Below, piece after piece: positions 1 through 64,000 of a stretch of 64,000 nucleotides of DNA. The notes below the pieces were generated by a model, which was not told the DNA's origin, ran no database searches, and saw only the letters and a list, made by a program, of their open reading frames with translations. A program made the position numbers and the translations under genes. The stretch lies in assembly GCA_005116835.1 (NCBI GenBank), contig SWDM01000016.1, positions 124,001-188,000 of the forward strand, written 5' to 3'. Source of the stretch: Nitrospira sp. (GTDB lineage Bacteria; Nitrospirota; Nitrospiria; Nitrospirales; Nitrospiraceae). Each line of letters opens with the position of its first letter. Position 1 is the first letter of the stretch.

Positions 1-102
1 CAAAAGCGACCTGTTCTTGGCCCGCATGACGGTGAGGGTCAACGAAATGACCAGGAGTGCGATAGTGATTCTCAAGCGAGATCCTGGTACTGGAGCAAGC
101 AC
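1..102 (-). CDS. N-terminus of a membrane protein (partial)
   Basis: The complement of the left edge reads open from a GTG at 102, or from a TTG at 75 that has an AGGA about 7 bases upstream, to the window boundary. It encodes a hydrophobic stretch (ITIALLVISLTLTVM) followed by basic residues, as in a signal anchor. The gene is divergent from the phosphate porin. A sensor kinase would fit that position, but nothing visible here proves it. The product is unidentified. Confidence 0.35.
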   Translation of the reverse strand, partial: MLAPVPGSRLRITIALLVISLTLTVMRAKNRSLL

Positions 103-133
103 GGTCCAGTACTACCGAGTCCTCTAACCGATC

Positions 134-224
134 TGGTTCATTTGGTCTGTCTAGTCTGTTCGGTCTGTCTTGTTTGTTTGGTTGAACCAGAGAGAAAAAT
201 AGACCAGAGAGACCAGACAAACCC
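134..224. repeat. Family A intergenic palindrome (copy 1)
   Basis: A TG-rich arm built of TTTGGTCTGT-like units is followed by an AC-rich arm of AGACCAGA/AACC units, giving a long imperfect hairpin. Eight related copies occur in the window. This one lies between the divergent left-edge gene and the porin, upstream of the Pho box. Confidence 0.7.
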
Positions 225-268
225 TCCCCCGTCCGTCTGCTCGAAGTTTTTCGAATCTCCACTCTAAA

Positions 269-307
269 TTAACAATCCCGTAACACCGCTGTCATCCCTT
301 CTTAATC
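269..307 (+). promoter_or_regulatory. Candidate Pho box, porin 1
   Basis: Four hexamers in exact 11-bp phase: TTAACA (269), GTAACA (280), GTCATC (291) and TTAATC (302). An 11-bp repeat unit is the known spacing of PhoB/PhoP binding sites. The site ends 70 bases before the porin start. Confidence 0.75.
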
Positions 308-376
308 TGTAGGGAATATCGTCTGGGTCAGACATGACTACCGATAATCTTAAACAGAAATAATGGAGGTATTCGA

Positions 377-1684
377 ATGAGACGACTGTGGTGTGCAACC
401 ATCGCCTGCGTTATCGGCCTTGGGCTGATTGCCCAGGCCAACATTGCTCAAGCCAGCCTTGAGGACACGCTGTATGAAAAAGGTGTCTTCACCAAAGAAG
501 AATGGCTCAAGGCCAAAGCCGATCATGAAAAAGAAGAAGCGATTATTGCAGAACGATCAACGATCAAAAAATGGTATGACAAGATCAGCATCAGAGGCTA
601 TACGCAAATTCGCTACAGCTACATCACAGACGATAAAAAGCTGGCCAGCGAGTACGATAGCTCGATCGGGAACAATAAAGGTTTTTTGATCCGCCGTGCT
701 CGCCTTGTGATTTCCGGCGATATCACCGATTGGTTGTCCATTTATATCCAGCCAGAATTTGCGAGCAGTGCCGGAGGCGATTCGAATAATAATCTTGTCC
801 AACTGCGAGATGCCTACGCCGATATCTTTCTGACGTCGGACAAGGAATGGCGCATCAGAGGAGGGCAATCGAAGGTTCCCTTCGGGTTTGAAAATCTGCA
901 ATCCAGCCAAAATCGTCTCGCGTTAGACCGAACAGACGCCATCAATAGCGCGGTGCAGGGAGAGCGTGATCTCGGCTTCTTCCTCTATTACACACCGGTC
1001 GAAACCAGAAAAGTATTCAAGAGACTGGTCGAATCGGGCCTCAAGGGGTCTGGAGACTATGGCGTCTTAGGCGTCGGGGTCTATAACGGTCAGACCATCA
1101 ATGTCTCCGAACGCAATGACGATAAACATGTTGTGCTGCATGCCACTTACCCCTTCGAATTGCCCTATGGGCAAGTCGTACAAATCGGAGTGGATGCGTA
1201 CCGTGGGGTATTTAATGTCGCTTGTGGTGCTCCCGTACCTCTTACGGGAGGACTCTGTGCGGCTGGCGCGGCCCCTAGCGGAAGGAACGTGCTTGACGAG
1301 CGAGTCGGCGCACATTTCGTGCTCTATCCTCAACCCTTCGGATTGCAGGCGGAATGGAACTGGGGCCGAGGCCCGGAACTGAACGCCGCCCAAACCGCCA
1401 TTCAAGAAGGCTCTCTTCAGGGCGGATATGTGCAGGCCATGTATAAATGGAACGATGCCATTCCCTACATACGCTGGCAAGAATATATGGGTGGAAAGAA
1501 GCACCGAACCAATACACCGTACAATGTCGTCAGGGAATTGGAGGTTGGATTGGAATATCAAATCGCCAAGGCGCTTGAGCTGACTGTGGCCTATGCCTGG
1601 ATGAAACGTACGGACACCCAACTCGCGCCCTATAACATCCAAGATGGGCAAGTTCTTCGCACCCAAGTGCAGTGGAATTTTTAA
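377..1684 (+). CDS. Phosphate-selective porin, OprO/OprP family
   Basis: A 435-residue outer-membrane protein with a signal peptide (about residues 1-26), a short helical segment rich in Lys/Glu (about 28-60), then a beta-barrel. The barrel opens with KISIRGYTQIRYS and ends in an aromatic terminal residue (QVQWNF), as outer-membrane barrels do. The family forms channels that pass phosphate or pyrophosphate into the periplasm. TGGAGG seven bases upstream sets the start. A four-unit Pho box precedes it and pstS follows, so induction under phosphate limitation is expected. A paralogue lies at 60026-61456. Substrate specificity is inferred from family and context. Confidence 0.85.
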   Translation: MRRLWCATIACVIGLGLIAQANIAQASLEDTLYEKGVFTKEEWLKAKADHEKEEAIIAERSTIKKWYDKISIRGYTQIRYSYITDDKKLASEYDSSIGNNKGFLIRRARLVISGDITDWLSIYIQPEFASSAGGDSNNNLVQLRDAYADIFLTSDKEWRIRGGQSKVPFGFENLQSSQNRLALDRTDAINSAVQGERDLGFFLYYTPVETRKVFKRLVESGLKGSGDYGVLGVGVYNGQTINVSERNDDKHVVLHATYPFELPYGQVVQIGVDAYRGVFNVACGAPVPLTGGLCAAGAAPSGRNVLDERVGAHFVLYPQPFGLQAEWNWGRGPELNAAQTAIQEGSLQGGYVQAMYKWNDAIPYIRWQEYMGGKKHRTNTPYNVVRELEVGLEYQIAKALELTVAYAWMKRTDTQLAPYNIQDGQVLRTQVQWNF

Positions 1685-1766
1685 CGATATCCGATTCTGT
1701 GAAAGGGCTCTGGCGTGCCATCCCTCCCAGCTTGGTCTCCCGATATTATGAGCAAAATTGCAGGAG

Positions 1767-1805
1767 TTAACAGTTCTGTAACATGGATGTAATGCTCCGG
1801 TAACA
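1767..1805 (+). promoter_or_regulatory. Candidate Pho box, pstS operon
   Basis: TTAACA (1767), GTAACA (1778), GTAATG (1789) and GTAACA (1800) in perfect 11-bp phase. This is the clearest example in the window, ending 38 bases before the pstS start. Confidence 0.85.
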
Positions 1806-1843
1806 GGACAAGGGCATCCTTCTAGATGATGAAAGGAGTCTCA

Positions 1844-2836
1844 ATGAACATATCAGCAGCCAGGTCCAGTCTATGGTGCTTCACCCTCCTTGGAGCTCTC
1901 GCTGTCGGGATCCCATCGGCCTCTGCCGATGATGCGATCGTTCTCGACCCAGCCTTGAAGAATTACGTCAAGGTCAGCGGCGTATCGGGCAATGTCAATA
2001 GCATCGGCTCGGACACGCTCAACAACCTCATGACTCTCTGGGCGGAAGGATTTCGCAAACAATACCCCAACGTGAAGATCCAGATCGAAGGCAAGGGATC
2101 GAGCACCGCTCCTCCAGCCTTGATCGAAGGCACGGCGCAGCTCGGACCGATGTCCCGCGCGATGAAAAATACTGAGGCAGATGCGTTCGAAAGAAAATTC
2201 AGATACAAACCCACCGCGATCCCGGTCGCCATCGATGCCCTTGCCGTCTACGTCAACAAGGACAATCCCGTCAAAGGCCTGACGATGGCGCAAGTCGATG
2301 CAATCTTTTCGAAGAGCCGCCGCTGGGGCCACAATGAGAACATTCAGTCGTGGAAACAGGCCGGCGTGGAAGGAGGCTTAGGCAATAGTCCCATCAGCAT
2401 CTATGGACGAAACTCTGCCTCCGGCACCTATGGATTTTTCAAAGAACATGCGCTGAAGAACGGAGATTACAAGGACGAAGTCAAAGAACAACCTGGGTCT
2501 GCCTCTGTGGTCCAAAGCGTGAGCGAAGATGAGGCGGGCATCGGCTATAGCGGCATTGGGTACCTCACCTCGAATGTGCGCGCCGTTCCACTGGCCGAAA
2601 AAGAGGGTGCGCCGTTCAAAGAAGCCAACCAACAGAACGCGGACAATGGATCCTATCCTCTCTGGCGCCATCTCTATCTCTATGTCAACAAGGCGCCCAA
2701 TAAGCCGTTGGATCCAATCGTCGGAGAATTTATCAAATACATCTACAGTAAAGAAGGGCAGCAAGTGGTAGTCAAGGACGGGTTTTTCCCGTTGAAGGCG
2801 GACTCGATCGAGAAGGAACTCAAGAAACTTGACTAG
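1844..2836 (+). CDS. pstS: Phosphate ABC transporter substrate-binding protein
   Basis: The periplasmic phosphate receptor that hands phosphate to PstCA. It has a signal peptide ending near ASADD, then the PstS-type pattern [19 protein letters not shown], a [14 protein letters not shown] loop and [15 protein letters not shown], which carry the Ser/Thr/Gly residues that bind phosphate in this family. Length is about 330 residues. The ATG at 1844 is chosen because AAAGGAG lies six bases upstream; an ATG at 1826 lacks such a site. The Pho box ends 38 bases before the start. It is the first gene of pstSCAB-phoU. A diverged copy is at 58088. Confidence 0.93.
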
Positions 2837-5117
2837 TGATGGCGATCCTGCCCCAGCCCCCTCCTCCTCGGCAGGGGCGTATATCCATACGCCCCTGCCG
2901 GCAATTTCACGGCACTCAACCAACGCGTTGTGGCGACGTGGTCTTGACCGACTTGCTCAAATCGTCATTACCTTGGGCGGGACCGCCGTCATTCTGAGCA
3001 TTATCGGTATTTTTGTGTTCTTGGTAAAAGAAATCGCTCCCCTGTTTTTCTCTCCACAAGGAACATATACCGGTCACATTGCCGGCACTCCTCCACCAGG
3101 AGCGCTCCCACAATCCAGCCTGGTGGGAATGGATGAATATCAAGAGATTATCTATCAAGTCACTGCAGGATCTGATCGCCAAATCCGTTTCTACAATGCA
3201 CAGTCCGGCGTACCTATTGCCCTTGAGCTTCCTCCAGCATTGGCACAAGCCCGCGTCACATCAATTGCTCGCGCGGTCGGAGTCGGCAATCGATTTGGCC
3301 TCGGCACGGATGATGGTCGCCTCATTCCCCTAACGATCGAATTTATATCCAGATTCGACGAGGGGACTCGCCACATACTGCCAACCCTGATCCTAGGCTC
3401 CCCAGTCCAGTTAACTCCTTCCAAAGAGGAGATCATTCGTTTGGCCTACCAGCCGACTGAACAAGGGACCCTCGCTGCCGCCCTGACGAATGGGGGACGT
3501 CTGTGGTACTCCTCTACTCCATCCACCGTTGCCCCGGTGGCATTGACCGGCCACGGAACTGAGCCGGTGACAGCCATGATCTTTGACAGCCGCGGCGAAA
3601 CGCTTTCGATTGGGACAGCCGGCGGAAATCTCTATCACTATGAGGTGAGAGAGGGCACGAAGCCGAGTTTGATGGAAACCCTATCAGTGGCTCCGACCGG
3701 TACTAGCGTCACCGCTCTCTCTTACTTGATCGGAGACCGGTCTTTGGCCATAGGCACCAGCGCCGGCGATGTCTCAGTCTGGATGCCGGTGCGTCAGGCT
3801 CAAGAGAGTTCTACAACTCGCTTGCGCCTGATTCATCAATTCGACGCGCATCCTTCACCAGTCACGGTGATCTCTCCATCGCTTCGCGACAAAGGATTCA
3901 TCACCGGCGATACCGAGGGGAATCTATTTGTGCACTACTCTACCTCCGCACAAACACTATTGAAGCTGAGAGGGAACCAGCAGGCGATTCGAACCCTGAC
4001 TTTTTCACCCAAAGCCGATGGCGCCCTGGCCCTCACCGACCAGGGAGAATTGCTCACTTACTCAATCCTCAATCCCCATCCGGAGACGACACTCGCAACC
4101 CTGTTTAAGCCTGTCTGGTATGAAGGTTATGAGGGACCGGAATATGTGTGGCAATCCTCCAGCGGCGCCGACGATTTTGAAGCGAAATTGAGCCTGATCC
4201 CGCTGATGTTCGGCACGCTGAAAGGGACCCTCTACGCCATGTTGGTCGCGGTGCCGCTGGCTCTCTTGGGCGCCATCTATACCTCGATGTTCATGCACCC
4301 GAACCTTCGCGCCAAGGTCAAGCCGACCATCGAGATCATGGCAGCGCTTCCCACCGTCATCCTGGGCTTCCTCGCCGGCTTATGGCTGGCGCCGATCCTC
4401 GAACGGGTGTTCCCTGCAATGATCGCCATGACCGTGGCCGTGCCGGCCTGCGTCGCAATTACGGCAACTCTCTGGCAATATCTTCCGGCACTGTTCCTTC
4501 GCCGCCTTCGCCCCGGAATGGAAACGTTTGTCCTAATCCCCGTCATCATCGGCACGGTCTGGATCTGTTTGAGCCTGAACTTACAGATTGAGTCATTGCT
4601 GTTCGGGTCTGACTATAAAGGCTGGTTTGCCACCCATTGGGGACTCAAGTATGACCAACGAAATGCCCTCGTGGTGGGATTTGCGATGGGGTTTGCCATC
4701 GTGCCTATTATTTTCAGTATCTCTGAGGAAGCCCTCTCCAATGTCCCGCGGCATTTGATCGCCGGATCTCTTGCCCTGGGAGCTACTCGCTGGCAAACCT
4801 TGGTCAAGCTCGTGCTTGTCTCAGCAAGCCCAGGAATCTTTTCTGCCTTGATGATCGGTTTTGGCCGAGCAATCGGGGAAACCATGATCGTCCTCATGGC
4901 CACAGGAAACACCCCCATTATGGATTGGAGCCTGTTCAACGGTTTTCGGACACTATCGGCCAATATCGCTGTGGAAATTCCAGAAGCCCCTCACGGTGGC
5001 ACACTCTATCGCATCCTATTTCTGGCGGCCGTGCTCTTATTTATATTTACGTTTCTCATCAACACCGTGGCGGAAGTGATCCGGCAACGGTTGCGGACGA
5101 AATACAGTCAATATTGA
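2829..5117 (+). CDS. pstC: Phosphate ABC transporter permease PstC (large form)
   Basis: An inner-membrane permease. A first membrane helix (about residues 45-70) is followed by a periplasmic beta-rich region of roughly 350 residues with WD40-like repeats. The permease core follows (about 450-762) with several helices and the EAA-type loop ([21 protein letters not shown]) that contacts PstB. Classical PstC is about 320 residues, so the periplasmic insert more than doubles it; this large form is known in other Gram-negatives. The start is uncertain. The TTG at 2829 overlaps the pstS stop but puts the strong hairpin inside the coding region, and an in-frame TTG at 2928 would begin after it. Confidence 0.88.
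2869..2900 (+). promoter_or_regulatory. Perfect 14-bp hairpin between pstS and pstC
   Basis: A perfect 14-bp GC-rich stem (2869-2882 with 2887-2900) closes on a four-base ATCC loop, 32 bases after the pstS stop. No T-run follows, so it is more likely an mRNA stabiliser or partial attenuator than a strong terminator. Such a site would keep pstS transcript in excess over the permease genes. Confidence 0.6.
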
Positions 5118-6742
5118 TGCGTAGCTCATTCAACAAATTCATCGCCTCCGGAAACGTCTTCATTTGGGGATGCGCCGCCGGTGTCTCGATATCGCTCCTC
5201 ATGGTCTTCGGACTCCTGTTGTTGATCATGATCAACGGCTTGGGGTACTTCTGGATTTCAGATATCGTCGAGCTCACCCTGAAAGATCAGCAGCGCGTGA
5301 TCGGGCAGCTGGCCGGACGTGAAATCATCCCTCGGTCTATCACGCCGGACCGCCCAGAAGGAAAAGGCCGACTTCGGGTAAAGATCGGGAATCGCGATAT
5401 ATCCGGACTCGATTTTAAATGGATCAACGACGATCAGATTGTGTCAGAAGCCTATCCGACAGACATAGTGCTCTTGGAGCGCCGCGAATGGGGCAACATG
5501 TATGCGAGGGTCAAAGCTATCTACAAAGGAGAAACCATCCAGGCAGAGGGGAACGAAGGTGGCTGGATTGCCTTGGCCCCCCTGATCAACGCCGCCAACG
5601 ATCTTCATCATCAAATCGATCGGATCGAAAAAATCGAGATCGGTTCAATTAATGCAGATATTGAAAAGACGCGGTTGGAAAAGCGCTCCTCCAAAGCGAT
5701 GGAGAATGGGCGCATTGAGAACCTCAACGCGCAGATTGCTGCGGCTGAATCTCGTTACCAGGGGAAAACTCAAGAGCTGGAAATCTTGCGAACGCAATTT
5801 AATGAATACTCTGTCCTTATGGAGGACGCAAACGGCCGAGAAAAACAAATTCCTATTGGACAAATCATTCGCGCTTTGCGCCCGAACGAGATGGGCCTCT
5901 TCCACAAAATCTGGATCTATCTGACGAATGTATGGGCGGTTCTCAGCACCGAGCCCAGAGAAGCCAATACAGAAGGTGGCATTTTCCCAGCTATTTTTGG
6001 AACCGTCATGATGGTCATCATCATGAGCCTTATCGTCGTCCCCTTCGGCGTGCTTGCCGCACTCTATCTGCGGGAGTATGCCAGACAGGGGATCATGGTT
6101 CGGCTTGTGAGAATTGCCGTCAACAATCTCGCCGGCGTGCCTTCGATTGTCTTCGGTGTGTTCGGTCTAGGGTTTTTCATTTACACCGTCGGAGGAACTC
6201 TCGACACTCTCTTTTTTCCTGAACGACTTCCGGCGCCGACCTTCGGTACTGGGGGGATTCTCTGGGCGTCCTTGACGCTGGCCCTGCTCACGGTTCCAGT
6301 CGTGATTGTCTCCACAGAAGAAGGGCTGGCCGCCGTGCCCAGGGAGTTTCGGGAGGGGTCGTTGGCGCTTGGCGCAACCAAGTTGGAAACGATGCTCAAA
6401 GTCGTGATACCCTCTGCGCTGCCAGGCATTCTGACTGGATTGATTTTGGCAATGGCCCGGGCGGCTGGAGAAGTGGCGCCGCTCATGTTGACAGGAGTTG
6501 TGAAGTTGGCGCCTGCGCTTCCCATTGATAGTTCCTGGCCATTTCTTCATTTCGATCGAAAGTTCATGCACCTGGGGTTTCATATTTACGATGTGGGCTT
6601 TCAGTCCCCCAATGTGGAAGCAGCGAAGCCCATGGTCTACATCACGACTCTGGTATTGATCACCGTTGTCGTCATGTTAAACTTGACCGCGATTGTCCTT
6701 CGTAACCACCTGAGGAAGAAATACGCAGGCTCGGTGTTATAA
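5117..6742 (+). CDS. pstA: Phosphate ABC transporter permease PstA (large form)
   Basis: A second permease subunit, 541 residues from the ATG at 5117, which shares one base with the pstC stop (TGATG). One membrane helix is followed by a periplasmic segment of about 240 residues with a predicted coiled coil (about 175-260). The core holds FGTVMMVIIMSLIVVPFGVLAALYL and the EAA loop [21 protein letters not shown]. Usual PstA proteins are near 290 residues, so like PstC this one carries an extra periplasmic domain. Both inserts probably pack together outside the membrane; this is inference. Confidence 0.9.
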   Translation: MRSSFNKFIASGNVFIWGCAAGVSISLLMVFGLLLLIMINGLGYFWISDIVELTLKDQQRVIGQLAGREIIPRSITPDRPEGKGRLRVKIGNRDISGLDFKWINDDQIVSEAYPTDIVLLERREWGNMYARVKAIYKGETIQAEGNEGGWIALAPLINAANDLHHQIDRIEKIEIGSINADIEKTRLEKRSSKAMENGRIENLNAQIAAAESRYQGKTQELEILRTQFNEYSVLMEDANGREKQIPIGQIIRALRPNEMGLFHKIWIYLTNVWAVLSTEPREANTEGGIFPAIFGTVMMVIIMSLIVVPFGVLAALYLREYARQGIMVRLVRIAVNNLAGVPSIVFGVFGLGFFIYTVGGTLDTLFFPERLPAPTFGTGGILWASLTLALLTVPVVIVSTEEGLAAVPREFREGSLALGATKLETMLKVVIPSALPGILTGLILAMARAAGEVAPLMLTGVVKLAPALPIDSSWPFLHFDRKFMHLGFHIYDVGFQSPNVEAAKPMVYITTLVLITVVVMLNLTAIVLRNHLRKKYAGSVL

Positions 6743-6751
6743 AGGATCCTT

Positions 6752-7612
6752 ATGCAAGGTTCGACACAAGAACTATCCCACTTACAAGAGTCCAACCTAC
6801 AAAGGCTTAACGTGCAGAACGGTCATCCACAGGTCCCTGACAATCACTCGAAAGCTGGCACCGTCAAACTGACCCTCAATCACGTCAACTTTTTTTATGG
6901 GGAACGCCAGGCCCTGTTCAAGATCGACATTGAAATCATCAAAAATCAGGTCACATCGTTCATAGGCCCATCCGGTTGCGGGAAATCCACTTTGTTGCGC
7001 TGCCTCAATCGGCTCAACGACTTGGTTGAAGGCGCACGAGTGGAGGGCACCATGCTGCTCGACGGCATGGATATCAATGGTCCCGAAGTCGATATCACCG
7101 ACCTGAGGAAACGTGTCGGAATGGTCTTTCAGAAATCAAACCCCTTTCCGAAATCGATCTACGAAAATGTAGCCTATGGGCCCCGTCTTCATGGCATCAA
7201 AAACCGTGGACAGCTGGATCAGATCGTGGAAGAAGGACTCAAAGGCGCAGGGTTGTGGGACGAGGTGAAAGATCGGCTTCAAGCCAGCGCGTTTGGTCTC
7301 TCTGGGGGACAGCAACAACGACTCTGTATCGCCCGCGCGCTTGCGGTCAAACCGGATGTCTTGCTGATGGATGAACCTTGTTCGGCGCTCGACCCTGTGG
7401 CCACAGCTAAAATTGAAGAACTGCTTTTTTCTTTGAAACAAGACTTAACAGTCGTTATTGTCACCCACAATATGCAACAGGCCGCGCGGGTGTCCGATTG
7501 GACTGCCTTCATGTACCTTGGCGAAATCGTGGAGTTCGGCCTCACGAAGCAGATATTTACCACGCCGGCCAAGAAACAGACCGATGACTATATCACCGGG
7601 CGATTTGGGTGA
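6752..7612 (+). CDS. pstB: Phosphate ABC transporter ATP-binding protein
   Basis: The ATPase that drives PstCA. Walker [10 protein letters not shown], the Q-loop [12 protein letters not shown] typical of PstB, the signature LSGGQQQR, Walker B VLLMDEP and the switch [10 protein letters not shown] are all present. It is 286 residues with about 40 extra N-terminal residues of low complexity. AAAGGA precedes the start. It follows pstA by 9 bases and overlaps phoU. Confidence 0.96.
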
Positions 7613-8310
7613 ACGTGATGATTCAGCGCCACTTTGACGAAGAACTCGCCGACTTAAAAACCAAGCTGCTTCGAATGGCCGCTCAAGTCGAAGACCAGAT
7701 CGACAAGGCCCTCACAGCACTCGTGACACGTGACTCTCAACTCGCCCACGAGGTCATTGAGCGGGACCACCAGGTCAACGCATTGGATGTGGAGATCGAT
7801 GAAGAGAGCATTCGGCTACTGGCTCTCCATCAGCCTGCCGCGCGGGATCTGCGACTGGTCACGACGGCGATGAAAATCGCCACCGAACTGGAGCGAATCA
7901 GCGACCTGGCGGAGAATGTCTGCGAACGGGCGATCGAGTTGAACGAAGAGCCCCAGCTGAAACCCTACATCGACATCCCGATGATGGGCAACATGGCTCG
8001 GATGATGGTGAAGCAAAGCATCGATGCATTCGTCAAGGATGATGCCGCACTTGCCCGGAAGGTTCTCACGGATGACGATTTCGTCGATGATCTGATGGAA
8101 CAGATATTCCGCGAGCTGCTGTCGTTCATGATGGAGGATACTCGCACGATTTCACGCGCCATCCGTTTGAGCTTCATTGCCAAGTATCTTGAGCGGATGG
8201 CCGATCATGCCACAAACATTGCCGAGCTGGTGGTCTACCTGGTAGAGGGAAAGATCATTCGCCACACCACTCCATCCGGATCTTCCAGGACCGAACTTCC
8301 CAAGAATTAA
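7609..8310 (+). CDS. phoU: Phosphate signalling protein PhoU (copy 1)
   Basis: A helical regulator that links Pst transport to the Pho two-component system. Two PhoU repeats are visible, each with the acidic metal-binding pattern ([16 protein letters not shown] near residue 85, [15 protein letters not shown] near 195). The GTG at 7609 overlaps the pstB stop (GTGA), suggesting coupled translation; an ATG at 7618 is the alternative. Copy 2 at 51258 is clearly homologous throughout. Confidence 0.93.
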
Positions 8311-8526
8311 GCCTCCGTGAAAACTGCCTGAGTATATTCCTCATACGATACCGCTACTCCATGGCGTAATCCCTGTACCTTTCAAAGCACAATAGCGCCA
8401 ATGCGCCCGCAAACGCGAAACATGATCACGGATATGGAATCAGAAAATGTCGGACGACCGAGCGAATATGCTGAGATGGGATCAACGAGACGTGCAGGCA
8501 GAGAATGTCAGGCGTGAAGGAATGGG

Positions 8527-8793
8527 TTATGCCACAAAATGCCTGGAAAAGAGCATATATTCAAATCGATGCCTGCGAAGGACGATCATGCTGCATCTGG
8601 CGAGTTGATCAACGGTGTAAAAGATTTGGTTCCAGCTATATTGCGGCATGAGGTTGATGAGCGAGTCCAGACTGATAACAGTCTGCTCTTCGAGATGGTC
8701 GAGAATAATCGATGTGAGGCAATCGACATTCGGATAATCATGTAACGTGGAATAGACATCCGGAGTTGATTCAAGAAGAGAACTCATTGGCAT
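8527..8793 (-). CDS. Small conserved-looking protein, unknown
   Basis: 88 residues from the ATG at 8793, chosen because a perfect AGGAGG lies five bases upstream. The composition is that of a soluble alpha/beta protein (SIILDHLEEQTVISLDSLINLMP then a Tyr/Arg-rich C-terminus), perhaps a small winged-helix fold. It lies downstream of psiE on the same strand with a 19-base gap, so it may be co-transcribed with it. No function is recognised. Confidence 0.6.
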   Translation of the reverse strand: MPMSSLLESTPDVYSTLHDYPNVDCLTSIILDHLEEQTVISLDSLINLMPQYSWNQIFYTVDQLARCSMIVLRRHRFEYMLFSRHFVA

Positions 8794-8812
8794 AGGCACC
8801 TCCTGGAAAAAG

Positions 8813-9313
8813 TTAAGGAAATGAGAAACCCTGTGGGTTGGTCTGGGCTGCGAAGGTTGACTGCGTCGGACTGTATCGGACAGCCGCAATACGCAGAAGG
8901 CCCAACGTGATTAAGAGGCCTCCCAGTATTGTGAATTGCTGCCACTCCCCGCCCGTAAACCATTTCGAGATAACTTCAGTCAACATGACTACGAGAACTG
9001 TGTCGATGATAAACGTAACCCGGACTCGCCCCTCCGAGCAGTATGTGAGCGTCGTCTTCAAGACTTCGACGACGGCCAGCAGTGTCAGCGTATCAACTAG
9101 TAACTGCCGAAGGGCCACCTCCACGTTGGAGGACAGAAGAAGCCGCAAATCGAAAAATGTTTTTACCACACCGCCAGCCAGACCAATGAGGACCGTCAGC
9201 GTCAACAGGCTCAGAATGAATCGCGTGCCCAACTCCCAAACATGAGTGATGTCATAGGCCGTAAGGATAACCATGCGTCGCTTAAGCCACCCTATCGGTA
9301 TTGTCTGTTCCAT
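8813..9313 (-). CDS. psiE: PsiE-like phosphate-starvation-inducible membrane protein
   Basis: About 166 residues with four predicted membrane helices (ILSLLTLTVLIGLAGGVV, LLVDTLTLLAVVEVLKT, FIIDTVLVVMLTEVI and FTILGGLLITLGLLRIA). This is the layout of the PsiE family, whose E. coli member is PhoB-induced and of unknown biochemical role. The start at 9313 is preferred over the upstream ATG at 9370, since a Pho box at 9374-9401 would otherwise touch the coding region. Confidence 0.7.
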   Translation of the reverse strand: MEQTIPIGWLKRRMVILTAYDITHVWELGTRFILSLLTLTVLIGLAGGVVKTFFDLRLLLSSNVEVALRQLLVDTLTLLAVVEVLKTTLTYCSEGRVRVTFIIDTVLVVMLTEVISKWFTGGEWQQFTILGGLLITLGLLRIAAVRYSPTQSTFAAQTNPQGFSFP

Positions 9314-9373
9314 TGTGGTATGCGTCCTACTCCAATTACGTGCCTTTACATTAACTAAGATAGATTCCAACCG

Positions 9374-9401
9374 CGTAAACTCTCTGTAACATGTATGTAA
9401 A
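9374..9401 (-). promoter_or_regulatory. Candidate Pho box, psiE
   Basis: Read on the minus strand, TTTACA, GTTACA and TTTACG follow each other in 11-bp phase (plus-strand 96, 85 and 74 of the 9300s). The site lies 60-90 bases upstream of the psiE start. Confidence 0.65.
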
Positions 9402-9819
9402 TAAGCAGCTGGGGTGCGGTGGGATTGTTTGGGGCCTTATTTGAGACGACTGATCGATCGACTACCGCCGAAAAGATTGCTACGCTTGATCGAGAATGAC
9501 ATCAAAAAATCAAACGATGCCCGCCTAAACCAGAGGCAGCATGCTGAAGAAGAAGAATCTTTTTCAGCCCAACTTCCCTGCGATTTCTTTGCTAAAAATA
9601 GCCCTCAGCACTTCATGAACAACATGATGACGCTGGCTTTGCGCCAATAGCACGCATCGAGACCATCAGACACAAATCAAGCATAATACACATGTAATCA
9701 GCATGATATGGTCGTAACCAAATCCTATGGATCATGTATTCACCCACCCGTTCGTATCATTGTTGCTTAGATACCAGTCTGGTATTGTGCAGCCTCGACC
9801 ACACGAATGGGAGACATCC

Positions 9820-10059
9820 ATGGACGCAGTTGACAGTCTTATGCTCGATGCGAAGCAAGCGATCATGGATGAACATCATCGCCGTTTCCAAACTCTCCGC
9901 CAGGAAGAACGATGGGAGGAGGCACTTCAACAGATTCCTGTCACACTGAGCTGTGCGACTGACCTTCTAAAAGAATCTCTCCGAGTCCTCGAGGAAGCCC
10001 TTGACCTTCAGAACCCCAGCTCTGATAGTTCCATCTCCTCTTCACCAAACAGGAAGTAA
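9820..10059 (+). CDS. Small helical protein, unknown
   Basis: 79 residues from the ATG at 9820, where GGGAGA sits six bases upstream; an in-frame ATG at 9727 lacks a ribosome site. The sequence is charged and helical (MDEHHRRFQTLRQEERWEEA) with a Ser-rich tail. It may be a coiled-coil protein. No family is recognised. Confidence 0.5.
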   Translation: MDAVDSLMLDAKQAIMDEHHRRFQTLRQEERWEEALQQIPVTLSCATDLLKESLRVLEEALDLQNPSSDSSISSSPNRK

Positions 10060-10235
10060 GTCAGAGCGATCCTCTCCAGCGCGAACAGGCTGTTGGGAGG
10101 CAGAACTCGCTTCCGTTGAACAAACTAAGCTCCACTGGATCTCAATGTTACCTGTAGACTTCGCTTGACAGTCCTTTGCGCAGTTGTTAGGTTTTCGGGG
10201 AAACTGTGCCATACCATTGCACAGCACCTCTCCAG

Positions 10236-10310
10236 GCTGGCGTAGCTCAATGGCAGAGCAGCGGTTTTGTAAACCGCAGGTTGGAGGTTCAATTCCTCTC
10301 GCCAGCTCCA
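10236..10310 (+). tRNA. tRNA-Thr (TGT)
   Basis: The acceptor arm GCTGGCG pairs with CGCCAGC and the CCA end is encoded. The anticodon stem GCGGT/ACCGC encloses loop TTTGTAA with anticodon TGT, and the T-arm has GGTTCAATTCC. The roughly 440 bases that follow, up to the Sel1 gene, hold no gene I can support. Confidence 0.97.
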
Positions 10311-10754
10311 TAAATTTCGCTGACGATTCGATCTCTTGGCAGCTTACCGGCCCTCGCCTCCCCCCAGAATTCAGCCCGCTAACCCTGGGGCTAACCATCT
10401 CTCCTTTTCTCATTCAAAATATGCCGTCATCGACTTTGCTGCCGATTCAAGGCCTACCCTGGCGGTGGAACAGCCCCATACAAATAAGTCCACCTAGCGG
10501 CTCTTCGTTGCTCATTCTCCCTTGCTTATACCCCGCAGATTCCAACCTTCGCCACCGATGCGTCTACTTCGGAGAAGTAGGCTGTCACCGAAAGCTTCCT
10601 TCGTAATGAGAAGACTCTACGCCTATGGGAAGAGACACTTTTCTTGGCCGATCGTTGCGTGTATGCTACCTCGCCTGAAACCTCCCAGTGCGACCAGGAG
10701 AACTCATCGTGAGACCATTCAGACAACTATGAATAAGCCCACGGAGATTGTGTT

Positions 10755-11354
10755 ATGAGCGAAAATAGACGCAAGCCAATCGTATTTGCTTTCATCCTTG
10801 TTCTGTCGATCATCTGCCTGGTCGCACCCTCAATGGCAGACATCAAAACAGGAGAAAATGCCTATCATCGCGGTGAATATGCAACAGCGATGCGGGAATT
10901 GGCACCGCTGGCCAAGCAGGGAAATGCCGTCGCGCAATACCATCTCGGGCTGCTCTATTCCAATGGCCAGGGCGTTCCTAAAGACGATGCCCAAGCACGA
11001 CAATGGTACGAGAAAGCTGCCACTCAGGGACACGTGGATGCCCAAGTCAACTTGGGCATCTTGTATGATTATGGTCGTGGCGGTCCCCAAGATTTTAAGA
11101 TGGCGGTGAGATGGTACCGCCGATCAGCAGAACAAAGAAACGATTTAGCTCAAAGAAGACTGGGCCTCTTATATGAACGTGGCGACGGTGTGCCCAAGGA
11201 CTTTGTCCAGGCCTATATGTGGTATAAGCTGGGAGCAGCGAATGGAGGAAAGTCTGGCGCCATCATGCGTGACGAGCTCGCCGCGCGGATGACCTCTGAT
11301 CAGCTTGCCGAAGCCAAAAGCCTGGCGAGAGACTGGAAACCAAAGCCTAAATGA
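10755..11354 (+). CDS. Secreted Sel1-repeat protein (copy 1)
   Basis: 199 residues with a signal peptide ending near SMADI, then about four Sel1-like (SLR/TPR-type) repeats (GLLYSNGQGVPKDDAQARQW, GILYDYGRGGPQDFKMAVRW, GLLYERGDGVPKDFVQAYMW). These helical repeats usually bind proteins in the periplasm. GGAG lies eight bases upstream of the start. The C-terminus LARDWKPK matches the paralogue at 27951-28568, so the two arose by duplication. The partner is unknown. Confidence 0.85.
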   Translation: MSENRRKPIVFAFILVLSIICLVAPSMADIKTGENAYHRGEYATAMRELAPLAKQGNAVAQYHLGLLYSNGQGVPKDDAQARQWYEKAATQGHVDAQVNLGILYDYGRGGPQDFKMAVRWYRRSAEQRNDLAQRRLGLLYERGDGVPKDFVQAYMWYKLGAANGGKSGAIMRDELAARMTSDQLAEAKSLARDWKPKPK

Positions 11355-11652
11355 CAGACGACAGCCCACCACAGCACAATGCGAAAGTCATAGGGGAAGA
11401 CGCCCCTTCTAATGTGGCCGTTCCCCCACGATTATCCAATCATTAGCGCTTCTGGCCACCAGGATCCTGAACATATCTTCGTAAGCAGCCGCTCTCTTCT
11501 GATATCGAGTTGACCCAACTATTCCTCCCATCTGCCTAAATTCCGCTGCCCTACCTCCGAGGTAACTCCTTCGGGGCTGTTGCTGAGCAAGGACTTGCGC
11601 TATCCTTTGCCCACGCGAGATGAGTTTTATGGTCTATACCAAGGAGGCGATC

Positions 11653-11898
11653 ATGACCTGTTCGCGCTGCAGTGGATTCATGGTAGAAGAACACCTTTTA
11701 GACTTTGATGGTACATATGGGCAAATGTGGGCAACTGGATGGCGTTGTATGAACTGCGGTCGAATCCATGACTCCGTAATCGAGCAGAATCAGCTGATCG
11801 GACGAACGCAGGGCTTAGCCTTCCCAAGTAGTGAGCCGGACTATCAGGATGATGAAGTCCCTCTTCGAGCAGAGCCGGTCATGAGACATGCGGCCTAA
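11653..11898 (+). CDS. Small zinc-ribbon protein (copy 1)
   Basis: 81 residues from the ATG at 11653 behind AGGAGG. CSRC near the N-terminus and CMNC around residue 33 form a likely four-Cys zinc site; the C-terminal part is acidic (SSEPDYQDDEVPL). Related small proteins lie at 29147 (Cys pairs lost) and 48312. The leader upstream resembles that of the 29147 gene. Such stand-alone ribbons often bind nucleic acid or protein; the role is unknown. Confidence 0.7.
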   Translation: MTCSRCSGFMVEEHLLDFDGTYGQMWATGWRCMNCGRIHDSVIEQNQLIGRTQGLAFPSSEPDYQDDEVPLRAEPVMRHAA

Positions 11899-11958
11899 GA
11901 CGTATGCTTGAAAACAGCCACACAGCAAGGACGACCATACTTTGATGGGAGGCCTATA

Positions 11959-12246
11959 GTGAAACACCGAAACAAAAAACAGCACAAGCACATGCATCCG
12001 CAATCGGTGGGAAACTTAGCCTTAGCTGGTATGGACCTATACGTTCTTCCTACACTCAAAGGCACAACCGATCATTCCATGGTGCGCCATTCAGCACAAG
12101 ACGGACTGGTGGGGTATCCTGAAAGTGACCATCTGGCTCCCGCAAAGGGTATTTTTGGTGCGATTGGTTTATCTGTTATGTTGTGGTGGCTCATCATTTT
12201 CGTGATCTATTGGGTTTACTTTAGCCTCAAACAGTCCAGGTTTTAG
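11959..12246 (+). CDS. Small single-pass membrane protein, unknown
   Basis: 95 residues from a GTG at 11959 preceded by GGGAGG at six bases. A basic, His-rich N-terminus is followed by one clear membrane helix near the C-terminus (GLSVMLWWLIIFVIYWVYF). It lies 60 bases after the zinc-ribbon gene on the same strand. No known domain. Confidence 0.55.
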   Translation: MKHRNKKQHKHMHPQSVGNLALAGMDLYVLPTLKGTTDHSMVRHSAQDGLVGYPESDHLAPAKGIFGAIGLSVMLWWLIIFVIYWVYFSLKQSRF

Positions 12247-12415
12247 GCATCCCATTAATTCTCTCACTCCAAACAGAACTGCCGACATTTTCCACGCAAC
12301 AACACCCTAGTACACGTTATCTGATGGCCTGGAGTATGCCTGCCCTCGGTTATTGTATGCACTTACATAGGTACTATGCTGCCCAGACAATGCTCTGCGC
12401 AAAGAAAAAGACTGG

Positions 12416-13834
12416 CTACCGTTCTGCTTCCGTAAGATTGGCTTCTTCTTCCAATTCTTCAAAATCGGCCTCCGCTTTTGCTTTGAGTGTTGAGGGGTGC
12501 AGGCCATATTTTTTGAGCATCTTGTAGAAGTCCGCGCGATAGCGCCCGGCAAATTGAGCCGCGCGTGAAATATTTCCTCCGGTAAGTTGCAGAACATTCT
12601 TGAGATAGGTTTTCTCAAATTCTTCCTTGGCTTCAGTCAAAGGCTTGAGCGGCGAATCCGGTGATGAGCCCATGGAGGGCAGCAGATCTGGTGTAATCAT
12701 GTCCTGGCGCGTCATCACAGCAGCCTTTTCAATGACGTTCTCCAATTCACGGACATTCCCGGGCCAGGGATGTGTGACCAACCGATTCAGGGCGGCTGGG
12801 GTAAAGCCTCGCAGCCCCTTATTCGCCCGTTTCCCGCTTGATGTGAGAAACTGTTGGGCTAACAAGGGAATATCGTCTCTACGGTCCCGAAGTGGCGGGA
12901 TAAACAGAGGGACAACTGAGATGCGGTAGTACAGATCATTTCGGAATGACCCATTCTTGACCGCTTCGCCCAGATCCTTATTCGTTGCCGCAATAATCCG
13001 CACATCGATCTTTGTTGAGATTTCAGAACCCACTTCTCTAACTTCCCGTTCCTGCACAGCCCGTAATAGTTTAACTTGCATGGAAAGCGGCATTTCCCCG
13101 ATTTCGTCAAGAAAGAGTGTGCCACCGTTGGCGCTTTGAAAGAGGCCTCGCTTGGCGCCGTGGGCGCTGGTAAAGGCCCCACGGACATGCCCGAAAAGTT
13201 CAGACTCAAAGAGGGTTTCTGGAATGGCTGCGCAGTTGAGGGCGACAAACGGTCCCTTACTCCGGCGGCTGTTCGAGTGGATGACGCGCGAGAACACCTC
13301 TTTTCCAGTTCCAGTCTCTCCGAAGAGGAGAATGGTTGCGTCGGAGTCTGCCACCTGTACAACCTGTTGAAGCAATCGCTGCATCGACGGGCTTCGCGCG
13401 ACGATGTTTTCCATCCCGTACAATTCATTGACGAGAGACTTGAGCCGCTGGATCTCTCCTCTCATCCGTTGCGGAGAGAGCCCCTCTTCAATCTTGGCCT
13501 TGAGTTCTTTGTCATCGAATGGCTTGGTCAGATATCCAAACGCCCCTCGCTGCATAGCTTCCACGGCGTTGGGAATGCTGCCATGGGCCGTCAGAATGAT
13601 GACCGGAAGACCCGGGTGAATCCGCAGCAGCTCCTCCGTCACATCCAATCCGTCTTCATTACCCAGCCGGAGGTCCGCAATGGCAAGGTCAAATCGATCC
13701 TTCTTCGCTGCAGCAATGGCATCACGCCCGCTGGTGCAGGCTGTGACAAGAAAACCCATAGCCGTCAAGCGCATCTTTACAAGATGTAACAGGCCCTCTT
13801 CGTCGTCGACTACGAGAATATGTTCTTTTTCCAT
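12416..13834 (-). CDS. glrR: Sigma-54-dependent response regulator, GlrR-like
   Basis: 472 residues: receiver domain (acidic pair DDEE near 11, phospho-acceptor in IADLRLG near 55, Lys in TKPF near 105), AAA+ domain (Walker A GETGTGKE, GAFTSA loop, Walker B GGTLFLDEIG) and a C-terminal Fis-type helix-turn-helix (GGNISRAAQFAGRYRADFYKML). It activates sigma-54 promoters on phosphorylation. The gene order kinase, lipoprotein, regulator matches glrK-qseG-glrR, and the HTH form also fits GlrR. The sigma-54 contact loop is GAFTSA in place of GAFTGA. Confidence 0.88.
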   Translation of the reverse strand: MEKEHILVVDDEEGLLHLVKMRLTAMGFLVTACTSGRDAIAAAKKDRFDLAIADLRLGNEDGLDVTEELLRIHPGLPVIILTAHGSIPNAVEAMQRGAFGYLTKPFDDKELKAKIEEGLSPQRMRGEIQRLKSLVNELYGMENIVARSPSMQRLLQQVVQVADSDATILLFGETGTGKEVFSRVIHSNSRRSKGPFVALNCAAIPETLFESELFGHVRGAFTSAHGAKRGLFQSANGGTLFLDEIGEMPLSMQVKLLRAVQEREVREVGSEISTKIDVRIIAATNKDLGEAVKNGSFRNDLYYRISVVPLFIPPLRDRRDDIPLLAQQFLTSSGKRANKGLRGFTPAALNRLVTHPWPGNVRELENVIEKAAVMTRQDMITPDLLPSMGSSPDSPLKPLTEAKEEFEKTYLKNVLQLTGGNISRAAQFAGRYRADFYKMLKKYGLHPSTLKAKAEADFEELEEEANLTEAER

Positions 13835-13844
13835 GAAGCTCCTT

Positions 13845-14618
13845 CTACTGTGTCATCGGTTCCGGTACGGCAGGGGGCGGCGCAACAGTCGACGGGGGAC
13901 GAATTGGACGAACCTTATCCCGCATTTCCTGATCGATCCGCTTTAACGCCTCTAACTGACTTGTTAGTTCCTCTATTTTCCGCTCTCGATCTGTCAGTTG
14001 CTTTTGCAGGAACAATACGGTGCTTGGATCGGTCGACCCCTTTTTTCCGCCGGATGAGTCTACCTTCCGTTCGCGCTCAGCTAATTCCCGCTGGAGTGCT
14101 TCTAAGGCTTGAGAGTCAGCCTCCTTCATAGCCCGAAATTGCTGAAGAGTTAACTCCCGGTCAAGCAAGTCTCGCACCAGACGATCAGAAACAAGAGCAA
14201 GGACGGCCTGACTCTCCGAAATGGCTGGGGCCGACAGGACTGTTTGGAGCCAAGATTGTTCAATGGGAGCAGCGTGATGCTCAAGCAACTCTATCCAAAG
14301 CTTGCTGGAAGCGGCCAATTGGCTCTTAGGTGCAATGGCAATCACTTTCTCAAAATACTTTGAGGCGCTATCTCTACTTTCATAGAGCCCGAGCAGGGCG
14401 CGCATAAAATAGACATGGTCGCAGGATATGTGCTCGGCGCATTTTTGGGCCAATACCTCTTGCTTTCTTGCCAATGCTTGCAGGGCTTTGGCCTCTCCCA
14501 CATCGACCGTGAAGTAGGGCTGTGAAAACTGCGGCGCGGGCGACCATGCCGCACATCCCGTGAGGAATAGCAGCCAGGACAAAATTCCCGATATGACCCC
14601 TTGCTGAATAACTCTCAT
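13845..14618 (-). CDS. QseG-like outer-membrane lipoprotein
   Basis: About 257 residues starting MRVIQQG at 14618, with a lipobox (LLFLTGC) near residue 22, a helical middle region and a C-terminal coiled coil (LQKQLTDRERKIEELTSQLEALK), then a Pro-rich tail. Its ATG overlaps the kinase stop by four bases, so the three genes form one operon. In E. coli the lipoprotein between glrK and glrR activates the kinase; the same role is inferred here from position and layout, not from strong sequence likeness. Confidence 0.65.
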   Translation of the reverse strand: MRVIQQGVISGILSWLLFLTGCAAWSPAPQFSQPYFTVDVGEAKALQALARKQEVLAQKCAEHISCDHVYFMRALLGLYESRDSASKYFEKVIAIAPKSQLAASSKLWIELLEHHAAPIEQSWLQTVLSAPAISESQAVLALVSDRLVRDLLDRELTLQQFRAMKEADSQALEALQRELAERERKVDSSGGKKGSTDPSTVLFLQKQLTDRERKIEELTSQLEALKRIDQEMRDKVRPIRPPSTVAPPPAVPEPMTQ

Positions 14619-16087
14619 CCCGCCTCTCCAGGTTTCGTGAGGCGCAGAATAAATCGTACTGTCGTTCCCTTCTTGATTTCGCTTTCGATCCAAATTCGTC
14701 CTCCGTGAGCTTCGACCACTTTTTTTGCAAGCGCTAAACCAAGACCACTTCCAGGCGTAGCCTGTTTAGCCTTCGTTCGACCTTGATAGAATCGTTCAAA
14801 GATATAAGGGAGATCTTCGGCCTGGATCCCGGGACCCCCATCGGTCACGCTTACCTCAAGAACTCCCGCTTTCGTATCGGGCTTCATGAGTACCTTGACA
14901 ATGCCCCCCTCTGAGCTGAATTTCAAGGCATTTGAGAGCAAATTGTCCAATACCTGTTCAATCCGAAGCGCATCTGCCATGACTCCCACACGTTGCGCCG
15001 GCGCTTCCAGCAATAACTGTACATGCTTGGCATCGGCCAAGAGCTGGACTTTGTTGACCGATATGTCTGTGATGCGCTTGAGGTCTGTCGGAACGATTCG
15101 ATACTCCATCATTCCCGCGTCCATCTTGGATAGATCCAGAATGGTGGAAATGAGCGTAATGAGCCGGCGACTGCTGTCTGCCATGATGCGCAAGGTCGTG
15201 CGCTGTTCTTGCGTCAGAGGGCCAGGGATTTCATCTAGCAGCAGATGCGTGCCCTCTTGGATCGAAGCCATTGGCGTGCGTAATTCATGGGAGACATGCG
15301 CAAGAAACTCTCCTTTCATATCGTCCAGCTCTTGTAGTTTTGCGCCCATCCAGTTTACGGCGTCGACAAGGTCTCTCAGCTCGCTGGGAGCCCGAATATT
15401 CAGTGATGTGCGGAAATCGCCCTGCCCGATCTGCTTAATGTGGGTCTGCAACTGGCGAAGCGGGCGCAGGACCGTGTAGCTGGCAAACCCAGCGAGCGCA
15501 AGGCCAAACACGAGCGCAAGCAAGACCAGCTGTTCAGTTACCGTTTCGGCTTGCGCCGAACTTTCCCGTGACCGAGTGACGCCGACGCTGATACCGGTTT
15601 CGTGAAGATCGATAAACTGCTGAAGTGTGGCGCTTATGCGGTCCATCAAGACGTCTCGTCGACCTTCGTATTGGACAGACGGAGGGGATGCAGATGCGGC
15701 CCCATGTTCTAATTCCGAGCGAAAAATTGTAAGTCGTTCTTGCTGCAAGTGCTTGGCATCCTTGAGTAACTGAATGCCTTCAGGAATGAGTTCCTGCGTC
15801 TCCAGTGTCTGCAATCCGCGATGAAACTCGTCGACCTCTTCATCGAAATGTTGCAAAAACGTGGCGTCACGCACGGCCAGATACTTCTTCTCACTGTTGA
15901 GTTGGGCATAGAGCACGGTGAGCAGCCGTTTGGCGGATTCAATCGCAGGGTAATGGTGAGTGGCGATATCGGCACTCAATGCGGTCAGCTGGCGTAGCTG
16001 AAACAACGCATACAGATTCACCCCCGCCATCACCACAATAATGATGAGAGAGGTCAGAACAATCCGCCAAAAGATAGATAAGCCCAC
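14615..16087 (-). CDS. glrK: Sensor histidine kinase, GlrK-like
   Basis: 490 residues: first membrane helix (about 8-30), a periplasmic four-helix sensor region of about 145 residues, second helix (about 178-198), HAMP linker, HisKA box HVSHELRTPMASIQEG with the phospho-His, and an HATPase domain (NLLSNALKFS, VTDGGPGI, GSGLGLALAKKVVEAHGG). It phosphorylates the regulator encoded two genes downstream. The start codon is a GTG. Upstream, 16088-16301 holds no gene. Confidence 0.87.
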   Translation of the reverse strand: MGLSIFWRIVLTSLIIIVVMAGVNLYALFQLRQLTALSADIATHHYPAIESAKRLLTVLYAQLNSEKKYLAVRDATFLQHFDEEVDEFHRGLQTLETQELIPEGIQLLKDAKHLQQERLTIFRSELEHGAASASPPSVQYEGRRDVLMDRISATLQQFIDLHETGISVGVTRSRESSAQAETVTEQLVLLALVFGLALAGFASYTVLRPLRQLQTHIKQIGQGDFRTSLNIRAPSELRDLVDAVNWMGAKLQELDDMKGEFLAHVSHELRTPMASIQEGTHLLLDEIPGPLTQEQRTTLRIMADSSRRLITLISTILDLSKMDAGMMEYRIVPTDLKRITDISVNKVQLLADAKHVQLLLEAPAQRVGVMADALRIEQVLDNLLSNALKFSSEGGIVKVLMKPDTKAGVLEVSVTDGGPGIQAEDLPYIFERFYQGRTKAKQATPGSGLGLALAKKVVEAHGGRIWIESEIKKGTTVRFILRLTKPGEAG

Positions 16088-16301
16088 GTGTGAAGCGCTT
16101 TCTTAGCCTTGAAAGTTAAGGAGAACTGTAGGAACTGTAGGTAATTCCATACACTATTTCATCTCTTCACTCAAGGAAACTGAGAACAATTTTATACTGG
16201 TGCATCCGCCCTATCCTAAGAGGACGATGGGCTCGTATGGGTATTAACGGCTTCTGCCGATGAGAAGCGGTTGCGGTTCCATTACGTAACAGGACTCAGT
16301 C

Positions 16302-17123
16302 CTATTCAAATGGCGAGACAAATCGACGTTGCCGTCGTGACACACCGTGTAACGATGCAAAGAGATGGCCACGAAACAGCAACATTGCTACGGCAAGCGG
16401 CGGCGTGAAGATGAGTCCGAGATACCAGCTGGCAGAGGAAGGAATACCCACGTAGTCCAGCCATCCTCCAAGAATCGTAAATGGCAACACAAGAACCTGG
16501 GAGAAATCCAATCCCGCGCCCCTCCCCACTCGACTGGAAAGGGAGAAAAACGATTGTAGTCCAGTGGGTGAGAGAATAATAGGGATCAGGATTAGCGCAA
16601 ACGGAAGAAACCATTCCATCCAATTCTCCAACACGAACTCGTACGACGTCTTAAGCACCTCAAGCGGAGAATCATGCCGAACTTGATAGATTATTTCAGG
16701 CGCCGGATTGAGCAAGAGAAAGAGGAGGAGAAGAACTGCATAGGATATAAGTTGTCCATACGGATTCGTCTGCATGCTCAGGTCAAGCGCCATCATGGGC
16801 AACCACAGGATAAAACCGACACCGATGACACTCCAAAAATATTGGCCGAAGCTGCCAAAAATGTCACGAAGGGTCAGTGCCCGTGTATGGCTGATGGATT
16901 GCTCGATCAGACTCAGGGTAGCGCCGACAAGAAGCGCATTGACTGCGCCAAGCAGAAAGCCACCGATCATGCCAAGGGACGAAGCGATCTGAGTCGCGAG
17001 CAAGAGCAGGAAACCAAATCCCACCACGGCCACTATCGTCATCCAACCTCGGACGAGGGACTCTCCTGTCTTGCGGAAGGCGTTCCGATAGAGTGTAAGT
17101 GTTTCGGAGAAAATGCGCGACAT
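16302..17123 (-). CDS. Polytopic membrane protein, unknown
   Basis: About 273 residues with five to six predicted membrane helices (for example TIVAVVGFGFLLLLATQIA and GGFLLGAVNALLVGATLSLI) and an amphipathic C-terminus rich in Arg. A start at the ATG at 17123 or the TTG at 17132 is possible; neither has a clear ribosome site. Divergent from clpB. No recognised family. Confidence 0.65.
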   Translation of the reverse strand: MSRIFSETLTLYRNAFRKTGESLVRGWMTIVAVVGFGFLLLLATQIASSLGMIGGFLLGAVNALLVGATLSLIEQSISHTRALTLRDIFGSFGQYFWSVIGVGFILWLPMMALDLSMQTNPYGQLISYAVLLLLFLLLNPAPEIIYQVRHDSPLEVLKTSYEFVLENWMEWFLPFALILIPIILSPTGLQSFFSLSSRVGRGAGLDFSQVLVLPFTILGGWLDYVGIPSSASWYLGLIFTPPLAVAMLLFRGHLFASLHGVSRRQRRFVSPFE

Positions 17124-17259
17124 GAGAGACAATAGTCTGCGGAAACTTCGCGGGTCAAGCTATTGAGTTCTCGCCTGTGGTTGACTTCCGCTCTCCTATG
17201 ATTATGTGAATGGCAACAGGATAGACAATTTAGATAGACGAGCGAAAAGGAGTATCCCC

Positions 17260-19854
17260 ATGGACATGAACCGGATGACGATTAAATTACAAGAAGCGCT
17301 CCAGACCGCGTCATCCCATGCAGCGAGACGAAATCATCAGGGGATCGACGTAGAACACCTGCTACTTGGTTTTGTGGACCAAGAGAGTGGTCTCGCCTGC
17401 TCGCTCCTCGAACAGGCGGGGCTGTCGATGCCTTCAGTCCGTCAGGCCGTAGAGCAGGCACTCGCAAAACTACCTCAAGTACAGGGTGCTGGAGCAAGTC
17501 CCGGGCAACTCCACGTCGCCTCGCGCCTTAGCCAGATTCTGACCAAAGCCGAAGACGAACAACGCGCTCTGAAGGACGACTATCTTAGTGTTGAACATGT
17601 CATCCTCGCCATGGTTCAAGAGGGGGGCGTATTTAAGAAGCTCGGCCTGACAAAGGAGCGGCTCCTTGGCGCGTTGCAACAGGTACGGGGATCTCAGCGG
17701 GTCACAAGCCAAGATCCAGAAGGCACCTATCAGGCATTGGAAAAATATGGCCGGGACCTTACCCGATTGGCCGGGCAAGGAAAACTGGACCCGGTCATCG
17801 GGCGCGATGAAGAAATACGCCGTGTCGTGCAAATCCTTTCACGTCGAACCAAGAACAATCCCGTGCTGATCGGCGAACCGGGCGTCGGAAAGACCGCCAT
17901 TGTTGAAGGACTTGCTTCCCGCATCATCAAAGGCGATGTGCCGGAAGGGCTGAAGAAGAAGCGCGTCATCACGCTGGACATGGGATCTTTGGTGGCCGGC
18001 GCGAAGTTCCGTGGCGAGTTTGAAGAACGATTGAAGGCGGTTCTCAAAGAGGTGCAGGCGGCCGAAGGGCAAATCTTGCTCTTCATCGATGAGCTGCATA
18101 CAGTTGTCGGAGCCGGCGCTGCGGAAGGGGCTATGGATGCCGCCAATCTGCTTAAGCCCATGCTGGCTCGGGGCGAATTGCATTTGATTGGCGCAACCAC
18201 GCTCGATGAGTACCGAAAACGCATCGAAAAGGATGCCGCGTTGGAACGGCGGTTCCAAACGGTGCTGGTCAATCAGCCGACGGTGGAGGACACCATCTCG
18301 ATTCTCCGCGGACTCAAGGAACGGTATGAAGTGCATCATGGTGTGCGTATCAAAGATGCCGCGCTGGTCGCCGCAGCAAAACTCTCGAACCGGTATATTG
18401 CCGACCGCTTCCTCCCAGACAAAGCCATCGATCTGGTCGATGAATCTGCTGCCCGTCTGCGCACCGAGATCGATAGTTTGCCGGCAGAGCTCGACGAAGT
18501 CTCGCGCAAGGTCATGCAACTGGAGATAGAGCGGGAAGCGTTGAAGAAAGAGCTGGATCAAGCCAGCCAGGCACGGCTGGCAACCCTCGAACTGGAGTTA
18601 AGCGAGAAGCGGCGCGACATGGAGGCCCTCAAGACACGATGGAATTCAGAGAAAGCCTCCGTGTCGCGGTTACGCAAAACACGAGAAGCGATGGAAGAGG
18701 TGAAGCAAGCGATTGAACGAGCGGAGCGAGCCTACGATCTCAATCGTGTAGCGGAATTACGATACGGAGAATTCCCTCGCCTTGAACGGGAACTGGCCCT
18801 GGAGCAGGAGCAACTCGGCAAGAAACAGGGAGAAAGCCGGCTGCTTAAAGAGGAGGTCGATGAAGACGATATCGCGGGCATTGTGAGCCGCTGGACCGGG
18901 ATTCCAGTTTCCAGGCTGATCGAAGGAGAAACCGAGAAGTTGCTGAAGCTGGAGGAATTACTCCATCAACGTGTGGTCGGCCAAGACGAAGCGGTGCAGG
19001 CCGTCGCCGATGCGGTCCTCCGTGCGCGCTCCGGCATTAAAGACCCAAACCGGCCCATTGGCTCGTTTCTCTTTCTCGGCCCGACCGGGGTAGGAAAGAC
19101 CGAATTGGCACGGGCGCTTGCGGCAACACTCTTCGATAACGAAGCCAGTCTGATTCGTATCGATATGTCCGAGTACATGGAGAAACACACGGTCGCCCGC
19201 CTCATCGGCGCCCCCCCCGGCTATATCGGATACGAAGAGGGCGGACAATTGACTGAGGCCGTACGGCGGCGTCCGTTCTCTGTCATTCTATTCGACGAAA
19301 TCGAAAAGGCCCATCACGACGTTTTCAATATCTTTCTGCAAGTGTTGGACGACGGACGATTGACCGATTCTCAGGGCCGCACCGTCGACTTCAAGAATAC
19401 AGTGTTGATCATGACGTCGAACATCGGCAGCCCGCAGATTCTTGAGGCGCAGCAACGGCGCGCCTCCTACGATGAGGTCCATTCTATTGTGATGGCAGAA
19501 CTGCGAGAACACTTCCGCCCGGAATTCTTGAACCGTGTCGACGAGACCGTAGTCTTCCATCCGTTGGAGACGGAGCAGCTCACGAAGATCGTGGACATTC
19601 AACTGAATCGGTTACGGACGCGTTTGACAGAGCGACGAATCATTCTATCCGTAACACCCGCAGCCTTACAGCATCTTGGCGAGCGAGGCTACGATCCGGT
19701 CTATGGAGCAAGACCGTTGAAGCGCCTGATTCAACAGGAGATTGAAACACCCATGGCGCGTCAGTTGGTCAAGGGCGAATTACGCGATGGAGATACGGCA
19801 ACCGTGGAGCTGAAAGACCGTCTGATTGTAATTATACCGACTGTCACAGGATAA
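17260..19854 (+). CDS. clpB: ATP-dependent disaggregase ClpB
   Basis: 864 residues, the normal ClpB length. An N-terminal Clp_N double repeat (1-145), first AAA+ module ([17 protein letters not shown]), the ClpB-specific coiled-coil middle domain (about 410-525), second AAA+ module ([19 protein letters not shown]) and a D2-small domain are in order. It works with DnaK to dissolve aggregates. The ATG at 17260 has AGGAG seven bases upstream. The coiled coil separates it from ClpA and ClpC. Confidence 0.96.
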
Positions 19855-19868
19855 GAGGCTGGGACACG

Positions 19869-19955
19869 CCGGTCTATCTGGTCGATCAAGTTCATCAAGG
19901 GAGTCGCGTTAGACCAAATACGCAAGACCGACCGAACAGAATAAATGAACAAGAT
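19869..19955. repeat. Family A intergenic palindrome, degenerate (copy 2)
   Basis: GGTCTATCTGGTCGATC followed by TTAGACCAAATACGCAAGACCGAC and an AATGAAC end gives a decayed TG-rich/AC-rich palindrome. It fills the gap between the convergent ends of clpB and the gene at 19959. Confidence 0.5.
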
Positions 19956-19958
19956 GCA

Positions 19959-20384
19959 TCAGCCGATGATGACCGACTTACCTTTCAGATCTTGCGTCGT
20001 ACCACTGGCACGGAGTTTGTCGATATTCCACTCGCTTGGGGATATCTTAATTACATGGCCCTTGATCGTGTGGAATTCCCCATTTGTGCAAGACACCACG
20101 TCTGGCGCCTTCACGGACATCTCTAAAATCACCGTTCCCGATGCCGGATGTGTGAGCAACAGACTCTTGGGGGTCTTCGCCACGTCATAAGCCCGTTTCT
20201 CGTTGATCATCAATGTGCTGTCGTTGAGCTTTGCGGTTAACTTCCCTTCCGCATCGAACAGGGCAAAATTCACCAGCAACGCGCCTGTGACCGGTTTCAA
20301 AGCGATCTGGATCTGCGGAACCCCTTCAATTTCAATCATGCCGTCGGTATTGCGATATAGATTCGAACCTACTTCCACGTCCAT
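19959..20384 (-). CDS. Small beta-rich protein, unknown
   Basis: 141 residues from MDVEVGSNLY at 20384, with GAGG six bases upstream; a further upstream in-frame start is less likely. Alternating hydrophobic and polar strands suggest a right-handed beta-helix or a small beta-sandwich (IEIEGVPQIQIALKPVTGAL). No signal peptide. It precedes no obvious partner; the next gene upstream is a small membrane protein on the same strand. Confidence 0.55.
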   Translation of the reverse strand: MDVEVGSNLYRNTDGMIEIEGVPQIQIALKPVTGALLVNFALFDAEGKLTAKLNDSTLMINEKRAYDVAKTPKSLLLTHPASGTVILEMSVKAPDVVSCTNGEFHTIKGHVIKISPSEWNIDKLRASGTTQDLKGKSVIIG

Positions 20385-20419
20385 GTAACGCCTCATTTCA
20401 CTGCGGTGAGAAATACCCG

Positions 20420-20635
20420 TTATGCCTTTTTGATGCGATCCAGGATCAATGCAATACAGCCTCCGAGGAGACCTCCTCCCAGAATGGTCGTGAGCAACTC
20501 GACCAATTTGAGTTCCCATACGGACCCCTGCGCCTGCATGGCTTCACGAATGCCGCCCTGCAGCATGATGACCGCCAGCGCCATAGTAGCGCCGACAATG
20601 AACCACCAGAGAAACACTTTTACGGTCGGCCACAC
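20420..20635 (-). CDS. Small two-helix membrane protein, unknown
   Basis: 71 residues from a GTG with GAGGG six bases upstream. Two membrane helices (VFLWWFIVGATMALAVIML and LTTILGGGLLGGCIALIL) are joined by a short polar loop, and the tail is basic. It begins 9 bases after comM ends and so is probably in the same transcript. Function unknown. Confidence 0.6.
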   Translation of the reverse strand: MWPTVKVFLWWFIVGATMALAVIMLQGGIREAMQAQGSVWELKLVELLTTILGGGLLGGCIALILDRIKKA

Positions 20636-20644
20636 AGAGAACCC

Positions 20645-22174
20645 TCAAAACTCCAAACGACGGTCGAGGCTGCGATATTGGATCGCCTCCGCCACATGCG
20701 GCGATTCAATCTTATCAGAGCCCGCGAGATCAGCAATGGTTCTTGCCACACGCACAATGCGCCCATAGGCGCGCGCAGATAACCCAAGCTTGGTCAGTGC
20801 CCGTTCCAGCAACTCCTGAGCCGGCACTTCCAGACCACAATACCGTTTCAAGAGTCGCGGCTTCAACTGCGCATTCGAGTGAATCCCGTCCAGACGATAT
20901 CGGAACCGCTGGCGATCTCGTGCCGCCAGGACGCGTGATCGAATGGTAGAGGAACTTTCCGGCAGAGGAGCGTGATTGCCTAAGTCTCGCACGGAGACTG
21001 GCGGAACCTCGATGTGAATATCAAGTCGGTCCTGAAGTGGCCCGGATAATTTGGCTCGATAGCGGCGAACTTGATTCGGGGTACAGACACATTCACGCGT
21101 GCGATCCCCATAATATCCGCAGGGGCAGGGATTCATCGCAGCGATGAGCATAAATCGAGCAGGGTACCGGAGCGAACCGCTGGCTCTGGTCAAGGTCACA
21201 TGCCCGTCTTCCAATGGTTGACGCAATCCGTCTAAGACGGGACGGCGAAATTCCGGCGATTCGTCTAAGAATAACACGCCATTATGCGCCAAGGACACTT
21301 CTCCAGGGCGAGGAATAGTTCCGCCTCCGATCAATCCTGCATCGGAAATACTATGATGGGGGGCGCGAAAGGGACGGACAGTCAGCAGGGGATGATTGCT
21401 CACTAGTTGCCCTGATACGCTGTGAACGCGTGTTGTCTCAATCGCTTCTTCCGGCTCCATGAGCGGCAAAATGGTCGTGAGGCGTTTAGCCAACATGGTC
21501 TTGCCCGATCCAGGCGGTCCCACCATTAAGAGATTGTGGCCCCCGGCTGCGGCGATCTCCAGGGCACGCTTAGCATGGTCCTGTCCCTTTACATCGGCAT
21601 AGTCATCATCTTCCTTGGGGCGAGTAGAAAAAAGCTGCTCTCGGTCTGTGTGGGCTTGGTCCAGCGAGATGGTGCCGTTGAGAAATCCCACAGCCTGTGG
21701 GAGCGTATGGAGCGGATATGCCGTCACTCCCTGAACCACGGTTGCTTCTTGGCTGTTCTCAGCCGGCAAGAGCAAGCTATGGTTTGGCCTACATGCTATT
21801 CCGATGGACAAAGCGCCAGTAATCGGCTTTATATGACCATCCAAAGAGAGCTCACCGACACAGACGCGGCCCTGTACGTTCTGAGAGGGAATGACTTCTT
21901 CCGCGACAAGAATCCCAATGGCAATGGCCAGGTCAAGGCCAGACCCTTCCTTTTTGATTCCCGCAGGGGCGAGGTTCACTGTGATTTTCTTTGCTGGAAA
22001 ATGAAATCCAGTATTTTTGAGCGCGGAACGGACGCGGTCCCGGCTCTCACGTACAGTGGCATCGGGAAGACCGATAACTGAAAACTGTGGAAGCCCTCCG
22101 GCAATATCGACTTCCACATCGATGAGATGTGCCTCGATACCGACAAGCGCAGCACTCAAAACTTTCCCAATCAT
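20645..22174 (-). CDS. comM: YifB/ComM-family Mg-chelatase-like AAA+ ATPase
   Basis: 509 residues from MIGKVLSAALVG at 22174 (GGAG seven bases upstream), the usual ComM length. N-terminal Lon-protease-like domain (about 1-190), AAA+ domain with Walker A GPPGSGKTM and Walker B GVLFLDESPEF, a Cys cluster (CPCGYYGD) and a C-terminal Mg-chelatase lid. ComM drives branch migration during natural transformation; many non-competent bacteria also keep it. Confidence 0.92.
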   Translation of the reverse strand: MIGKVLSAALVGIEAHLIDVEVDIAGGLPQFSVIGLPDATVRESRDRVRSALKNTGFHFPAKKITVNLAPAGIKKEGSGLDLAIAIGILVAEEVIPSQNVQGRVCVGELSLDGHIKPITGALSIGIACRPNHSLLLPAENSQEATVVQGVTAYPLHTLPQAVGFLNGTISLDQAHTDREQLFSTRPKEDDDYADVKGQDHAKRALEIAAAGGHNLLMVGPPGSGKTMLAKRLTTILPLMEPEEAIETTRVHSVSGQLVSNHPLLTVRPFRAPHHSISDAGLIGGGTIPRPGEVSLAHNGVLFLDESPEFRRPVLDGLRQPLEDGHVTLTRASGSLRYPARFMLIAAMNPCPCGYYGDRTRECVCTPNQVRRYRAKLSGPLQDRLDIHIEVPPVSVRDLGNHAPLPESSSTIRSRVLAARDRQRFRYRLDGIHSNAQLKPRLLKRYCGLEVPAQELLERALTKLGLSARAYGRIVRVARTIADLAGSDKIESPHVAEAIQYRSLDRRLEF

Positions 22175-22335
22175 TGGTGACTCCAAAGCACGAGAAGCTG
22201 ATGGATTATAGAAACAGCATAGAACCGTTGCAATCCAAAGTATTAAGATGAGAGGAAATGGTTCCATTTCCCCACATATAATCCCCCGATCCTACTGCTA
22301 GCACACCCCTCTACCATTCTGTATAATCCCTCCCC

Positions 22336-22953
22336 ATGCCTGTCTCTGCTATCTGCACAGATTCGATCTTCTCCGAACAGACATCGCACAGCAAACTGGT
22401 CAGCCTCATGGCAGTCTATCTTCTCCTCACCGGCTTAACTGTGGGTGCAGCCACTCCAGTTTTGGCCCAGCCATCTGGGGGTAGAACCACTCCACCTGGA
22501 CCTATTGGAGCATCAATGGCTGTGCTTGCGATGCTACAAGATGCCGATGTCCTACCGCCCGAAAACACTCCCGATGCGAATCGCATCATCAAGTCGGTCA
22601 TCCAATTTCAATCGGTGTTTCTGAAGAGCGATGATCCGGAGGTGCAACTATTTATCCGACACACACTTGAGGAACAACTGGGAAGCGATGCAACAGAAGC
22701 TGAAACTCGATTCCGTTCAGCAGGCTGGACATCGGATGTGCTTGAGGCGCTTCGTGATCAATGGATGGCCACGGCACTCGATCAGCGTGTACGCTTAGCC
22801 CCAGGTTTTCACCGGTTCAATGTCAGCCTCGAAGATTTCGATTCCTTGATGGAGCTTGTTGCGAAGGCACGAACAGCCTTGGAGCAGAGGGGACAGAACC
22901 TGCACCAGGTGTTTGCGCAACGACGTCGGGAAATGCCAGGCAGTACACAATAA
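22336..22953 (+). CDS. Exported protein, unknown
   Basis: 205 residues with a signal sequence ending near PVLAQ. The mature part is helical and acidic, with a motif-like stretch FQSVFLKSDDPEVQLF. No family is recognised. A TATAAT-like box lies only about 9 bases before the ATG at 22336, so either the mRNA is nearly leaderless or translation starts at the ATG at 22408. It ends 21 bases before the Lrp-like gene. Confidence 0.55.
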   Translation: MPVSAICTDSIFSEQTSHSKLVSLMAVYLLLTGLTVGAATPVLAQPSGGRTTPPGPIGASMAVLAMLQDADVLPPENTPDANRIIKSVIQFQSVFLKSDDPEVQLFIRHTLEEQLGSDATEAETRFRSAGWTSDVLEALRDQWMATALDQRVRLAPGFHRFNVSLEDFDSLMELVAKARTALEQRGQNLHQVFAQRRREMPGSTQ

Positions 22954-22974
22954 AACCAGCAGCAGGAGGGCAGA

Positions 22975-23211
22975 ATGGCAACGAAAGCCTATATCCTAAT
23001 CAAGGTCAAAGCCGGACGGACAAAAGATGTGCTCCAGGTGCTCAAGCGCTTGCCCGGCGTCGAACAAGCCCACTCCTGCTTTGGGAGGCCGGACATCATC
23101 GTATTCATCAGCGTCGCAGACGAGCGAGCTCTCTCCGATGTCGTGATCACAAAGATCCACCAGGTCGAAGGGGTAGAGGAAACCGATACGCACATTGTTG
23201 CGGATGCCTAG
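22975..23211 (+). CDS. Stand-alone Lrp/AsnC-type ligand-binding domain
   Basis: 78 residues forming a single RAM (AsnC_trans_reg) ferredoxin-like domain (AYILIKVKAGRTKDVLQVLK, GRPDIIVFISVAD), without the DNA-binding part. Such small proteins form oligomeric rings that bind amino acids. AGGAGGG precedes the start. Confidence 0.85.
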   Translation: MATKAYILIKVKAGRTKDVLQVLKRLPGVEQAHSCFGRPDIIVFISVADERALSDVVITKIHQVEGVEETDTHIVADA

Positions 23212-23227
23212 CAGAGCGCACAAGAGC

Positions 23228-23385
23228 GCGCGTCGTTCGTGAAGCGTCGTTCGTCCATAAGAAGCTGGTTTCTAGTTTCAGGTTCCACGTTTCAGGTTCG
23301 ACATCGGAACCTCAACAATTCGTAACGAACAACAAGAAACTAGTAACTCGAAACGCTTCACGATTCACGCTTCACGGGTGTCGCG
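23228..23385. repeat. Long imperfect palindrome (family F)
   Basis: CGTTCGTGAAGCGTCGTTCG and GTTTCTAGTTTCAGGTTCC in the left arm are mirrored by GAACCTCAACAATTCGTAACG and CGAAACGCTTCACGATTCACG on the right. It lies between convergent genes and reaches into the last codons of the oxidoreductase at 23365. Confidence 0.6.
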
Positions 23386-24351
23386 AGCGACGCTGACAAT
23401 GGCCCCGCCAAGCTCCGCCGAACGGTAACAGGCATCGGCGACCTCGACGGCACGACATCCGTCTCGCCCTGTAATAGGCGGAGGGCTGTTCGTTTCGATG
23501 GCATGGACGAAGGCGCGGAGCGTGGAAAGGATTGTCTGTTGAGGCTGGACAGTCCATTCTAGAGGGGCGCCGTCGCTGAAGGTTCCACTCACATGCTGAT
23601 GGAACCAATCAGCGGCAATCTGTCCATGAGTTCCCACCCACTCAGTTCTCGCCACCCTTCCCGTTACGACACGTGCGATGTCAAGGACGAATCTCATGCC
23701 GCTCGTGGTCTGCAGTTGCACAATCGCCATCGTGTCCGGTCCCACACCTGGGAGCTGGTCCAATTCGCAGCGCACACTCACCACTTCTTCACCGGTGAGA
23801 AAGGACACCGCATCCAAGAGATGAATGCCAAACTCCAAAATGACCCCACGCTGACCCGGTTGCGGCGATCGAAACGAAGTGTCGGCCTTCGCTTCAATCC
23901 GGCTGGTGAATGTGGCATAGCGGCATTGGCCGATCTTCGGCCAGTGCTCTTTCAAGAGAAGAATCGATGAGTCAAAACGCAGAGTCTGTGCAGTCATCAA
24001 GAGCAGGCCGGTCTCTTCCGCTGCCGCTACCATCATTCGCGCTTCGCGTCCCGTAGACGCCAACGGCTTTTCAATGAGAATCGGTTTCCCTGCCCTCACA
24101 GATTCAAGACAGATTTCAGGATGAAGCGAGGGAAGGGTAACCACTACGACGGCCTCTACCGACGGATCGGCAATCAAGGCGCGATAGTCCTCATAGATAG
24201 GAACCTCTGTCGGCAAGGACGAAGGCCGCCCCTCCCCGATCCGTTTCCGGCAGAGCGCGGCAAGGCTTACCCCTGGCAGATCATGCAGGAGATGGTGGAT
24301 ATACCGGCTACCATGCCTACCGGCGCCGATGAGACCGATTCTAAGCGACAT
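23365..24351 (-). CDS. Gfo/Idh/MocA-family oxidoreductase
   Basis: 328 residues with an N-terminal Rossmann domain (GLIGAGRHGSRYIHH) and the EKPLA motif whose Lys is part of the active site, then the alpha/beta C-terminal domain (GVILEFGIHLLDAVSFL with a conserved His). These enzymes oxidise or reduce sugars and cyclitols with NAD(P). The substrate cannot be told. The last codons lie inside a palindromic repeat, so the C-terminus may have been remodelled. From 24352 to 24594 no gene is seen. Confidence 0.82.
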   Translation of the reverse strand: MSLRIGLIGAGRHGSRYIHHLLHDLPGVSLAALCRKRIGEGRPSSLPTEVPIYEDYRALIADPSVEAVVVVTLPSLHPEICLESVRAGKPILIEKPLASTGREARMMVAAAEETGLLLMTAQTLRFDSSILLLKEHWPKIGQCRYATFTSRIEAKADTSFRSPQPGQRGVILEFGIHLLDAVSFLTGEEVVSVRCELDQLPGVGPDTMAIVQLQTTSGMRFVLDIARVVTGRVARTEWVGTHGQIAADWFHQHVSGTFSDGAPLEWTVQPQQTILSTLRAFVHAIETNSPPPITGRDGCRAVEVADACYRSAELGGAIVSVARDTREA

Positions 24352-24594
24352 AGTCGTCCATTCATCAAAAGAGAGTTAAAACAGTACGTCCCACCGACTA
24401 CAAGATCAACTGAAACTCGACCATCGCTCGCATGATTCATGTCGGCAGGTCGGTCTCCCACCCCTTCGTCTCGCTTGACTCAGGCATCGCATTGACAGCC
24501 CGCCGGCCCTATCCCTATAGTACGCTCAGGTTGTAACAGCTTAGCCCAAAGAGAGTACTTCCCTCAAAGCCTTGCCGAAAAAGAGATTGCCGCA

Positions 24595-25392
24595 ATGATA
24601 TCGACCACCGCTCCCTTTACCCTGGATCAAATTGGCACCGGCACCGCTCGCTTCCCAAGCGGCGTCGCCATACCCACGCTGACGGATGCTGCTGCCGACC
24701 CCTATATTCAGACACGCATATCGAAACACGTTCAAGTGGACTGTATTCAGTTTTGGCCCCAGGATAAAGGGCTCTACCCAGGGCTCGTCCTTTTGCACGA
24801 AGCCTGGGGGCTGACCGCCCAGATCAAAGATCTCGGCGCCAGGCTCGCGTGCGAAGGCTATGGCGTCATCATTCCGAATCTGTACGCCCGACTGGGTGGC
24901 ATGGTGACGGCCAACGCAGAGGTCGCAACTGCGCTCATGGACAAGTTAAACGAATCGCTCGTCCTCCAAGATATTAATTCCTGCTGCGAATTTCTGAATA
25001 CCCGCGATCACATAAAGCGAAACATTCACGGTGTGATCGGGTATGGCATGGGCGGATCCTATGCACTCAAGTTTGCTTGCCAACGGAAACGGCTTCGCGC
25101 GGCGGTCGTTTATTACGGACGAGTCGTGCAGCCTGAAACAATGATTAAAGACCTGTTCAGCCCGGTGCTCTATCACCAAGCCGGCCAGGACCAATGGGCG
25201 CCGAATCAGGATGTGGACCGGTTACGAGCTGCTACGGCTGAGTATAGCAAGCGTGTTGAAATCAGAACCTACCCCGATGCTCCCCATGCCTTCTGTAACG
25301 AACAACGTGTAGAGAGCTATCGTGCCGACGCGACGGCAGAGGCCTGGGAATCAACCGCTGCGTTTCTGAAGTCCTGCTTCCACGGTACCTAA
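24595..25392 (+). CDS. Dienelactone-hydrolase-family protein lacking the usual nucleophile
   Basis: 265 residues, alpha/beta-hydrolase fold of the DLH type: GLVLLHEAWGLTAQIKDLGARLA, then IGYGMGGSYALKFA, GQDQWAPN and PDAPHAF. In DLH the nucleophile elbow reads IGYC(F/M)GG with a catalytic Cys; here that codon is GGC for Gly. The Asp and His of the triad remain. It may be a non-hydrolytic binding protein or use another mechanism. Otherwise the family assignment is firm. Confidence 0.82.
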   Translation: MISTTAPFTLDQIGTGTARFPSGVAIPTLTDAAADPYIQTRISKHVQVDCIQFWPQDKGLYPGLVLLHEAWGLTAQIKDLGARLACEGYGVIIPNLYARLGGMVTANAEVATALMDKLNESLVLQDINSCCEFLNTRDHIKRNIHGVIGYGMGGSYALKFACQRKRLRAAVVYYGRVVQPETMIKDLFSPVLYHQAGQDQWAPNQDVDRLRAATAEYSKRVEIRTYPDAPHAFCNEQRVESYRADATAEAWESTAAFLKSCFHGT

Positions 25393-25462
25393 CTCCTCTT
25401 GAGCCCATGGTGTCAGAATACCTCACTTGATGGTATAGGCCTAAGCCCGGTAGAGCACTGAC

Positions 25463-26440
25463 ATGTATTATGTCCTCTTGATCAGACGAGCCCCATTACG
25501 AGTCCTCCTTGCCCTTGCAATGATGATCGCCTCTTTATTGGGATTGGGAGCCAGGCTCAATGCCGAGGCAGGTCAATCCCTTCCGAGCTCAAGCCCGAAC
25601 TTTCCATCCATCATACAGACCCATTCTGAGCAGCTGGCCAAGGTTGAGTCCGATAAGGAAGCCAGCAATCTATTTGTATCTGCTATCGGTCCCCTGCTGC
25701 AGCTAGGCGATGCAACTCGGACATTGGGCGGCAACCCCTTGCCACCCAAGCTCGCGAATGAGCTCCTGGTGGCGGATCTGACGGAGGCCGTTCACCGGCT
25801 GATTGGTGGGCTAGCCGCCGGGTGCCTTGCCTCCACGATTAGGCAGGCTATAAAGGATCAGCAGTTTTCGATAGTGGCCGAGCTGCTTCTTGGGTCTTCT
25901 CCGCACAGGGCGTGGCTCAATCACCAAAGCACAGCCTCTTGGTATGATTCACTGAAGCGACTCGCTGACCTAGCAGCCTCTCCTGAATGGGCCAAAGGGG
26001 AACAGGAAGAAGCTGCAACGGCCCTACTGTTAACAGCCCTGGAGAAATCCTCTCGCCTGGAAGTGGATGCCTTGCAAGCTATCTACCAGGAATGGGACAG
26101 GATACGGAATTGGAAGGATCGTGTGCGTGGGCTACGTGGACAGGCTCGTCTATGCGGAACCTGGCAATGGATTGTTCATAACCATCAGCAAAACCATCGA
26201 GAACAGAAATTGATCTTGGTTTTTCAACCGGCAGGAAATACTCAAGCCTCTCCGCCGGGACTCGCGGAAACGATCGTACTGGGCGAGAACGTCTATTTAC
26301 GGTGGGAATTCGAGGGCCGAGTCCAGGAAGATAGCCTACAATTCAACAAAGAAGGCCAGCGCCTTGAAGGAACCTTCGTAAACTCTCAAGGAGGCTGGGG
26401 ATCTGTGAGCGGAAAGAGAACGGCCGGTTGCGCGCCCTAA
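25463..26440 (+). CDS. Exported protein, unknown
   Basis: 325 residues with a signal peptide (RVLLALAMMIASLLGLGARLNAEA). The first 220 residues of the mature part are helical, the last 90 beta-rich (LILVFQPAGNTQ, VYLRWEFEGRVQEDSLQFN), reminiscent of a small lipocalin-like or META-like barrel. No family is recognised. Weak ribosome site. Confidence 0.5.
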   Translation: MYYVLLIRRAPLRVLLALAMMIASLLGLGARLNAEAGQSLPSSSPNFPSIIQTHSEQLAKVESDKEASNLFVSAIGPLLQLGDATRTLGGNPLPPKLANELLVADLTEAVHRLIGGLAAGCLASTIRQAIKDQQFSIVAELLLGSSPHRAWLNHQSTASWYDSLKRLADLAASPEWAKGEQEEAATALLLTALEKSSRLEVDALQAIYQEWDRIRNWKDRVRGLRGQARLCGTWQWIVHNHQQNHREQKLILVFQPAGNTQASPPGLAETIVLGENVYLRWEFEGRVQEDSLQFNKEGQRLEGTFVNSQGGWGSVSGKRTAGCAP

Positions 26441-26468
26441 CCCGCGAGATTGGCGCGACGAGCAAAGA

Positions 26469-26602
26469 AGCTCTGGGTTCTGAGTTGTGAGTTAGAGGCG
26501 GATAAGAAATGGTGAGACGGGAGAGGGTTCGAGGTCCGAAGTTTTGGAACTCCAGACCTCCGATTACGTCACTCAGAACACAGCACTCAGCACTCAGCAC
26601 TT
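26469..26602. repeat. Family B intergenic palindrome (copy 1)
   Basis: CTGGGTTCTGAGTTGTGAGTT on the left is answered by ACTCAGAACACAGCACTCAGCACT on the right, with a diverged middle. It lies between the convergent 26440 and 26587 gene ends and slightly overlaps the latter. Confidence 0.65.
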
Positions 26603-26991
26603 CTCCTCTCGGCCCGCCAGACCCCCCAAGCCAAGAGTAGCCACCCAATCATAAAAGCCAGCCCGCCGAGCGGGGTCACCGCCCCCATCCAGCGGATACC
26701 AGCAAGAGACACCACGTACAGACTTCCGGAAAAGAGAAGAATTCCGAGAAGGAAAAACCATCCAGATTTTTCAAGGCCCTGCTCAGGGTAGCGATCGATC
26801 GCCCACGACACAATGCAGAGTCCAAAAGCATGATACATCACATACCTTGTTGCCGTCTCGAACACCTGGAGCATAGGGGCATCCAGAATTTCCTTGAGTG
26901 CATGGGCGCCAAAGGCGCCGGCTGCGACCCCCGACCCAGCCAAAATTGCTCCTATCATCAGGAATCGTTGAGAAGCTGACCGAGCGCTCAT
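26587..26991 (-). CDS. DUF423-family membrane protein
   Basis: 134 residues with four membrane helices and the family pattern GAFGAHALK near residue 26, plus WMGAVTPLGGLAFMIGW near the end. DUF423 (YgdD-type) proteins are widespread and of unknown function. The Arg-rich C-terminal end lies in a repeat arm. The 357 bases up to the PilZ gene show no gene or clear RNA. Confidence 0.82.
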   Translation of the reverse strand: MSARSASQRFLMIGAILAGSGVAAGAFGAHALKEILDAPMLQVFETATRYVMYHAFGLCIVSWAIDRYPEQGLEKSGWFFLLGILLFSGSLYVVSLAGIRWMGAVTPLGGLAFMIGWLLLAWGVWRAERRSAEC

Positions 26992-27348
26992 AGATATCCT
27001 CCTAGTTCGTATTCTGTCCTGTGTATCTCATTCGTCCCGGTACAGTAGCTGGCTTTATTCACCCACTCAGTCTCGTCAACCCAAGAAGAGCACATCACCG
27101 GTGACATCTGGCTCGGATTCTAGCAGAGAGCACTACGTCTCGATATGCCTCTTGAATACCCCACTATTTACGCCTGTCACCAAAATACCTTGTAGTCATA
27201 GATGTTTACGACGCAAGTGAGCATGTCGGGGGAAATAGGCTGCGGCTAGTAAATCCAACCGGTTATCCCCAACCTACCATTTTGGGGAAGCCACACCCCC
27301 ACCTCTTGAGGAATAGTCAACACCCTGTTCCCACAGTATCCTCCACAC

Positions 27349-27738
27349 ATGATGACAATGACTCAAAGCAAACACCAGTACCAAAACGGGTGGGATAGTC
27401 CGAAGTTTTTGATTGACTGCGTACTGGCAAACGTAAACAAGCACCTGGAAGCCGATGGGTGCGTCCTCGAACGGTTGGAGGTTGGCTCTAAACTGACTAC
27501 CCCTGACAGCCTGAGAATAGGGGACTTTCTGAAGGTCCAACTATGGTTGGAGGGCGAGGATACATTTCTGGACATCCGACTGGCGGAAGTCAGAAAGATT
27601 CAAGAGCATTGGGTCGCGGTGGAAGTGATTCAGCTAAGCACCGAAGACCGGATGAGGCTTAAACAATACATCACTGCACCAGGAGCTATACCCAACCAGG
27701 ATGCCGCTCGTATGAACCATCTTTTCATTCGTGCCTAG
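27349..27738 (+). CDS. PilZ-like small protein
   Basis: 129 residues whose middle (LRIGDFLKVQLWLEGEDTFLDIRLAEVRKIQEHWVAVEV) has the strand pattern of a PilZ barrel. The c-di-GMP-binding RxxxR and (D/N)xSxxG motifs are not evident, so if PilZ, it is a degenerate one. The start at 27349 has no strong ribosome site. Confidence 0.45.
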   Translation: MMTMTQSKHQYQNGWDSPKFLIDCVLANVNKHLEADGCVLERLEVGSKLTTPDSLRIGDFLKVQLWLEGEDTFLDIRLAEVRKIQEHWVAVEVIQLSTEDRMRLKQYITAPGAIPNQDAARMNHLFIRA

Positions 27739-27749
27739 CTCAGTAAACG

Positions 27750-27947
27750 GTAGGCTGAAGGGATTCAGGCTGAAGGCTTTTAGCTAGGTGCTGATCAAGC
27801 CCGCCAGCTGGCCTTGCTCCTTTGGTCTATTCGGTCTGTCTTGTCTATCTGCTTGAACGAAACAACCAGATGAATCAAATCAACTAAACAAACCAGATAT
27901 ACCAGCCTCAGGCCTTCGGCCTGAATCCCTTCAGCCTGAACCCCTGA
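27750..27947. repeat. Nested palindrome: family C arms around family A
   Basis: Outer arms GGCTGAAGGGATTCAGGCTG (about 27751) and CAGGCCTTCGGCCTGAATCC (about 27907) flank an inner family A palindrome (27821-27905). The composite fills the gap between convergent genes. Confidence 0.65.
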
Positions 27948-27950
27948 GTA

Positions 27951-28568
27951 TTACGCTCTCTTGCCTTTTGGCTTCCATTCCCGCGCTTGTCGTTGCGCCT
28001 CAGCAATCTGATCAGGGTCCATCCGTTTGGCGATCGCATCCCGTAACCTAACCCCAGCCTCTCCCCCCTTCGCTGCACCGAGGCTATACCACATATAGGC
28101 TCGAACGAAGTCCTGCTGTACCCCATCCCCCCGTTCATACATAAGGCCGAGCTTTCTTTGCGCTAAATCGTTTCCCTGATTCGCGGACAAACGAAACCAG
28201 TAGATAGCCATCTTGTAATCTTGCGGACCGCCCCGCGCATAGACAAGCATAGCTCCGAGGTTAACCTGGGCCTCCGCATGCCCTTGGGTAGCAGCTTTCT
28301 CGTACCACTTCCGAGCTTGGACATCGTCCTTTGGCACTCCCAGTCCATTGTCATAAAGCAGGCCCAGCTTAAATTGTGCAGAGGCAAGCCCCTGTTCGGC
28401 CAGCGGCCGCAACTCACGCATGGCGGCTGCATAGTCACCACGCTCCATGGCACCATCATGGCTCTCCTTGACAGTTTTATCTTCGGCTTGTACGGAAGTG
28501 GCAACTGAGGTAAGAGTCAGCACAACGGCAATAAGGAGCTGCAACGATAAGAGCCAAAGACCATTCAC
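27951..28568 (-). CDS. Secreted Sel1-repeat protein (copy 2)
   Basis: 205 residues from a GTG at 28568 (GGAG eight bases upstream), with a signal peptide ending near SVQAED and about four Sel1 repeats (GLLYDNGLGVPKDDVQARKW, GLMYERGDGVQQDFVRAYMW). It is a paralogue of 10755-11354, sharing the repeat order and the end motif REWKPK. Confidence 0.85.
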   Translation of the reverse strand: MNGLWLLSLQLLIAVVLTLTSVATSVQAEDKTVKESHDGAMERGDYAAAMRELRPLAEQGLASAQFKLGLLYDNGLGVPKDDVQARKWYEKAATQGHAEAQVNLGAMLVYARGGPQDYKMAIYWFRLSANQGNDLAQRKLGLMYERGDGVQQDFVRAYMWYSLGAAKGGEAGVRLRDAIAKRMDPDQIAEAQRQAREWKPKGKRA

Positions 28569-28653
28569 TAGATCATCTCCACTGGTTCTCGCCCTCTTTA
28601 ATCATAATAGTTCGTCCTCCCTCAATAATCTTTCCCCGTAGTTGGCTACGAGA

Positions 28654-28744
28654 TGGTGCCGGAGGCCGGGATTGAACCGGCATGGGCCTATTAAGCCCGA
28701 GGGATTTTAAGTCCCTTGCGTCTGCCAATTTCGCCACTCCGGCA
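28654..28744 (-). tRNA. tRNA-Leu (TAA)
   Basis: On the minus strand the acceptor TGCCGGA pairs with TCCGGCA and CCA is encoded. The anticodon stem AGGGA/TCCCT encloses loop CTTAAAA with anticodon TAA, and a long variable arm is present, as in leucine tRNAs. From 28745 to 29146 no gene is supported. Confidence 0.97.
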
Positions 28745-29146
28745 GCGGGACAGGATTTTATCATAGCGCCAGAGACTTGAGGATTTTTTCTAGCCTCTTT
28801 ATGGACCACCAGTATTCTCAGCGACAACGGCCTTGCAATCATCCTCTTCAGTCCAATCACGCGTTCCCTACCCAACCCGCTATATCCATGATGGTTCTTC
28901 ATGAAATGGCATAAGGTCCTGGCGAGGAGCTAATGGCAAGCGACGGGAGACACACTATCCTTGGAATGACCTCGAACCTACAGCACAACACTTTTACTGG
29001 ACGAAGGGAGCAGAAGCGCTCATGAATGAAGCTGGCTAAGACCCTACTTTGGAGGTACTCCCTTCGGGTCTATCGGCTCGTTACGGCAAGAGTTATGGTT
29101 GACACATCAGACACAGGCTTCAAAACTGATATCAACGGAGGCGATC

Positions 29147-29392
29147 ATGACCACTCAATGCTGCTCTAGGCTTAGGGGAAAATACAACGACCAAGACCGT
29201 AGAGGTTCATATGGCCACATGAGGAAAATTTGTTGGCGAGGTGTTCATTCCAGTCAAGTCCATGGCCCCAGGAACGAGGAGAATGGTTCGGTCCATCAGG
29301 AAAAGATGTTGATTCCCTCCGATGGTAAGCCAGACTATGAGTGTCTTGAAGTCCCTCTTGGGATGGAGTCCTTTGTGAGGCAAGGTACTTGA
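29147..29392 (+). CDS. Degenerate zinc-ribbon paralogue (copy 2)
   Basis: 81 residues behind the same GGAGGCGATC-ATGACC start context as the gene at 11653. Alignable parts are GSYGHM against GTYGQM and KPDYECLEVPL against EPDYQDDEVPL. The CxxC pairs of copy 1 are lost, so zinc binding is doubtful. It could be a decaying pseudogene. Confidence 0.45.
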   Translation: MTTQCCSRLRGKYNDQDRRGSYGHMRKICWRGVHSSQVHGPRNEENGSVHQEKMLIPSDGKPDYECLEVPLGMESFVRQGT

Positions 29393-29476
29393 TGTATCTT
29401 ATCGCGCGGCTCTCTTTATGCTTACGAGTTGTATCGGGCCAACAAAGTGAACTCCCCTTTAGACCGAAAGGAAATC

Positions 29477-29839
29477 ATGGCTTCCATCTTGATCATAGAC
29501 GATGAAAGTACTACTCGTGTATTCCTCCGTTCTGTCCTTGAAACAGAAGGATACGAAATCACAGAGGCTGCCAACGGACGTATAGGGCTTGAATTGTACC
29601 GCCAAAAGCCAACGGATTTAGTCATCACCGACATTATCATGCCAGAACTGAACGGGCTGGACATGCTCCTAGAACTGACTCGTGAATTTCTCCATGCCAA
29701 GGTGATCGCGATCTCCGGTGCAGAAGAAAAAAATAGTGTATTGGATGTTGCAAAACTGCTTGGAGCGCGTCAAACATTCAAGAAACCATTTAATTTGCCT
29801 CACTTACTGGCAGCAGTTCAATACGAGTTAGCGCATTAG
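29477..29839 (+). CDS. Single-domain response regulator (CheY-like)
   Basis: 120 residues from the ATG at 29477 behind AAGGAAATC. Receiver signature complete: acidic pair IDDE near 8-9, phospho-acceptor Asp in ITDIIMPELNG near 53, Ser/Thr in ISG near 81 and Lys in FKKPF near 103. No output domain, so it signals by protein contact or phosphotransfer. No kinase is adjacent. Confidence 0.88.
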   Translation: MASILIIDDESTTRVFLRSVLETEGYEITEAANGRIGLELYRQKPTDLVITDIIMPELNGLDMLLELTREFLHAKVIAISGAEEKNSVLDVAKLLGARQTFKKPFNLPHLLAAVQYELAH

Positions 29840-29956
29840 CACCTCTGCTCCTGGTCCTTACTTGAACTGCTAATCGACTCTGGCAGCCTGCTGGAAGCTT
29901 CCGTCCATTGCAAAAACGAATCTGACATACATTTATTAGGTCATCTGTTGATCGCT

Positions 29957-29990
29957 CGTAGTGACAAGGGGGCTGCCCCTGTCATCTACG
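29957..29990 (+). terminator. Hairpin after the receiver gene
   Basis: CGTAG, GACA and GGGG pair with CCCC, TGTC and CTACG around a GCTG loop, with one or two bulges. It lies 118 bases after the receiver stop. There is no clear T-run, so the terminator role is tentative. Confidence 0.4.
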
Positions 29991-30165
29991 ACTTGAGCAA
30001 CCCCCTCGATTGGAATTTATATCCCTGCGTCTACTAATTTCTCTACTTTGGCAATAGGAGTTGAAGTGAGACAGGCCTCTAACTCTAGGTCTCGTCACCA
30101 TCGTAGCGGAAACAACTCGCCATATATTGTTTCCGCTACCCAACTACTCTCGAAAACGCACGCAC

Positions 30166-30426
30166 CTACGCTGCTTCGATTTTCAATTTCTGATCGTCTG
30201 CACGGAAGACTGCCTTGCCACGATCCACTACGTCTTTTACCCTTGAATGGACCGTCCGATTCCATCGAGTCGCTTGCAACTGGGCCTTTCTCGCATAACG
30301 ACTGGCCTGGCGTCTGGTTTCAACTCCTGTTTGCGGCGCGAAGAATAATCCAATCCCCGCTCCAATTACCGCTCCACCTGCAACCAACGCTGCGACCTTT
30401 GCTGCCTGACGACCCTGATCTGACAT
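30166..30426 (-). CDS. YtxH-like small membrane protein
   Basis: 86 residues from the ATG at 30426, preceded by AAGGAGG at six bases. One Gly-rich membrane helix (VAALVAGGAVIGAGIGLFFAP) followed by a basic helical tail is the YtxH layout, seen in general-stress proteins. Between 30427 and 30800 no gene is supported. Confidence 0.75.
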   Translation of the reverse strand: MSDQGRQAAKVAALVAGGAVIGAGIGLFFAPQTGVETRRQASRYARKAQLQATRWNRTVHSRVKDVVDRGKAVFRADDQKLKIEAA

Positions 30427-30800
30427 GGTGAACCTCCTTAGCACGGGTGAATATGGTTGCCGGCGCTCTAGCTCTTCATGCTCAATCCCTTCAGCAGTAA
30501 GCGTGCCAGACGAGAATCGGTCAAATTCACCCGTGATTCACCCCAAACATACTTCCCACGATTAAACGCGATTAATTTTCGTTGTGTATTTCTCACAGAT
30601 CGCGACACAAGCGTGACAGAAAACCAACAGGCCAAAGTGAATAGCCCGTCAAACTGGCTCTGAGAAACGCTTAACAGAGACTGTCATTGCTCTCACACCT
30701 TGTTGTCTGCGATGCAACACTTCATTCTCTGCAGATGCCGCGCGCGCTTGCAATGATCGAGACCCTCCCCTATTATTCTCAAAATACCCATGAGGCACTA

Positions 30801-31613
30801 ATGAATTGGTTCCACGCGATCCCCTATCCGAATATCAGCCCGGTCTTCCTTGAGCTGGGGCCCCTGCAGTTTCGCTGGTACGGTCTGATGTATCTGATCG
30901 GACTGGCCTGCGCCTATATCCTGATCAAGCGTCGAGTGGAGTCCCGTGGCCTCTCCATGACCAAGGACCAAGTCTATAATATGGTGGTGTGGGCGGCATT
31001 CGGGGTGTTTATCGGAGGACGGCTTGGCTATACGCTTTTTTATAACTTCTCCTACTATATCCAGCATCCAGCCAGTATCGTCGCAGTCTGGGAAGGGGGC
31101 ATGTCCTTCCATGGCGGCCTGCTCGGCGCCAGCATCGCCTTAGTGTGGTTCAGCCAACGACAGGGTATTCCCACCTACCAGGTTGCAGACTTGGCCGCAG
31201 CCGTCACACCGATCGGATTAGGATTCGGACGAATCGGCAACTTCATCAATGGGGAGTTGTATGGCCGAGCCACCGATGTCGATTGGTGTATGGTGTTTCC
31301 AACTGGAGGGCCTGCCTGCCGCCATCCTTCACAGCTGTATGAAGCGGGGCTCGAAGGTCTGTTCTTATTCGCCCTGGTATGGGTCATCTCGAAAACCACA
31401 CCACCATCAGGCACCCTCTTCTGGACCTTCATCGCCGGCTATGGAGTCTGCCGAATGATCGTAGAGTTCTTCCGCGAACCGGATGCCCACCTCGGGTTTA
31501 TCCTTGCATCCTTCTCCATGGGCCAACTCCTCTCCTTCCCCATGATCATAGTGGGAGTCTTCATGCTCGCCCTAGGGTATCAGCGGCGGAGTTTGATGCA
31601 GGCTAAATCGTAG
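30801..31613 (+). CDS. lgt: Prolipoprotein diacylglyceryl transferase
   Basis: 270 residues from the ATG at 30801 (GAGG five bases upstream). Seven membrane helices and the Lgt signature GRIGNFINGELYGR, plus the catalytic-region motif SFHGGLLGA with its His. It attaches diacylglycerol from phosphatidylglycerol to the lipobox Cys, the first step for the many lipoproteins in this window. Confidence 0.96.
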   Translation: MNWFHAIPYPNISPVFLELGPLQFRWYGLMYLIGLACAYILIKRRVESRGLSMTKDQVYNMVVWAAFGVFIGGRLGYTLFYNFSYYIQHPASIVAVWEGGMSFHGGLLGASIALVWFSQRQGIPTYQVADLAAAVTPIGLGFGRIGNFINGELYGRATDVDWCMVFPTGGPACRHPSQLYEAGLEGLFLFALVWVISKTTPPSGTLFWTFIAGYGVCRMIVEFFREPDAHLGFILASFSMGQLLSFPMIIVGVFMLALGYQRRSLMQAKS

Positions 31614-31615
31614 GG

Positions 31616-31722
31616 CTAGGCTGAAGGCATTCAGGGGTTCAGCTTCTTGCCTATCGAGGATCCATCTCTGCATGAGTCCAAGATCGTAAAAACCACCTTC
31701 AGCCTGAACCCCTTCAGCCTAT
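31616..31722. repeat. Family C intergenic palindrome (copy 2)
   Basis: GGCTGAAGGCATTCAGGGGTT on the left is mirrored by TTCAGCCTGAACCCCTTCAGCC on the right. It separates the convergent ends of lgt and the metallopeptidase gene. Confidence 0.65.
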
Positions 31723-31736
31723 CTACCTGTCACGCT

Positions 31737-32102
31737 TTAATACGGCATCTCCTCATCACTCAGCCCAACATGGTGTCCGAGTTCATGGACTACCGTGTCG
31801 CGGACCTCTTGAATGACCTCGGCCTTTGTCCGGCAGAGACGGAGGATAGGGCCACGAAAGATAGAGATACGGGCGGGCAACTCACCGGCAGGCTGGAAGA
31901 ATGACGTCTCATCAATCGGGACACCTTGATAGAGACCCAGCAGATCGTCTTCTGATTCCAACTCAAGATCACGCAGAACTTCTCGCGAAGGTTCTTCTTC
32001 AACGACGATAGACACCTCTTCCGCCATTGCTGCAAAACGTGGCGGCAGTTCGGCAAGCGCCTCCTGTATCCACCTGTCGAATTCTTGCGGCGAGACAATC
32101 AT
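31737..32102 (-). CDS. Small zincin-like metallopeptidase-family protein
   Basis: 121 residues with a C-terminal HELGHHVGLSDEEM motif (HExxH plus a downstream acidic residue), the hallmark of the minimal metallopeptidase family (PF06262 type). N-terminal helices with an acidic surface. Proteolytic activity is not established for this family. Confidence 0.85.
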   Translation of the reverse strand: MIVSPQEFDRWIQEALAELPPRFAAMAEEVSIVVEEEPSREVLRDLELESEDDLLGLYQGVPIDETSFFQPAGELPARISIFRGPILRLCRTKAEVIQEVRDTVVHELGHHVGLSDEEMPY

Positions 32103-32112
32103 GAATGTGTCT

Positions 32113-32210
32113 CTGGTTTATTTGGTTTGTTTTGTTTATTTGGTTGATTTGGTTCATCAGATTAGTTTCGTTAAACCAAACAAACGAAAGAAACCAAACA
32201 AACCAAATAA
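32113..32210. repeat. Family A intergenic palindrome (copy 4)
   Basis: TTTGGTTTGTTTTGTTTATT and related units on the left face AAACCAAACAAACGAAAG and AACCAAACAAACC on the right. It lies between two tandem minus-strand genes. Confidence 0.7.
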
Positions 32211-32217
32211 CGGTCTG

Positions 32218-35200
32218 CTACACGTCGATTGCGATACCAGGCCGTAAGAAAATAAACTGAAATGAGAGTGACGGTATTCCCAACGCACTCGCGACGGCTC
32301 GCGAATACATCTCAGCTTGGGATCGATAGCGTTCTGCTCGGGCCAGGGCATCTTCAGCCGTTACATCGTCCGTCTTATAGTCGGCAATCCAGATTCGATC
32401 GTCAAGCCGGTAAATCAGATCAATCACCCCTTCCATGATCTGCTCCTCCCCCAGGGGCATGACGAACGGAACCTCGCGTCCCAGCACCGTCGCACGCTGC
32501 AGTCTTTTGTACGGCTCAGAGGAAAGGAAGTTCCCGAAGAGAACAGCGAGATTCCCTGCGACATCAGCCATTAGATCATCCTGTGCCACAGAGCGCCGGC
32601 AGACCTGGTCGATCACAGCGCCGATCTCAGCGCGAGGCTTGGCGAAGTCCCACTGTTCGAGCACCGCATGGGCGCAGACTCCCACTAGCCGAGCTAGATC
32701 GGGATCACGGTCTGTCACAGTCCGGGGAATAACGGTATCGAGTCTGCCTCCTACCAGGCTTGAAGGAGTCACTCGTCGCGCGGTGATACGGCGCTTCTCC
32801 CATTCAAGCTTCCTGGCCCGGCGGCGAATGAGGATGGGGCCAAGGGCAGGGGCGAGAGCGGCCTTCGGCAGAGACTCCTTCTGGTGGCGTCTTGCCGCGA
32901 CCGTGGCCGGCGTCATGACACGGGTAAGTTGGCTGGTTCCAATACTGATCCGGTCGCTCCTTGAAGGATCCAGCTCTTCCGTCATCGCTTCTCCAAGCAG
33001 AGAGAGAACGGTGTCTTGTCCAGGCTTTACCGTTTGCCCGCCAGATAACACCAGCAGATCGCGCGCCCTGGTCATGCCAACATATAAGAGCCGTCGCTGT
33101 TCAGCCTCTTCCCGCGCCGCCATCTTCATATCCACGAGCAAAGCTCCGAGATTCGAGCGGCTTCCCAGCCGAAGGCTATAACAGCGGCTCGACCAATCGT
33201 GATAGATAGAAGGCCCTTTGCGAGGATTCTTTGCCCCTTGATGCAAACCTGGAAGGATGACTACTGGAAACTCTAAACCTTTGGCCTTATGAATGGTCAA
33301 TACACGGATTGCCTCCAGTGATTCCTCCGTCAGAGCGCTCTCCGCCTCAACCGGTTGTTCCGATACCCTGGTCATCATCAAGTCAACGAACCCGGTCAAG
33401 GTGAGATGGGGACGATCGGCTAATGCTTCAGCCATCTCCCTGATCTTCCGCAGGTTCGCCACACCCTGTTCACCATGAAGCGATGCCGCAGCCAATTCCA
33501 GCACAGGCAAGCGATCGAATATCAGATCGATGGCGTCGGGCACAGGCAGCAAGGGAGCGAGCTGATGCAGCTCAGCCAAGTGTTCATACAGTTGCCTCAC
33601 CGTTCCTGCCTGTGGATGATTCCAGTCAGACAGCCATGCTCGTTGCTTGTAGTCCAATCCCTTTATTTGCTGGAGTGCCAGGAGATCCCTATCAGTCATG
33701 CCACCTAGGGGTGATCGCAAGATTCCGGCCAGTGCAACCGTATCATGCGGGTTGTCGATGACCCGGAGCACATTGACAAGATCGATGACTTCCTGCCGTC
33801 GATAAAAATGCTTTTCCCCATCCGTGATATACGCGATACCGTAGCGACGAAGGGCATCGAGATAGACCTCTGCCTGGGTGAGCTTTCTGAAGATCAGAGC
33901 AATGTGGCCCGGTTGGAGTGGACCCTCTCGTCGATCCCGATCTATGATCGTCGTGCTGGAGAGCAGATCCTCCTTCAGCCAGCGCGCCAATGCTTCCGCT
34001 TCCTCCCTGGTCGCAGCCTGCACATCGAACTCTTCATCGTCCTTTCCAGATGTCACAAGCCGAAGCTGAACCCCGGAAACTGAAACCTCAGGCTTCCGTT
34101 GCGGCCTGGCTACCAACCGTTCATTCGGTGGCTGAACATGCTCTGTTGCTTGGAATAGCCGATCGAAGACATTGTTGACGACATCCAGCACAGCCTCATC
34201 ACTGCGAAAGTTCGTCACCAGAGAATAGACCTGTCCCCCTCCCGCTCGAATCTTCTCTACCACTCGCTCGAAGGCCTCGATGTCGGCTCGTCGAAAGGCA
34301 TAGATCGATTGCTTGGGGTCTCCCACAATAAATAATTTCCCCGGCTCCAAGTCGATGTCTTGCCATGAAGTCTGATAGCTGCCTGCCCGCTCACCAAGAT
34401 AGAGAATGATCTCATACTGGACGGGATCTGTGTCTTGAAACTCATCAACCAAGATCGCCCGATAGGCTTGCTTGATCCTGGCACGGACATCCGGATGGTC
34501 GCGCAAGAGGGTTTTGGCTCTGGCGAGTAAGCCATCGAAGGCAATCCACCCGGAGGTGAGAAACCTGTGCTGTACCTGAGCCAGAAAACATCGTACAAGC
34601 GTGATCACGTCTTGAAAATGGGCTTGGTCGACCGAAAGGAGTTGTTGGGCTAGCCCGATGATGGAAGCCGCTTCCTGGAACGCAGCCTCATCCCATCCCG
34701 CAGGCGCCTTTCCCAGATCCTTTCCCAGAACAGCGCGTTCATCCAGAGGCAAATCTGCAAGCCCCGGCATTCCTTTCTCCAACAACAGTGCCAGCGATTG
34801 CACTGCCGCAGCGAGCATCTGTTCTGCCTTACGCCTCTTCGGTCGGTCTTGTGCAGCAAGGAGAGTCGCAGCACGGCCATGCATGGCAAGGACCCAATCC
34901 AACAGGGCGCCCTCAAGGGGAAGAGATCGGCACTGACGTTCCAGCTCATCGATGTCCACAAAGTCCCCGGCAAGCGCTTCAGTAAACTTCCGAAGGTCAT
35001 CGAGGGGGGCTCCCTTCAGGACTCGCCGCCACCGGTCATGCTGAGGTCCGGATGTTCCGAGCTCATCGTCCAACCAGCGATCCCAATATAAATCAAACAG
35101 TTCATTGAAGTTTGATCCGTCATCCTCTTGAAATAATGGATCAATCTCTGACTCTACTGGGTGGAGCCGCAAGAGGTATGCAGCAAAACTATGCAGCGTG

Positions 35201-35562
35201 CCAATCTGAGACTTTTCAATCTGCTCAAGCGCCATCGTTGCCCGCTTACCGACTTCTTCAGCCGAGAGATGATATCGGCTTCGGAAGATGGAGATCAGAT
35301 CATCCCCCTCTTTGGTCAGACGAAGGAGTTGTTCGCGGAGTCGTTTCTTCATCTCAGCCGCGGCTTTATTCGTGAAAGTGAGGGCGACAATCTCGGTGAT
35401 GGCTAAGGGGTCTGGCTCTCGCATCAATAGATTCAGAATGCGATTGACGAGGATCGTCGTCTTGCCGGTCCCCGCTCCCGCCTTCACCACGACATTGCGG
35501 TTCCAGGTGGTCTCCGCCTGGAGACGATCTTGGGAGTCTGACAGTGTGACCACCTCACTCAT
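32218..35562 (-). CDS. addA: AddA-like helicase-nuclease (UvrD/RecB type)
   Basis: 1114 residues. SF1A helicase motifs run from Walker A (KAGAGTGKTTILVNRI, about 30) through LVDEFQDTDP (about 370), GDPKQSIYAFR (about 425) and the C-terminal helicase motifs VLTIHKAKGLEFPVV and RRLLYVGMTRARD. A C-terminal RecB-type nuclease carries GVIDLI and IADYKTDD near 1055-1085. It works with AddB to process double-strand breaks for RecA loading. The start overlaps the addB stop by eight bases. Confidence 0.88.
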   Translation of the reverse strand: MSEVVTLSDSQDRLQAETTWNRNVVVKAGAGTGKTTILVNRILNLLMREPDPLAITEIVALTFTNKAAAEMKKRLREQLLRLTKEGDDLISIFRSRYHLSAEEVGKRATMALEQIEKSQIGTLHSFAAYLLRLHPVESEIDPLFQEDDGSNFNELFDLYWDRWLDDELGTSGPQHDRWRRVLKGAPLDDLRKFTEALAGDFVDIDELERQCRSLPLEGALLDWVLAMHGRAATLLAAQDRPKRRKAEQMLAAAVQSLALLLEKGMPGLADLPLDERAVLGKDLGKAPAGWDEAAFQEAASIIGLAQQLLSVDQAHFQDVITLVRCFLAQVQHRFLTSGWIAFDGLLARAKTLLRDHPDVRARIKQAYRAILVDEFQDTDPVQYEIILYLGERAGSYQTSWQDIDLEPGKLFIVGDPKQSIYAFRRADIEAFERVVEKIRAGGGQVYSLVTNFRSDEAVLDVVNNVFDRLFQATEHVQPPNERLVARPQRKPEVSVSGVQLRLVTSGKDDEEFDVQAATREEAEALARWLKEDLLSSTTIIDRDRREGPLQPGHIALIFRKLTQAEVYLDALRRYGIAYITDGEKHFYRRQEVIDLVNVLRVIDNPHDTVALAGILRSPLGGMTDRDLLALQQIKGLDYKQRAWLSDWNHPQAGTVRQLYEHLAELHQLAPLLPVPDAIDLIFDRLPVLELAAASLHGEQGVANLRKIREMAEALADRPHLTLTGFVDLMMTRVSEQPVEAESALTEESLEAIRVLTIHKAKGLEFPVVILPGLHQGAKNPRKGPSIYHDWSSRCYSLRLGSRSNLGALLVDMKMAAREEAEQRRLLYVGMTRARDLLVLSGGQTVKPGQDTVLSLLGEAMTEELDPSRSDRISIGTSQLTRVMTPATVAARRHQKESLPKAALAPALGPILIRRRARKLEWEKRRITARRVTPSSLVGGRLDTVIPRTVTDRDPDLARLVGVCAHAVLEQWDFAKPRAEIGAVIDQVCRRSVAQDDLMADVAGNLAVLFGNFLSSEPYKRLQRATVLGREVPFVMPLGEEQIMEGVIDLIYRLDDRIWIADYKTDDVTAEDALARAERYRSQAEMYSRAVASALGIPSLSFQFIFLRPGIAIDV

Positions 35563-38500
35563 CGTTAACCTTCTGCTTTCTTAACTTGCGTAAGGCACGC
35601 GCTTGGAATGATCGGTGTGAGCGCCCCCAGGCTATTGTGTCGTGGCGGCGGCACGCGCCTGAGAATTCGCAATAGTCGCAGTAGCCATCGGGAAGAATGA
35701 AGAACTCTCTGTTCGCGATCCCTTGAGTCAGTGTGGACAGCGTCCGTCGGATCATGTCACCGGTATGACCGGTCCAGAGTCCCGCCTCGAACGTTGAGCG
35801 GGTGACCGGCTGTTTCCACTGCGGAGCCAGAAACAGTAATTGGACATCGGTGACAGCGGGAAGCGACGGCAGAGTCATACGGGCATAGAGTGGTGGTTGC
35901 AATCGAAGTCCACGCACGGCCGATAGGACAAGGTTGCGATCCACCGCACTGATTTCAGCGCCCTGTTTAAATTTATAGTCCACGATACGGATCGCTGGAG
36001 GTTCAGCTCGATAATCGACGCGGTCCAGGGTGCCATGAATCTTCAGAGGGGCGGAGAGCACATCGGACTCCAGTGGGACAACGCCCTGGACCGACACTTC
36101 AAAGGCGACAGGACGGAATCCGGTCGCAAGATACTCCACCTGGTCCGACGAGACAGCAGCGGACACCAACTCTGTCACCTGTTCGCAGGCTAACGTCCAG
36201 AGCAACGCATGCCCTGTCCCTTGGCTTGCCGCATGGCCGGCAAAGGTCTCTGTCACGGCCTTTTGCACCGTCGATTGCACCAGAGCCTCGGTCAGTGCGT
36301 TATCCGGCCACTGGAGCAACATCAATCGTTCGTAGCTCACACGAAGCGATTCATGCAGGAGAGTCCCAATCCTCAAGGGAGGCAGGTGATCTTGCTGGAG
36401 ACGTCGGACTGGTTCCAGCCGAAGAACCTTTTCTGCAAAATACTGAAAAGGACAGGTCGCATATCGCTCCAATGATGTCGGAGAAAAGCTCACGTCCCTG
36501 GCGGACGATACGGCAGGCGCCTGTACGCCGACTATACCGTCGAAAGGACCAAGCTCGATGGAATCCCGCTCAATGGTTTTCAGTGTAGTGAGACCCTGTT
36601 CAACGAGAGGCCGATTCCGACCCATTGCGTCGAGTGCCGGCAGCGAGTCGTGGCCCTGGAACAGGCAACCCAAGGCCAATTCCTCGACCGGCAACAGGTC
36701 TTGGATTGAGGGCCGTTCACTGATCCGTTGGGTCAGCCGTCGAGGGACCGTCTCTTCTTGCTTGCCCGCGAATCGTGGATCCTGCATAGCCATGGCGATA
36801 AAACCAGACGGCGCCATAATGCGTCCTGATTCGTCGGCTCGCTGGTAAGACAGATACAGCCGATTGGTTGCCGAGCGGCTGAGGAGTTCAAACAAGAGTC
36901 GTTCCTCTTCATGTCCCCCGAGTTTCTCATCGATCTTGTAGCCCAGGGTCGATTCCAGCACGGCTCGGTGACGGTCACGAAGAAAGGGATCTTCCCGCAC
37001 GTATCGTGGAAAGACCTTTTCGTTCATGCCCAGCACAAAGAGCGCTCGAACGGTCCTGCCTCTAGCCGTCATGGCATCCAGCACTTGAACACCCTGGTGC
37101 CGACCTTCTTCAATGGGGATGCTGGTCTCGTCTATAACCAGCCGAAATAATTCGACCCATTCCTCCCATGAGAGGTCACCGCCTAGCGGATCCAATTCTA
37201 GAAGACGGGTGAGAGCGGATCGGATCAATGCGCCAACCTTGTTGAGGTCGATCAGTTCGGTCGATTCGCTCAATGGAATGTTGAACAGGCCGGGCGCATG
37301 AATGTGGGATTGGACCAGTTCAAGGAATGCATCGGTCAAGGTCTTGATGGACCCTTGCGCAGGAAGAGCCTGGCAATCGTGAATCAACTTCGATACGACA
37401 TTCCAGAAATTCGTTAATTGAGAGGCTTCGTGCGTTCCGACTTTCCGTTCATCGTCGTCCTCGGATTCCATCTCTGCATGGTGAAGAATCGATGAACTGG
37501 CCTGCGCGGCTAGACGCCTCCATTCCGCCTCCCCTTTCGTAATACCTAAGGTGTAGGTGAGGGAGCGCCAGACATCGGATCGAAGAGTCACTCCGGCGGA
37601 GACGGCGCCATGATCATGATAGAAGGGCGACGTGACGACATCCAACATGGCTGCGCGATCGAAGTCATTCAATGGGAGCGAGGCAAGGCGAAAGACGGTT
37701 TTGACTAACGGTTCACGCGCGAGCGGCTTCCCAGCCGTTGACGTGAAGGGCACCAGATGACGATCGAATGCCGACTGAAGCCGAGCCTGATAGGGCTCCA
37801 GGGTACGAGCCACCACTCCGATCTCCTCGAAACGATAGCCGTTCACCTCGGTTAAAGTCAGGATTTCACGGCAAACTGCTGCCAGTTCCTCTTCAACCCC
37901 AATCACGTTTGTCACGGAGAGTTCGACCAGTTCCAATGTTGCGATTCGGTCCCCTTCCCCACTCCGATCCTCATGACTATCTGCCATTGGAAGAAGATGG
38001 CGCTCGAAAAATTGGCGGGCAAAGCGAAAGGCCTGGCGGTCTTGCAATGGAAAATACAGCGTGGTCGGCACAACGCGCGTGACCGACTGAAAGAATGACA
38101 ATTGAACCTGCGAAAGATCGTAAAAACCGTAGTAGAAAAGGCCTTGCAGCCCTTTGAGAAACGTGGAACCTGAAAGATCCTGGCCGAGTGAGACAGTCAG
38201 GTCGTCCGGAGAGCCGACTCCGAGCGACCGGCTGGCTTCCTTGATAGCCGCATGCAGCGTGAAAATGGAGTGGAGCCAGACTTGGTCTTCTTCCTCAAAC
38301 TCCCCTTCTGTGAGAGCCTTCAATGCCGTCGCCGGCGCAACCACTGCGTCTTTCAGATCGCGTACCGTCGCCCAGAGGCCTTTCCAGGTTCCGGGCGAGG
38401 GAGGCAATCGTGAGAGGGGTTCAAGCCCCGGAAGCTTGCGTCGAACCACCTGGCGTACTAGCTGTTCGTAGAAAAAATCGTCAACAAGTTGGAGAGGTGA

Positions 38501-38758
38501 TTCCAACCCAGTCTCTGAGATCGACGCGAGATCATCACGCAGACGGAGGGCCAGCTGGTGAAATGTCAGAAAGTGTACATTGAGAAATGCGCACGGCTCA
38601 TGACGAGTGAGTATTTCTTTGAGGTGCTCGACCAGGGAGGCCGAGGGGACAATGACGGCGAGCGGAGCAAAGAGATCATCGGTCTTGCATGACCGAATAT
38701 CCTCTACCAGGGCATGATGAAGAGCCGGATGAATAGGTCCGGTGACGACGCGAAGCAT
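35555..38758 (-). CDS. addB: AddB-like PD-(D/E)XK nuclease subunit
   Basis: 1067 residues. The RecB-family nuclease near the C-terminus has GTLDRVDY and VDYKFK for metal binding, with a split iron-sulfur cluster: one Cys in TCPFQYFAEK (about 790) and three in YCDYCEFSGACRRHD near the end. The N-terminus, where Walker A would lie, reads VVTGPIHPALHHAL without the GKT, so helicase activity is unlikely, as known for inactivated AddB domains. Forms an operon with addA. Confidence 0.85.
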   Translation of the reverse strand: MLRVVTGPIHPALHHALVEDIRSCKTDDLFAPLAVIVPSASLVEHLKEILTRHEPCAFLNVHFLTFHQLALRLRDDLASISETGLESPLQLVDDFFYEQLVRQVVRRKLPGLEPLSRLPPSPGTWKGLWATVRDLKDAVVAPATALKALTEGEFEEEDQVWLHSIFTLHAAIKEASRSLGVGSPDDLTVSLGQDLSGSTFLKGLQGLFYYGFYDLSQVQLSFFQSVTRVVPTTLYFPLQDRQAFRFARQFFERHLLPMADSHEDRSGEGDRIATLELVELSVTNVIGVEEELAAVCREILTLTEVNGYRFEEIGVVARTLEPYQARLQSAFDRHLVPFTSTAGKPLAREPLVKTVFRLASLPLNDFDRAAMLDVVTSPFYHDHGAVSAGVTLRSDVWRSLTYTLGITKGEAEWRRLAAQASSSILHHAEMESEDDDERKVGTHEASQLTNFWNVVSKLIHDCQALPAQGSIKTLTDAFLELVQSHIHAPGLFNIPLSESTELIDLNKVGALIRSALTRLLELDPLGGDLSWEEWVELFRLVIDETSIPIEEGRHQGVQVLDAMTARGRTVRALFVLGMNEKVFPRYVREDPFLRDRHRAVLESTLGYKIDEKLGGHEEERLLFELLSRSATNRLYLSYQRADESGRIMAPSGFIAMAMQDPRFAGKQEETVPRRLTQRISERPSIQDLLPVEELALGCLFQGHDSLPALDAMGRNRPLVEQGLTTLKTIERDSIELGPFDGIVGVQAPAVSSARDVSFSPTSLERYATCPFQYFAEKVLRLEPVRRLQQDHLPPLRIGTLLHESLRVSYERLMLLQWPDNALTEALVQSTVQKAVTETFAGHAASQGTGHALLWTLACEQVTELVSAAVSSDQVEYLATGFRPVAFEVSVQGVVPLESDVLSAPLKIHGTLDRVDYRAEPPAIRIVDYKFKQGAEISAVDRNLVLSAVRGLRLQPPLYARMTLPSLPAVTDVQLLFLAPQWKQPVTRSTFEAGLWTGHTGDMIRRTLSTLTQGIANREFFILPDGYCDYCEFSGACRRHDTIAWGRSHRSFQARALRKLRKQKVNDE

Positions 38759-38763
38759 CTAAT

Positions 38764-38842
38764 ACCGAATGTTGAATGCGAAATGTTGAATGTGTAATGA
38801 CAGACAAATTATCATTGAACATTCACCATTCAGCATTGCTGG
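38764..38842. repeat. Imperfect palindrome (family E)
   Basis: GAATGTTGAATGCGAAATGTTG on the left is answered by GAACATTCACCATTCAGCATT on the right. It sits between the addB start and a small zinc-ribbon gene. Confidence 0.55.
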
Positions 38843-38843
38843 G

Positions 38844-38999
38844 CTAGCCGGTTTCCGGTCCCATCAGCTCGCCGTTGCAATCCATACAACCCCAGTCGCC
38901 ATCGATGAACCCCATCGGGTCGCCACACATAGGGCACTCGGGCGGAGGCCCCTTGTCGATAACGGGGAGTTCGGGTAGTTCAAAATCGTCGTCATTCAT
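38844..38999 (-). CDS. 51-residue zinc-ribbon protein
   Basis: A short gene that reads MNDDDFELPELPVIDKG and then CPMCGDPMGF and CMDCNG, giving two CxxC pairs spaced for one zinc ion. AAGGA lies eight bases before the ATG at 38999. It is flanked on the same strand by addB and the glutaredoxin-like gene. The role is unknown; the acidic N-terminus argues against simple DNA binding. Confidence 0.65.
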   Translation of the reverse strand: MNDDDFELPELPVIDKGPPPECPMCGDPMGFIDGDWGCMDCNGELMGPETG

Positions 39000-39016
39000 G
39001 GAGCAGTCCTTTTCTC

Positions 39017-39280
39017 CTACTCACGCGGTTTCATCTTGAGTAACAAGGCCTTCTCAGCACTCTCCCTGCTCGGCACCCCGACGAATGTCAGCCGTCCATC
39101 GATAATGGTGGCGGGCACCGCCCTCACCGAATGTCGATCAGCCAAGCTCCGTCCATCTTCAGTCGTGATATCCACCTCGCGATAGCTGAAACTGTACTTT
39201 ACCCGCAACTGTTTCCAGAGACTCTTTGCCGAGGGGCATGCGCCGCAGCTCGGCGAGACTAAAAGCAAAATACTCGGCAC
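39017..39280 (-). CDS. Glutaredoxin/thioredoxin-like protein
   Basis: 87 residues with the redox motif CGAC near residue 12 (SPSCGACPSAK), a cis-Pro in AVPATIIDG near 57 and the thioredoxin strand-helix order. Likely a small thiol-disulfide reductase. Confidence 0.8.
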   Translation of the reverse strand: MPSILLLVSPSCGACPSAKSLWKQLRVKYSFSYREVDITTEDGRSLADRHSVRAVPATIIDGRLTFVGVPSRESAEKALLLKMKPRE

Positions 39281-39471
39281 CGGTACCCTCCAATCATTCT
39301 TTGTGATCTTAGCACCGGATCGAATCGAGCGGCAAGCTAGGGAACGAGTGGGGCAATGGTCTGCATTGGCTTGACATCGCGCAACTCAATCCCTTGACAG
39401 GATCTGCCCCCCCAGTTATTCTCGCACCGGCAATAGTGGCTGCACTAATTTTCAACTAAGGAGTGCGTGTT

Positions 39472-40035
39472 ATGCATAGAACGAGAACCCTCGTGGGGCG
39501 GGCTTCCCTCCCCTTACTCGCAGCCGGCCTATTGTGGCTCGCATCCATTTCCGCTGCGCAGGCTACCGAGGCCTTCAAGATGGGTGTCGTCGATCCTCAG
39601 GCTGTCTTAGAAAAGTCGAAAGCCGGCAAAAAAGCGTTGGACGGGCTCAAAGAATATGTCGCCACAAGGCAAAAGTTATTGTCCGCGGATGAAGAGGAAT
39701 TGCGGAACGCGGAAAAGACCCTCAAGGAGCAAGCGGCGAAACTGAGCGACACCGACAAAAAAGATAAAGAGGCTCAGTTCCGGACCAAGGTCCAGGATTT
39801 CCAGAAGCGCGCGCAAGAATTCAATCAGGAACTGCAGGGCAAGCAGAAGGAATTGGTCGATGAGTATATGAAGAAGATTTCCACTGCTACAAAGGCTGTG
39901 GCTGAAAAATCTGGATTTTCTCTCGTCGTCGATAAGGGCAGCGAACAAACCGTGAAGATTGTCATCTACAATAAGGACACGATCGATTTGACCGACCAGG
40001 TGGTCAAGGAATTCGATCGAACCAACAGCAAGTAG
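39472..40035 (+). CDS. OmpH/Skp periplasmic chaperone
   Basis: 187 residues from the ATG at 39472 (AAGGAG upstream). A signal peptide ending near AAQATEA, the strand FKMGVVDPQAVLEKS typical of OmpH, two long coiled-coil helices (about 55-140), and a closing strand (SLVVDKGSEQTVKIVIYNK). It carries unfolded outer-membrane proteins to the BAM complex. No bamA or lpxD is adjacent. Confidence 0.88.
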   Translation: MHRTRTLVGRASLPLLAAGLLWLASISAAQATEAFKMGVVDPQAVLEKSKAGKKALDGLKEYVATRQKLLSADEEELRNAEKTLKEQAAKLSDTDKKDKEAQFRTKVQDFQKRAQEFNQELQGKQKELVDEYMKKISTATKAVAEKSGFSLVVDKGSEQTVKIVIYNKDTIDLTDQVVKEFDRTNSK

Positions 40036-40045
40036 TGGAGTGAAT

Positions 40046-40071
40046 GGAACCTCGGCCTCTTCCGAGGTTCC
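40046..40071. terminator. Bidirectional terminator hairpin
   Basis: A perfect 10-bp stem (GGAACCTCGG with CCGAGGTTCC) and a six-base loop, exactly between the convergent ompH-type and rhodanese genes. Confidence 0.75.
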
Positions 40072-40072
40072 T

Positions 40073-40441
40073 TCACCGCTCCATCGGATAGCCCGCATCC
40101 CGCCAGCCTTTGATTCCCCCATCCATCGACACCACATTCGTATAGCCCATGTGCTGAAGCGCATCCGCAACTAAGACCGATCGGTAGCCGCCTCCGCAGT
40201 ACAAGAGAATGGCCTCACCCTTATTGGGAATGAGCGTTTCCACATCCCGTTCAATAATGCCTTTCCCCACATGACGGGCGCCTTTCGCATGGTCTGTTTC
40301 GAATTCCCTGTCCTCGCGCACATCGAGAAAATGCACCACCTCTCCCCGATCAAGCCTGGCTTTGGCCTGCGCCACCGTGCATTCCTTGACCCTCGTCCGA
40401 GCCGCATCGACCAATTTGAGAAAACCTGGATTATGTTTCAT
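40073..40441 (-). CDS. Rhodanese-like sulfurtransferase
   Basis: 122 residues, one rhodanese domain. HFLDVREDREFETDH near 36 and the active loop LLYCGGGYRS with Cys near 83 are intact, and the end motif is GGIKGWRDAGYPME. Probably transfers or senses sulfane sulfur. Confidence 0.88.
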   Translation of the reverse strand: MKHNPGFLKLVDAARTRVKECTVAQAKARLDRGEVVHFLDVREDREFETDHAKGARHVGKGIIERDVETLIPNKGEAILLYCGGGYRSVLVADALQHMGYTNVVSMDGGIKGWRDAGYPMER

Positions 40442-40465
40442 CTTTCTTCCTTATTCCTCACCTGG

Positions 40466-41479
40466 TTAAAATAACGAAGTTTGTTCAATCCCCAGCCTCC
40501 GAAAGGTGTTGGGGATCGTATCGGTGCGCAATACCGACAGTCCTACCTTTCTTCTGGAGACCTCGAATAACTGTTCGATCATGGCCCAATAGGGGCCTGT
40601 ACCCTGGTGACGCTCAAAGAAGGCCCCTTGGCTGATTGCCCCACCCCGCACCTCTCGAATCCGATTCGTAATCTTGGCGATGCGATCGGGAAATGCCGCC
40701 GCCATTCGCTCCATAAACACCGGCTCCACAGAGCCTGACAGGCGCAGCAACGTCGCCATCGCTTCCACCGCTCCTGCTTGTTTCGCTCGAGCCAGTAGCT
40801 CAGGCAGATCCTCATCGTTAAGACCGGGAATGATCGGAGACAACGAGATGCCGGTCGGAATCCCGGCGCTCGCCAACGTGGCCATCGCTTCGAAGCGTTT
40901 CCGACTGGATGGCGCATGAGGCTCAACCTTCCGAGCCACCTCATCGTCTGAAAAGGGAATGCTGAAAAACACGTGAACCGACGCCTCCTGCTGGAGCCGT
41001 CGCAAAAGATCCACATCTCGCAGCACCAAGGCCCCTTTTGTGATGATCCCAACCGGGTTCCGATACTCTGCACAGACATCCAGGCAGGACCTTGTCAACT
41101 CCAGCGAAGCCTCCAGTGGCTGGTAGCAGTCGGTGTTCCCGGAGAACAGGATCAATTCACCCTTCCACGAAGGCTTCTCGAACGTCCTGCGAAGCAACGC
41201 TGCGGCTTCCCGCTTTACAACGATCTTCGACTCAAAGTCTGTCCCTGCGCCGAACCCCCAATACTCATGCGTAGGCCTGGCATAGCAATAAGCGCAGGCG
41301 TGGAAACAGCCACGATAGGGATTGAGACTCCAACGAAAGGGTAAGTCCGGGCTATCGTTCCGGCTGAGAATTTCACGGGGCGAATCTTCGAACATCTGGA
41401 GCGCCACATGGGAAGCGGGCTCCAAGAGATCCCGGTGTTGAGACTCAAACGGATTCGGCGGATTCATCACGGTGCGCAT
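40466..41479 (-). CDS. Radical SAM protein, PA0069/SplB-like family
   Basis: 337 residues. The cluster motif CFHACAYCYARP (C-x3-C-x2-C) is near 60, then FGAGTDFESKIVVK and ITKGALVLRDVDLL, characteristic of this uncharacterised family related to spore photoproduct lyase. The enzymatic product is not known. Confidence 0.82.
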   Translation of the reverse strand: MRTVMNPPNPFESQHRDLLEPASHVALQMFEDSPREILSRNDSPDLPFRWSLNPYRGCFHACAYCYARPTHEYWGFGAGTDFESKIVVKREAAALLRRTFEKPSWKGELILFSGNTDCYQPLEASLELTRSCLDVCAEYRNPVGIITKGALVLRDVDLLRRLQQEASVHVFFSIPFSDDEVARKVEPHAPSSRKRFEAMATLASAGIPTGISLSPIIPGLNDEDLPELLARAKQAGAVEAMATLLRLSGSVEPVFMERMAAAFPDRIAKITNRIREVRGGAISQGAFFERHQGTGPYWAMIEQLFEVSRRKVGLSVLRTDTIPNTFRRLGIEQTSLF

Positions 41480-41613
41480 GGGGATATGGTCCTCAATCCG
41501 ACTGTTTCTGTCAACGGGGGAAGTACGCCTTCCACGACCAAGAGCTCCGATCCAATTGATTGACTAACCCCTACCCCGATGCTAGATTCCAGCCGCTTTC
41601 TGGAACATTGACT

Positions 41614-42900
41614 ATGTATGATCTCCGCACGCTCCGTGACAATTTAGACGCTATCCGGGAGCAGCTTGGCCTTCGAGGCGCCGATGTCCCTTGGGACAGA
41701 CTGCGCACCCTGATTGAACAACGCCGGACCATGATGACTCAGGCTGAGCAACTTCGCCACGAACTGAAGAAGGGATCGGACGAGGTTGCCACCCTGAAGC
41801 GCGGGAAACAGCCGGCAGATGCCGCCATGGCTGCCATGAAAGCCGTTGGCGAAGGGATCAAGACGATTGAGGACGAACTGCGGACTGTCGAAGAGACCCT
41901 GACTGACCTGAATCTCCGTATTCCCAATCTTCCCCATACCTCGGTGCCGGTAGGAAAAGACGCAGGCGACAACAAGGAGGTTCGCAAATGGGGAATGCCA
42001 CCTACGTTGACACAACCGGCGAAGAGCCATTGGGAACTTGGTGAATCGCTCGGTATTCTAGACTTCGATCGCGCGGCAAAAATAACCGGCGCACGGTTTG
42101 CGGTCATGACGGGCGCCGGCGCACGACTCGAACGGGCTCTCATCAATTACATGCTCGACCTTCACACCACAGAACATGGCTATCGAGAGGTCTTGCCGCC
42201 CTTCCTGGTCAATCGGTCCAGCATGACCGCTACCGGCCAGTTACCAAAGTTCGAAGAAGATCTCTTTCGCCTGCGGGACGAAGACTATTTCTTAATTCCG
42301 ACGGCAGAGGTGCCGGTAACCAATCTCCACCGCGACGAAACATTCACAGAAAATGCGCTGCCGATCAGGTATACAGCCTATACCCCCTGTTTTCGCCGCG
42401 AGGCAGGCTCCTATGGGAAAGACACCAGAGGGCTCATTCGTCTCCACCAATTCAACAAGGTGGAATTGGTCACCTTTACAAAGCCTGAACAGTCGCATGA
42501 AGAACTGGAACGGTTGACCGGCCATGCCGAAGCGATCTTGCAGGGGTTAGGGCTTCATTACCGAGTCGTCGCCCTCTGTACCGGCGATATGGGGTTCTCC
42601 GCAGCCAAGACCTACGATATCGAAGTCTGGCTCCCTTCCCAGAACCAGTATCGCGAAATCTCCTCCTGCAGCAACTTTGAAGGGTTTCAGGCCAGGCGAG
42701 GCAATATCCGCTATAAGGGTCCTGTAGGGAAAAAAGACTCCAAGTCAGAGTTTGTTCATACCCTCAATGGGTCAGGATTGGCAGTCGGACGCACGGTCGT
42801 GGCCATCCTCGAAAACTACCAACAATCTGATGGCTCAGTGCTAATCCCTGAGGTGTTGCGTCCCTATATGGGAGGTCTGGAGCACATCACAAAGCCTTAA
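41614..42900 (+). CDS. serS: Seryl-tRNA synthetase
   Basis: 428 residues from [10 protein letters not shown] at 41614. An N-terminal coiled-coil arm (about 30-110) binds the long variable arm of tRNA-Ser. Class II motif 2 ([20 protein letters not shown]) and motif 3 ([16 protein letters not shown]) are intact. It charges the tRNA-Ser encoded just downstream. Confidence 0.96.
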
Positions 42901-42997
42901 GATTATGAACGTCAATCGTCATGTCCCCGTACGATAGGGCCACTGTTCCTCCCGTACGCTTGACCTTTGACCATTGACATCCGATGATTCTTCGCAC

Positions 42998-43087
42998 GGA
43001 GGGGTGACGGAGCGGCCGAACGTGCCAGTCTTGAAAACTGGAGACCTCGCAAGGGGTCCGCGAGTTCAAATCTCGCCCCCTCCGCCA
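42998..43087 (+). tRNA. tRNA-Ser (TGA)
   Basis: The acceptor GGAGGGG pairs with CCCCTCC and CCA is encoded. Anticodon loop CTTGAAA in stem CCAGT/ACTGG gives TGA. A long variable arm is present. It lies 97 bases after serS on the same strand. Confidence 0.97.
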
Positions 43088-43271
43088 ACGAGTCCGGACA
43101 AGAGAGAAACACTCTCCGTTTCTCGGAGACTATCATGACAGTCCACCATTACCTCACGCTCTAGTCTGCCCACAGTACAACTCACTCAGGCTTTCAACCA
43201 CTTCCATACCAACCTCATCGCTTGGCCACCTGTTAAAGCCAGCGAAAGTTATCTGGCACAGCGTCACACTA

Positions 43272-43310
43272 TGTCACCATTTGTTACGTATCCGTAATGT
43301 ATCCGTAACA
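43272..43310 (+). promoter_or_regulatory. Candidate Pho box, phoB
   Basis: TGTCAC (43272), GTTACG (43283), GTAATG (43294) and GTAACA (43305) in 11-bp phase, 76 bases before the regulator start. This fits autoregulation. Confidence 0.75.
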
Positions 43311-43386
43311 TCCGTGGGATACCCTGCGACGTACATGCAGTCGTGTTTGATCGTGCTAACCCTCGAATTCGATCACTGGAAATCAC

Positions 43387-44097
43387 ATGTCATCCCCTAC
43401 ACCGAAAAAAATACTCATCATTGAAGACGAGCCAGAGATCGCTCAATTGGTGAAGCTGTATCTGGAAAAAGATGGGTTTCGAACCACGATCGCGAAGACA
43501 GGGCCCGAAGGCCTCAAAATGGTCAAAGCAGACCGCCCCGATATGGTCATTCTTGATCTCATGCTCCCAGAAATGGACGGACTGGAGATCTGTAAAAAGA
43601 TCCGCATTGCGCCGGATACAGCCCTACTGCCTGTCCTGATGCTGACCGCCAAGGCCGAAGAATCCGACACCATCATTGGTCTTGAACTTGGCGCGGATGA
43701 CTATGTGAGTAAGCCCTTTAGTCCGAAAGTGCTGGTCACCAGGGTGAAGGCCTTGTTCCGGCGATTGCAGCGATCCGACGAGCCGAAGCACTCTTCCTAC
43801 GCATACGGATCGTTGCTCTTGGACCTCTCGCGGCATGAAGCACTCATCGATGGAGAAGAGATTCTCTTGACTGCAAAGGAGTTTGGATTGCTCGAACAGC
43901 TTCTTCACCACACTGGCCGGGTATTGACGCGCGATGTTCTCTTGAATGCTGTATGGGGCTACGATTACTACGGCACCACCAGAACCGTAGACGTGCACAT
44001 CCGCCGGCTGAAGCTCAAGATCCCGTTACTCGACGACGCTATCATCTCGGTCAAATCGCTGGGATACAAACTCAAAGACCGCAACGCATCCGACTGA
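43387..44097 (+). CDS. phoB: PhoB-like OmpR-family response regulator
   Basis: 236 residues. The receiver has IEDEPE near 12, ILDLMLPEMDG near 57 and Lys in SKPFSP near 107; the winged-helix C-terminus has the OmpR/PhoB pattern (LTAKEFGLLEQLLHHTGRV, RTVDVHIRRLKLK). A four-unit Pho box precedes it, so it is the best candidate for the master regulator of the boxes listed here. No PhoR kinase lies beside it. The exact regulator identity is inferred from family and context. Confidence 0.83.
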   Translation: MSSPTPKKILIIEDEPEIAQLVKLYLEKDGFRTTIAKTGPEGLKMVKADRPDMVILDLMLPEMDGLEICKKIRIAPDTALLPVLMLTAKAEESDTIIGLELGADDYVSKPFSPKVLVTRVKALFRRLQRSDEPKHSSYAYGSLLLDLSRHEALIDGEEILLTAKEFGLLEQLLHHTGRVLTRDVLLNAVWGYDYYGTTRTVDVHIRRLKLKIPLLDDAIISVKSLGYKLKDRNASD

Positions 44098-44136
44098 ATC
44101 TTAGGATCTGCCTATACCTCCTTCGCCCTCAACAAA

Positions 44137-44175
44137 TTAACTCCGGGTTCACAGTGCATTGACCCTCCTGTTACA
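44137..44175 (+). promoter_or_regulatory. Candidate Pho box, acyltransferase
   Basis: TTAACT (44137), TTCACA (44148), TTGACC (44159) and GTTACA (44170) in 11-bp phase, 53 bases before the start. Confidence 0.75.
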
Positions 44176-44227
44176 TGGCCGGTCCAAGCTTCATACAGAT
44201 GAACAAGCTGACCGAGGAGGGTGAGGT

Positions 44228-45061
44228 ATGCCAAGTCTACGCGCCAGCCGTGTAACTCAACTGAAACGAGGAAGCCGACTCGTCCTACAGTTGCTCAAAG
44301 GACTGCTCCTTGTCGGATGCGTCTTCCCGCACCTCCGACCCTCCGAGCAGGATGTGGTCATTGAAAGTTGGTGCCGCGAGGTCTTGGACGTTTTGTCCAT
44401 TCGTCTGAACCTGCGAGGCGAGTGGCCGCCGGAGAAAGTCTCCTCCGTGATGTTTGTCGCCAATCATGTATCGTGGTTGGACATTCTTGCCATCAACGCC
44501 TGTCGGCGTGTGCGCTTTGTGGCCAAGTCAGAGGTGCGGCAATGGCCACTGGTGGGATGGATGGCCGCTCGAACCGGCACAATCTTTCTCAAGCGAACCA
44601 GCCCGCGTGAATGGGCCCGCGTAACAAAATCGGTCTCCGCCTCTCTTCGGCACGGAGACTGTATTGGGCTCTTCCCTGAAGAAACCACGTCGGATGGCTC
44701 AGACCTTCATACATATCATTCCGGATTGTTAGAGTCGGCTGTCGCCTCGGAGGCGCTGATCTGGCCGGTTGGAATCAGTTACCATCGGTTCGACGGCTCT
44801 CTCGACACCGACATCGCTTGTTCCGACAGTCAGTCGTTGGCCTCGTCTATTGTGAATGTTCTCGCTCGACCAGCCACACAAGTGCGGTTAGCTTTTACAG
44901 ATCCCGTCGAAAGCTCGTCCGGGGATCGCCGTGAACTGACAGCCTGGTGCCACCAGTCCATCGAACAGAGTCTGGCAGGCTACCTGCCACCAACCAGGAC
45001 CTCACCCTACCCCCTACAATATCCCACGGACGAATCCTTGCCGCCCTTGACCGCCGCTTGA
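44228..45061 (+). CDS. PlsC/OlsA-like lysolipid acyltransferase
   Basis: 277 residues of the 1-acyl-glycerol-3-phosphate acyltransferase superfamily. Catalytic HxxxxD reads NHVSWLD near residue 80, and the acceptor motif FPEETTSDG near 157 resembles the FPEGTTSDG of OlsA, the second enzyme of ornithine-lipid synthesis. One N-terminal hydrophobic segment. A Pho box precedes it, which suits phosphorus-free lipid synthesis under phosphate limitation, but an ordinary PlsC role cannot be ruled out. No OlsB is visible in the window. GGAGGG precedes the ATG. Confidence 0.75.
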   Translation: MPSLRASRVTQLKRGSRLVLQLLKGLLLVGCVFPHLRPSEQDVVIESWCREVLDVLSIRLNLRGEWPPEKVSSVMFVANHVSWLDILAINACRRVRFVAKSEVRQWPLVGWMAARTGTIFLKRTSPREWARVTKSVSASLRHGDCIGLFPEETTSDGSDLHTYHSGLLESAVASEALIWPVGISYHRFDGSLDTDIACSDSQSLASSIVNVLARPATQVRLAFTDPVESSSGDRRELTAWCHQSIEQSLAGYLPPTRTSPYPLQYPTDESLPPLTAA

Positions 45062-45127
45062 TTTCCCTTCGACGACACCGCATGATTCAGCGGTGATTGC
45101 ATTCGGCTGGTGCAAGCTATTGTGACG

Positions 45128-45427
45128 ATGACACCCCGCTCGACATGGCGTCTCCTGATTTTGTGCTGTCTCGCGATTCTTCTCGTCTCCTGCAGCCGAC
45201 CCCGGGTAGATGCATTCGAAGCCAGTATCGGTCAAATCGAGCAGGATGATTTAATCCGTAAATTCGGCTACCCCCAACGGCTCAAGAAACTTCCGACAGG
45301 AAGCGAAGTGTGGGACTACGAATTCCTGGCAGGGCACTCTCGATGCGTAGGCTATCGCGTATATTTCGATCAAGACCGGCGATCCCAACGGTGGGAACCG
45401 CGAGACTGTCAGACAGGGGCGCACTAA
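45128..45427 (+). CDS. Small lipoprotein, unknown
   Basis: 99 residues from MTPRSTWRLL at 45128; lipobox LLVSC near 22. The mature part (LIRKFGYPQRLKKLPTGSEVWDYEF) has the turn-strand pattern of BamE/SmpA-like lipoproteins and resembles the one at 50798. It follows the acyltransferase by 66 bases and may share its Pho-driven transcript. Confidence 0.6.
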   Translation: MTPRSTWRLLILCCLAILLVSCSRPRVDAFEASIGQIEQDDLIRKFGYPQRLKKLPTGSEVWDYEFLAGHSRCVGYRVYFDQDRRSQRWEPRDCQTGAH

Positions 45428-45458
45428 GAAGGCGGGCAAAGAGCGCGAGGGCGGGACT

Positions 45459-45532
45459 CGAAGTTTTGAGTTCCAAGTTCTGGGTTCTGAGTTGTCCGGA
45501 ACTGACTCAGTCCTCAGCACTCAGCACTTCCT
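45459..45532. repeat. Family B intergenic palindrome (copy 2)
   Basis: CGAAGTTTTGAGTTCC and GGGTTCTGAGTTGTCCGG pair imperfectly with GACTCAGTCCTCAGCACTC and CACTTC. It lies between the lipoprotein and the arsenic operon. Confidence 0.65.
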
Positions 45533-45552
45533 ATGCCGATTGACTATTTTAA

Positions 45553-45584
45553 TTATGTCCAGTAGTCTAGACATATGGACATAA
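45553..45584 (+). promoter_or_regulatory. Candidate ArsR operator
   Basis: An 8-bp inverted repeat, TTATGTCC and GGACATAA, separated by 16 bases, with an inner ATGTC/GACAT pair. The right half overlaps the arsR start codon, so binding would block transcription and translation start. Confidence 0.55.
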
Positions 45585-45946
45585 ATAACGCCCTTGCCGC
45601 CTTCAGTACGCTGTCGCAGGAAACCCGCCTGCGAGTGTTTCGGTTACTGGTCGAAGGTGGACCGTCCGGAGTACCGGCCGGCAGACTGAGCGAGTCCTTG
45701 CATATTCCGCATAATACTCTGTCGTTTCACCTGTCGCACATGAGCCATGCGGGTCTGGTCCTATCGCGGCGAGAAGGCAGATCCGTGATCTACAGTGCTA
45801 ACTTCGAGTTTTTTTCAGGGCTCATTCGCTACATGGTCGAGGATTGCTGCAGCGCCGAATTTGCCAGCATCCGCAACGATAAAAAGCGGAACTGCTCGAT
45901 CATTGAACTTTCACACTGTTGCCAACAGAAGGAGAACGCATCATGA
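45575..45946 (+). CDS. arsR: ArsR-family transcriptional regulator
   Basis: 123 residues with the ArsR winged helix (FSTLSQETRLRVFRLLVEGG, HNTLSFHLSHMSHAGLVLSRREGR). Several Cys in the tail (DCCSAEF near 90, SHCCQQ near 116) could bind As(III) and release DNA. It is the first gene of arsR-arsI-arsC, with ATGA overlap to the next. Confidence 0.88.
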   Translation: MDINNALAAFSTLSQETRLRVFRLLVEGGPSGVPAGRLSESLHIPHNTLSFHLSHMSHAGLVLSRREGRSVIYSANFEFFSGLIRYMVEDCCSAEFASIRNDKKRNCSIIELSHCCQQKENAS

Positions 45947-46416
45947 AACGTTTCCATGTCCATGTTGGGGTTGAAAAACTCGATGAATCCATCCGCTTTT
46001 ACAGCGCCCTCTTCGGTGCAGCGCCGGTCAAAACGAAAACAGATTACGCCAAATGGTTGTTGGAAGACCCCCGCGTGAACTTCGCGATATCCACGCGCGC
46101 AAAGAAGAAGGGTATCGATCACCTTGGGATCCAGGTCGATGAAGAAAGCGAACTGAGTGAGTTGCGCGAACGCCTCAAGGCTGGGGACATGGCCGTGGTC
46201 GAGGAAGGCGAAACGGTCTGCTGCTACGCCCAGTCTGACAAATCCTGGATACAAGATCCCGCTGGAATTCCCTGGGAAGCATACAGAACGATGGCGGATG
46301 CCCAGCTGTTTTCCGGCAAGCCAGATCAGACTGAAACAGCCTGTTGCACGCCGGAAACAATGGGAGAGCCCGATTGCTGCGAACCTTCAGAGAAAACTGC
46401 CGGCTGTTGCGACTGA
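45943..46416 (+). CDS. arsI: ArsI C-As lyase / CadI-type dioxygenase
   Basis: 157 residues, vicinal oxygen chelate fold. The residues known for ArsI are in place: His5, His60 and Glu112 for iron, and a vicinal Cys pair at 93-94 for trivalent organoarsenical. ArsI cleaves the carbon-arsenic bond of methylarsenite. The tail has three further Cys-Cys pairs (ACC, DCC, GCC), which may bind additional arsenic. Overlaps arsR and arsC. Confidence 0.85.
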   Translation: MKRFHVHVGVEKLDESIRFYSALFGAAPVKTKTDYAKWLLEDPRVNFAISTRAKKKGIDHLGIQVDEESELSELRERLKAGDMAVVEEGETVCCYAQSDKSWIQDPAGIPWEAYRTMADAQLFSGKPDQTETACCTPETMGEPDCCEPSEKTAGCCD

Positions 46417-46838
46417 TGAAGTCGGAGATACAGAGAATATTGGTCCTATGCACGGGTAATTCCTGCCGCTCCGTGATGGCCGAAGCGCTGATCAACGATC
46501 TCTGCCGTGGCCGTTATCAAGCATGGAGCGCCGGTAGTGTTCCAGTAGGACATGTTCACATAAAATCTATCGAAACATTGAAGCGGCATGGAATCAATCC
46601 AGGCCAGCCACGCAGCAAGTCATGGAACGAATTTGCGGAACAGCCGTTCGATTTGGTGATTACGGTCTGCGATCAGGCAGAGGGGGAAAGCTGTCCAGCA
46701 TTCCCAGACAATCCCAAGAGGTTGCACTGGAGCACACCGGACCCAGCAAAAGTCACTGGATCAGATGCCGAAATCGACGCAGCTTTTGACAAGGCTTTTC
46801 TTATACTCAAGAACCGCGTCCTGGATGCATTGCCCTAA
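46416..46838 (+). CDS. arsC: Arsenate reductase, LMW-PTP type
   Basis: 140 residues from MKSEIQRILV at 46416, sharing one base with the arsI stop. P-loop LCTGNSCRS (C-x5-R) near 12-18 and a distal Cys pair (VCDQAEGESCP) as in thioredoxin-coupled ArsC. It reduces arsenate to arsenite. No arsenite pump (ArsB/Acr3) is next to it, so export must be encoded elsewhere or the operon serves mainly sensing and demethylation. Confidence 0.88.
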   Translation: MKSEIQRILVLCTGNSCRSVMAEALINDLCRGRYQAWSAGSVPVGHVHIKSIETLKRHGINPGQPRSKSWNEFAEQPFDLVITVCDQAEGESCPAFPDNPKRLHWSTPDPAKVTGSDAEIDAAFDKAFLILKNRVLDALP

Positions 46839-46900
46839 CCCGCATCAGTCATCTTCGCTGCTCCAAGCACCGATGCCTGATGCGAAGCGCGATGCGCGAG

Positions 46901-47031
46901 ACTGGCGGGACAAGCGCGACCGGTGGGAATCGAAGTTCTGAGTACTAAGTTCTGGGTTCTGAGTTATCCGGAACTGACTCATAACTCAGCACTCAGCACT
47001 TCGATTCCCCCCCGGTCCCGCAAACGCCAGT
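46901..47031. repeat. Family B intergenic palindrome (copy 3), extended
   Basis: The core (46930-47005, GTTCTGAGTACTAAG against AACTCAGCACTCAG) is extended by outer arms ACTGGCGGGAC/CCGG and CCGGTCCCGC, and by GGGAATCGAAG against CTTCGATTCCC. The whole palindrome spans about 130 bp between the convergent arsC and 47031 genes. Confidence 0.7.
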
Positions 47032-47402
47032 TACTTCGGCTTCGCAGGAGTTCGAGCCGATTCTTTTGTGGGGAAGCCGGCATCGAGGGGCTCTTTGATT
47101 TGCAGCCCGATATCCTGCAACGCTTTCCCATACTGCCCGCAATACTCACGGGCTCGCGCAGGCGCCTGTTCGTATTTCTCCAGACAGGCCCGGTACGACG
47201 TCAGGAGTAAAGTCGCCTCGTTGTACACCGCGGTAGCCGCTTCGTCTTGCCGGAACTGTTGACATTGAATCGCCGCTTCTCGATCGACCAGCGTCTCACC
47301 CGGCATTTTCCCGCATGCGATATCCATATACTTCGATGGACGCACACAGCCTCCTGCAATACACAGCAGCGCGCACGACACCAGTACAGCGAACTTCTTC
47401 AT
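47031..47402 (-). CDS. Small lipoprotein, unknown
   Basis: 123 residues from MKKFAVLV at 47402 with lipobox CIAGGC near 18, and mature Cys residues in pairs (IACGK, IQCQQ, RACLEK, EYCGQ) that may form disulfides. A candidate two-unit Pho box lies 95 bases upstream. No family recognised. Confidence 0.6.
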   Translation of the reverse strand: MKKFAVLVSCALLCIAGGCVRPSKYMDIACGKMPGETLVDREAAIQCQQFRQDEAATAVYNEATLLLTSYRACLEKYEQAPARAREYCGQYGKALQDIGLQIKEPLDAGFPTKESARTPAKPK

Positions 47403-47495
47403 CACAGTGGCAGCCAATCGAACTCCCTCTTCCAGGCCTATCATCATTACTTCGCACCATCATGAACCTGCGCCATTACGCCTGACACACTGGCG

Positions 47496-47512
47496 TGTTA
47501 CAGGTTTGTTAA
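47496..47512 (-). promoter_or_regulatory. Candidate Pho box (two units), lipoprotein
   Basis: On the minus strand TTAACA then GTAACA, 11 bp apart, the same pair as in the porin 1 box. The third unit is weak. It lies between the divergent lipoprotein and DksA/TraR-like genes. Confidence 0.5.
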
Positions 47513-47703
47513 CTTCTTCCTTTCAGAGACCGGATGCCTCCCACTCGTGACGCAGCCCTCATCATCCATAGACACCTCACCCGCCTCGCTCCTCTCGCAA
47601 GTCGCGCGAGTCTCGCACGAATTGTGTTACACAAATTTGATCTCCTGCTGATCCTGAGGTGCCTTGAACGGAGTAGAAGTACATCCACAGGGAGGTGACG
47701 CAA

Positions 47704-48138
47704 ATGTCAAACATAAGCTCATCGAACCATGTTTCAAGAATCACTCCGACGATTCCCCCACGCATCCACAGGCGGAGAGGGATAAATTATGCCGATCTTC
47801 AGGACGAACTCAAGAGACTTCGAACAGCACTCTCACATGAAACCATGATGTCCCAACTGATTACGACAGAGCCTGAGCTCTTTCCAGACTTGATCGACCA
47901 AGCCGCCGCTGAGCATGAGAATGACGTCGCTCTGTCCGTAAAGTTGCTCGCCATTGAAAAGCTTCGCAGGATCGAACAGGCGCTCGCATCCCTGCAGGCA
48001 CGTTCGTACGGAACCTGTTCCCGCTGCAGTCACGAGATCCCTCCTGCCAGACTCAAAGTGCAGCCTGATTCGCTCTACTGTGTCCCCTGTCTCACTGTGA
48101 TCGAGCAACAATCAGCCGGAAACTCATTCTATGCCTGA
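47704..48138 (+). CDS. DksA/TraR-type zinc-finger protein
   Basis: 144 residues from the ATG at 47704 (GGGAGG eight bases upstream). A helical hairpin (about 25-95) and a C4 zinc finger (YGTCSRCSHEIPPARL, then YCVPC) match DksA/TraR-like RNA polymerase-binding proteins. The coiled-coil tip lacks the plain DxxDxA of DksA, so the exact role is open. Confidence 0.78.
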   Translation: MSNISSSNHVSRITPTIPPRIHRRRGINYADLQDELKRLRTALSHETMMSQLITTEPELFPDLIDQAAAEHENDVALSVKLLAIEKLRRIEQALASLQARSYGTCSRCSHEIPPARLKVQPDSLYCVPCLTVIEQQSAGNSFYA

Positions 48139-48204
48139 TGCCATCACCACCCTGCCCGCATACCGGAGCCCAGCTGCGCCCTCCTCGGTCACCTGGCTCC
48201 CCGC

Positions 48205-48237
48205 GCTTGTCCCTTCTTGCCCCGAGAAGGGACAAGC
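48205..48237 (+). terminator. 13-bp hairpin after the DksA-like gene
   Basis: GCTTGTCCCTTCT pairs with AGAAGGGACAAGC around a seven-base loop. It lies 67 bases after the stop; there is no T-run. Confidence 0.5.
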
Positions 48238-48311
48238 CCCGGTGTTCAAGTTCCTAAAGACGGCCGCCATACGGTTCACCGCAACTCCCAACCGCGCCAT
48301 AAGGAGAAGTT

Positions 48312-48527
48312 ATGCAATGCACCCGCTGTGCCGGTCTACGAGTACCTGAGATCATCTGCGAAGGAGGAACCAGAATCTCTGCCCTCCGATGCGTCCATTG
48401 CGGAGACATCGTCGACCAGGTGATTATCCTGAATCGCCGCCGCCGCAGATATCCAAAACCAAGCCGAGGCCGAACGCCCATCTTCGGAAGCGATCGGTGG
48501 AAAAAGAATCAGCCAACGCTCGTGTAA
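48312..48527 (+). CDS. Small zinc-ribbon protein (copy 3)
   Basis: 71 residues behind AAGGAG. CTRC near 3-6 and CVHCG near 27-30 form a four-Cys site, then a basic tail (RRRRRYPK). Related in size and style to 11653 and 29147. Unknown role. Confidence 0.65.
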   Translation: MQCTRCAGLRVPEIICEGGTRISALRCVHCGDIVDQVIILNRRRRRYPKPSRGRTPIFGSDRWKKNQPTLV

Positions 48528-48658
48528 TTCAGGTTTGTGAGACAGCGCCGCTCTTCAACTCAGATCGTCAACTCAAACGATGGTTGCCTGACACCGTTTT
48601 CTTCACGCATTTGTGAGTGACACTCATCGGCATGCGGAGTCGTTAAGCCCAGGGATTG

Positions 48659-48748
48659 GCGGGACTCGAAGTTCTGAGTACTAAGGGTTGAGTCAGTTCC
48701 GGTCAACTCAGAACCTAGAACTCAGCACTCAGAACTTCCAGTCCCGCC
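48659..48748. repeat. Family B intergenic palindrome (copy 4)
   Basis: GGCGGGACTCGAAGTTCTGAG on the left and CTCAGAACTTCCAGTCCCGCC on the right, with GAGTCAGTTCC/GGTCAACTC inside. It separates the convergent zinc-ribbon gene and phoX. Confidence 0.7.
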
Positions 48749-48847
48749 AGTCACGCCCCGCTCTCTTATAGAGGCTCGGCGTACGCGCCGGTCGTTCCGA
48801 CGCGCACGCCACGTTGACTGAGCGGAAAACACCTGGGTCACTGTCTC

Positions 48848-50371
48848 TTAGCGCTGAACCCGAAAGGGAATCTTGAACCCGGTGATCTTGATGATGTCGT
48901 CCGTTGGATAGTCATCGAACTTCGGCATCGAACTATCCTCACTATGTTGGATTGACAGGTACGCGGTTTTGCCATCAGCCGTGAACTTAAAACCCGTCGG
49001 CTCCGCCGAGGTATCCTTGACCGACAGAATCTTCACGCAGCCGTCTGTCTTGATGTCTCGGTCCGCGCCATCCGGCAGGCAGGCGAAGATGTCGCCGTTC
49101 GGATTGTCCTCGATCACATAGTGATTGCCGGTCTTCGGCTGAAACGCAAAGTTATCCGGCTGATTCATATCCTGATCGCCCTCCACAAACCGGTTTACGA
49201 CGACGGTTCGTTGAGCCGCGTTCGCAGTCAGGGGAGCGGTATCCACGCCGCAGAGGACTTCACCGTAATTGCCCCCGTCGGCCAGTCCGGTATTCGTCCA
49301 GCAAAAGCGAACACCTGGGCCTTCAAACTCAGGATCCAGTTCCAAGTCTTCCGGACGATAGTAGCCGGTTGCGCCGGCCGTATTGGCGTCGGTCCTGGCA
49401 TTCGCGGCGCTCACGTTGATCCAGGCGCCGTTCCCGATTTCACAACCCTGCCCGAACTGCTGTGTGGTGCTCTGGCACGATACCTGTAATGCGTAGACAT
49501 TGCCCGCGGTCAACGGTGACTCAGAGAGTGATCCAATCGGGGTGTTGACCGTCCTAGGAGCTGCCGGCACGAACTTGAACATCGCACCGCCGTCAGCATT
49601 GGCAGGGGTTCCAGGGCGGAGTTCATCTCCAGCGTACACGACGCCTTCCGGAGTAATCCCGATCCCTTCCCACGCCATCTTCGGCAGTGCCGTGCGCTTG
49701 ACGATCGACGTGGAAGGAAGTCCGTTCTCATCGATGATGGTTCCCAGGGTACGGTCTGTAATCGTTTGGTTCGTCACGTTCAGCGGGTTGATGATCTCGT
49801 AGGCTCCACCATCGCTGGCTTCTTCAGTGGCGAGAATGGTCTGCCACGGCGTTCGACGAATACCGTCACACGCGATCGTCCCGCGAAGGATGGTATCTAC
49901 CGAGCCGTCCGATAGCTTGATCCGCTGCACAGCAGGGTTAAATTTCTTGATCAGTCCTCCCGGCAAGAACGTGCCGAGATCCTGCCGTCCGCCCTCGATA
50001 CAGAAGATGAGATGCGTCGGACTCTCATCGGATGGCCAGAAAGCGAACATGTCCGCCGCGTTCCCGGCATTGCGTGTCACGTATTCCGCTTTGAGGCTAT
50101 CCGCCAGGAGGACCTGCTCCTTGGCTTTCTGATCTGGCGTGCGGTAGTTTCCCGTGGTCGGCGTGGCAGATGGCCCCAGCGGGCCGCCGACCCCGAACCA
50201 ATGCATCGAACTGTTGCGGAGTCTCTGCTCGACGCGCGCGCCGAAATCGTGACTGTCTTCGTCGTCCGCCTGCACCGGCAACGCAGGCAACGCCAGCATC
50301 GCCATAGCCAGCGAGACCTTCGCCGCCGAGAGCCCCCATTTCACCATTCGTTTTTTGAATTTTGCCATCAT
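48848..50371 (-). CDS. phoX: PhoX-family alkaline phosphatase (DUF839)
   Basis: About 507 residues from MMAKFKKRMVKW at 50371 (AAGGAG close upstream). A signal peptide ends near LPVQADD; it has Lys-Lys-Arg but no twin-Arg motif, unlike the Tat-exported PhoX known elsewhere. The mature protein has the DUF839 pattern (TPWQTILATEEASDGGAYEI, EDLELDPEF, EDNPNGDIF) of a six-bladed propeller that binds Ca and Fe. It releases phosphate from organic esters outside the cytoplasm. Confidence 0.82.
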   Translation of the reverse strand: MMAKFKKRMVKWGLSAAKVSLAMAMLALPALPVQADDEDSHDFGARVEQRLRNSSMHWFGVGGPLGPSATPTTGNYRTPDQKAKEQVLLADSLKAEYVTRNAGNAADMFAFWPSDESPTHLIFCIEGGRQDLGTFLPGGLIKKFNPAVQRIKLSDGSVDTILRGTIACDGIRRTPWQTILATEEASDGGAYEIINPLNVTNQTITDRTLGTIIDENGLPSTSIVKRTALPKMAWEGIGITPEGVVYAGDELRPGTPANADGGAMFKFVPAAPRTVNTPIGSLSESPLTAGNVYALQVSCQSTTQQFGQGCEIGNGAWINVSAANARTDANTAGATGYYRPEDLELDPEFEGPGVRFCWTNTGLADGGNYGEVLCGVDTAPLTANAAQRTVVVNRFVEGDQDMNQPDNFAFQPKTGNHYVIEDNPNGDIFACLPDGADRDIKTDGCVKILSVKDTSAEPTGFKFTADGKTAYLSIQHSEDSSMPKFDDYPTDDIIKITGFKIPFRVQR

Positions 50372-50649
50372 CGACTCCTTTTCACATTTCCTCACTGTCC
50401 CGGACGAAACCAGCAACAGTGAGCGTGCCGTAATCCGCACCGGCACATGTAATTGATTGACTACTCTTGCCTGATTCCTTACTGCCATAGGCGTTTTCCT
50501 CCTTGCTCCATGCGTGCATGGCTAAGGACTGCGGCTTGCAAACAAAGAAGAAGCGGATGCCGGGTCACGAGACGGTCCGAAGAAGCTGCAGTCTTCTCTT
50601 TTCCGGCTCGTTGTCGGCACTCTCACCCGAAGCACTGTCACAGAAGCCC

Positions 50650-50699
50650 GTTACAAAATGATCTTCCGATCCTCAAAAACTTGTAACAAAGGCGTTAAG
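50650..50699. promoter_or_regulatory. Candidate Pho box between phoX and lipoprotein
   Basis: On the plus strand GTTACA (50650), GTAACA (50683) and GTTAAG (50694) share an 11-bp phase with weaker units between. The minus-strand reading (TTAACG, GTTACA, TTGAGG, AAGATC, GTAACG) is also phased. It could serve either gene; it is nearer to the lipoprotein. Confidence 0.5.
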
Positions 50700-50797
50700 A
50701 GATGAGTGCTCCCGGATCATGAGCAAGTCGAACATACGCTTGAATCGGCTTGATGAGAAAGAGTAGGGTGATTCAGTCGAAGGATGGAGATTCGCCG

Positions 50798-51214
50798 ATG
50801 AAAAACGGACGGACATGCGCTCGACTGTGTTTCCTCCTATATGCTTTTCCGCTGGCGCTGCTCGGTCTTCTTACGGGTTGTGTCTCGGCCCCCGATCCTC
50901 AGGATTGGATTCGTGTCGGTGCGACGACAAAGAACGAGGTGGTCGCACGATACGGGCAGCCGGATATGGTGATCGCTTCCCCTGACGGTGACACCGCCAT
51001 CTACCGCCCGACCGCATCCGGGCCTTCTGCTACGCGAATTGAAATCCCCATCGCCCAGGCCGGCCCATTCGGAGCCGCCACAACAGGCATGCAATCGATC
51101 AATCCTGGGTTAGGCGCCAAAGATCTGAACAGAAAGACGAAGGAACGGTTGCGGAAGGAAATGCGTATCCGCTACGATGATCGAGGCGTTGTACAGGAGC
51201 TGTCTTCTCCTTGA
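50798..51214 (+). CDS. BamE/SmpA-like small lipoprotein
   Basis: 138 residues from the ATG at 50798 (GGAG upstream), lipobox LLTGC near 26. The mature part begins WIRVGATTKNEVVARYGQPD, a turn typical of SmpA/OmlA-like domains, followed by a Gly/Ala-rich linker and a basic strand. It likely sits in the outer membrane; function unknown. Convergent with phoU2. Confidence 0.65.
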   Translation: MKNGRTCARLCFLLYAFPLALLGLLTGCVSAPDPQDWIRVGATTKNEVVARYGQPDMVIASPDGDTAIYRPTASGPSATRIEIPIAQAGPFGAATTGMQSINPGLGAKDLNRKTKERLRKEMRIRYDDRGVVQELSSP

Positions 51215-51257
51215 TCTGCATCATTCACACGGACTTCTACCACCACCTTCTCGGCTT

Positions 51258-51920
51258 TCATTGATCGGCCACCAGATGCCGGATAATCTTGCCCTCCACC
51301 ATGTAGACGACGAGTTCAGCGATGTTCGTCGCATGGTCAGCAATCCGTTCGTAATACTTGCCGATGAACGTAAGGCGTGTTGCCCTCGTAATGGAGGTTG
51401 AATCTTCCATCATAAATGAGAGGAGTTCTCGGAAGAGTTGCTCGGTAAGGTCGTCGACATAGGCATCGTCCCGGCAAACTTTCCGCGCCAATTCGACATC
51501 GCAGTTCACAAAAGCATCCAAGCATTCTTTGACCATCTGAGTCGTCCAGTCCGCCATTCTCGGTATATCGATATAGGGTTTGAGCTGTGGCTCTTCGTTC
51601 AACTCGATCGCGCGTTCAGCGATGTTTTCGGCCATGTCGCTCATCCGTTCAAGCTCCATCGATATCTTCATGGTCGTGGTGATAAATCTGAGATCCCCCG
51701 CCCTCGGATGATGGAGGGCCAACAAGCGGAGGCAGGTCTCGTCGATCTCGACATCCATGACGTTGATCAGCATGTCGTTTTCCACGACGCGAATCGCCAG
51801 GTTCGAATCTCGCTCGGTTAAGGCTTGCAAGACGTCCTGCAATTGAGATTCGACTGAGCCGCCCATCAGCAAGAGCTTATTTTTGAGATCATTCAGCTTG
51901 ATATCGAGATGTCGTTCCAT
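51258..51920 (-). CDS. phoU: PhoU (copy 2)
   Basis: 220 residues from the ATG at 51920 (GGAG upstream). Both PhoU repeats are intact ([29 protein letters not shown]) and long blocks match copy 1 ([12 protein letters not shown]). It stands apart from pst genes and follows a 44-residue membrane protein by 36 bases. It may tune a different partner than the Pst-linked copy. Confidence 0.9.
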   Translation of the reverse strand: MERHLDIKLNDLKNKLLLMGGSVESQLQDVLQALTERDSNLAIRVVENDMLINVMDVEIDETCLRLLALHHPRAGDLRFITTTMKISMELERMSDMAENIAERAIELNEEPQLKPYIDIPRMADWTTQMVKECLDAFVNCDVELARKVCRDDAYVDDLTEQLFRELLSFMMEDSTSITRATRLTFIGKYYERIADHATNIAELVVYMVEGKIIRHLVADQ

Positions 51921-51956
51921 CGCTCTCTCCAAACTTTCAGTCTGAAGCTTACCTGC

Positions 51957-52091
51957 TCAACCCTCTGCCCTTGTCCGCTCTTTCCATCGGCCAGGGTTCA
52001 TGATTGTGCTGAGCCCCAACACCGCGATGATGATCAAGAAGAACATGAAAGACACCATGAGAAAAAACGTGCTGCGTAATCCCGTGATCAT
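51957..52091 (-). CDS. 44-residue single-pass membrane protein
   Basis: MITGLRSTFFLMVSFMFFLI and a further hydrophobic run form one long membrane helix, followed by a short basic tail (MNPGRWKERTRAEG). A strong AGGAGG lies nine bases before the ATG at 52091. It is directly upstream of phoU2 on the same strand, so the two are probably co-expressed. Confidence 0.65.
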   Translation of the reverse strand: MITGLRSTFFLMVSFMFFLIIIAVLGLSTIMNPGRWKERTRAEG

Positions 52092-52239
52092 GATGATCCA
52101 CCTCCTCTTCTTCTTAGGGGAGACCGCGACTCAGACAATCGAATCGGCACTGATCACGACGTCGGCGGACGTCATAACGATTCCAGTCAACGTACCAAGC
52201 CTGATGGGGAAATTGTACCCAGACTCAGGTCACTACGCC

Positions 52240-52267
52240 GTTGCAGTTTGGTTATGAGTCTGTAACA
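52240..52267. promoter_or_regulatory. Candidate Pho box, phoU2 region
   Basis: GTTGCA (52240), GTTATG (52251) and GTAACA (52262) in 11-bp phase, about 150 bases upstream of the small membrane gene. Orientation is ambiguous and the match is weaker than others. The rest of 52092-52475 shows nothing. Confidence 0.4.
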
Positions 52268-52475
52268 TTTCGATCTTGGCAGGTGTCGGCTATTCAACCG
52301 CCTACGAAAGCCTGGCCACATTGCGCTTCGGCAACGGCCCAAGGAGGTACGGTAGAATCGCCCAGACTGTGGCTAGAGCATCCTCAACGATTGCACGCCT
52401 TTTTGCCAAGCGCCTGATACTGCTCACAGTCGCTTCCGTAATGACCCAGTACTCCACAGCACACGTTCTTTCAAT

Positions 52476-52514
52476 GTAACTCCATCTTAACCTTTCTTTG
52501 ATCTTCCTCTAATC
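52476..52514 (+). promoter_or_regulatory. Candidate Pho box, choice-of-anchor I gene
   Basis: GTAACT (52476), TTAACC (52487), TTGATC (52498) and CTAATC (52509) in 11-bp phase, with a CATAGT -10-like box shortly after. Confidence 0.7.
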
Positions 52515-52576
52515 GGCCTCCGTCATAGTGTGGACCCGCGTAAATGGATACGTTGATCCAACCAGGAGGGAGCCAC

Positions 52577-54181
52577 ATGAAGGTCGAACAGGTAATCGTC
52601 GGAATAGGTTTGCTCAGTCTGATGGGACTGCCGATGTCCGCGGAGGCGTCGGACTCGAAGTCCATTACACTGAAACAGATCGGTCGCTATAGCGCCGGTA
52701 TCGGGACCACGACCAGGGCAGAAATCTCCGCCTTCGATCCGACGTCCAAGCGATTGTTCAGCATCAATCTTGAGTTGAAGCAACTTGATATCGTGGACAT
52801 CGGCGCTCCAGAGTCGCCTGTTTTGGCCCAGACTGTTTCGCTCGGTGGTAACCCCAACAGCGTGGCCGTTCACGACGGCATTGTTGCCGTGGCCATCGAA
52901 GGCACGACGAAGACCGACCCTGGGACAGTGAAGTTCTTCAACACCAGCGGTGCGTTGCTCAACACCCTCACCGTCGGAGCCCTGCCAGACATGCTGGTCT
53001 TCTCGCCGAACGGCAAGTGGCTGCTCGTGGCGAACGAAGGTGAACCCAGCAGCTATAACAACAACCCTGTGCCATCCGTGGACCCTGAAGGATCGGTCAG
53101 CATCATCGACATGACGCCAGGCGTGAACAGCCTCACGCAACTCAATGTCAGAACGGCGACATTCAGCCTCGCCATTCCGCAGGACAACCAATCCAGCATC
53201 CGCATTTACGGTCCCAACGCGACGTTTGCCCAAGACATTGAACCGGAATACATCACCGTGTCCCATGATTCCAAGACCGCCTGGGTCACGCTACAAGAAA
53301 ACAACGCGATCGGCATCCTGGATATTTCAACGGCCACCTTTACCAAGATCGTTGGGCTCGGCTTTAAAGACCACTCCCTCTCCGGAAACAAATTGGATGC
53401 TAGCGACCGGGACGTGCCAGGATCGAGCAACAACGGCATCATCAACATCCGCAACTGGCCGGTGCTCGGGATGTACGAGCCAGATGCGATTGCCTCCTAT
53501 CGCGTAGAGGGGGAGACCTATCTCCTCACGGCCAATGAAGGCGACACGCGCGACTATCCCCCTGGCTTCAGCGAAGAAGCGCGCGTCGGGACACTCACCC
53601 TGGATGTCGCGGCCTTTACCGCCCAGGGGTATCCCGACGTGACCACTGGAGCAAATGGTCTTCGCAACAACGACAACCTCGGACGGCTGACAGTGACGAA
53701 TGTGAACGGCGCCAAGGAACTCGATACCGACACGGAGTTTGAACGCCTCTACGTACCAGGAGGGCGATCCTTCTCCATTCGTCGCGTTGACGGGACACTG
53801 GTCTACGACAGTGGCGACGATATCGAACAACATACGGCGACACTGGTCCCCACACTCTTTAATTCGCAAGGAACCGCCGATACCTTCGACACCAGAAGCG
53901 ACAATAAAGGCCCAGAACCGGAAGGTCTCGCGATCGGCAAAGTCTCCGGCAGAACCTACGCCTTCATCGGCCTCGAGCGAACCGGCGGCGTGATCGTCTA
54001 CGACATCACCGACCCAACCGAACCGATATTTGCCACCTATATCAATACCGCCCCGACCGACCTTTCCCCGGAGGGACTCTTCTTCATCAAGGAAGAAGAC
54101 AGCCCAAACGGCAAACCTCTCTTGGTGGTGTCACACGAAGTCAGCAACACCGTCACCATCTTCGAGATCGTCAAGGATTGA
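52577..54181 (+). CDS. Choice-of-anchor I family exported protein
   Basis: 534 residues from MKVEQVIVGIG at 52577 (AGGAGGG upstream), signal peptide ending near MSAEAS. The mature chain is a beta-propeller-like protein (FDPTSKRLFSIN, NPNSVAVHDGIVAVAIEG, PDMLVFSPNGKWLLVANEGEP, NEGDTRDYPPGFSEEAR, GPEPEGLAIG) characteristic of this family, some members of which have phosphatase or 5'-nucleotidase partners. A Pho box precedes it, so a role in extracellular phosphate scavenging is likely, but catalysis is unproven. Confidence 0.8.
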   Translation: MKVEQVIVGIGLLSLMGLPMSAEASDSKSITLKQIGRYSAGIGTTTRAEISAFDPTSKRLFSINLELKQLDIVDIGAPESPVLAQTVSLGGNPNSVAVHDGIVAVAIEGTTKTDPGTVKFFNTSGALLNTLTVGALPDMLVFSPNGKWLLVANEGEPSSYNNNPVPSVDPEGSVSIIDMTPGVNSLTQLNVRTATFSLAIPQDNQSSIRIYGPNATFAQDIEPEYITVSHDSKTAWVTLQENNAIGILDISTATFTKIVGLGFKDHSLSGNKLDASDRDVPGSSNNGIINIRNWPVLGMYEPDAIASYRVEGETYLLTANEGDTRDYPPGFSEEARVGTLTLDVAAFTAQGYPDVTTGANGLRNNDNLGRLTVTNVNGAKELDTDTEFERLYVPGGRSFSIRRVDGTLVYDSGDDIEQHTATLVPTLFNSQGTADTFDTRSDNKGPEPEGLAIGKVSGRTYAFIGLERTGGVIVYDITDPTEPIFATYINTAPTDLSPEGLFFIKEEDSPNGKPLLVVSHEVSNTVTIFEIVKD

Positions 54182-54215
54182 AAGTGAAGCACGCAAGACG
54201 GTAGAGAGAAAAGAG

Positions 54216-54275
54216 AAACAGGTCGGGAGCCTCCATCGCCTCCAGGCGCTCTGGAATTGACTCCCGACCCGTTTG
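54216..54275 (+). terminator. Long stem-loop after the choice-of-anchor I gene
   Basis: GGTCGGGAG (54221) pairs with CTCCCGACC (54261), enclosing a smaller hairpin. It lies 40 bases after the stop, but no T-run follows. Confidence 0.5.
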
Positions 54276-54372
54276 CTTCCACTCACAGTCAGAGTCGTAG
54301 GCTATAAGCTGCGGAGGGCTCCAGAGTGCCAGTGAAGGTCGCTTCTCACGGACATCGCTAATGATGACTTGG

Positions 54373-54648
54373 CTAAGGATGGGTCAGATCGCGCTGCTCG
54401 TGTCGAGGGGGTCTGTGGTGGTACGGACTCAGCAGGTCTTTCACCTGCTTGATGGCCAGGACTTGAATAAAGTCTTTGATGCGTGCTTCTTGCTCAAGCT
54501 GGTTCGTTGTAGTGCTCAGAAGATTTCCGACTTCGGATATCGGACAAGAGAACTCTTCAGCGAGATGCTTCACGATATCGTGCCACATCGCTTGCTGGCG
54601 CTCGAACGCCGCTCTCTTTTCCATCTCATTTGCAATTGGTACATCCAC
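54373..54648 (-). CDS. DUF3562-like small protein
   Basis: 91 residues, helical, with HLAEEFSCPISEVGNLLSTTTNQLEQEARIKDF-type order (key residues EARIKDF near 55) typical of DUF3562. The function of the family is unknown. From 54649 to 55011 I see no gene; the stretch near 54700-54860 is AT-rich relative to its surroundings. Confidence 0.6.
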   Translation of the reverse strand: MDVPIANEMEKRAAFERQQAMWHDIVKHLAEEFSCPISEVGNLLSTTTNQLEQEARIKDFIQVLAIKQVKDLLSPYHHRPPRHEQRDLTHP

Positions 54649-55011
54649 AGGAATACCAATATCCTACTGAAAAGATCAAATCCTCTACTCCGTCTATTGC
54701 CATATCCAACCGAAGCCTAACTAACGCAGCAATAAAAAAACAACAGGAAAGGCGATAATGGGTCAATTTAGCATCGCACCATAGCATTCTTGCCAATCAA
54801 AAAAAGGTCAATAGTGAACACTTTTCGATAGAACTTGTGCGCCATAAAATTACTGGTGGAATGTACATGCGGCGGGATAGCTGCAATCAAACTGACCCAC
54901 TACTGGAAAGCGGAAAGCCAACGCAATGAGATGTCGCCAGTAGCATCTGGCTCTGTAATTCATGGAGTTCCCAGGCACATAATGTCACCTTATGCCGTCT
55001 CTTTTCTCTTA

Positions 55012-55433
55012 TCAGAGATGCTTAGACTTCGATTTCCCCGCATCGAACACTTTCTTTACGGCTGCCCGCAAGGTGACCTGATTGATCGGTTTTGACAGGA
55101 TGTCGGACACGCCTTGCTAGGAGCCTGTCCGACATTGACCGTTCTACTACGGCGAATGATCCGCACCCACCTGCATCGTTCTCGGCCAGAAAAAATCCTC
55201 AATGTATTCCAGCGAATACACCTCCGGTTTTTTCCAGCCTGCGGCCTTGCATCTGGCTGCGCCTCTTTCGCCTCGTCACGAAGGCAACGTCGGACAGGCT
55301 CCTAACGGAGAACCCTTGCTCTCTCGGTCGTCACTTCGCCGCTCAACACGATGACGGAGGCATGGGGAAACTGGGATCGGAAATAGGGAATCGCCTCCAT
55401 CCCACACCGCTCCTATGACACCATGTCTGTGAC
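55012..55433 (-). pseudogene. Response-regulator remnant split by an inverted-repeat element
   Basis: Minus-strand reading from 55433 gives VTDMVS, a stop codon, then ERCGMEAIPYFRSQFPHAS and VIVLSGEVTTERARVLR up to 55305. After the element the frame resumes at 55116 as QGVSDILSKPINQ and VTLRAAVKKVFDAGKS, ending at 55012. These are the phospho-acceptor strand, the Ser strand and the Lys-Pro loop of a receiver domain. The first half of the domain is missing, one stop lies inside, and a 187-bp element interrupts the rest, so the gene is dead. Confidence 0.75.
55118..55304. mobile_element. 187-bp MITE-like element
   Basis: Perfect 16-bp terminal inverted repeats (TAGGAGCCTGTCCGAC and GTCGGACAGGCTCCTA) bound a non-coding interior. 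It interrupts a receiver-domain reading frame. If TA was the target, the frame on both sides joins correctly with one copy of TA. No transposase is inside, so it would move only in trans. Confidence 0.75.
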
Positions 55434-55445
55434 TTCTAACTTGTG

Positions 55446-56222
55446 CTAAGCAGGGCGCCGCCTCACCAGGCCAAGCGCCGCGAGGCTGGTGGCGAACAAC
55501 AGAAATGCGGCTGGTACGGGAACTGGGGCGGCAACGGTCACGCCAGGTGAACTGGCAATCTCGCCGGCACTGGAAATGGTGATCTGTCCTGAGGTAGCCC
55601 CGCTCGGATTACTCCCACTGTTCAGCGTGATGATTCCTGAGCCTAGGCTCAGGCTTCTGCTTGAGATTCCCGTTCCTGTCGTGAGGGTCAGTCCGCCCCT
55701 GCCCGACAGACTGAGGTCTGTAATCCCGATGTCACCTGAAAGATTGATGGGCTCGACCGCCCTGATCCCAAGAGGCCGGATTCCTGAATCAATGGTTCCC
55801 CCGAGATTAATCTGATTCGCGGTAAGAGACACAGCTCCCCCTCCACCCAACACATTCAACTGTGTGAGTGCCATGGAACCCACGGCCACCATCTCCAAGC
55901 CGCCACTGCCACGCAGATCGATCGTTCCGGTGAACGCGATGTTGCCCTTCGACAACAAGCCCAACGTGCGAGTCCCAAAGATCGAGAGGTTCGTGCCGTT
56001 TATGTCATCGAACGTAAAGATGCCGGCATCAGAGACCGGATCGAGCACACCGCTGTAGGAAGCTCCCCCGGTAAGCGCAAGCGTGTCGGTATTGATACTG
56101 ATGGATTCTGAGGTGTTCAAGGCTCCAAGCGACGTGAAGGCCCAAGGATCTAGCACAGCGGCTTGGCTTGGAAGGGCCCAGAGAGAGAACAGAACGGTCC
56201 AGACACGTATCATCCACCGCAT
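55446..56222 (-). CDS. PEP-CTERM-like exported protein
   Basis: 258 residues from MRWMIRVWTV at 56222, signal peptide ending near PSQAA. A repetitive beta-solenoid-like body (ISINTDTLALTGGASY, ITLNSGSNPSGATSGQ) ends in VPVPAAFLLFATSLAALGLVRRR: Pro-containing motif, membrane helix and Arg cluster, as in PEP-CTERM sorting signals cut by exosortase. Probably exported to the cell surface or matrix. Confidence 0.75.
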   Translation of the reverse strand: MRWMIRVWTVLFSLWALPSQAAVLDPWAFTSLGALNTSESISINTDTLALTGGASYSGVLDPVSDAGIFTFDDINGTNLSIFGTRTLGLLSKGNIAFTGTIDLRGSGGLEMVAVGSMALTQLNVLGGGGAVSLTANQINLGGTIDSGIRPLGIRAVEPINLSGDIGITDLSLSGRGGLTLTTGTGISSRSLSLGSGIITLNSGSNPSGATSGQITISSAGEIASSPGVTVAAPVPVPAAFLLFATSLAALGLVRRRPA

Positions 56223-56417
56223 AGACACCATCCTTCCTACAATTATGCGCCTCGTTGTTCGATAAGCGACGGCTGCTCAGACTCAGTCCTGCTCAGGAAC
56301 CTGTATTTTGCGAGGTGGGAAATATACTGATGAGGGCAAGAGAGTGCCAGTTAAGATTGTGTTAACGGAGGAGCAGCGGGACAGGCACCGCCGCAGACGG
56401 AGGAGCCAGTCTGCGAA

Positions 56418-56456
56418 TTTACGCAAGAGTAACAAGCCTTTAACCACAACGCAATG
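56418..56456 (+). promoter_or_regulatory. Candidate Pho box, CBS gene
   Basis: TTTACG (56418), GTAACA (56429), TTAACC (56440) and GCAATG (56451) in 11-bp phase, 55 bases before the start at 56512. Confidence 0.65.
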
Positions 56457-56511
56457 CCAGGCTGGTAGGATTAGGCCAACACATATAATCAATAATAAAG
56501 GAGGAGAACAG

Positions 56512-56895
56512 ATGATTACAGTCAGTCAACTCATGAAACGGGATCTCGTGTCGGTAGACTCAGGCACATCAGTCGTCGAGGCCGCCAAGTTAATGAGAGC
56601 CTGCAATGTAGGAAGCGTGTTAGTATTCCACGATCACCAGATCATCGGCATCCTCACGGAATCGGACGTGGTGAAAAAATTCGTGGGAGCGGACAAGGCT
56701 CCCTACTACGTCCCGGTCGAAGACATCATGAGCAGTCCAATCATCGGCATCGAAGAGCGCCGTCCCCTCACCGAAGCGGCAAACCTTATGGAGAAGCACC
56801 AAACACACCACCTGGGTGTCACCAAAGGCGGGGCGGTTGTCGGCATCCTCTCCGTCCGCGACCTGCTCCATCCAGTCTCGACCGACGAATTCTAG
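56512..56895 (+). CDS. CBS-pair protein
   Basis: 127 residues from the ATG at 56512, set by AAAGGAGGAG; an in-frame upstream start is unlikely because the Pho box lies there. Two CBS motifs (SVDSGTSVVEAAKLMRACNVG, then IIGIEERRPLTEAANLMEKHQ) form one Bateman module that usually binds adenosyl ligands. Stand-alone CBS pairs act as sensors of AMP/ATP or related nucleotides. The Pho box links it to phosphate status, as adenylate levels would. Confidence 0.82.
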   Translation: MITVSQLMKRDLVSVDSGTSVVEAAKLMRACNVGSVLVFHDHQIIGILTESDVVKKFVGADKAPYYVPVEDIMSSPIIGIEERRPLTEAANLMEKHQTHHLGVTKGGAVVGILSVRDLLHPVSTDEF

Positions 56896-56910
56896 CCCCC
56901 CCGAGGAACG

Positions 56911-57007
56911 TTTGTTTGGTTTGTCTGGTCTGTTTGGTTTGTTTGGTTGGTTGGTGGAAACTAACCAAATGAACCAAATCCACCAAACAAACCAGATGAA
57001 CCAGATT
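56911..57007. repeat. Family A intergenic palindrome (copy 5)
   Basis: TTTGTTTGGTTTGTCTGG units on the left face ACCAAATGAACCAAATCC and CAAACAAACCAG units on the right. It lies between the convergent CBS and regulator genes and touches the last codon of the latter. Confidence 0.7.
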
Positions 57008-57713
57008 AGGCTCGCAGCTTGTATCCCACACCCCTGACGGTCAGGATAAATGTCGGGCTGGCCGGATTCTGTTCGATTTTCTGCCGCAGCGAATGAATAT
57101 GCACGTCGAGCGCATGCTCTTCGAGCGCATACCCTTCTCCCCAGACTCGATTGAGCATTTCCTGGCGAGAGAATACTCGGCGTGGCGATTCGAGGAACTG
57201 CTTGAGAATTTGGAATTCCTTCGGGGTCAGATCGACGGCATGACCGCTGACGAGGACTTCATGACGATCAAGGTCCATCCGCAGATTCCCCGCGCTATAC
57301 TGGGTGTTCGTCGCCACGCCGGAATCTTGCCGTCGCAGGATTGCGCGCACTCGCGCGACCAGCTCTCGAACACTCTGACTGCAGACGACCAAATCTACAT
57401 CTTGATCGTACTCTTGAAGGCACTCGTCCTCCTGGCAGGAACTCGCACCTTCCTCCACCGCAACGATTGGAACGTTTGTCAGCGTACTCATCCGACGAAA
57501 GTTGCCGATGGAACTGGACTGACGATCGAGAATGATCAAGGATGGGACGTGCCTTTTCGCTTCAGTGAGGGCGACGGATTCCGTGGACACCATCATGCCG
57601 CGATACCCGCTCGATTCTAATCCCCTCTTCACTGACTGTGCGAACGACTCGGATCTCAGAAAGATGAGGACCGAGTCGCGTTCGACCGCTATGGATGGCT
57701 TTTGGATCAACAT
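57006..57713 (-). CDS. OmpR-family regulator with atypical receiver
   Basis: 235 residues. The C-terminal winged helix is canonical PhoB/OmpR (LTPKEFQILKQFLESPRRV, ALDVHIHSLRQKIE). The receiver has the Asp in IILDRQ but no acidic pair (FLRS where DD is expected) and no Lys at the end of the domain (VVCSQS). Such receivers usually work without phosphorylation. A Pho box precedes the gene, divergent to pstS2. Confidence 0.78.
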   Translation of the reverse strand: MLIQKPSIAVERDSVLIFLRSESFAQSVKRGLESSGYRGMMVSTESVALTEAKRHVPSLIILDRQSSSIGNFRRMSTLTNVPIVAVEEGASSCQEDECLQEYDQDVDLVVCSQSVRELVARVRAILRRQDSGVATNTQYSAGNLRMDLDRHEVLVSGHAVDLTPKEFQILKQFLESPRRVFSRQEMLNRVWGEGYALEEHALDVHIHSLRQKIEQNPASPTFILTVRGVGYKLRA

Positions 57714-57750
57714 GGCACTGTCATCTGTAGCCTACACACAACACCGAATC

Positions 57751-57778
57751 ATTACACAGTTATTAAATATTCGTTAAA
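57751..57778 (-). promoter_or_regulatory. Candidate Pho box, regulator 2
   Basis: On the minus strand TTTAAC, TTTAAT and TGTAAT in 11-bp phase, 38-65 bases upstream of the start. Confidence 0.6.
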
Positions 57779-57785
57779 TCAGACG

Positions 57786-57909
57786 GGGCGTGGAGTGAGT
57801 GGGAAGTGGGGAATAGAAAGTTGTGAGTAGGAAGTGGGAAATTCTGAGTTCATTCCTCATTAGACATTATCTCCTCATCTTCCCACTCCCCCCACTTCCT
57901 ACTCCCCAT
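57786..57909. repeat. Purine/pyrimidine-skewed palindrome (family D)
   Basis: GAGTGGGAAGTGGGGAAT and GAGTAGGAAGTGGGAA on the left face TTCCCACTCCCCCCACTTCC on the right. It lies between the two divergent Pho boxes of regulator 2 and pstS2. Confidence 0.65.
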
Positions 57910-57914
57910 TTGAG

Positions 57915-57953
57915 TTAACACTGATTTAACAATTCGTTGACCCATTGGCAATG
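57915..57953 (+). promoter_or_regulatory. Candidate Pho box, pstS2
   Basis: TTAACA (57915), TTAACA (57926), TTGACC (57937) and GCAATG (57948) in 11-bp phase, with a TAAATT -10-like box about 10 bases on. The resulting leader would be about 115 bases. Confidence 0.8.
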
Positions 57954-57991
57954 CGACTTCCGTAAATTTGTGAGGGGAAGGCTGTATCATT

Positions 57992-58069
57992 CGGTTATCT
58001 GATCTATCTGGTTAGTTTCGTTCAAGCAAACACACGAGACAGACTGAATAGACCAGACAGACCAGATTT
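57992..58069. repeat. Family A palindrome in the pstS2 leader (copy 6)
   Basis: GGTTATCTGATCTATCTGG and TTAGTTTCG on the left face CAGACTGAATAGACCAGACAG on the right. It lies between the promoter and the start of pstS2, thus in the 5' leader if the promoter is right. Confidence 0.65.
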
Positions 58070-58087
58070 CTTGGGAGGACAAAAGGC

Positions 58088-59149
58088 ATGGGAATCGGAC
58101 GGAATATGAATCATCATGGCACACAGACCTCAGTGGCTATCTACGCCTTTCTTATTCTGCTCCTTGCTGCAACAAGCCAGGTCTACGGACAAATCATGCC
58201 TTCGCTGGATTCCAAGATCCCACTCTACCAGCGGGTCAATGACGTGACAGGGACACTCTCCGTCGCAGGGTCTGACACCATGAAACCACTGACAGAATCA
58301 TGGTCGGCCAAGCTTCGGCAGATGTACCCCGGACTCTCAATCAAAGTGGAGAGCAAAGGATCCGAGACAGGACTGGCTGCGCTGCTCGAGGGGAAGGCCC
58401 AAATCGCCGCGATGTCTCGGCGCATGACGCAGGAGGAGGTCATTGAATTCAAGCGGGAGTTCGGCTATGAACCGACCGAGGTTCCCGTTGCCGTGGATGC
58501 ACTGGCTGTCTTCGTCCATAAAGATAATCCGATCGAGGGACTCTCTCTCGCCGAAGTCGATGCAGTATTCTCCAAAGAACGGCGACGCGGCCTGAAATAT
58601 CCAGTCAATCTCTGGGGTGACCTCATGTTGCTAGACGAAGAGTGGGAGGATGAACCAGTTCACCTTTACGGGAGAAATGGCAATTCCGGCACCGCTTCAT
58701 TCTTCAGAGAGCACGTTTTGAACGGGGCAGACATCAAGAAGACCATGGAGGCTGGTGTCGGTTCGGCAACGGTTGTGGTCGATCTTATGAGAGATCGACT
58801 CGGCATCGGATTCAGCAGCATCGGCTTCCGGACATCGGAAGTCCGTCCGGTTCCATTGGCATCAGTCAAAGGCGGACGGTACGTGGAGCCGACATTTGAC
58901 ACGGCAATGGATGGATCCTACCCTTTGAGGCGCAATCTATATCTTTATGTCAACCGGCCTCCGAAAGTTGCCCCGTCCGGGCCGATCTCGGAGTACGTGA
59001 AATTCGCGCTGAGCCAACGAGGGCAGAAAATTGTCATCGACCAAGGGTATTATCCACTCCCAACGACGGAACTCAGCAGACTGACTATGATGTGGACAAT
59101 CCCTCTGCGAACAGTTTCCGCTGAAGGGCCGGCGAAAGCTCAGGACTAG
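58088..59149 (+). CDS. PstS-like phosphate-binding protein (copy 2)
   Basis: 353 residues with a signal peptide ending near VYGQ. PstS-type binding loops are conserved (VAGSDTMKPLT, SKGSETGLAALLEG, GRNGNSGTASFFREH) and VPVAVDALAVFVHKDNPIEG parallels copy 1. No permease genes follow; next come a lipoprotein and a porin. It may feed the same PstCA, raise affinity, or shuttle from the porin. Confidence 0.85.
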   Translation: MGIGRNMNHHGTQTSVAIYAFLILLLAATSQVYGQIMPSLDSKIPLYQRVNDVTGTLSVAGSDTMKPLTESWSAKLRQMYPGLSIKVESKGSETGLAALLEGKAQIAAMSRRMTQEEVIEFKREFGYEPTEVPVAVDALAVFVHKDNPIEGLSLAEVDAVFSKERRRGLKYPVNLWGDLMLLDEEWEDEPVHLYGRNGNSGTASFFREHVLNGADIKKTMEAGVGSATVVVDLMRDRLGIGFSSIGFRTSEVRPVPLASVKGGRYVEPTFDTAMDGSYPLRRNLYLYVNRPPKVAPSGPISEYVKFALSQRGQKIVIDQGYYPLPTTELSRLTMMWTIPLRTVSAEGPAKAQD

Positions 59150-59150
59150 G

Positions 59151-59246
59151 CTGGTTCATTTGGTTTGTTTCGTCTGTTTAGTTTTTGGTTAAACGAAACT
59201 AACCAAATGAACCAAATAAACAAAACAAACCAAATGAACAAGATTG
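59151..59246. repeat. Family A palindrome overlapping a gene start (copy 7)
   Basis: TTCATTTGGTTTGTTTCG and TTTAGTTTTTGG on the left face ACTAACCAAATGAACCAAAT and AACAAAACAAACCAAATG on the right. The right arm contains the start codon of the lipoprotein at 59234. Confidence 0.7.
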
Positions 59247-59932
59247 GCCTCGTTATTCTTAGCCTCGTCGGCGTCGGACTGATCGGCGCCTGCAGCGCCA
59301 GACAATTCACCACCATCACGATCTACGATACACCCGATGTCTACGTGCGGTTGGAGTTCGATCGGACGGTGAAGAATGGAACGGAACACTCGCATCCGGT
59401 CTCGCTCAAGCCAGAGCAAATCGCTGCGGTCCTGGCGGGGGTAAGGATCGAAGAGCCCATTGCTCTTGTTCGGGGTGACATCTTGCAACGGGACTCTGTT
59501 CCGCCCATCCATCCGGCCTTTCCTGATAAAGACATTGCGTTTTTTTCACCGCTGTTGGCGATAGCCCTCAGCAAAGCGACTCCAGAAGAAGTCGTGACCT
59601 TCTACCAAAGCCGTCCTCTCTCAGCCATTACGCGAGAAGTCACATCCGGAGGGCTGTTCATTCGAGGCGACGAACTGCACCTGATCCTTGCGAACTACCG
59701 GTCCAATACGCGCCATATGGCTGATATGGGCGTGGCTGAAACACAAGACGACCGGCTCACGCCGATGCAATCGCTGGCCCCGCAAGGAGGCCGCCTGACT
59801 TTTGAGCCGCACTCTGCGAAGCGAGAACAGCCAAGGGGGGGGATTGAAAAACTCATGCAACAAGACCAGCGCGAACTAACGGTGATGTATAAACAACTGC
59901 CGCCACGCCCGCTGGTTCAGGCGGTTCCCTAG
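59234..59932 (+). CDS. Lipoprotein of the pstS2-porin 2 cluster
   Basis: 232 residues from MNKIGLVILS at 59234; lipobox GLIGAC near 16. The mature part (FTTITIYDTPDVYVRLEFDR, LALSKATPEEVVTFYQSRPL) is unknown. Its ATG, and an in-frame ATG at 59207, lie inside a repeat arm with no ribosome site. Translation may depend on the pstS2 transcript. Co-transcription with pstS2 is probable (84-base gap). Confidence 0.7.
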   Translation: MNKIGLVILSLVGVGLIGACSARQFTTITIYDTPDVYVRLEFDRTVKNGTEHSHPVSLKPEQIAAVLAGVRIEEPIALVRGDILQRDSVPPIHPAFPDKDIAFFSPLLAIALSKATPEEVVTFYQSRPLSAITREVTSGGLFIRGDELHLILANYRSNTRHMADMGVAETQDDRLTPMQSLAPQGGRLTFEPHSAKREQPRGGIEKLMQQDQRELTVMYKQLPPRPLVQAVP

Positions 59933-59940
59933 CCTGAACG

Positions 59941-60013
59941 TGTTCATTTTGTTTATCTGGTTGATTTGGTTCATTTGGTTCAACCAAATAAACAAAACAA
60001 ACGAAATGAACCG
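59941..60013. repeat. Family A intergenic palindrome (copy 8)
   Basis: TTCATTTTGTTTATCTGG and TTGATTTGG on the left face CAACCAAATAAACAAAAC on the right, forming the most regular hairpin of the family. It lies between convergent genes. Confidence 0.7.
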
Positions 60014-60025
60014 GTCTGCAACCCG

Positions 60026-61456
60026 TTAGAAGCTCCACTGGAGCTGAAATCTCACCAAGTTTCCGGTTTGTAGCTGATAGGGGGTCTGAGTGCAAGCGAC
60101 ATTGGCGTTAAACGTGTCGGTGCAAGCGGCAGGACTGAAAGTGGAGTCAGACGAGCTTCGCTGAGTCCATGAATAGGCGACGGTCAATTCCAGCGCGCGA
60201 TTGAACTGATACTCAATCCCCAGCTCTGTTTCACGCACCGAAGATCGCGGCGCATTACTCTGAAGCTTGCTGCCTCCAAAATATTCCTGCATGCGCACAT
60301 AGGGGAATATATTCTGGCAATAGGTGTCGCATTTATAGTTATAAAAGAGCTGAACATAACCGCCATGCAAGGAGCCGAGTTCCACCGCTGTCCTGGCCTC
60401 GTTCAGTTGAGGCCCTCTCCCGATGTTATACTCCGCCTGAAGACCGAACGGTTGAGGGAAGACCACCATGTGCCAGGCAACTCGTTCGTCGAGATAATTG
60501 CCGCCGTTCGTGACCTGAGGCGAAACCGGTAGTCCCACCGTCAGGGATGGATCGGCCGGCACGACGGGAGATGTCGAAACGACGACTTGTCCTGTATAGG
60601 CGTCCATCCCTACCTGGACGATTTGGCCGTTGGAAAACTCATGGGGATACGCAAAGTGGAATATGACATGTTTATTTTTGTTCGCATCACGCTGATCGAT
60701 ACCCTGACCGTTGAAGACCCCGATGCTGAACATGCCGTAGTCGCCTGACCCCTTGAGACCGCTATCCACCAACCGGCGGAACCGCTCGCGCACCGTGGGC
60801 GGCGTATAGTAGAGAATGACACTCAGGCTACGTTCATTCGGGATTCCGCTGAAGGTCGAGTCGTTGCGGTCGAATGCCAGACGGTTTTGGCTTGACTGCA
60901 CGGTTTCGAATCCAAACGGTATCTTCGACAACCCTGTGCGGATTCGCCAGGCTTTGTTTTCCGTCAGAAAGAGATCGGCATAGGCATCTCTCAGTACCCC
61001 CGTGCCTTCCTGATTGTTGACGAGGCCCGCAAATTCACTCTGCAAATACACAAACACGCGATCATGGGGCTGGCCGCTCACAATGAGGCGGGTGCGGCGC
61101 ATAGACAACTCGTTGTTCCTGACGATCGCGCGATCCCCAGGGGAGGTCAGGAGATCATTATCCGGTGTGAAGTTATAACGGAGCTGAGTGTAGCCACGGA
61201 TGCTGATCTTTTCATACCATCGTTCCCGAACAGGCACATCGCTGATCCCTCGGCTTTGTTCCATCGCCTTCGCATCTCTTTTTTCCTCTTCCGCTTTCAG
61301 CTTGACCCATTGATCGACGGTAATCTGCTTATTTTCAAGCAGAACGTCCTCAGTCGGGCCTCCCCATCCGTCGCTTCCCCAGCACAAACAAACCAGGGTG
61401 ACAATGAGAGCGATCGTAAACGTTCCTCTCATTGCCCTAAAAAACCAATCACACAT
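60026..61456 (-). CDS. Phosphate-selective porin, OprO/OprP family (copy 2)
   Basis: 476 residues: signal peptide ending near GWGGP, Lys/Glu-rich helix, then a barrel starting KISIRGYTQLRYNF and ending in FQLQWSF. It is clearly paralogous to 377-1684 (both have SGLKGSGDYG and IPFGFE-like blocks). GGAGG precedes the ATG. A Pho box lies upstream. It is convergent with the pstS2-lipoprotein pair. Confidence 0.85.
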   Translation of the reverse strand: MCDWFFRAMRGTFTIALIVTLVCLCWGSDGWGGPTEDVLLENKQITVDQWVKLKAEEEKRDAKAMEQSRGISDVPVRERWYEKISIRGYTQLRYNFTPDNDLLTSPGDRAIVRNNELSMRRTRLIVSGQPHDRVFVYLQSEFAGLVNNQEGTGVLRDAYADLFLTENKAWRIRTGLSKIPFGFETVQSSQNRLAFDRNDSTFSGIPNERSLSVILYYTPPTVRERFRRLVDSGLKGSGDYGMFSIGVFNGQGIDQRDANKNKHVIFHFAYPHEFSNGQIVQVGMDAYTGQVVVSTSPVVPADPSLTVGLPVSPQVTNGGNYLDERVAWHMVVFPQPFGLQAEYNIGRGPQLNEARTAVELGSLHGGYVQLFYNYKCDTYCQNIFPYVRMQEYFGGSKLQSNAPRSSVRETELGIEYQFNRALELTVAYSWTQRSSSDSTFSPAACTDTFNANVACTQTPYQLQTGNLVRFQLQWSF

Positions 61457-61515
61457 GCATCCTCCAGGCCTCTATACGCAACGAGCTTCTGATCTAGGAG
61501 AGAATAGGGAAGAAT

Positions 61516-61543
61516 GGTTACAGACAGGTTACGATAGGGTCCA
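61516..61543 (-). promoter_or_regulatory. Candidate Pho box, porin 2
   Basis: On the minus strand TGGACC, GTAACC and GTAACC in 11-bp phase, ending 60 bases before the start. Confidence 0.6.
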
Positions 61544-61576
61544 GGACGGGTAAACTCGTGGAGGGAGCGGGCGCGA

Positions 61577-61650
61577 TTCGAAGTTCTGAGTTCTGAGTTC
61601 TTGGTTCGAAGTTCCGAACACTTCAGCCTTCAGCCTTCAGCCTTCGGACC
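61577..61650. repeat. Family B and C fragment (copy 5)
   Basis: GAAGTTCTGAGTTCTGAGTT followed by CGAAGTTCCGAACACTTC, then CAGCCTTCAGCCTTCAGCC. The family C part overlaps the last codons of the ATPase gene at 61623. Confidence 0.55.
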
Positions 61651-63050
61651 TCGCCTGTCAAGGGACGCTTCACAGCCGTTCCCCTGAACAGCTGCCAGTT
61701 TTGCCTCAGAGACTTGAAGATGGAGAGTGGAAACCGGGGTGAGTCGTCCACAGAGTCGACTCGATGGGCGACGTCTTTGAAATTGGGGTCGGCATCATGA
61801 ATTTCACGATACTGCTCTTGTGCCTCATCGCGGTGATCTAGAGCATCCAGAGTCAGTGCCAGAACATACCGGACATGTAAGATATCGGTCGCCTTCGCGC
61901 CGTTAAGGGCGAGGGCATGGCGAAATGAAACCACGGCGTCATCCAGCTTTCCGATCGCCCGCAAACAGAATCCCTTCTGTGCAGACGCCTTGAAACGATA
62001 GGCTTGGTTCCCTTCCGCCGTCTCGAATTTTTTCAGCGCCTCTCGATACAATCCTGCTTCCTTCAAGCCTAGTCCTTCCCTATACAATTCTGCAGAATTA
62101 CTCTCCCTGGCTGAAGCAGTGGGCGAGGGTGGAGTATCCTGTGGCACGGTCTCAGGAACCGGCGTCGGTGCCAGCTTCTGAGATTCCTGGCTGAGCTTGA
62201 CCGGATCGAGGAGAATGGTCCTAGGATCGACATGGGCCGGCAGGATGCCGCCCTGCGCACGGTCGGTAGCAGCCTGCAACAACAACGAAGCAGTAATGCG
62301 GTCTGCCCCTTCCCCGAAGCCATACATGAGGGCCAGATCGCACAGTTGATTGATCAGGCGGGGATTGCCTCCGCTAAGCTGGTGGACCAGCGAACAGGCA
62401 TAGCCTGTCACGAGATAGGGTTCGCCCCCTGCCACGCGGAGACGATGCTGCACATAAGCGCTCACCTCATCTTCACTGAGCGGCTCGAGCGCAAAATCCA
62501 CTGCCACCCGTTGGGCCAATTGCAGCATGTCATCTCTGGTGAGCAACGTGCGAAGGTTAGGTTGCCCGGCCAAAATGATTTGTATGCTGCTTTGCCCGCC
62601 ATCATTGATGTTGGACAGGAGACGGAGGTCTTCCAGCATTTGGAGGTTGAGGTTTTGGGCCTCATCCACAACGAGGAGCACTTGCTGTCCCGCGGCAAAG
62701 GATCGACCGAGAAATGCCGTGAGCGCCCGGAAATAACCCACCGTATCCTGGCCGGAGCAATCCAGCCCGAACGCGTCGGCCACCCATGGCAAAAGGCTGC
62801 CGGCATCCGGATGGGTCGTCGCAATGACTCCAACGACACACTGCTCTCTGCTCTGGTCAAGAATCTTGTTCAGCAACGTCGTCTTGCCGGTTCCCGGTTC
62901 GCCCGTCAATACGGTGAACACCGCGCGGTTGAATAGTCCGTACTCCAGGAGAGTCAATCCTCTCTTATGCCTCGTGCTCAGGAAGAGAAACTCCGGGTCC
63001 GGCAACAATGAGAACGGTTTTATGCGGAACTGATAGAAAGACTCGTACAT
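61623..63050 (-). CDS. ExeA/XrtA-associated type AAA+ ATPase with TPR tail
   Basis: 475 residues. Opens MYESFYQFRIKPFSLLPDPE as in GspA/ExeA-like ATPases; Walker A GEPGTGKTT near 52, Walker B LLVVDEAQ near 128. A Pro/Ser linker is followed by three TPR-like repeats (about 330-430). Similar ATPases lie beside exosortase/EPS genes, where they are thought to help export or assembly. Shares its strand with the kinase gene 7 bases upstream. Confidence 0.8.
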   Translation of the reverse strand: MYESFYQFRIKPFSLLPDPEFLFLSTRHKRGLTLLEYGLFNRAVFTVLTGEPGTGKTTLLNKILDQSREQCVVGVIATTHPDAGSLLPWVADAFGLDCSGQDTVGYFRALTAFLGRSFAAGQQVLLVVDEAQNLNLQMLEDLRLLSNINDGGQSSIQIILAGQPNLRTLLTRDDMLQLAQRVAVDFALEPLSEDEVSAYVQHRLRVAGGEPYLVTGYACSLVHQLSGGNPRLINQLCDLALMYGFGEGADRITASLLLQAATDRAQGGILPAHVDPRTILLDPVKLSQESQKLAPTPVPETVPQDTPPSPTASARESNSAELYREGLGLKEAGLYREALKKFETAEGNQAYRFKASAQKGFCLRAIGKLDDAVVSFRHALALNGAKATDILHVRYVLALTLDALDHRDEAQEQYREIHDADPNFKDVAHRVDSVDDSPRFPLSIFKSLRQNWQLFRGTAVKRPLTGEVRRLKAEG

Positions 63051-63057
63051 AACGCTC

Positions 63058-63915
63058 CTACCTTTTCTGTTTCACATCCGCCGCATTCGCCCGCTTCAGC
63101 TTAGACAGGCTGAGTTGATCGCGGCCGGCTTTATTGAGCACGGTCCCCAGGATCGGGACGCTGCCTTTTAGGATCTGCATGGCCTGCTGGAGCTCACTCT
63201 CCGTGGTCTTGCCTTCCTCCACAACGAGCAACAGTGCGTCCAATTGAGGCGTAAAGGCCAACACATCCGCCTGGCCGAGCACCGGCGGAAGATCGAAAAT
63301 CACGACGCGCGACGCGTAACGATGCTTCAATTCTTTGCCGAGCGCACTCATGCGGGGAGAAGTGAGCACATCGGAGGAATGGTCCGTTCCCCTGCCACCA
63401 GGCAACACAATCAGACGGCCCAGTCCCGGAGAGACGAGCATGCCCTCGATCGGCCGGTCGTCCAGCAGAAACTCCGTGAGTCCCTCGTTGGATTCCAACC
63501 CCAACTCCTCATGAAGGTGCGGCGCGCGAAGATCGGCATCCACCAGGAGAACTGTTTGGGTGGGCTCAGCCGCCAGGGCGATGGCCAGGTTGATCGACGT
63601 CAGGGTTTTGCCTTCTCCGTCTTTGGGGCTGGTGACTCCCAGCACGTTCCAGTTGTTCTCGCGTAATCGATGGATCACCTGGGTTCTGAGAATTTTATAG
63701 GCATCCGAAATCTGGTTGGATTCCCGGCCGGTCTGAATGCGATGGAGCTGCAATACCTCGTCGGGAATGACGACCGAACGGGTTCGCGAATAGATCACAG
63801 TCGGTGGCGCGGCGGTCTGTGAACCGTTCGGCCTGTGAGGCGCATGCGAAGCATGCTGTTGCTCTTTAAAACGATTCATCGCATTCAACAGTGTGTCTTT
63901 CATGGGAGGAATCAC
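63058..63915 (-). CDS. CpsD/CapB-like tyrosine autokinase
   Basis: 285 residues. Variant Walker A SPKDGEGKT near 97, Walker A' LLVDADLRAPH near 123 and Walker B VVIFDLPP near 207 are those of bacterial tyrosine kinases that control polysaccharide chain length. The C-terminus is Lys-rich rather than Tyr-rich. Together with the ATPase it is typical of an XrtA/EPS locus, to which the PEP-CTERM protein at 55446 would be a client. A GTG start at 63915 has GGAG five bases upstream; the ATG at 63903 is the alternative. Confidence 0.82.
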   Translation of the reverse strand: MIPPMKDTLLNAMNRFKEQQHASHAPHRPNGSQTAAPPTVIYSRTRSVVIPDEVLQLHRIQTGRESNQISDAYKILRTQVIHRLRENNWNVLGVTSPKDGEGKTLTSINLAIALAAEPTQTVLLVDADLRAPHLHEELGLESNEGLTEFLLDDRPIEGMLVSPGLGRLIVLPGGRGTDHSSDVLTSPRMSALGKELKHRYASRVVIFDLPPVLGQADVLAFTPQLDALLLVVEEGKTTESELQQAMQILKGSVPILGTVLNKAGRDQLSLSKLKRANAADVKQKR

Positions 63916-63930
63916 TCTTTCTCCGTAAGC

Positions 63931-63998
63931 ATTCAGGGATTCAGGCCGAAGGGGTTCAGGTTGAAGGCGCTTAACCCCTGAATACCTTCAGCCTATTC
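63931..63998. repeat. Family C intergenic palindrome (copy 4)
   Basis: CATTCAGGGATTCAGGCCG and GGGGTTCAGGTTGAAGGCG pair imperfectly with ACCCCTGAATACCTTCAGCC. It lies at the right edge upstream of the kinase gene. Confidence 0.55.
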
Positions 63999-64000
63999 AC

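Follow-up and report, generated by a model that had tools for sequence, protein, structure and literature searches.

A Putatively Phosphate-Controlled Gene of the olsA Lineage That Appears to Have Lost Its olsB Partner in a Nitrospira Genome

Does a Pho-type box in front of an OlsA-like acyltransferase gene mean that a Nitrospira remodels its lipids with ornithine lipids when phosphate is limiting? The question is raised by a stretch of 64,000 nucleotides, hereafter the window (contig SWDM01000016.1 of assembly GCA_005116835.1, positions 124,001 to 188,000), for which an earlier note had proposed such remodelling. The genome (3.94 Mb, 24 contigs, completeness 99.3%) was searched for an N-acyltransferase partner, and the locus was compared with those in 175 genomes of the same family. 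The ornithine-lipid pathway appears to be present in relatives and broken in this bacterium. The features of the window are collected in Table 1.

Table 1. Features of the window, with positions counted from its first nucleotide; box scores are those of a matrix trained on the leaders of relatives.
Feature	Position	Strand	Evidence or remark
Box before OprP/OprO-type phosphate porin (377-1684)	269..312	+	score 21.2; PF07396
Box before pstS (1826) of pstSCAB-phoU	1767..1810	+	score 22.4; PstS/PhoU
Box before psiE (8813-9370; listed start probably too early)	9358..9401	-	score 21.0; PF06146
PhoB-like response regulator, no kinase gene adjacent; kept next to olsB in 6 relatives	43387..44097	+	PF00072 + PF00486
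Pho-type box, TTAACtccggg TTCACagtgca TTGACcctcct GTTACatggcc	44137..44180	+	four 11-bp direct-repeat units
Shine-Dalgarno-like GAGGAGGG, from olsB leader	44214..44221	+	aligns with CAGGAGGG before G066 olsB
Inferred deletion junction, olsB leader fused to olsA ATG	44227..44228	.	ends of DNA homology
olsA-lineage lyso-lipid O-acyltransferase, 277 aa, without OlsB partner	44228..45061	+	PF01553
Catalytic HX4D motif HVSWLD, residues 80-85, intact	44465..44482	+	alignment
Codon 152 GAA, Glu in place of Gly of FPEG substrate motif	44681..44683	+	homologue alignment
Small conserved lipoprotein, end of ancestral cluster	45110..45427	+	synteny
Weaker box before second pstS (58088)	57915..57958	+	score 14.7; PF12849
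Box before second phosphate porin (60026-61456)	61511..61554	-	score 20.5; PF07396

The acyltransferase ORF is real and intact, with no stop and no frameshift. It matches the Pfam Acyltransferase family PF01553 with an E value of 2.9e-22 and carries the HX4D motif, in agreement with the acyltransferase with HxxxxD described before. In NCBIfam, the protein is matched best by two equivalog models for OlsA, with 124 and 116 bits against cut-offs of 300. Because the intact orthologue of the relative G030, which shares 69% identity with the window protein, reaches only 134 and 123 bits against the same two models, the 300-bit cut-off is uninformative for this lineage. The sole PDB match, the PlsC of Thermotoga maritima (5KYM, E 2.9e-9), has the HX4D motif and the fold family in common with the window protein. 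The latter differs from PlsC in that it scores 84.6 bits with TIGR00530, under the cut-off of 102.95, lacks the arginine of block III (FPEETT instead of FPEGTR) and is not the housekeeping copy of the genome, which encodes four other PF01553 proteins. The motif FP[E/S]G[T/V], described as substrate-coordinating (PMC8319176), is also altered. The earlier note wrote this motif as FPE-TTSDG; the actual residues are FPEETTSDG, and the gap masked a Gly152Glu replacement at a position where 24 of the 24 homologues alignable there, and likewise all eight orthologues, have glycine. No mutagenesis work on the FPEG motif was found in the literature.

The acyltransferase was found in nine of the 175 family genomes and OlsB also in nine; most relatives lack the acyltransferase gene. 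In all eight other olsA carriers, olsB is located directly upstream of olsA and overlaps it by 28–40 nt, and the window's genome is the only acyltransferase carrier without olsB. One OlsB carrier, G154, has no listed olsA, and its match is interrupted by the end of the contig (position 2). The OlsB protein of G030 matches PF13444 with an E value of 1.6e-36, and the OlsB equivalog models match it below their cut-offs. Since the acyltransferase stands directly behind olsB in every other carrier, the resemblance to OlsA that had been noticed is supported as common descent.

The neighborhood of the gene occurs in three states. The order is regulator–olsB–olsA–lipoprotein in six relatives (G066, G153, G146, G155, G152, and G105), regulator–olsA–lipoprotein in the window, and regulator–lipoprotein, with the lipoprotein gene directly after the regulator, in four (G024, G025, G012, and G030, whose ols genes lie elsewhere). 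In G104, the two parts of the cluster are about 2.7 kb apart. These states of a phosphate-switched lipid-remodelling operon at one locus constitute a natural test of the role of the O-acyltransferase after loss of its partner, and the relatives with the complete operon lend themselves to lipidomics at low phosphate. Following the cluster, the window encodes an HTH_20/ArsR-like regulator, a glyoxalase-like protein, and a low-molecular-weight phosphatase, possibly an arsenate reductase (45575-46838); these genes also adjoin the PhoB-like regulator in G024 and G025.

The first half of the earlier proposal, a four-unit Pho box starting at 44137 that confers phosphate control, stood up well. The box begins exactly at this position, and the ATG of olsA lies 91 bp from it. 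Statements about the box across the 3.94-Mb genome are based on a pattern search with four KTNAC-N6 units, in which this box was the only match with zero mismatches. Four sites with one mismatch were found, all of them on the window's contig within about 100 kb, and two precede pstS and a phosphate porin. Since sites with two mismatches hardly exceeded the reversed control (21 vs. 13 in total), only those with zero or one mismatch are meaningful. A matrix was also trained solely on the ols leaders of relatives, excluding the window. It gave the box a score of 22.5, while the best score in 100 simulated 64-kb windows averaged 12.0, with a single outlier at 22.9. Five separate sites in the window, preceding olsA, pstS, an OprP-like porin, psiE, and a second porin, scored above 20, and the sixth-best value in the simulations never exceeded 10.3. 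Similar sites occur in the pst promoters of relatives, and the box precedes the first ols gene in all nine carrier genomes, the window included; in the eight relatives it is located 89–96 bp before the ATG of olsB. An E. coli-type box was rejected, as the CTGTCAT pattern had no match at the olsA locus, where the box is a TTAAC/GTTAC direct repeat. Bacillus-type Pho boxes consist of TT[A/T/C]ACA repeats every 11 bp, and both the unit sequence and the spacing are as in the window box. The predicted phosphate control of olsA is well supported because pstS, two phosphate porins, and psiE carry the same box within the window.

Taken as a region, positions 1-9401 and 43387-61554 of the window form a dense phosphate island with pstSCAB-phoU, a second pstS, a second phoU (51258-51932), two OprP-like porins, psiE, a PhoX-like phosphatase (48848-50488), and the PhoB-like regulator. 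Medium-scoring boxes were also observed at genes for a choice-of-anchor I protein (52476-54181) and a CBS-domain protein (56418-56895), which are possible new Pho genes.

The regulator adjacent to olsA has the PhoB model TIGR02154 as its best NCBIfam match (221 bits vs. a cut-off of 296). In contrast to the Bacillus-type Pho system, the putative regulator of the box is PhoB-like, under the PhoB equivalog cut-off. The genome encodes two PhoB-like regulators; the second, on contig C16, is followed by a HAMP-PAS-HisKA kinase that resembles PhoR. The box is presumably bound by such a regulator and expression raised at low phosphate. Three 11-bp repeats (GTTACgtatccGTAATgtatccGTAAC) at 43277-43320, ahead of the PhoB-like regulator, suggest autoregulation; they have no counterpart before the regulator in relatives.

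The second half of the proposal, a working ornithine-lipid remodelling in this organism, was not supported by the genome search for OlsB or OlsF that the earlier note had suggested; their absence is the genomic part of the outcome that the note itself had named as refuting. The PF13444 domain had no match in the genome, which excludes OlsF as well, the OlsB protein of G030 found no match when used as a query, and an OlsB profile gave a best E value of 0.4. A relocated or fragmented olsB was therefore rejected; tblastn against the window detected none either. A third route to ornithine lipids, by OlsH of the GH3 family, operates independently of OlsB in planctomycetes (PMC12493201). The OlsH-type GH3 domain (PF03321) is absent from the window's genome, as is the betaine-lipid enzyme BtaA (PF11899). 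With OlsB/OlsF and GH3/OlsH all missing, no ornithine lipid would be made by any known route, and the glycine of block III is mutated in addition. An olsA gene with a Pho box, then, does not predict ornithine lipids. None of the papers searched links ornithine lipids to Nitrospira. The relative G030 encodes a GH3-family protein (L154, G030:C196:28088-28954) besides olsBA.

The DNA in front of olsA indicates how the partner could have been lost. Homology to the olsA gene of G030 begins exactly at the start codon (44228), and homology to the olsB leaders of relatives stops one nucleotide before it. When aligned at the ATG, the window leader and the olsB leader of G066 share 66 identities over about 94–96 nt, a match that none of 1000 shuffles equaled. 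Six of the seven comparisons with olsB leaders gave this same shuffle result and the seventh gave 4/1000, while the match to the sequence upstream of the G030 olsA was no better than chance (69/1000). The unrestricted local alignment with the G030 leader was borderline (2/2000 shuffles as good), and the homology rests on the alignments fixed at the ATG and on the remaining relatives. A Shine-Dalgarno leader such as that of the window is missing immediately ahead of olsA in G066 and G030. The simplest history would be a deletion of olsB in place, from ATG to ATG. Horizontal gain of a lone olsA was considered and rejected, since the genes on either side, for the regulator and the lipoprotein, match those of the ancestral cluster. 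Both the deletion and Gly152Glu were seen in one genome of the species.

We consider it probable that the locus is an ornithine-lipid operon under phosphate-starvation control whose first gene was lost in place, leaving olsA orphaned. The ancestral order would have been PhoB-like regulator, box, olsB, olsA, and lipoprotein. Removal of olsB from its own start codon to that of olsA would have left its promoter and ribosome-binding site to drive olsA directly. At low phosphate, a PhoB-type regulator, either the neighbor or the C16 paralogue with its PhoR-like kinase, would bind the 11-bp repeats and induce an O-acyltransferase whose substrate, lyso-ornithine lipid, is no longer supplied. With this substrate gone, the enzyme is probably decaying, as Gly152Glu suggests, or acylating another lyso-lipid, e.g., lysophosphatidate.

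The locus is of a known kind, the Pho-controlled olsBA operon, and an orphan olsA is an unusual variant of it. As in the proteobacterial olsBA operon, often phosphate-controlled, there is a PF01553 protein with HX4D and a phosphate-type control, and the relatives of the window have the same olsB–olsA order with overlapping frames. The olsA of Pseudomonas aeruginosa has been linked to phosphate limitation, as cited in PMC11631085. The window differs from the proteobacterial operon in the absence of olsB, the replaced glycine of block III, and a box of TTAAC-type 11-bp repeats. The OlsA-like SalA, which acts in the synthesis of sulfur aminolipids together with an as yet unknown N-acyltransferase (PMC8319176), is another enzyme of the OlsA type that works without an OlsB homologue. 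Its catalytic motif is HX5D and FP[E/S]G is retained, whereas the window protein has HX4D and has lost the glycine.

Among the alternatives for the present state of the gene, a decaying relic, expressed at low phosphate and yet enzymatically dead, is a serious candidate, though we would put it somewhat short of even. Besides the loss of a glycine kept by every homologue alignable there, the window protein departs from the other eight orthologues at four positions where these are all identical, compared with one such change in G030; however, G066 and G104 have six unique changes each and retain olsB. Selection was examined on a codon tree of nine sequences. The average dN/dS on the window branch was 0.28, significantly below 1 (LRT 11.3) and slightly higher than the background of 0.18, a difference that was not significant (LRT 2.1). 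Relaxed selection on the window olsA was therefore rejected. The value below 1 and the intact frame speak against a dead gene, and olsA may still be useful. Nonetheless, dN/dS cannot separate decay from re-use because the window branch also spans the time before the loss of olsB.

Re-use of the orphan, Pho-controlled enzyme for the acylation of lysophosphatidate, as by PlsC, or of some other lyso-lipid, which would change the acyl chains of phospholipids during phosphate starvation, is a more tentative reading. The intact HX4D motif and the purifying selection on average are consistent with it, as are a promoter fusion in place with a good ribosome-binding site and the bifunctional OlsA reported for R. 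capsulatus in a title cited within PMC6298996. Against PlsC activity stand the missing block III arginine, the Gly to Glu change, and the TIGR00530 score under the cut-off; the other four PF01553 proteins of the genome and the absence of this gene from most relatives also argue against re-use.

That ornithine lipids are still made, with olsB in an unassembled gap or with an unrelated N-acyltransferase that supplies the lyso-lipid, is improbable. A division into 24 contigs leaves gaps, and a moved olsB could be hidden by one elsewhere; however, the genome is nearly complete, PF13444, OlsB profile, and GH3 matches are all absent, and the ancestral site itself is assembled, without olsB, within a 773-kb contig. 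A novel N-acyltransferase, if present, would escape the searches made, and precedents are found in the OlsB-independent OlsH/GH3 route of planctomycetes (PMC12493201) and in the unidentified N-acyl step that pairs with OlsA-like SalA (PMC8319176, PMC11631085). A box match is located before a GNAT–ACP–ligase–FabG operon at C8:222106, but this GNAT matches PF00583 weakly and lies inside an exosortase/polysaccharide cluster. It is very doubtful that the orphan enzyme and an N-acyltransferase unrelated to OlsB, e.g., that of this boxed operon 54 kb away, make an amino lipid without phosphorus, of a kind not yet described, when phosphate is limiting.

The operon just mentioned (L157, G000:C8:216000-228000) is preceded by a one-mismatch box at about 6107 on the minus strand and encodes a GNAT protein, a polysaccharide deacetylase, an acyl carrier protein, an AMP ligase, and a FabG-like protein; its location within the exosortase/polysaccharide cluster makes phosphate-controlled envelope chemistry possible. 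A second one-mismatch box, at about 6451 on the minus strand of L156 (G000:C8:196000-208000), lies 67 bp before an operon for a two-domain oxidoreductase, a heparinase-like protein, a glycosyltransferase that resembles WecG by eye, and the exosortase XrtD.
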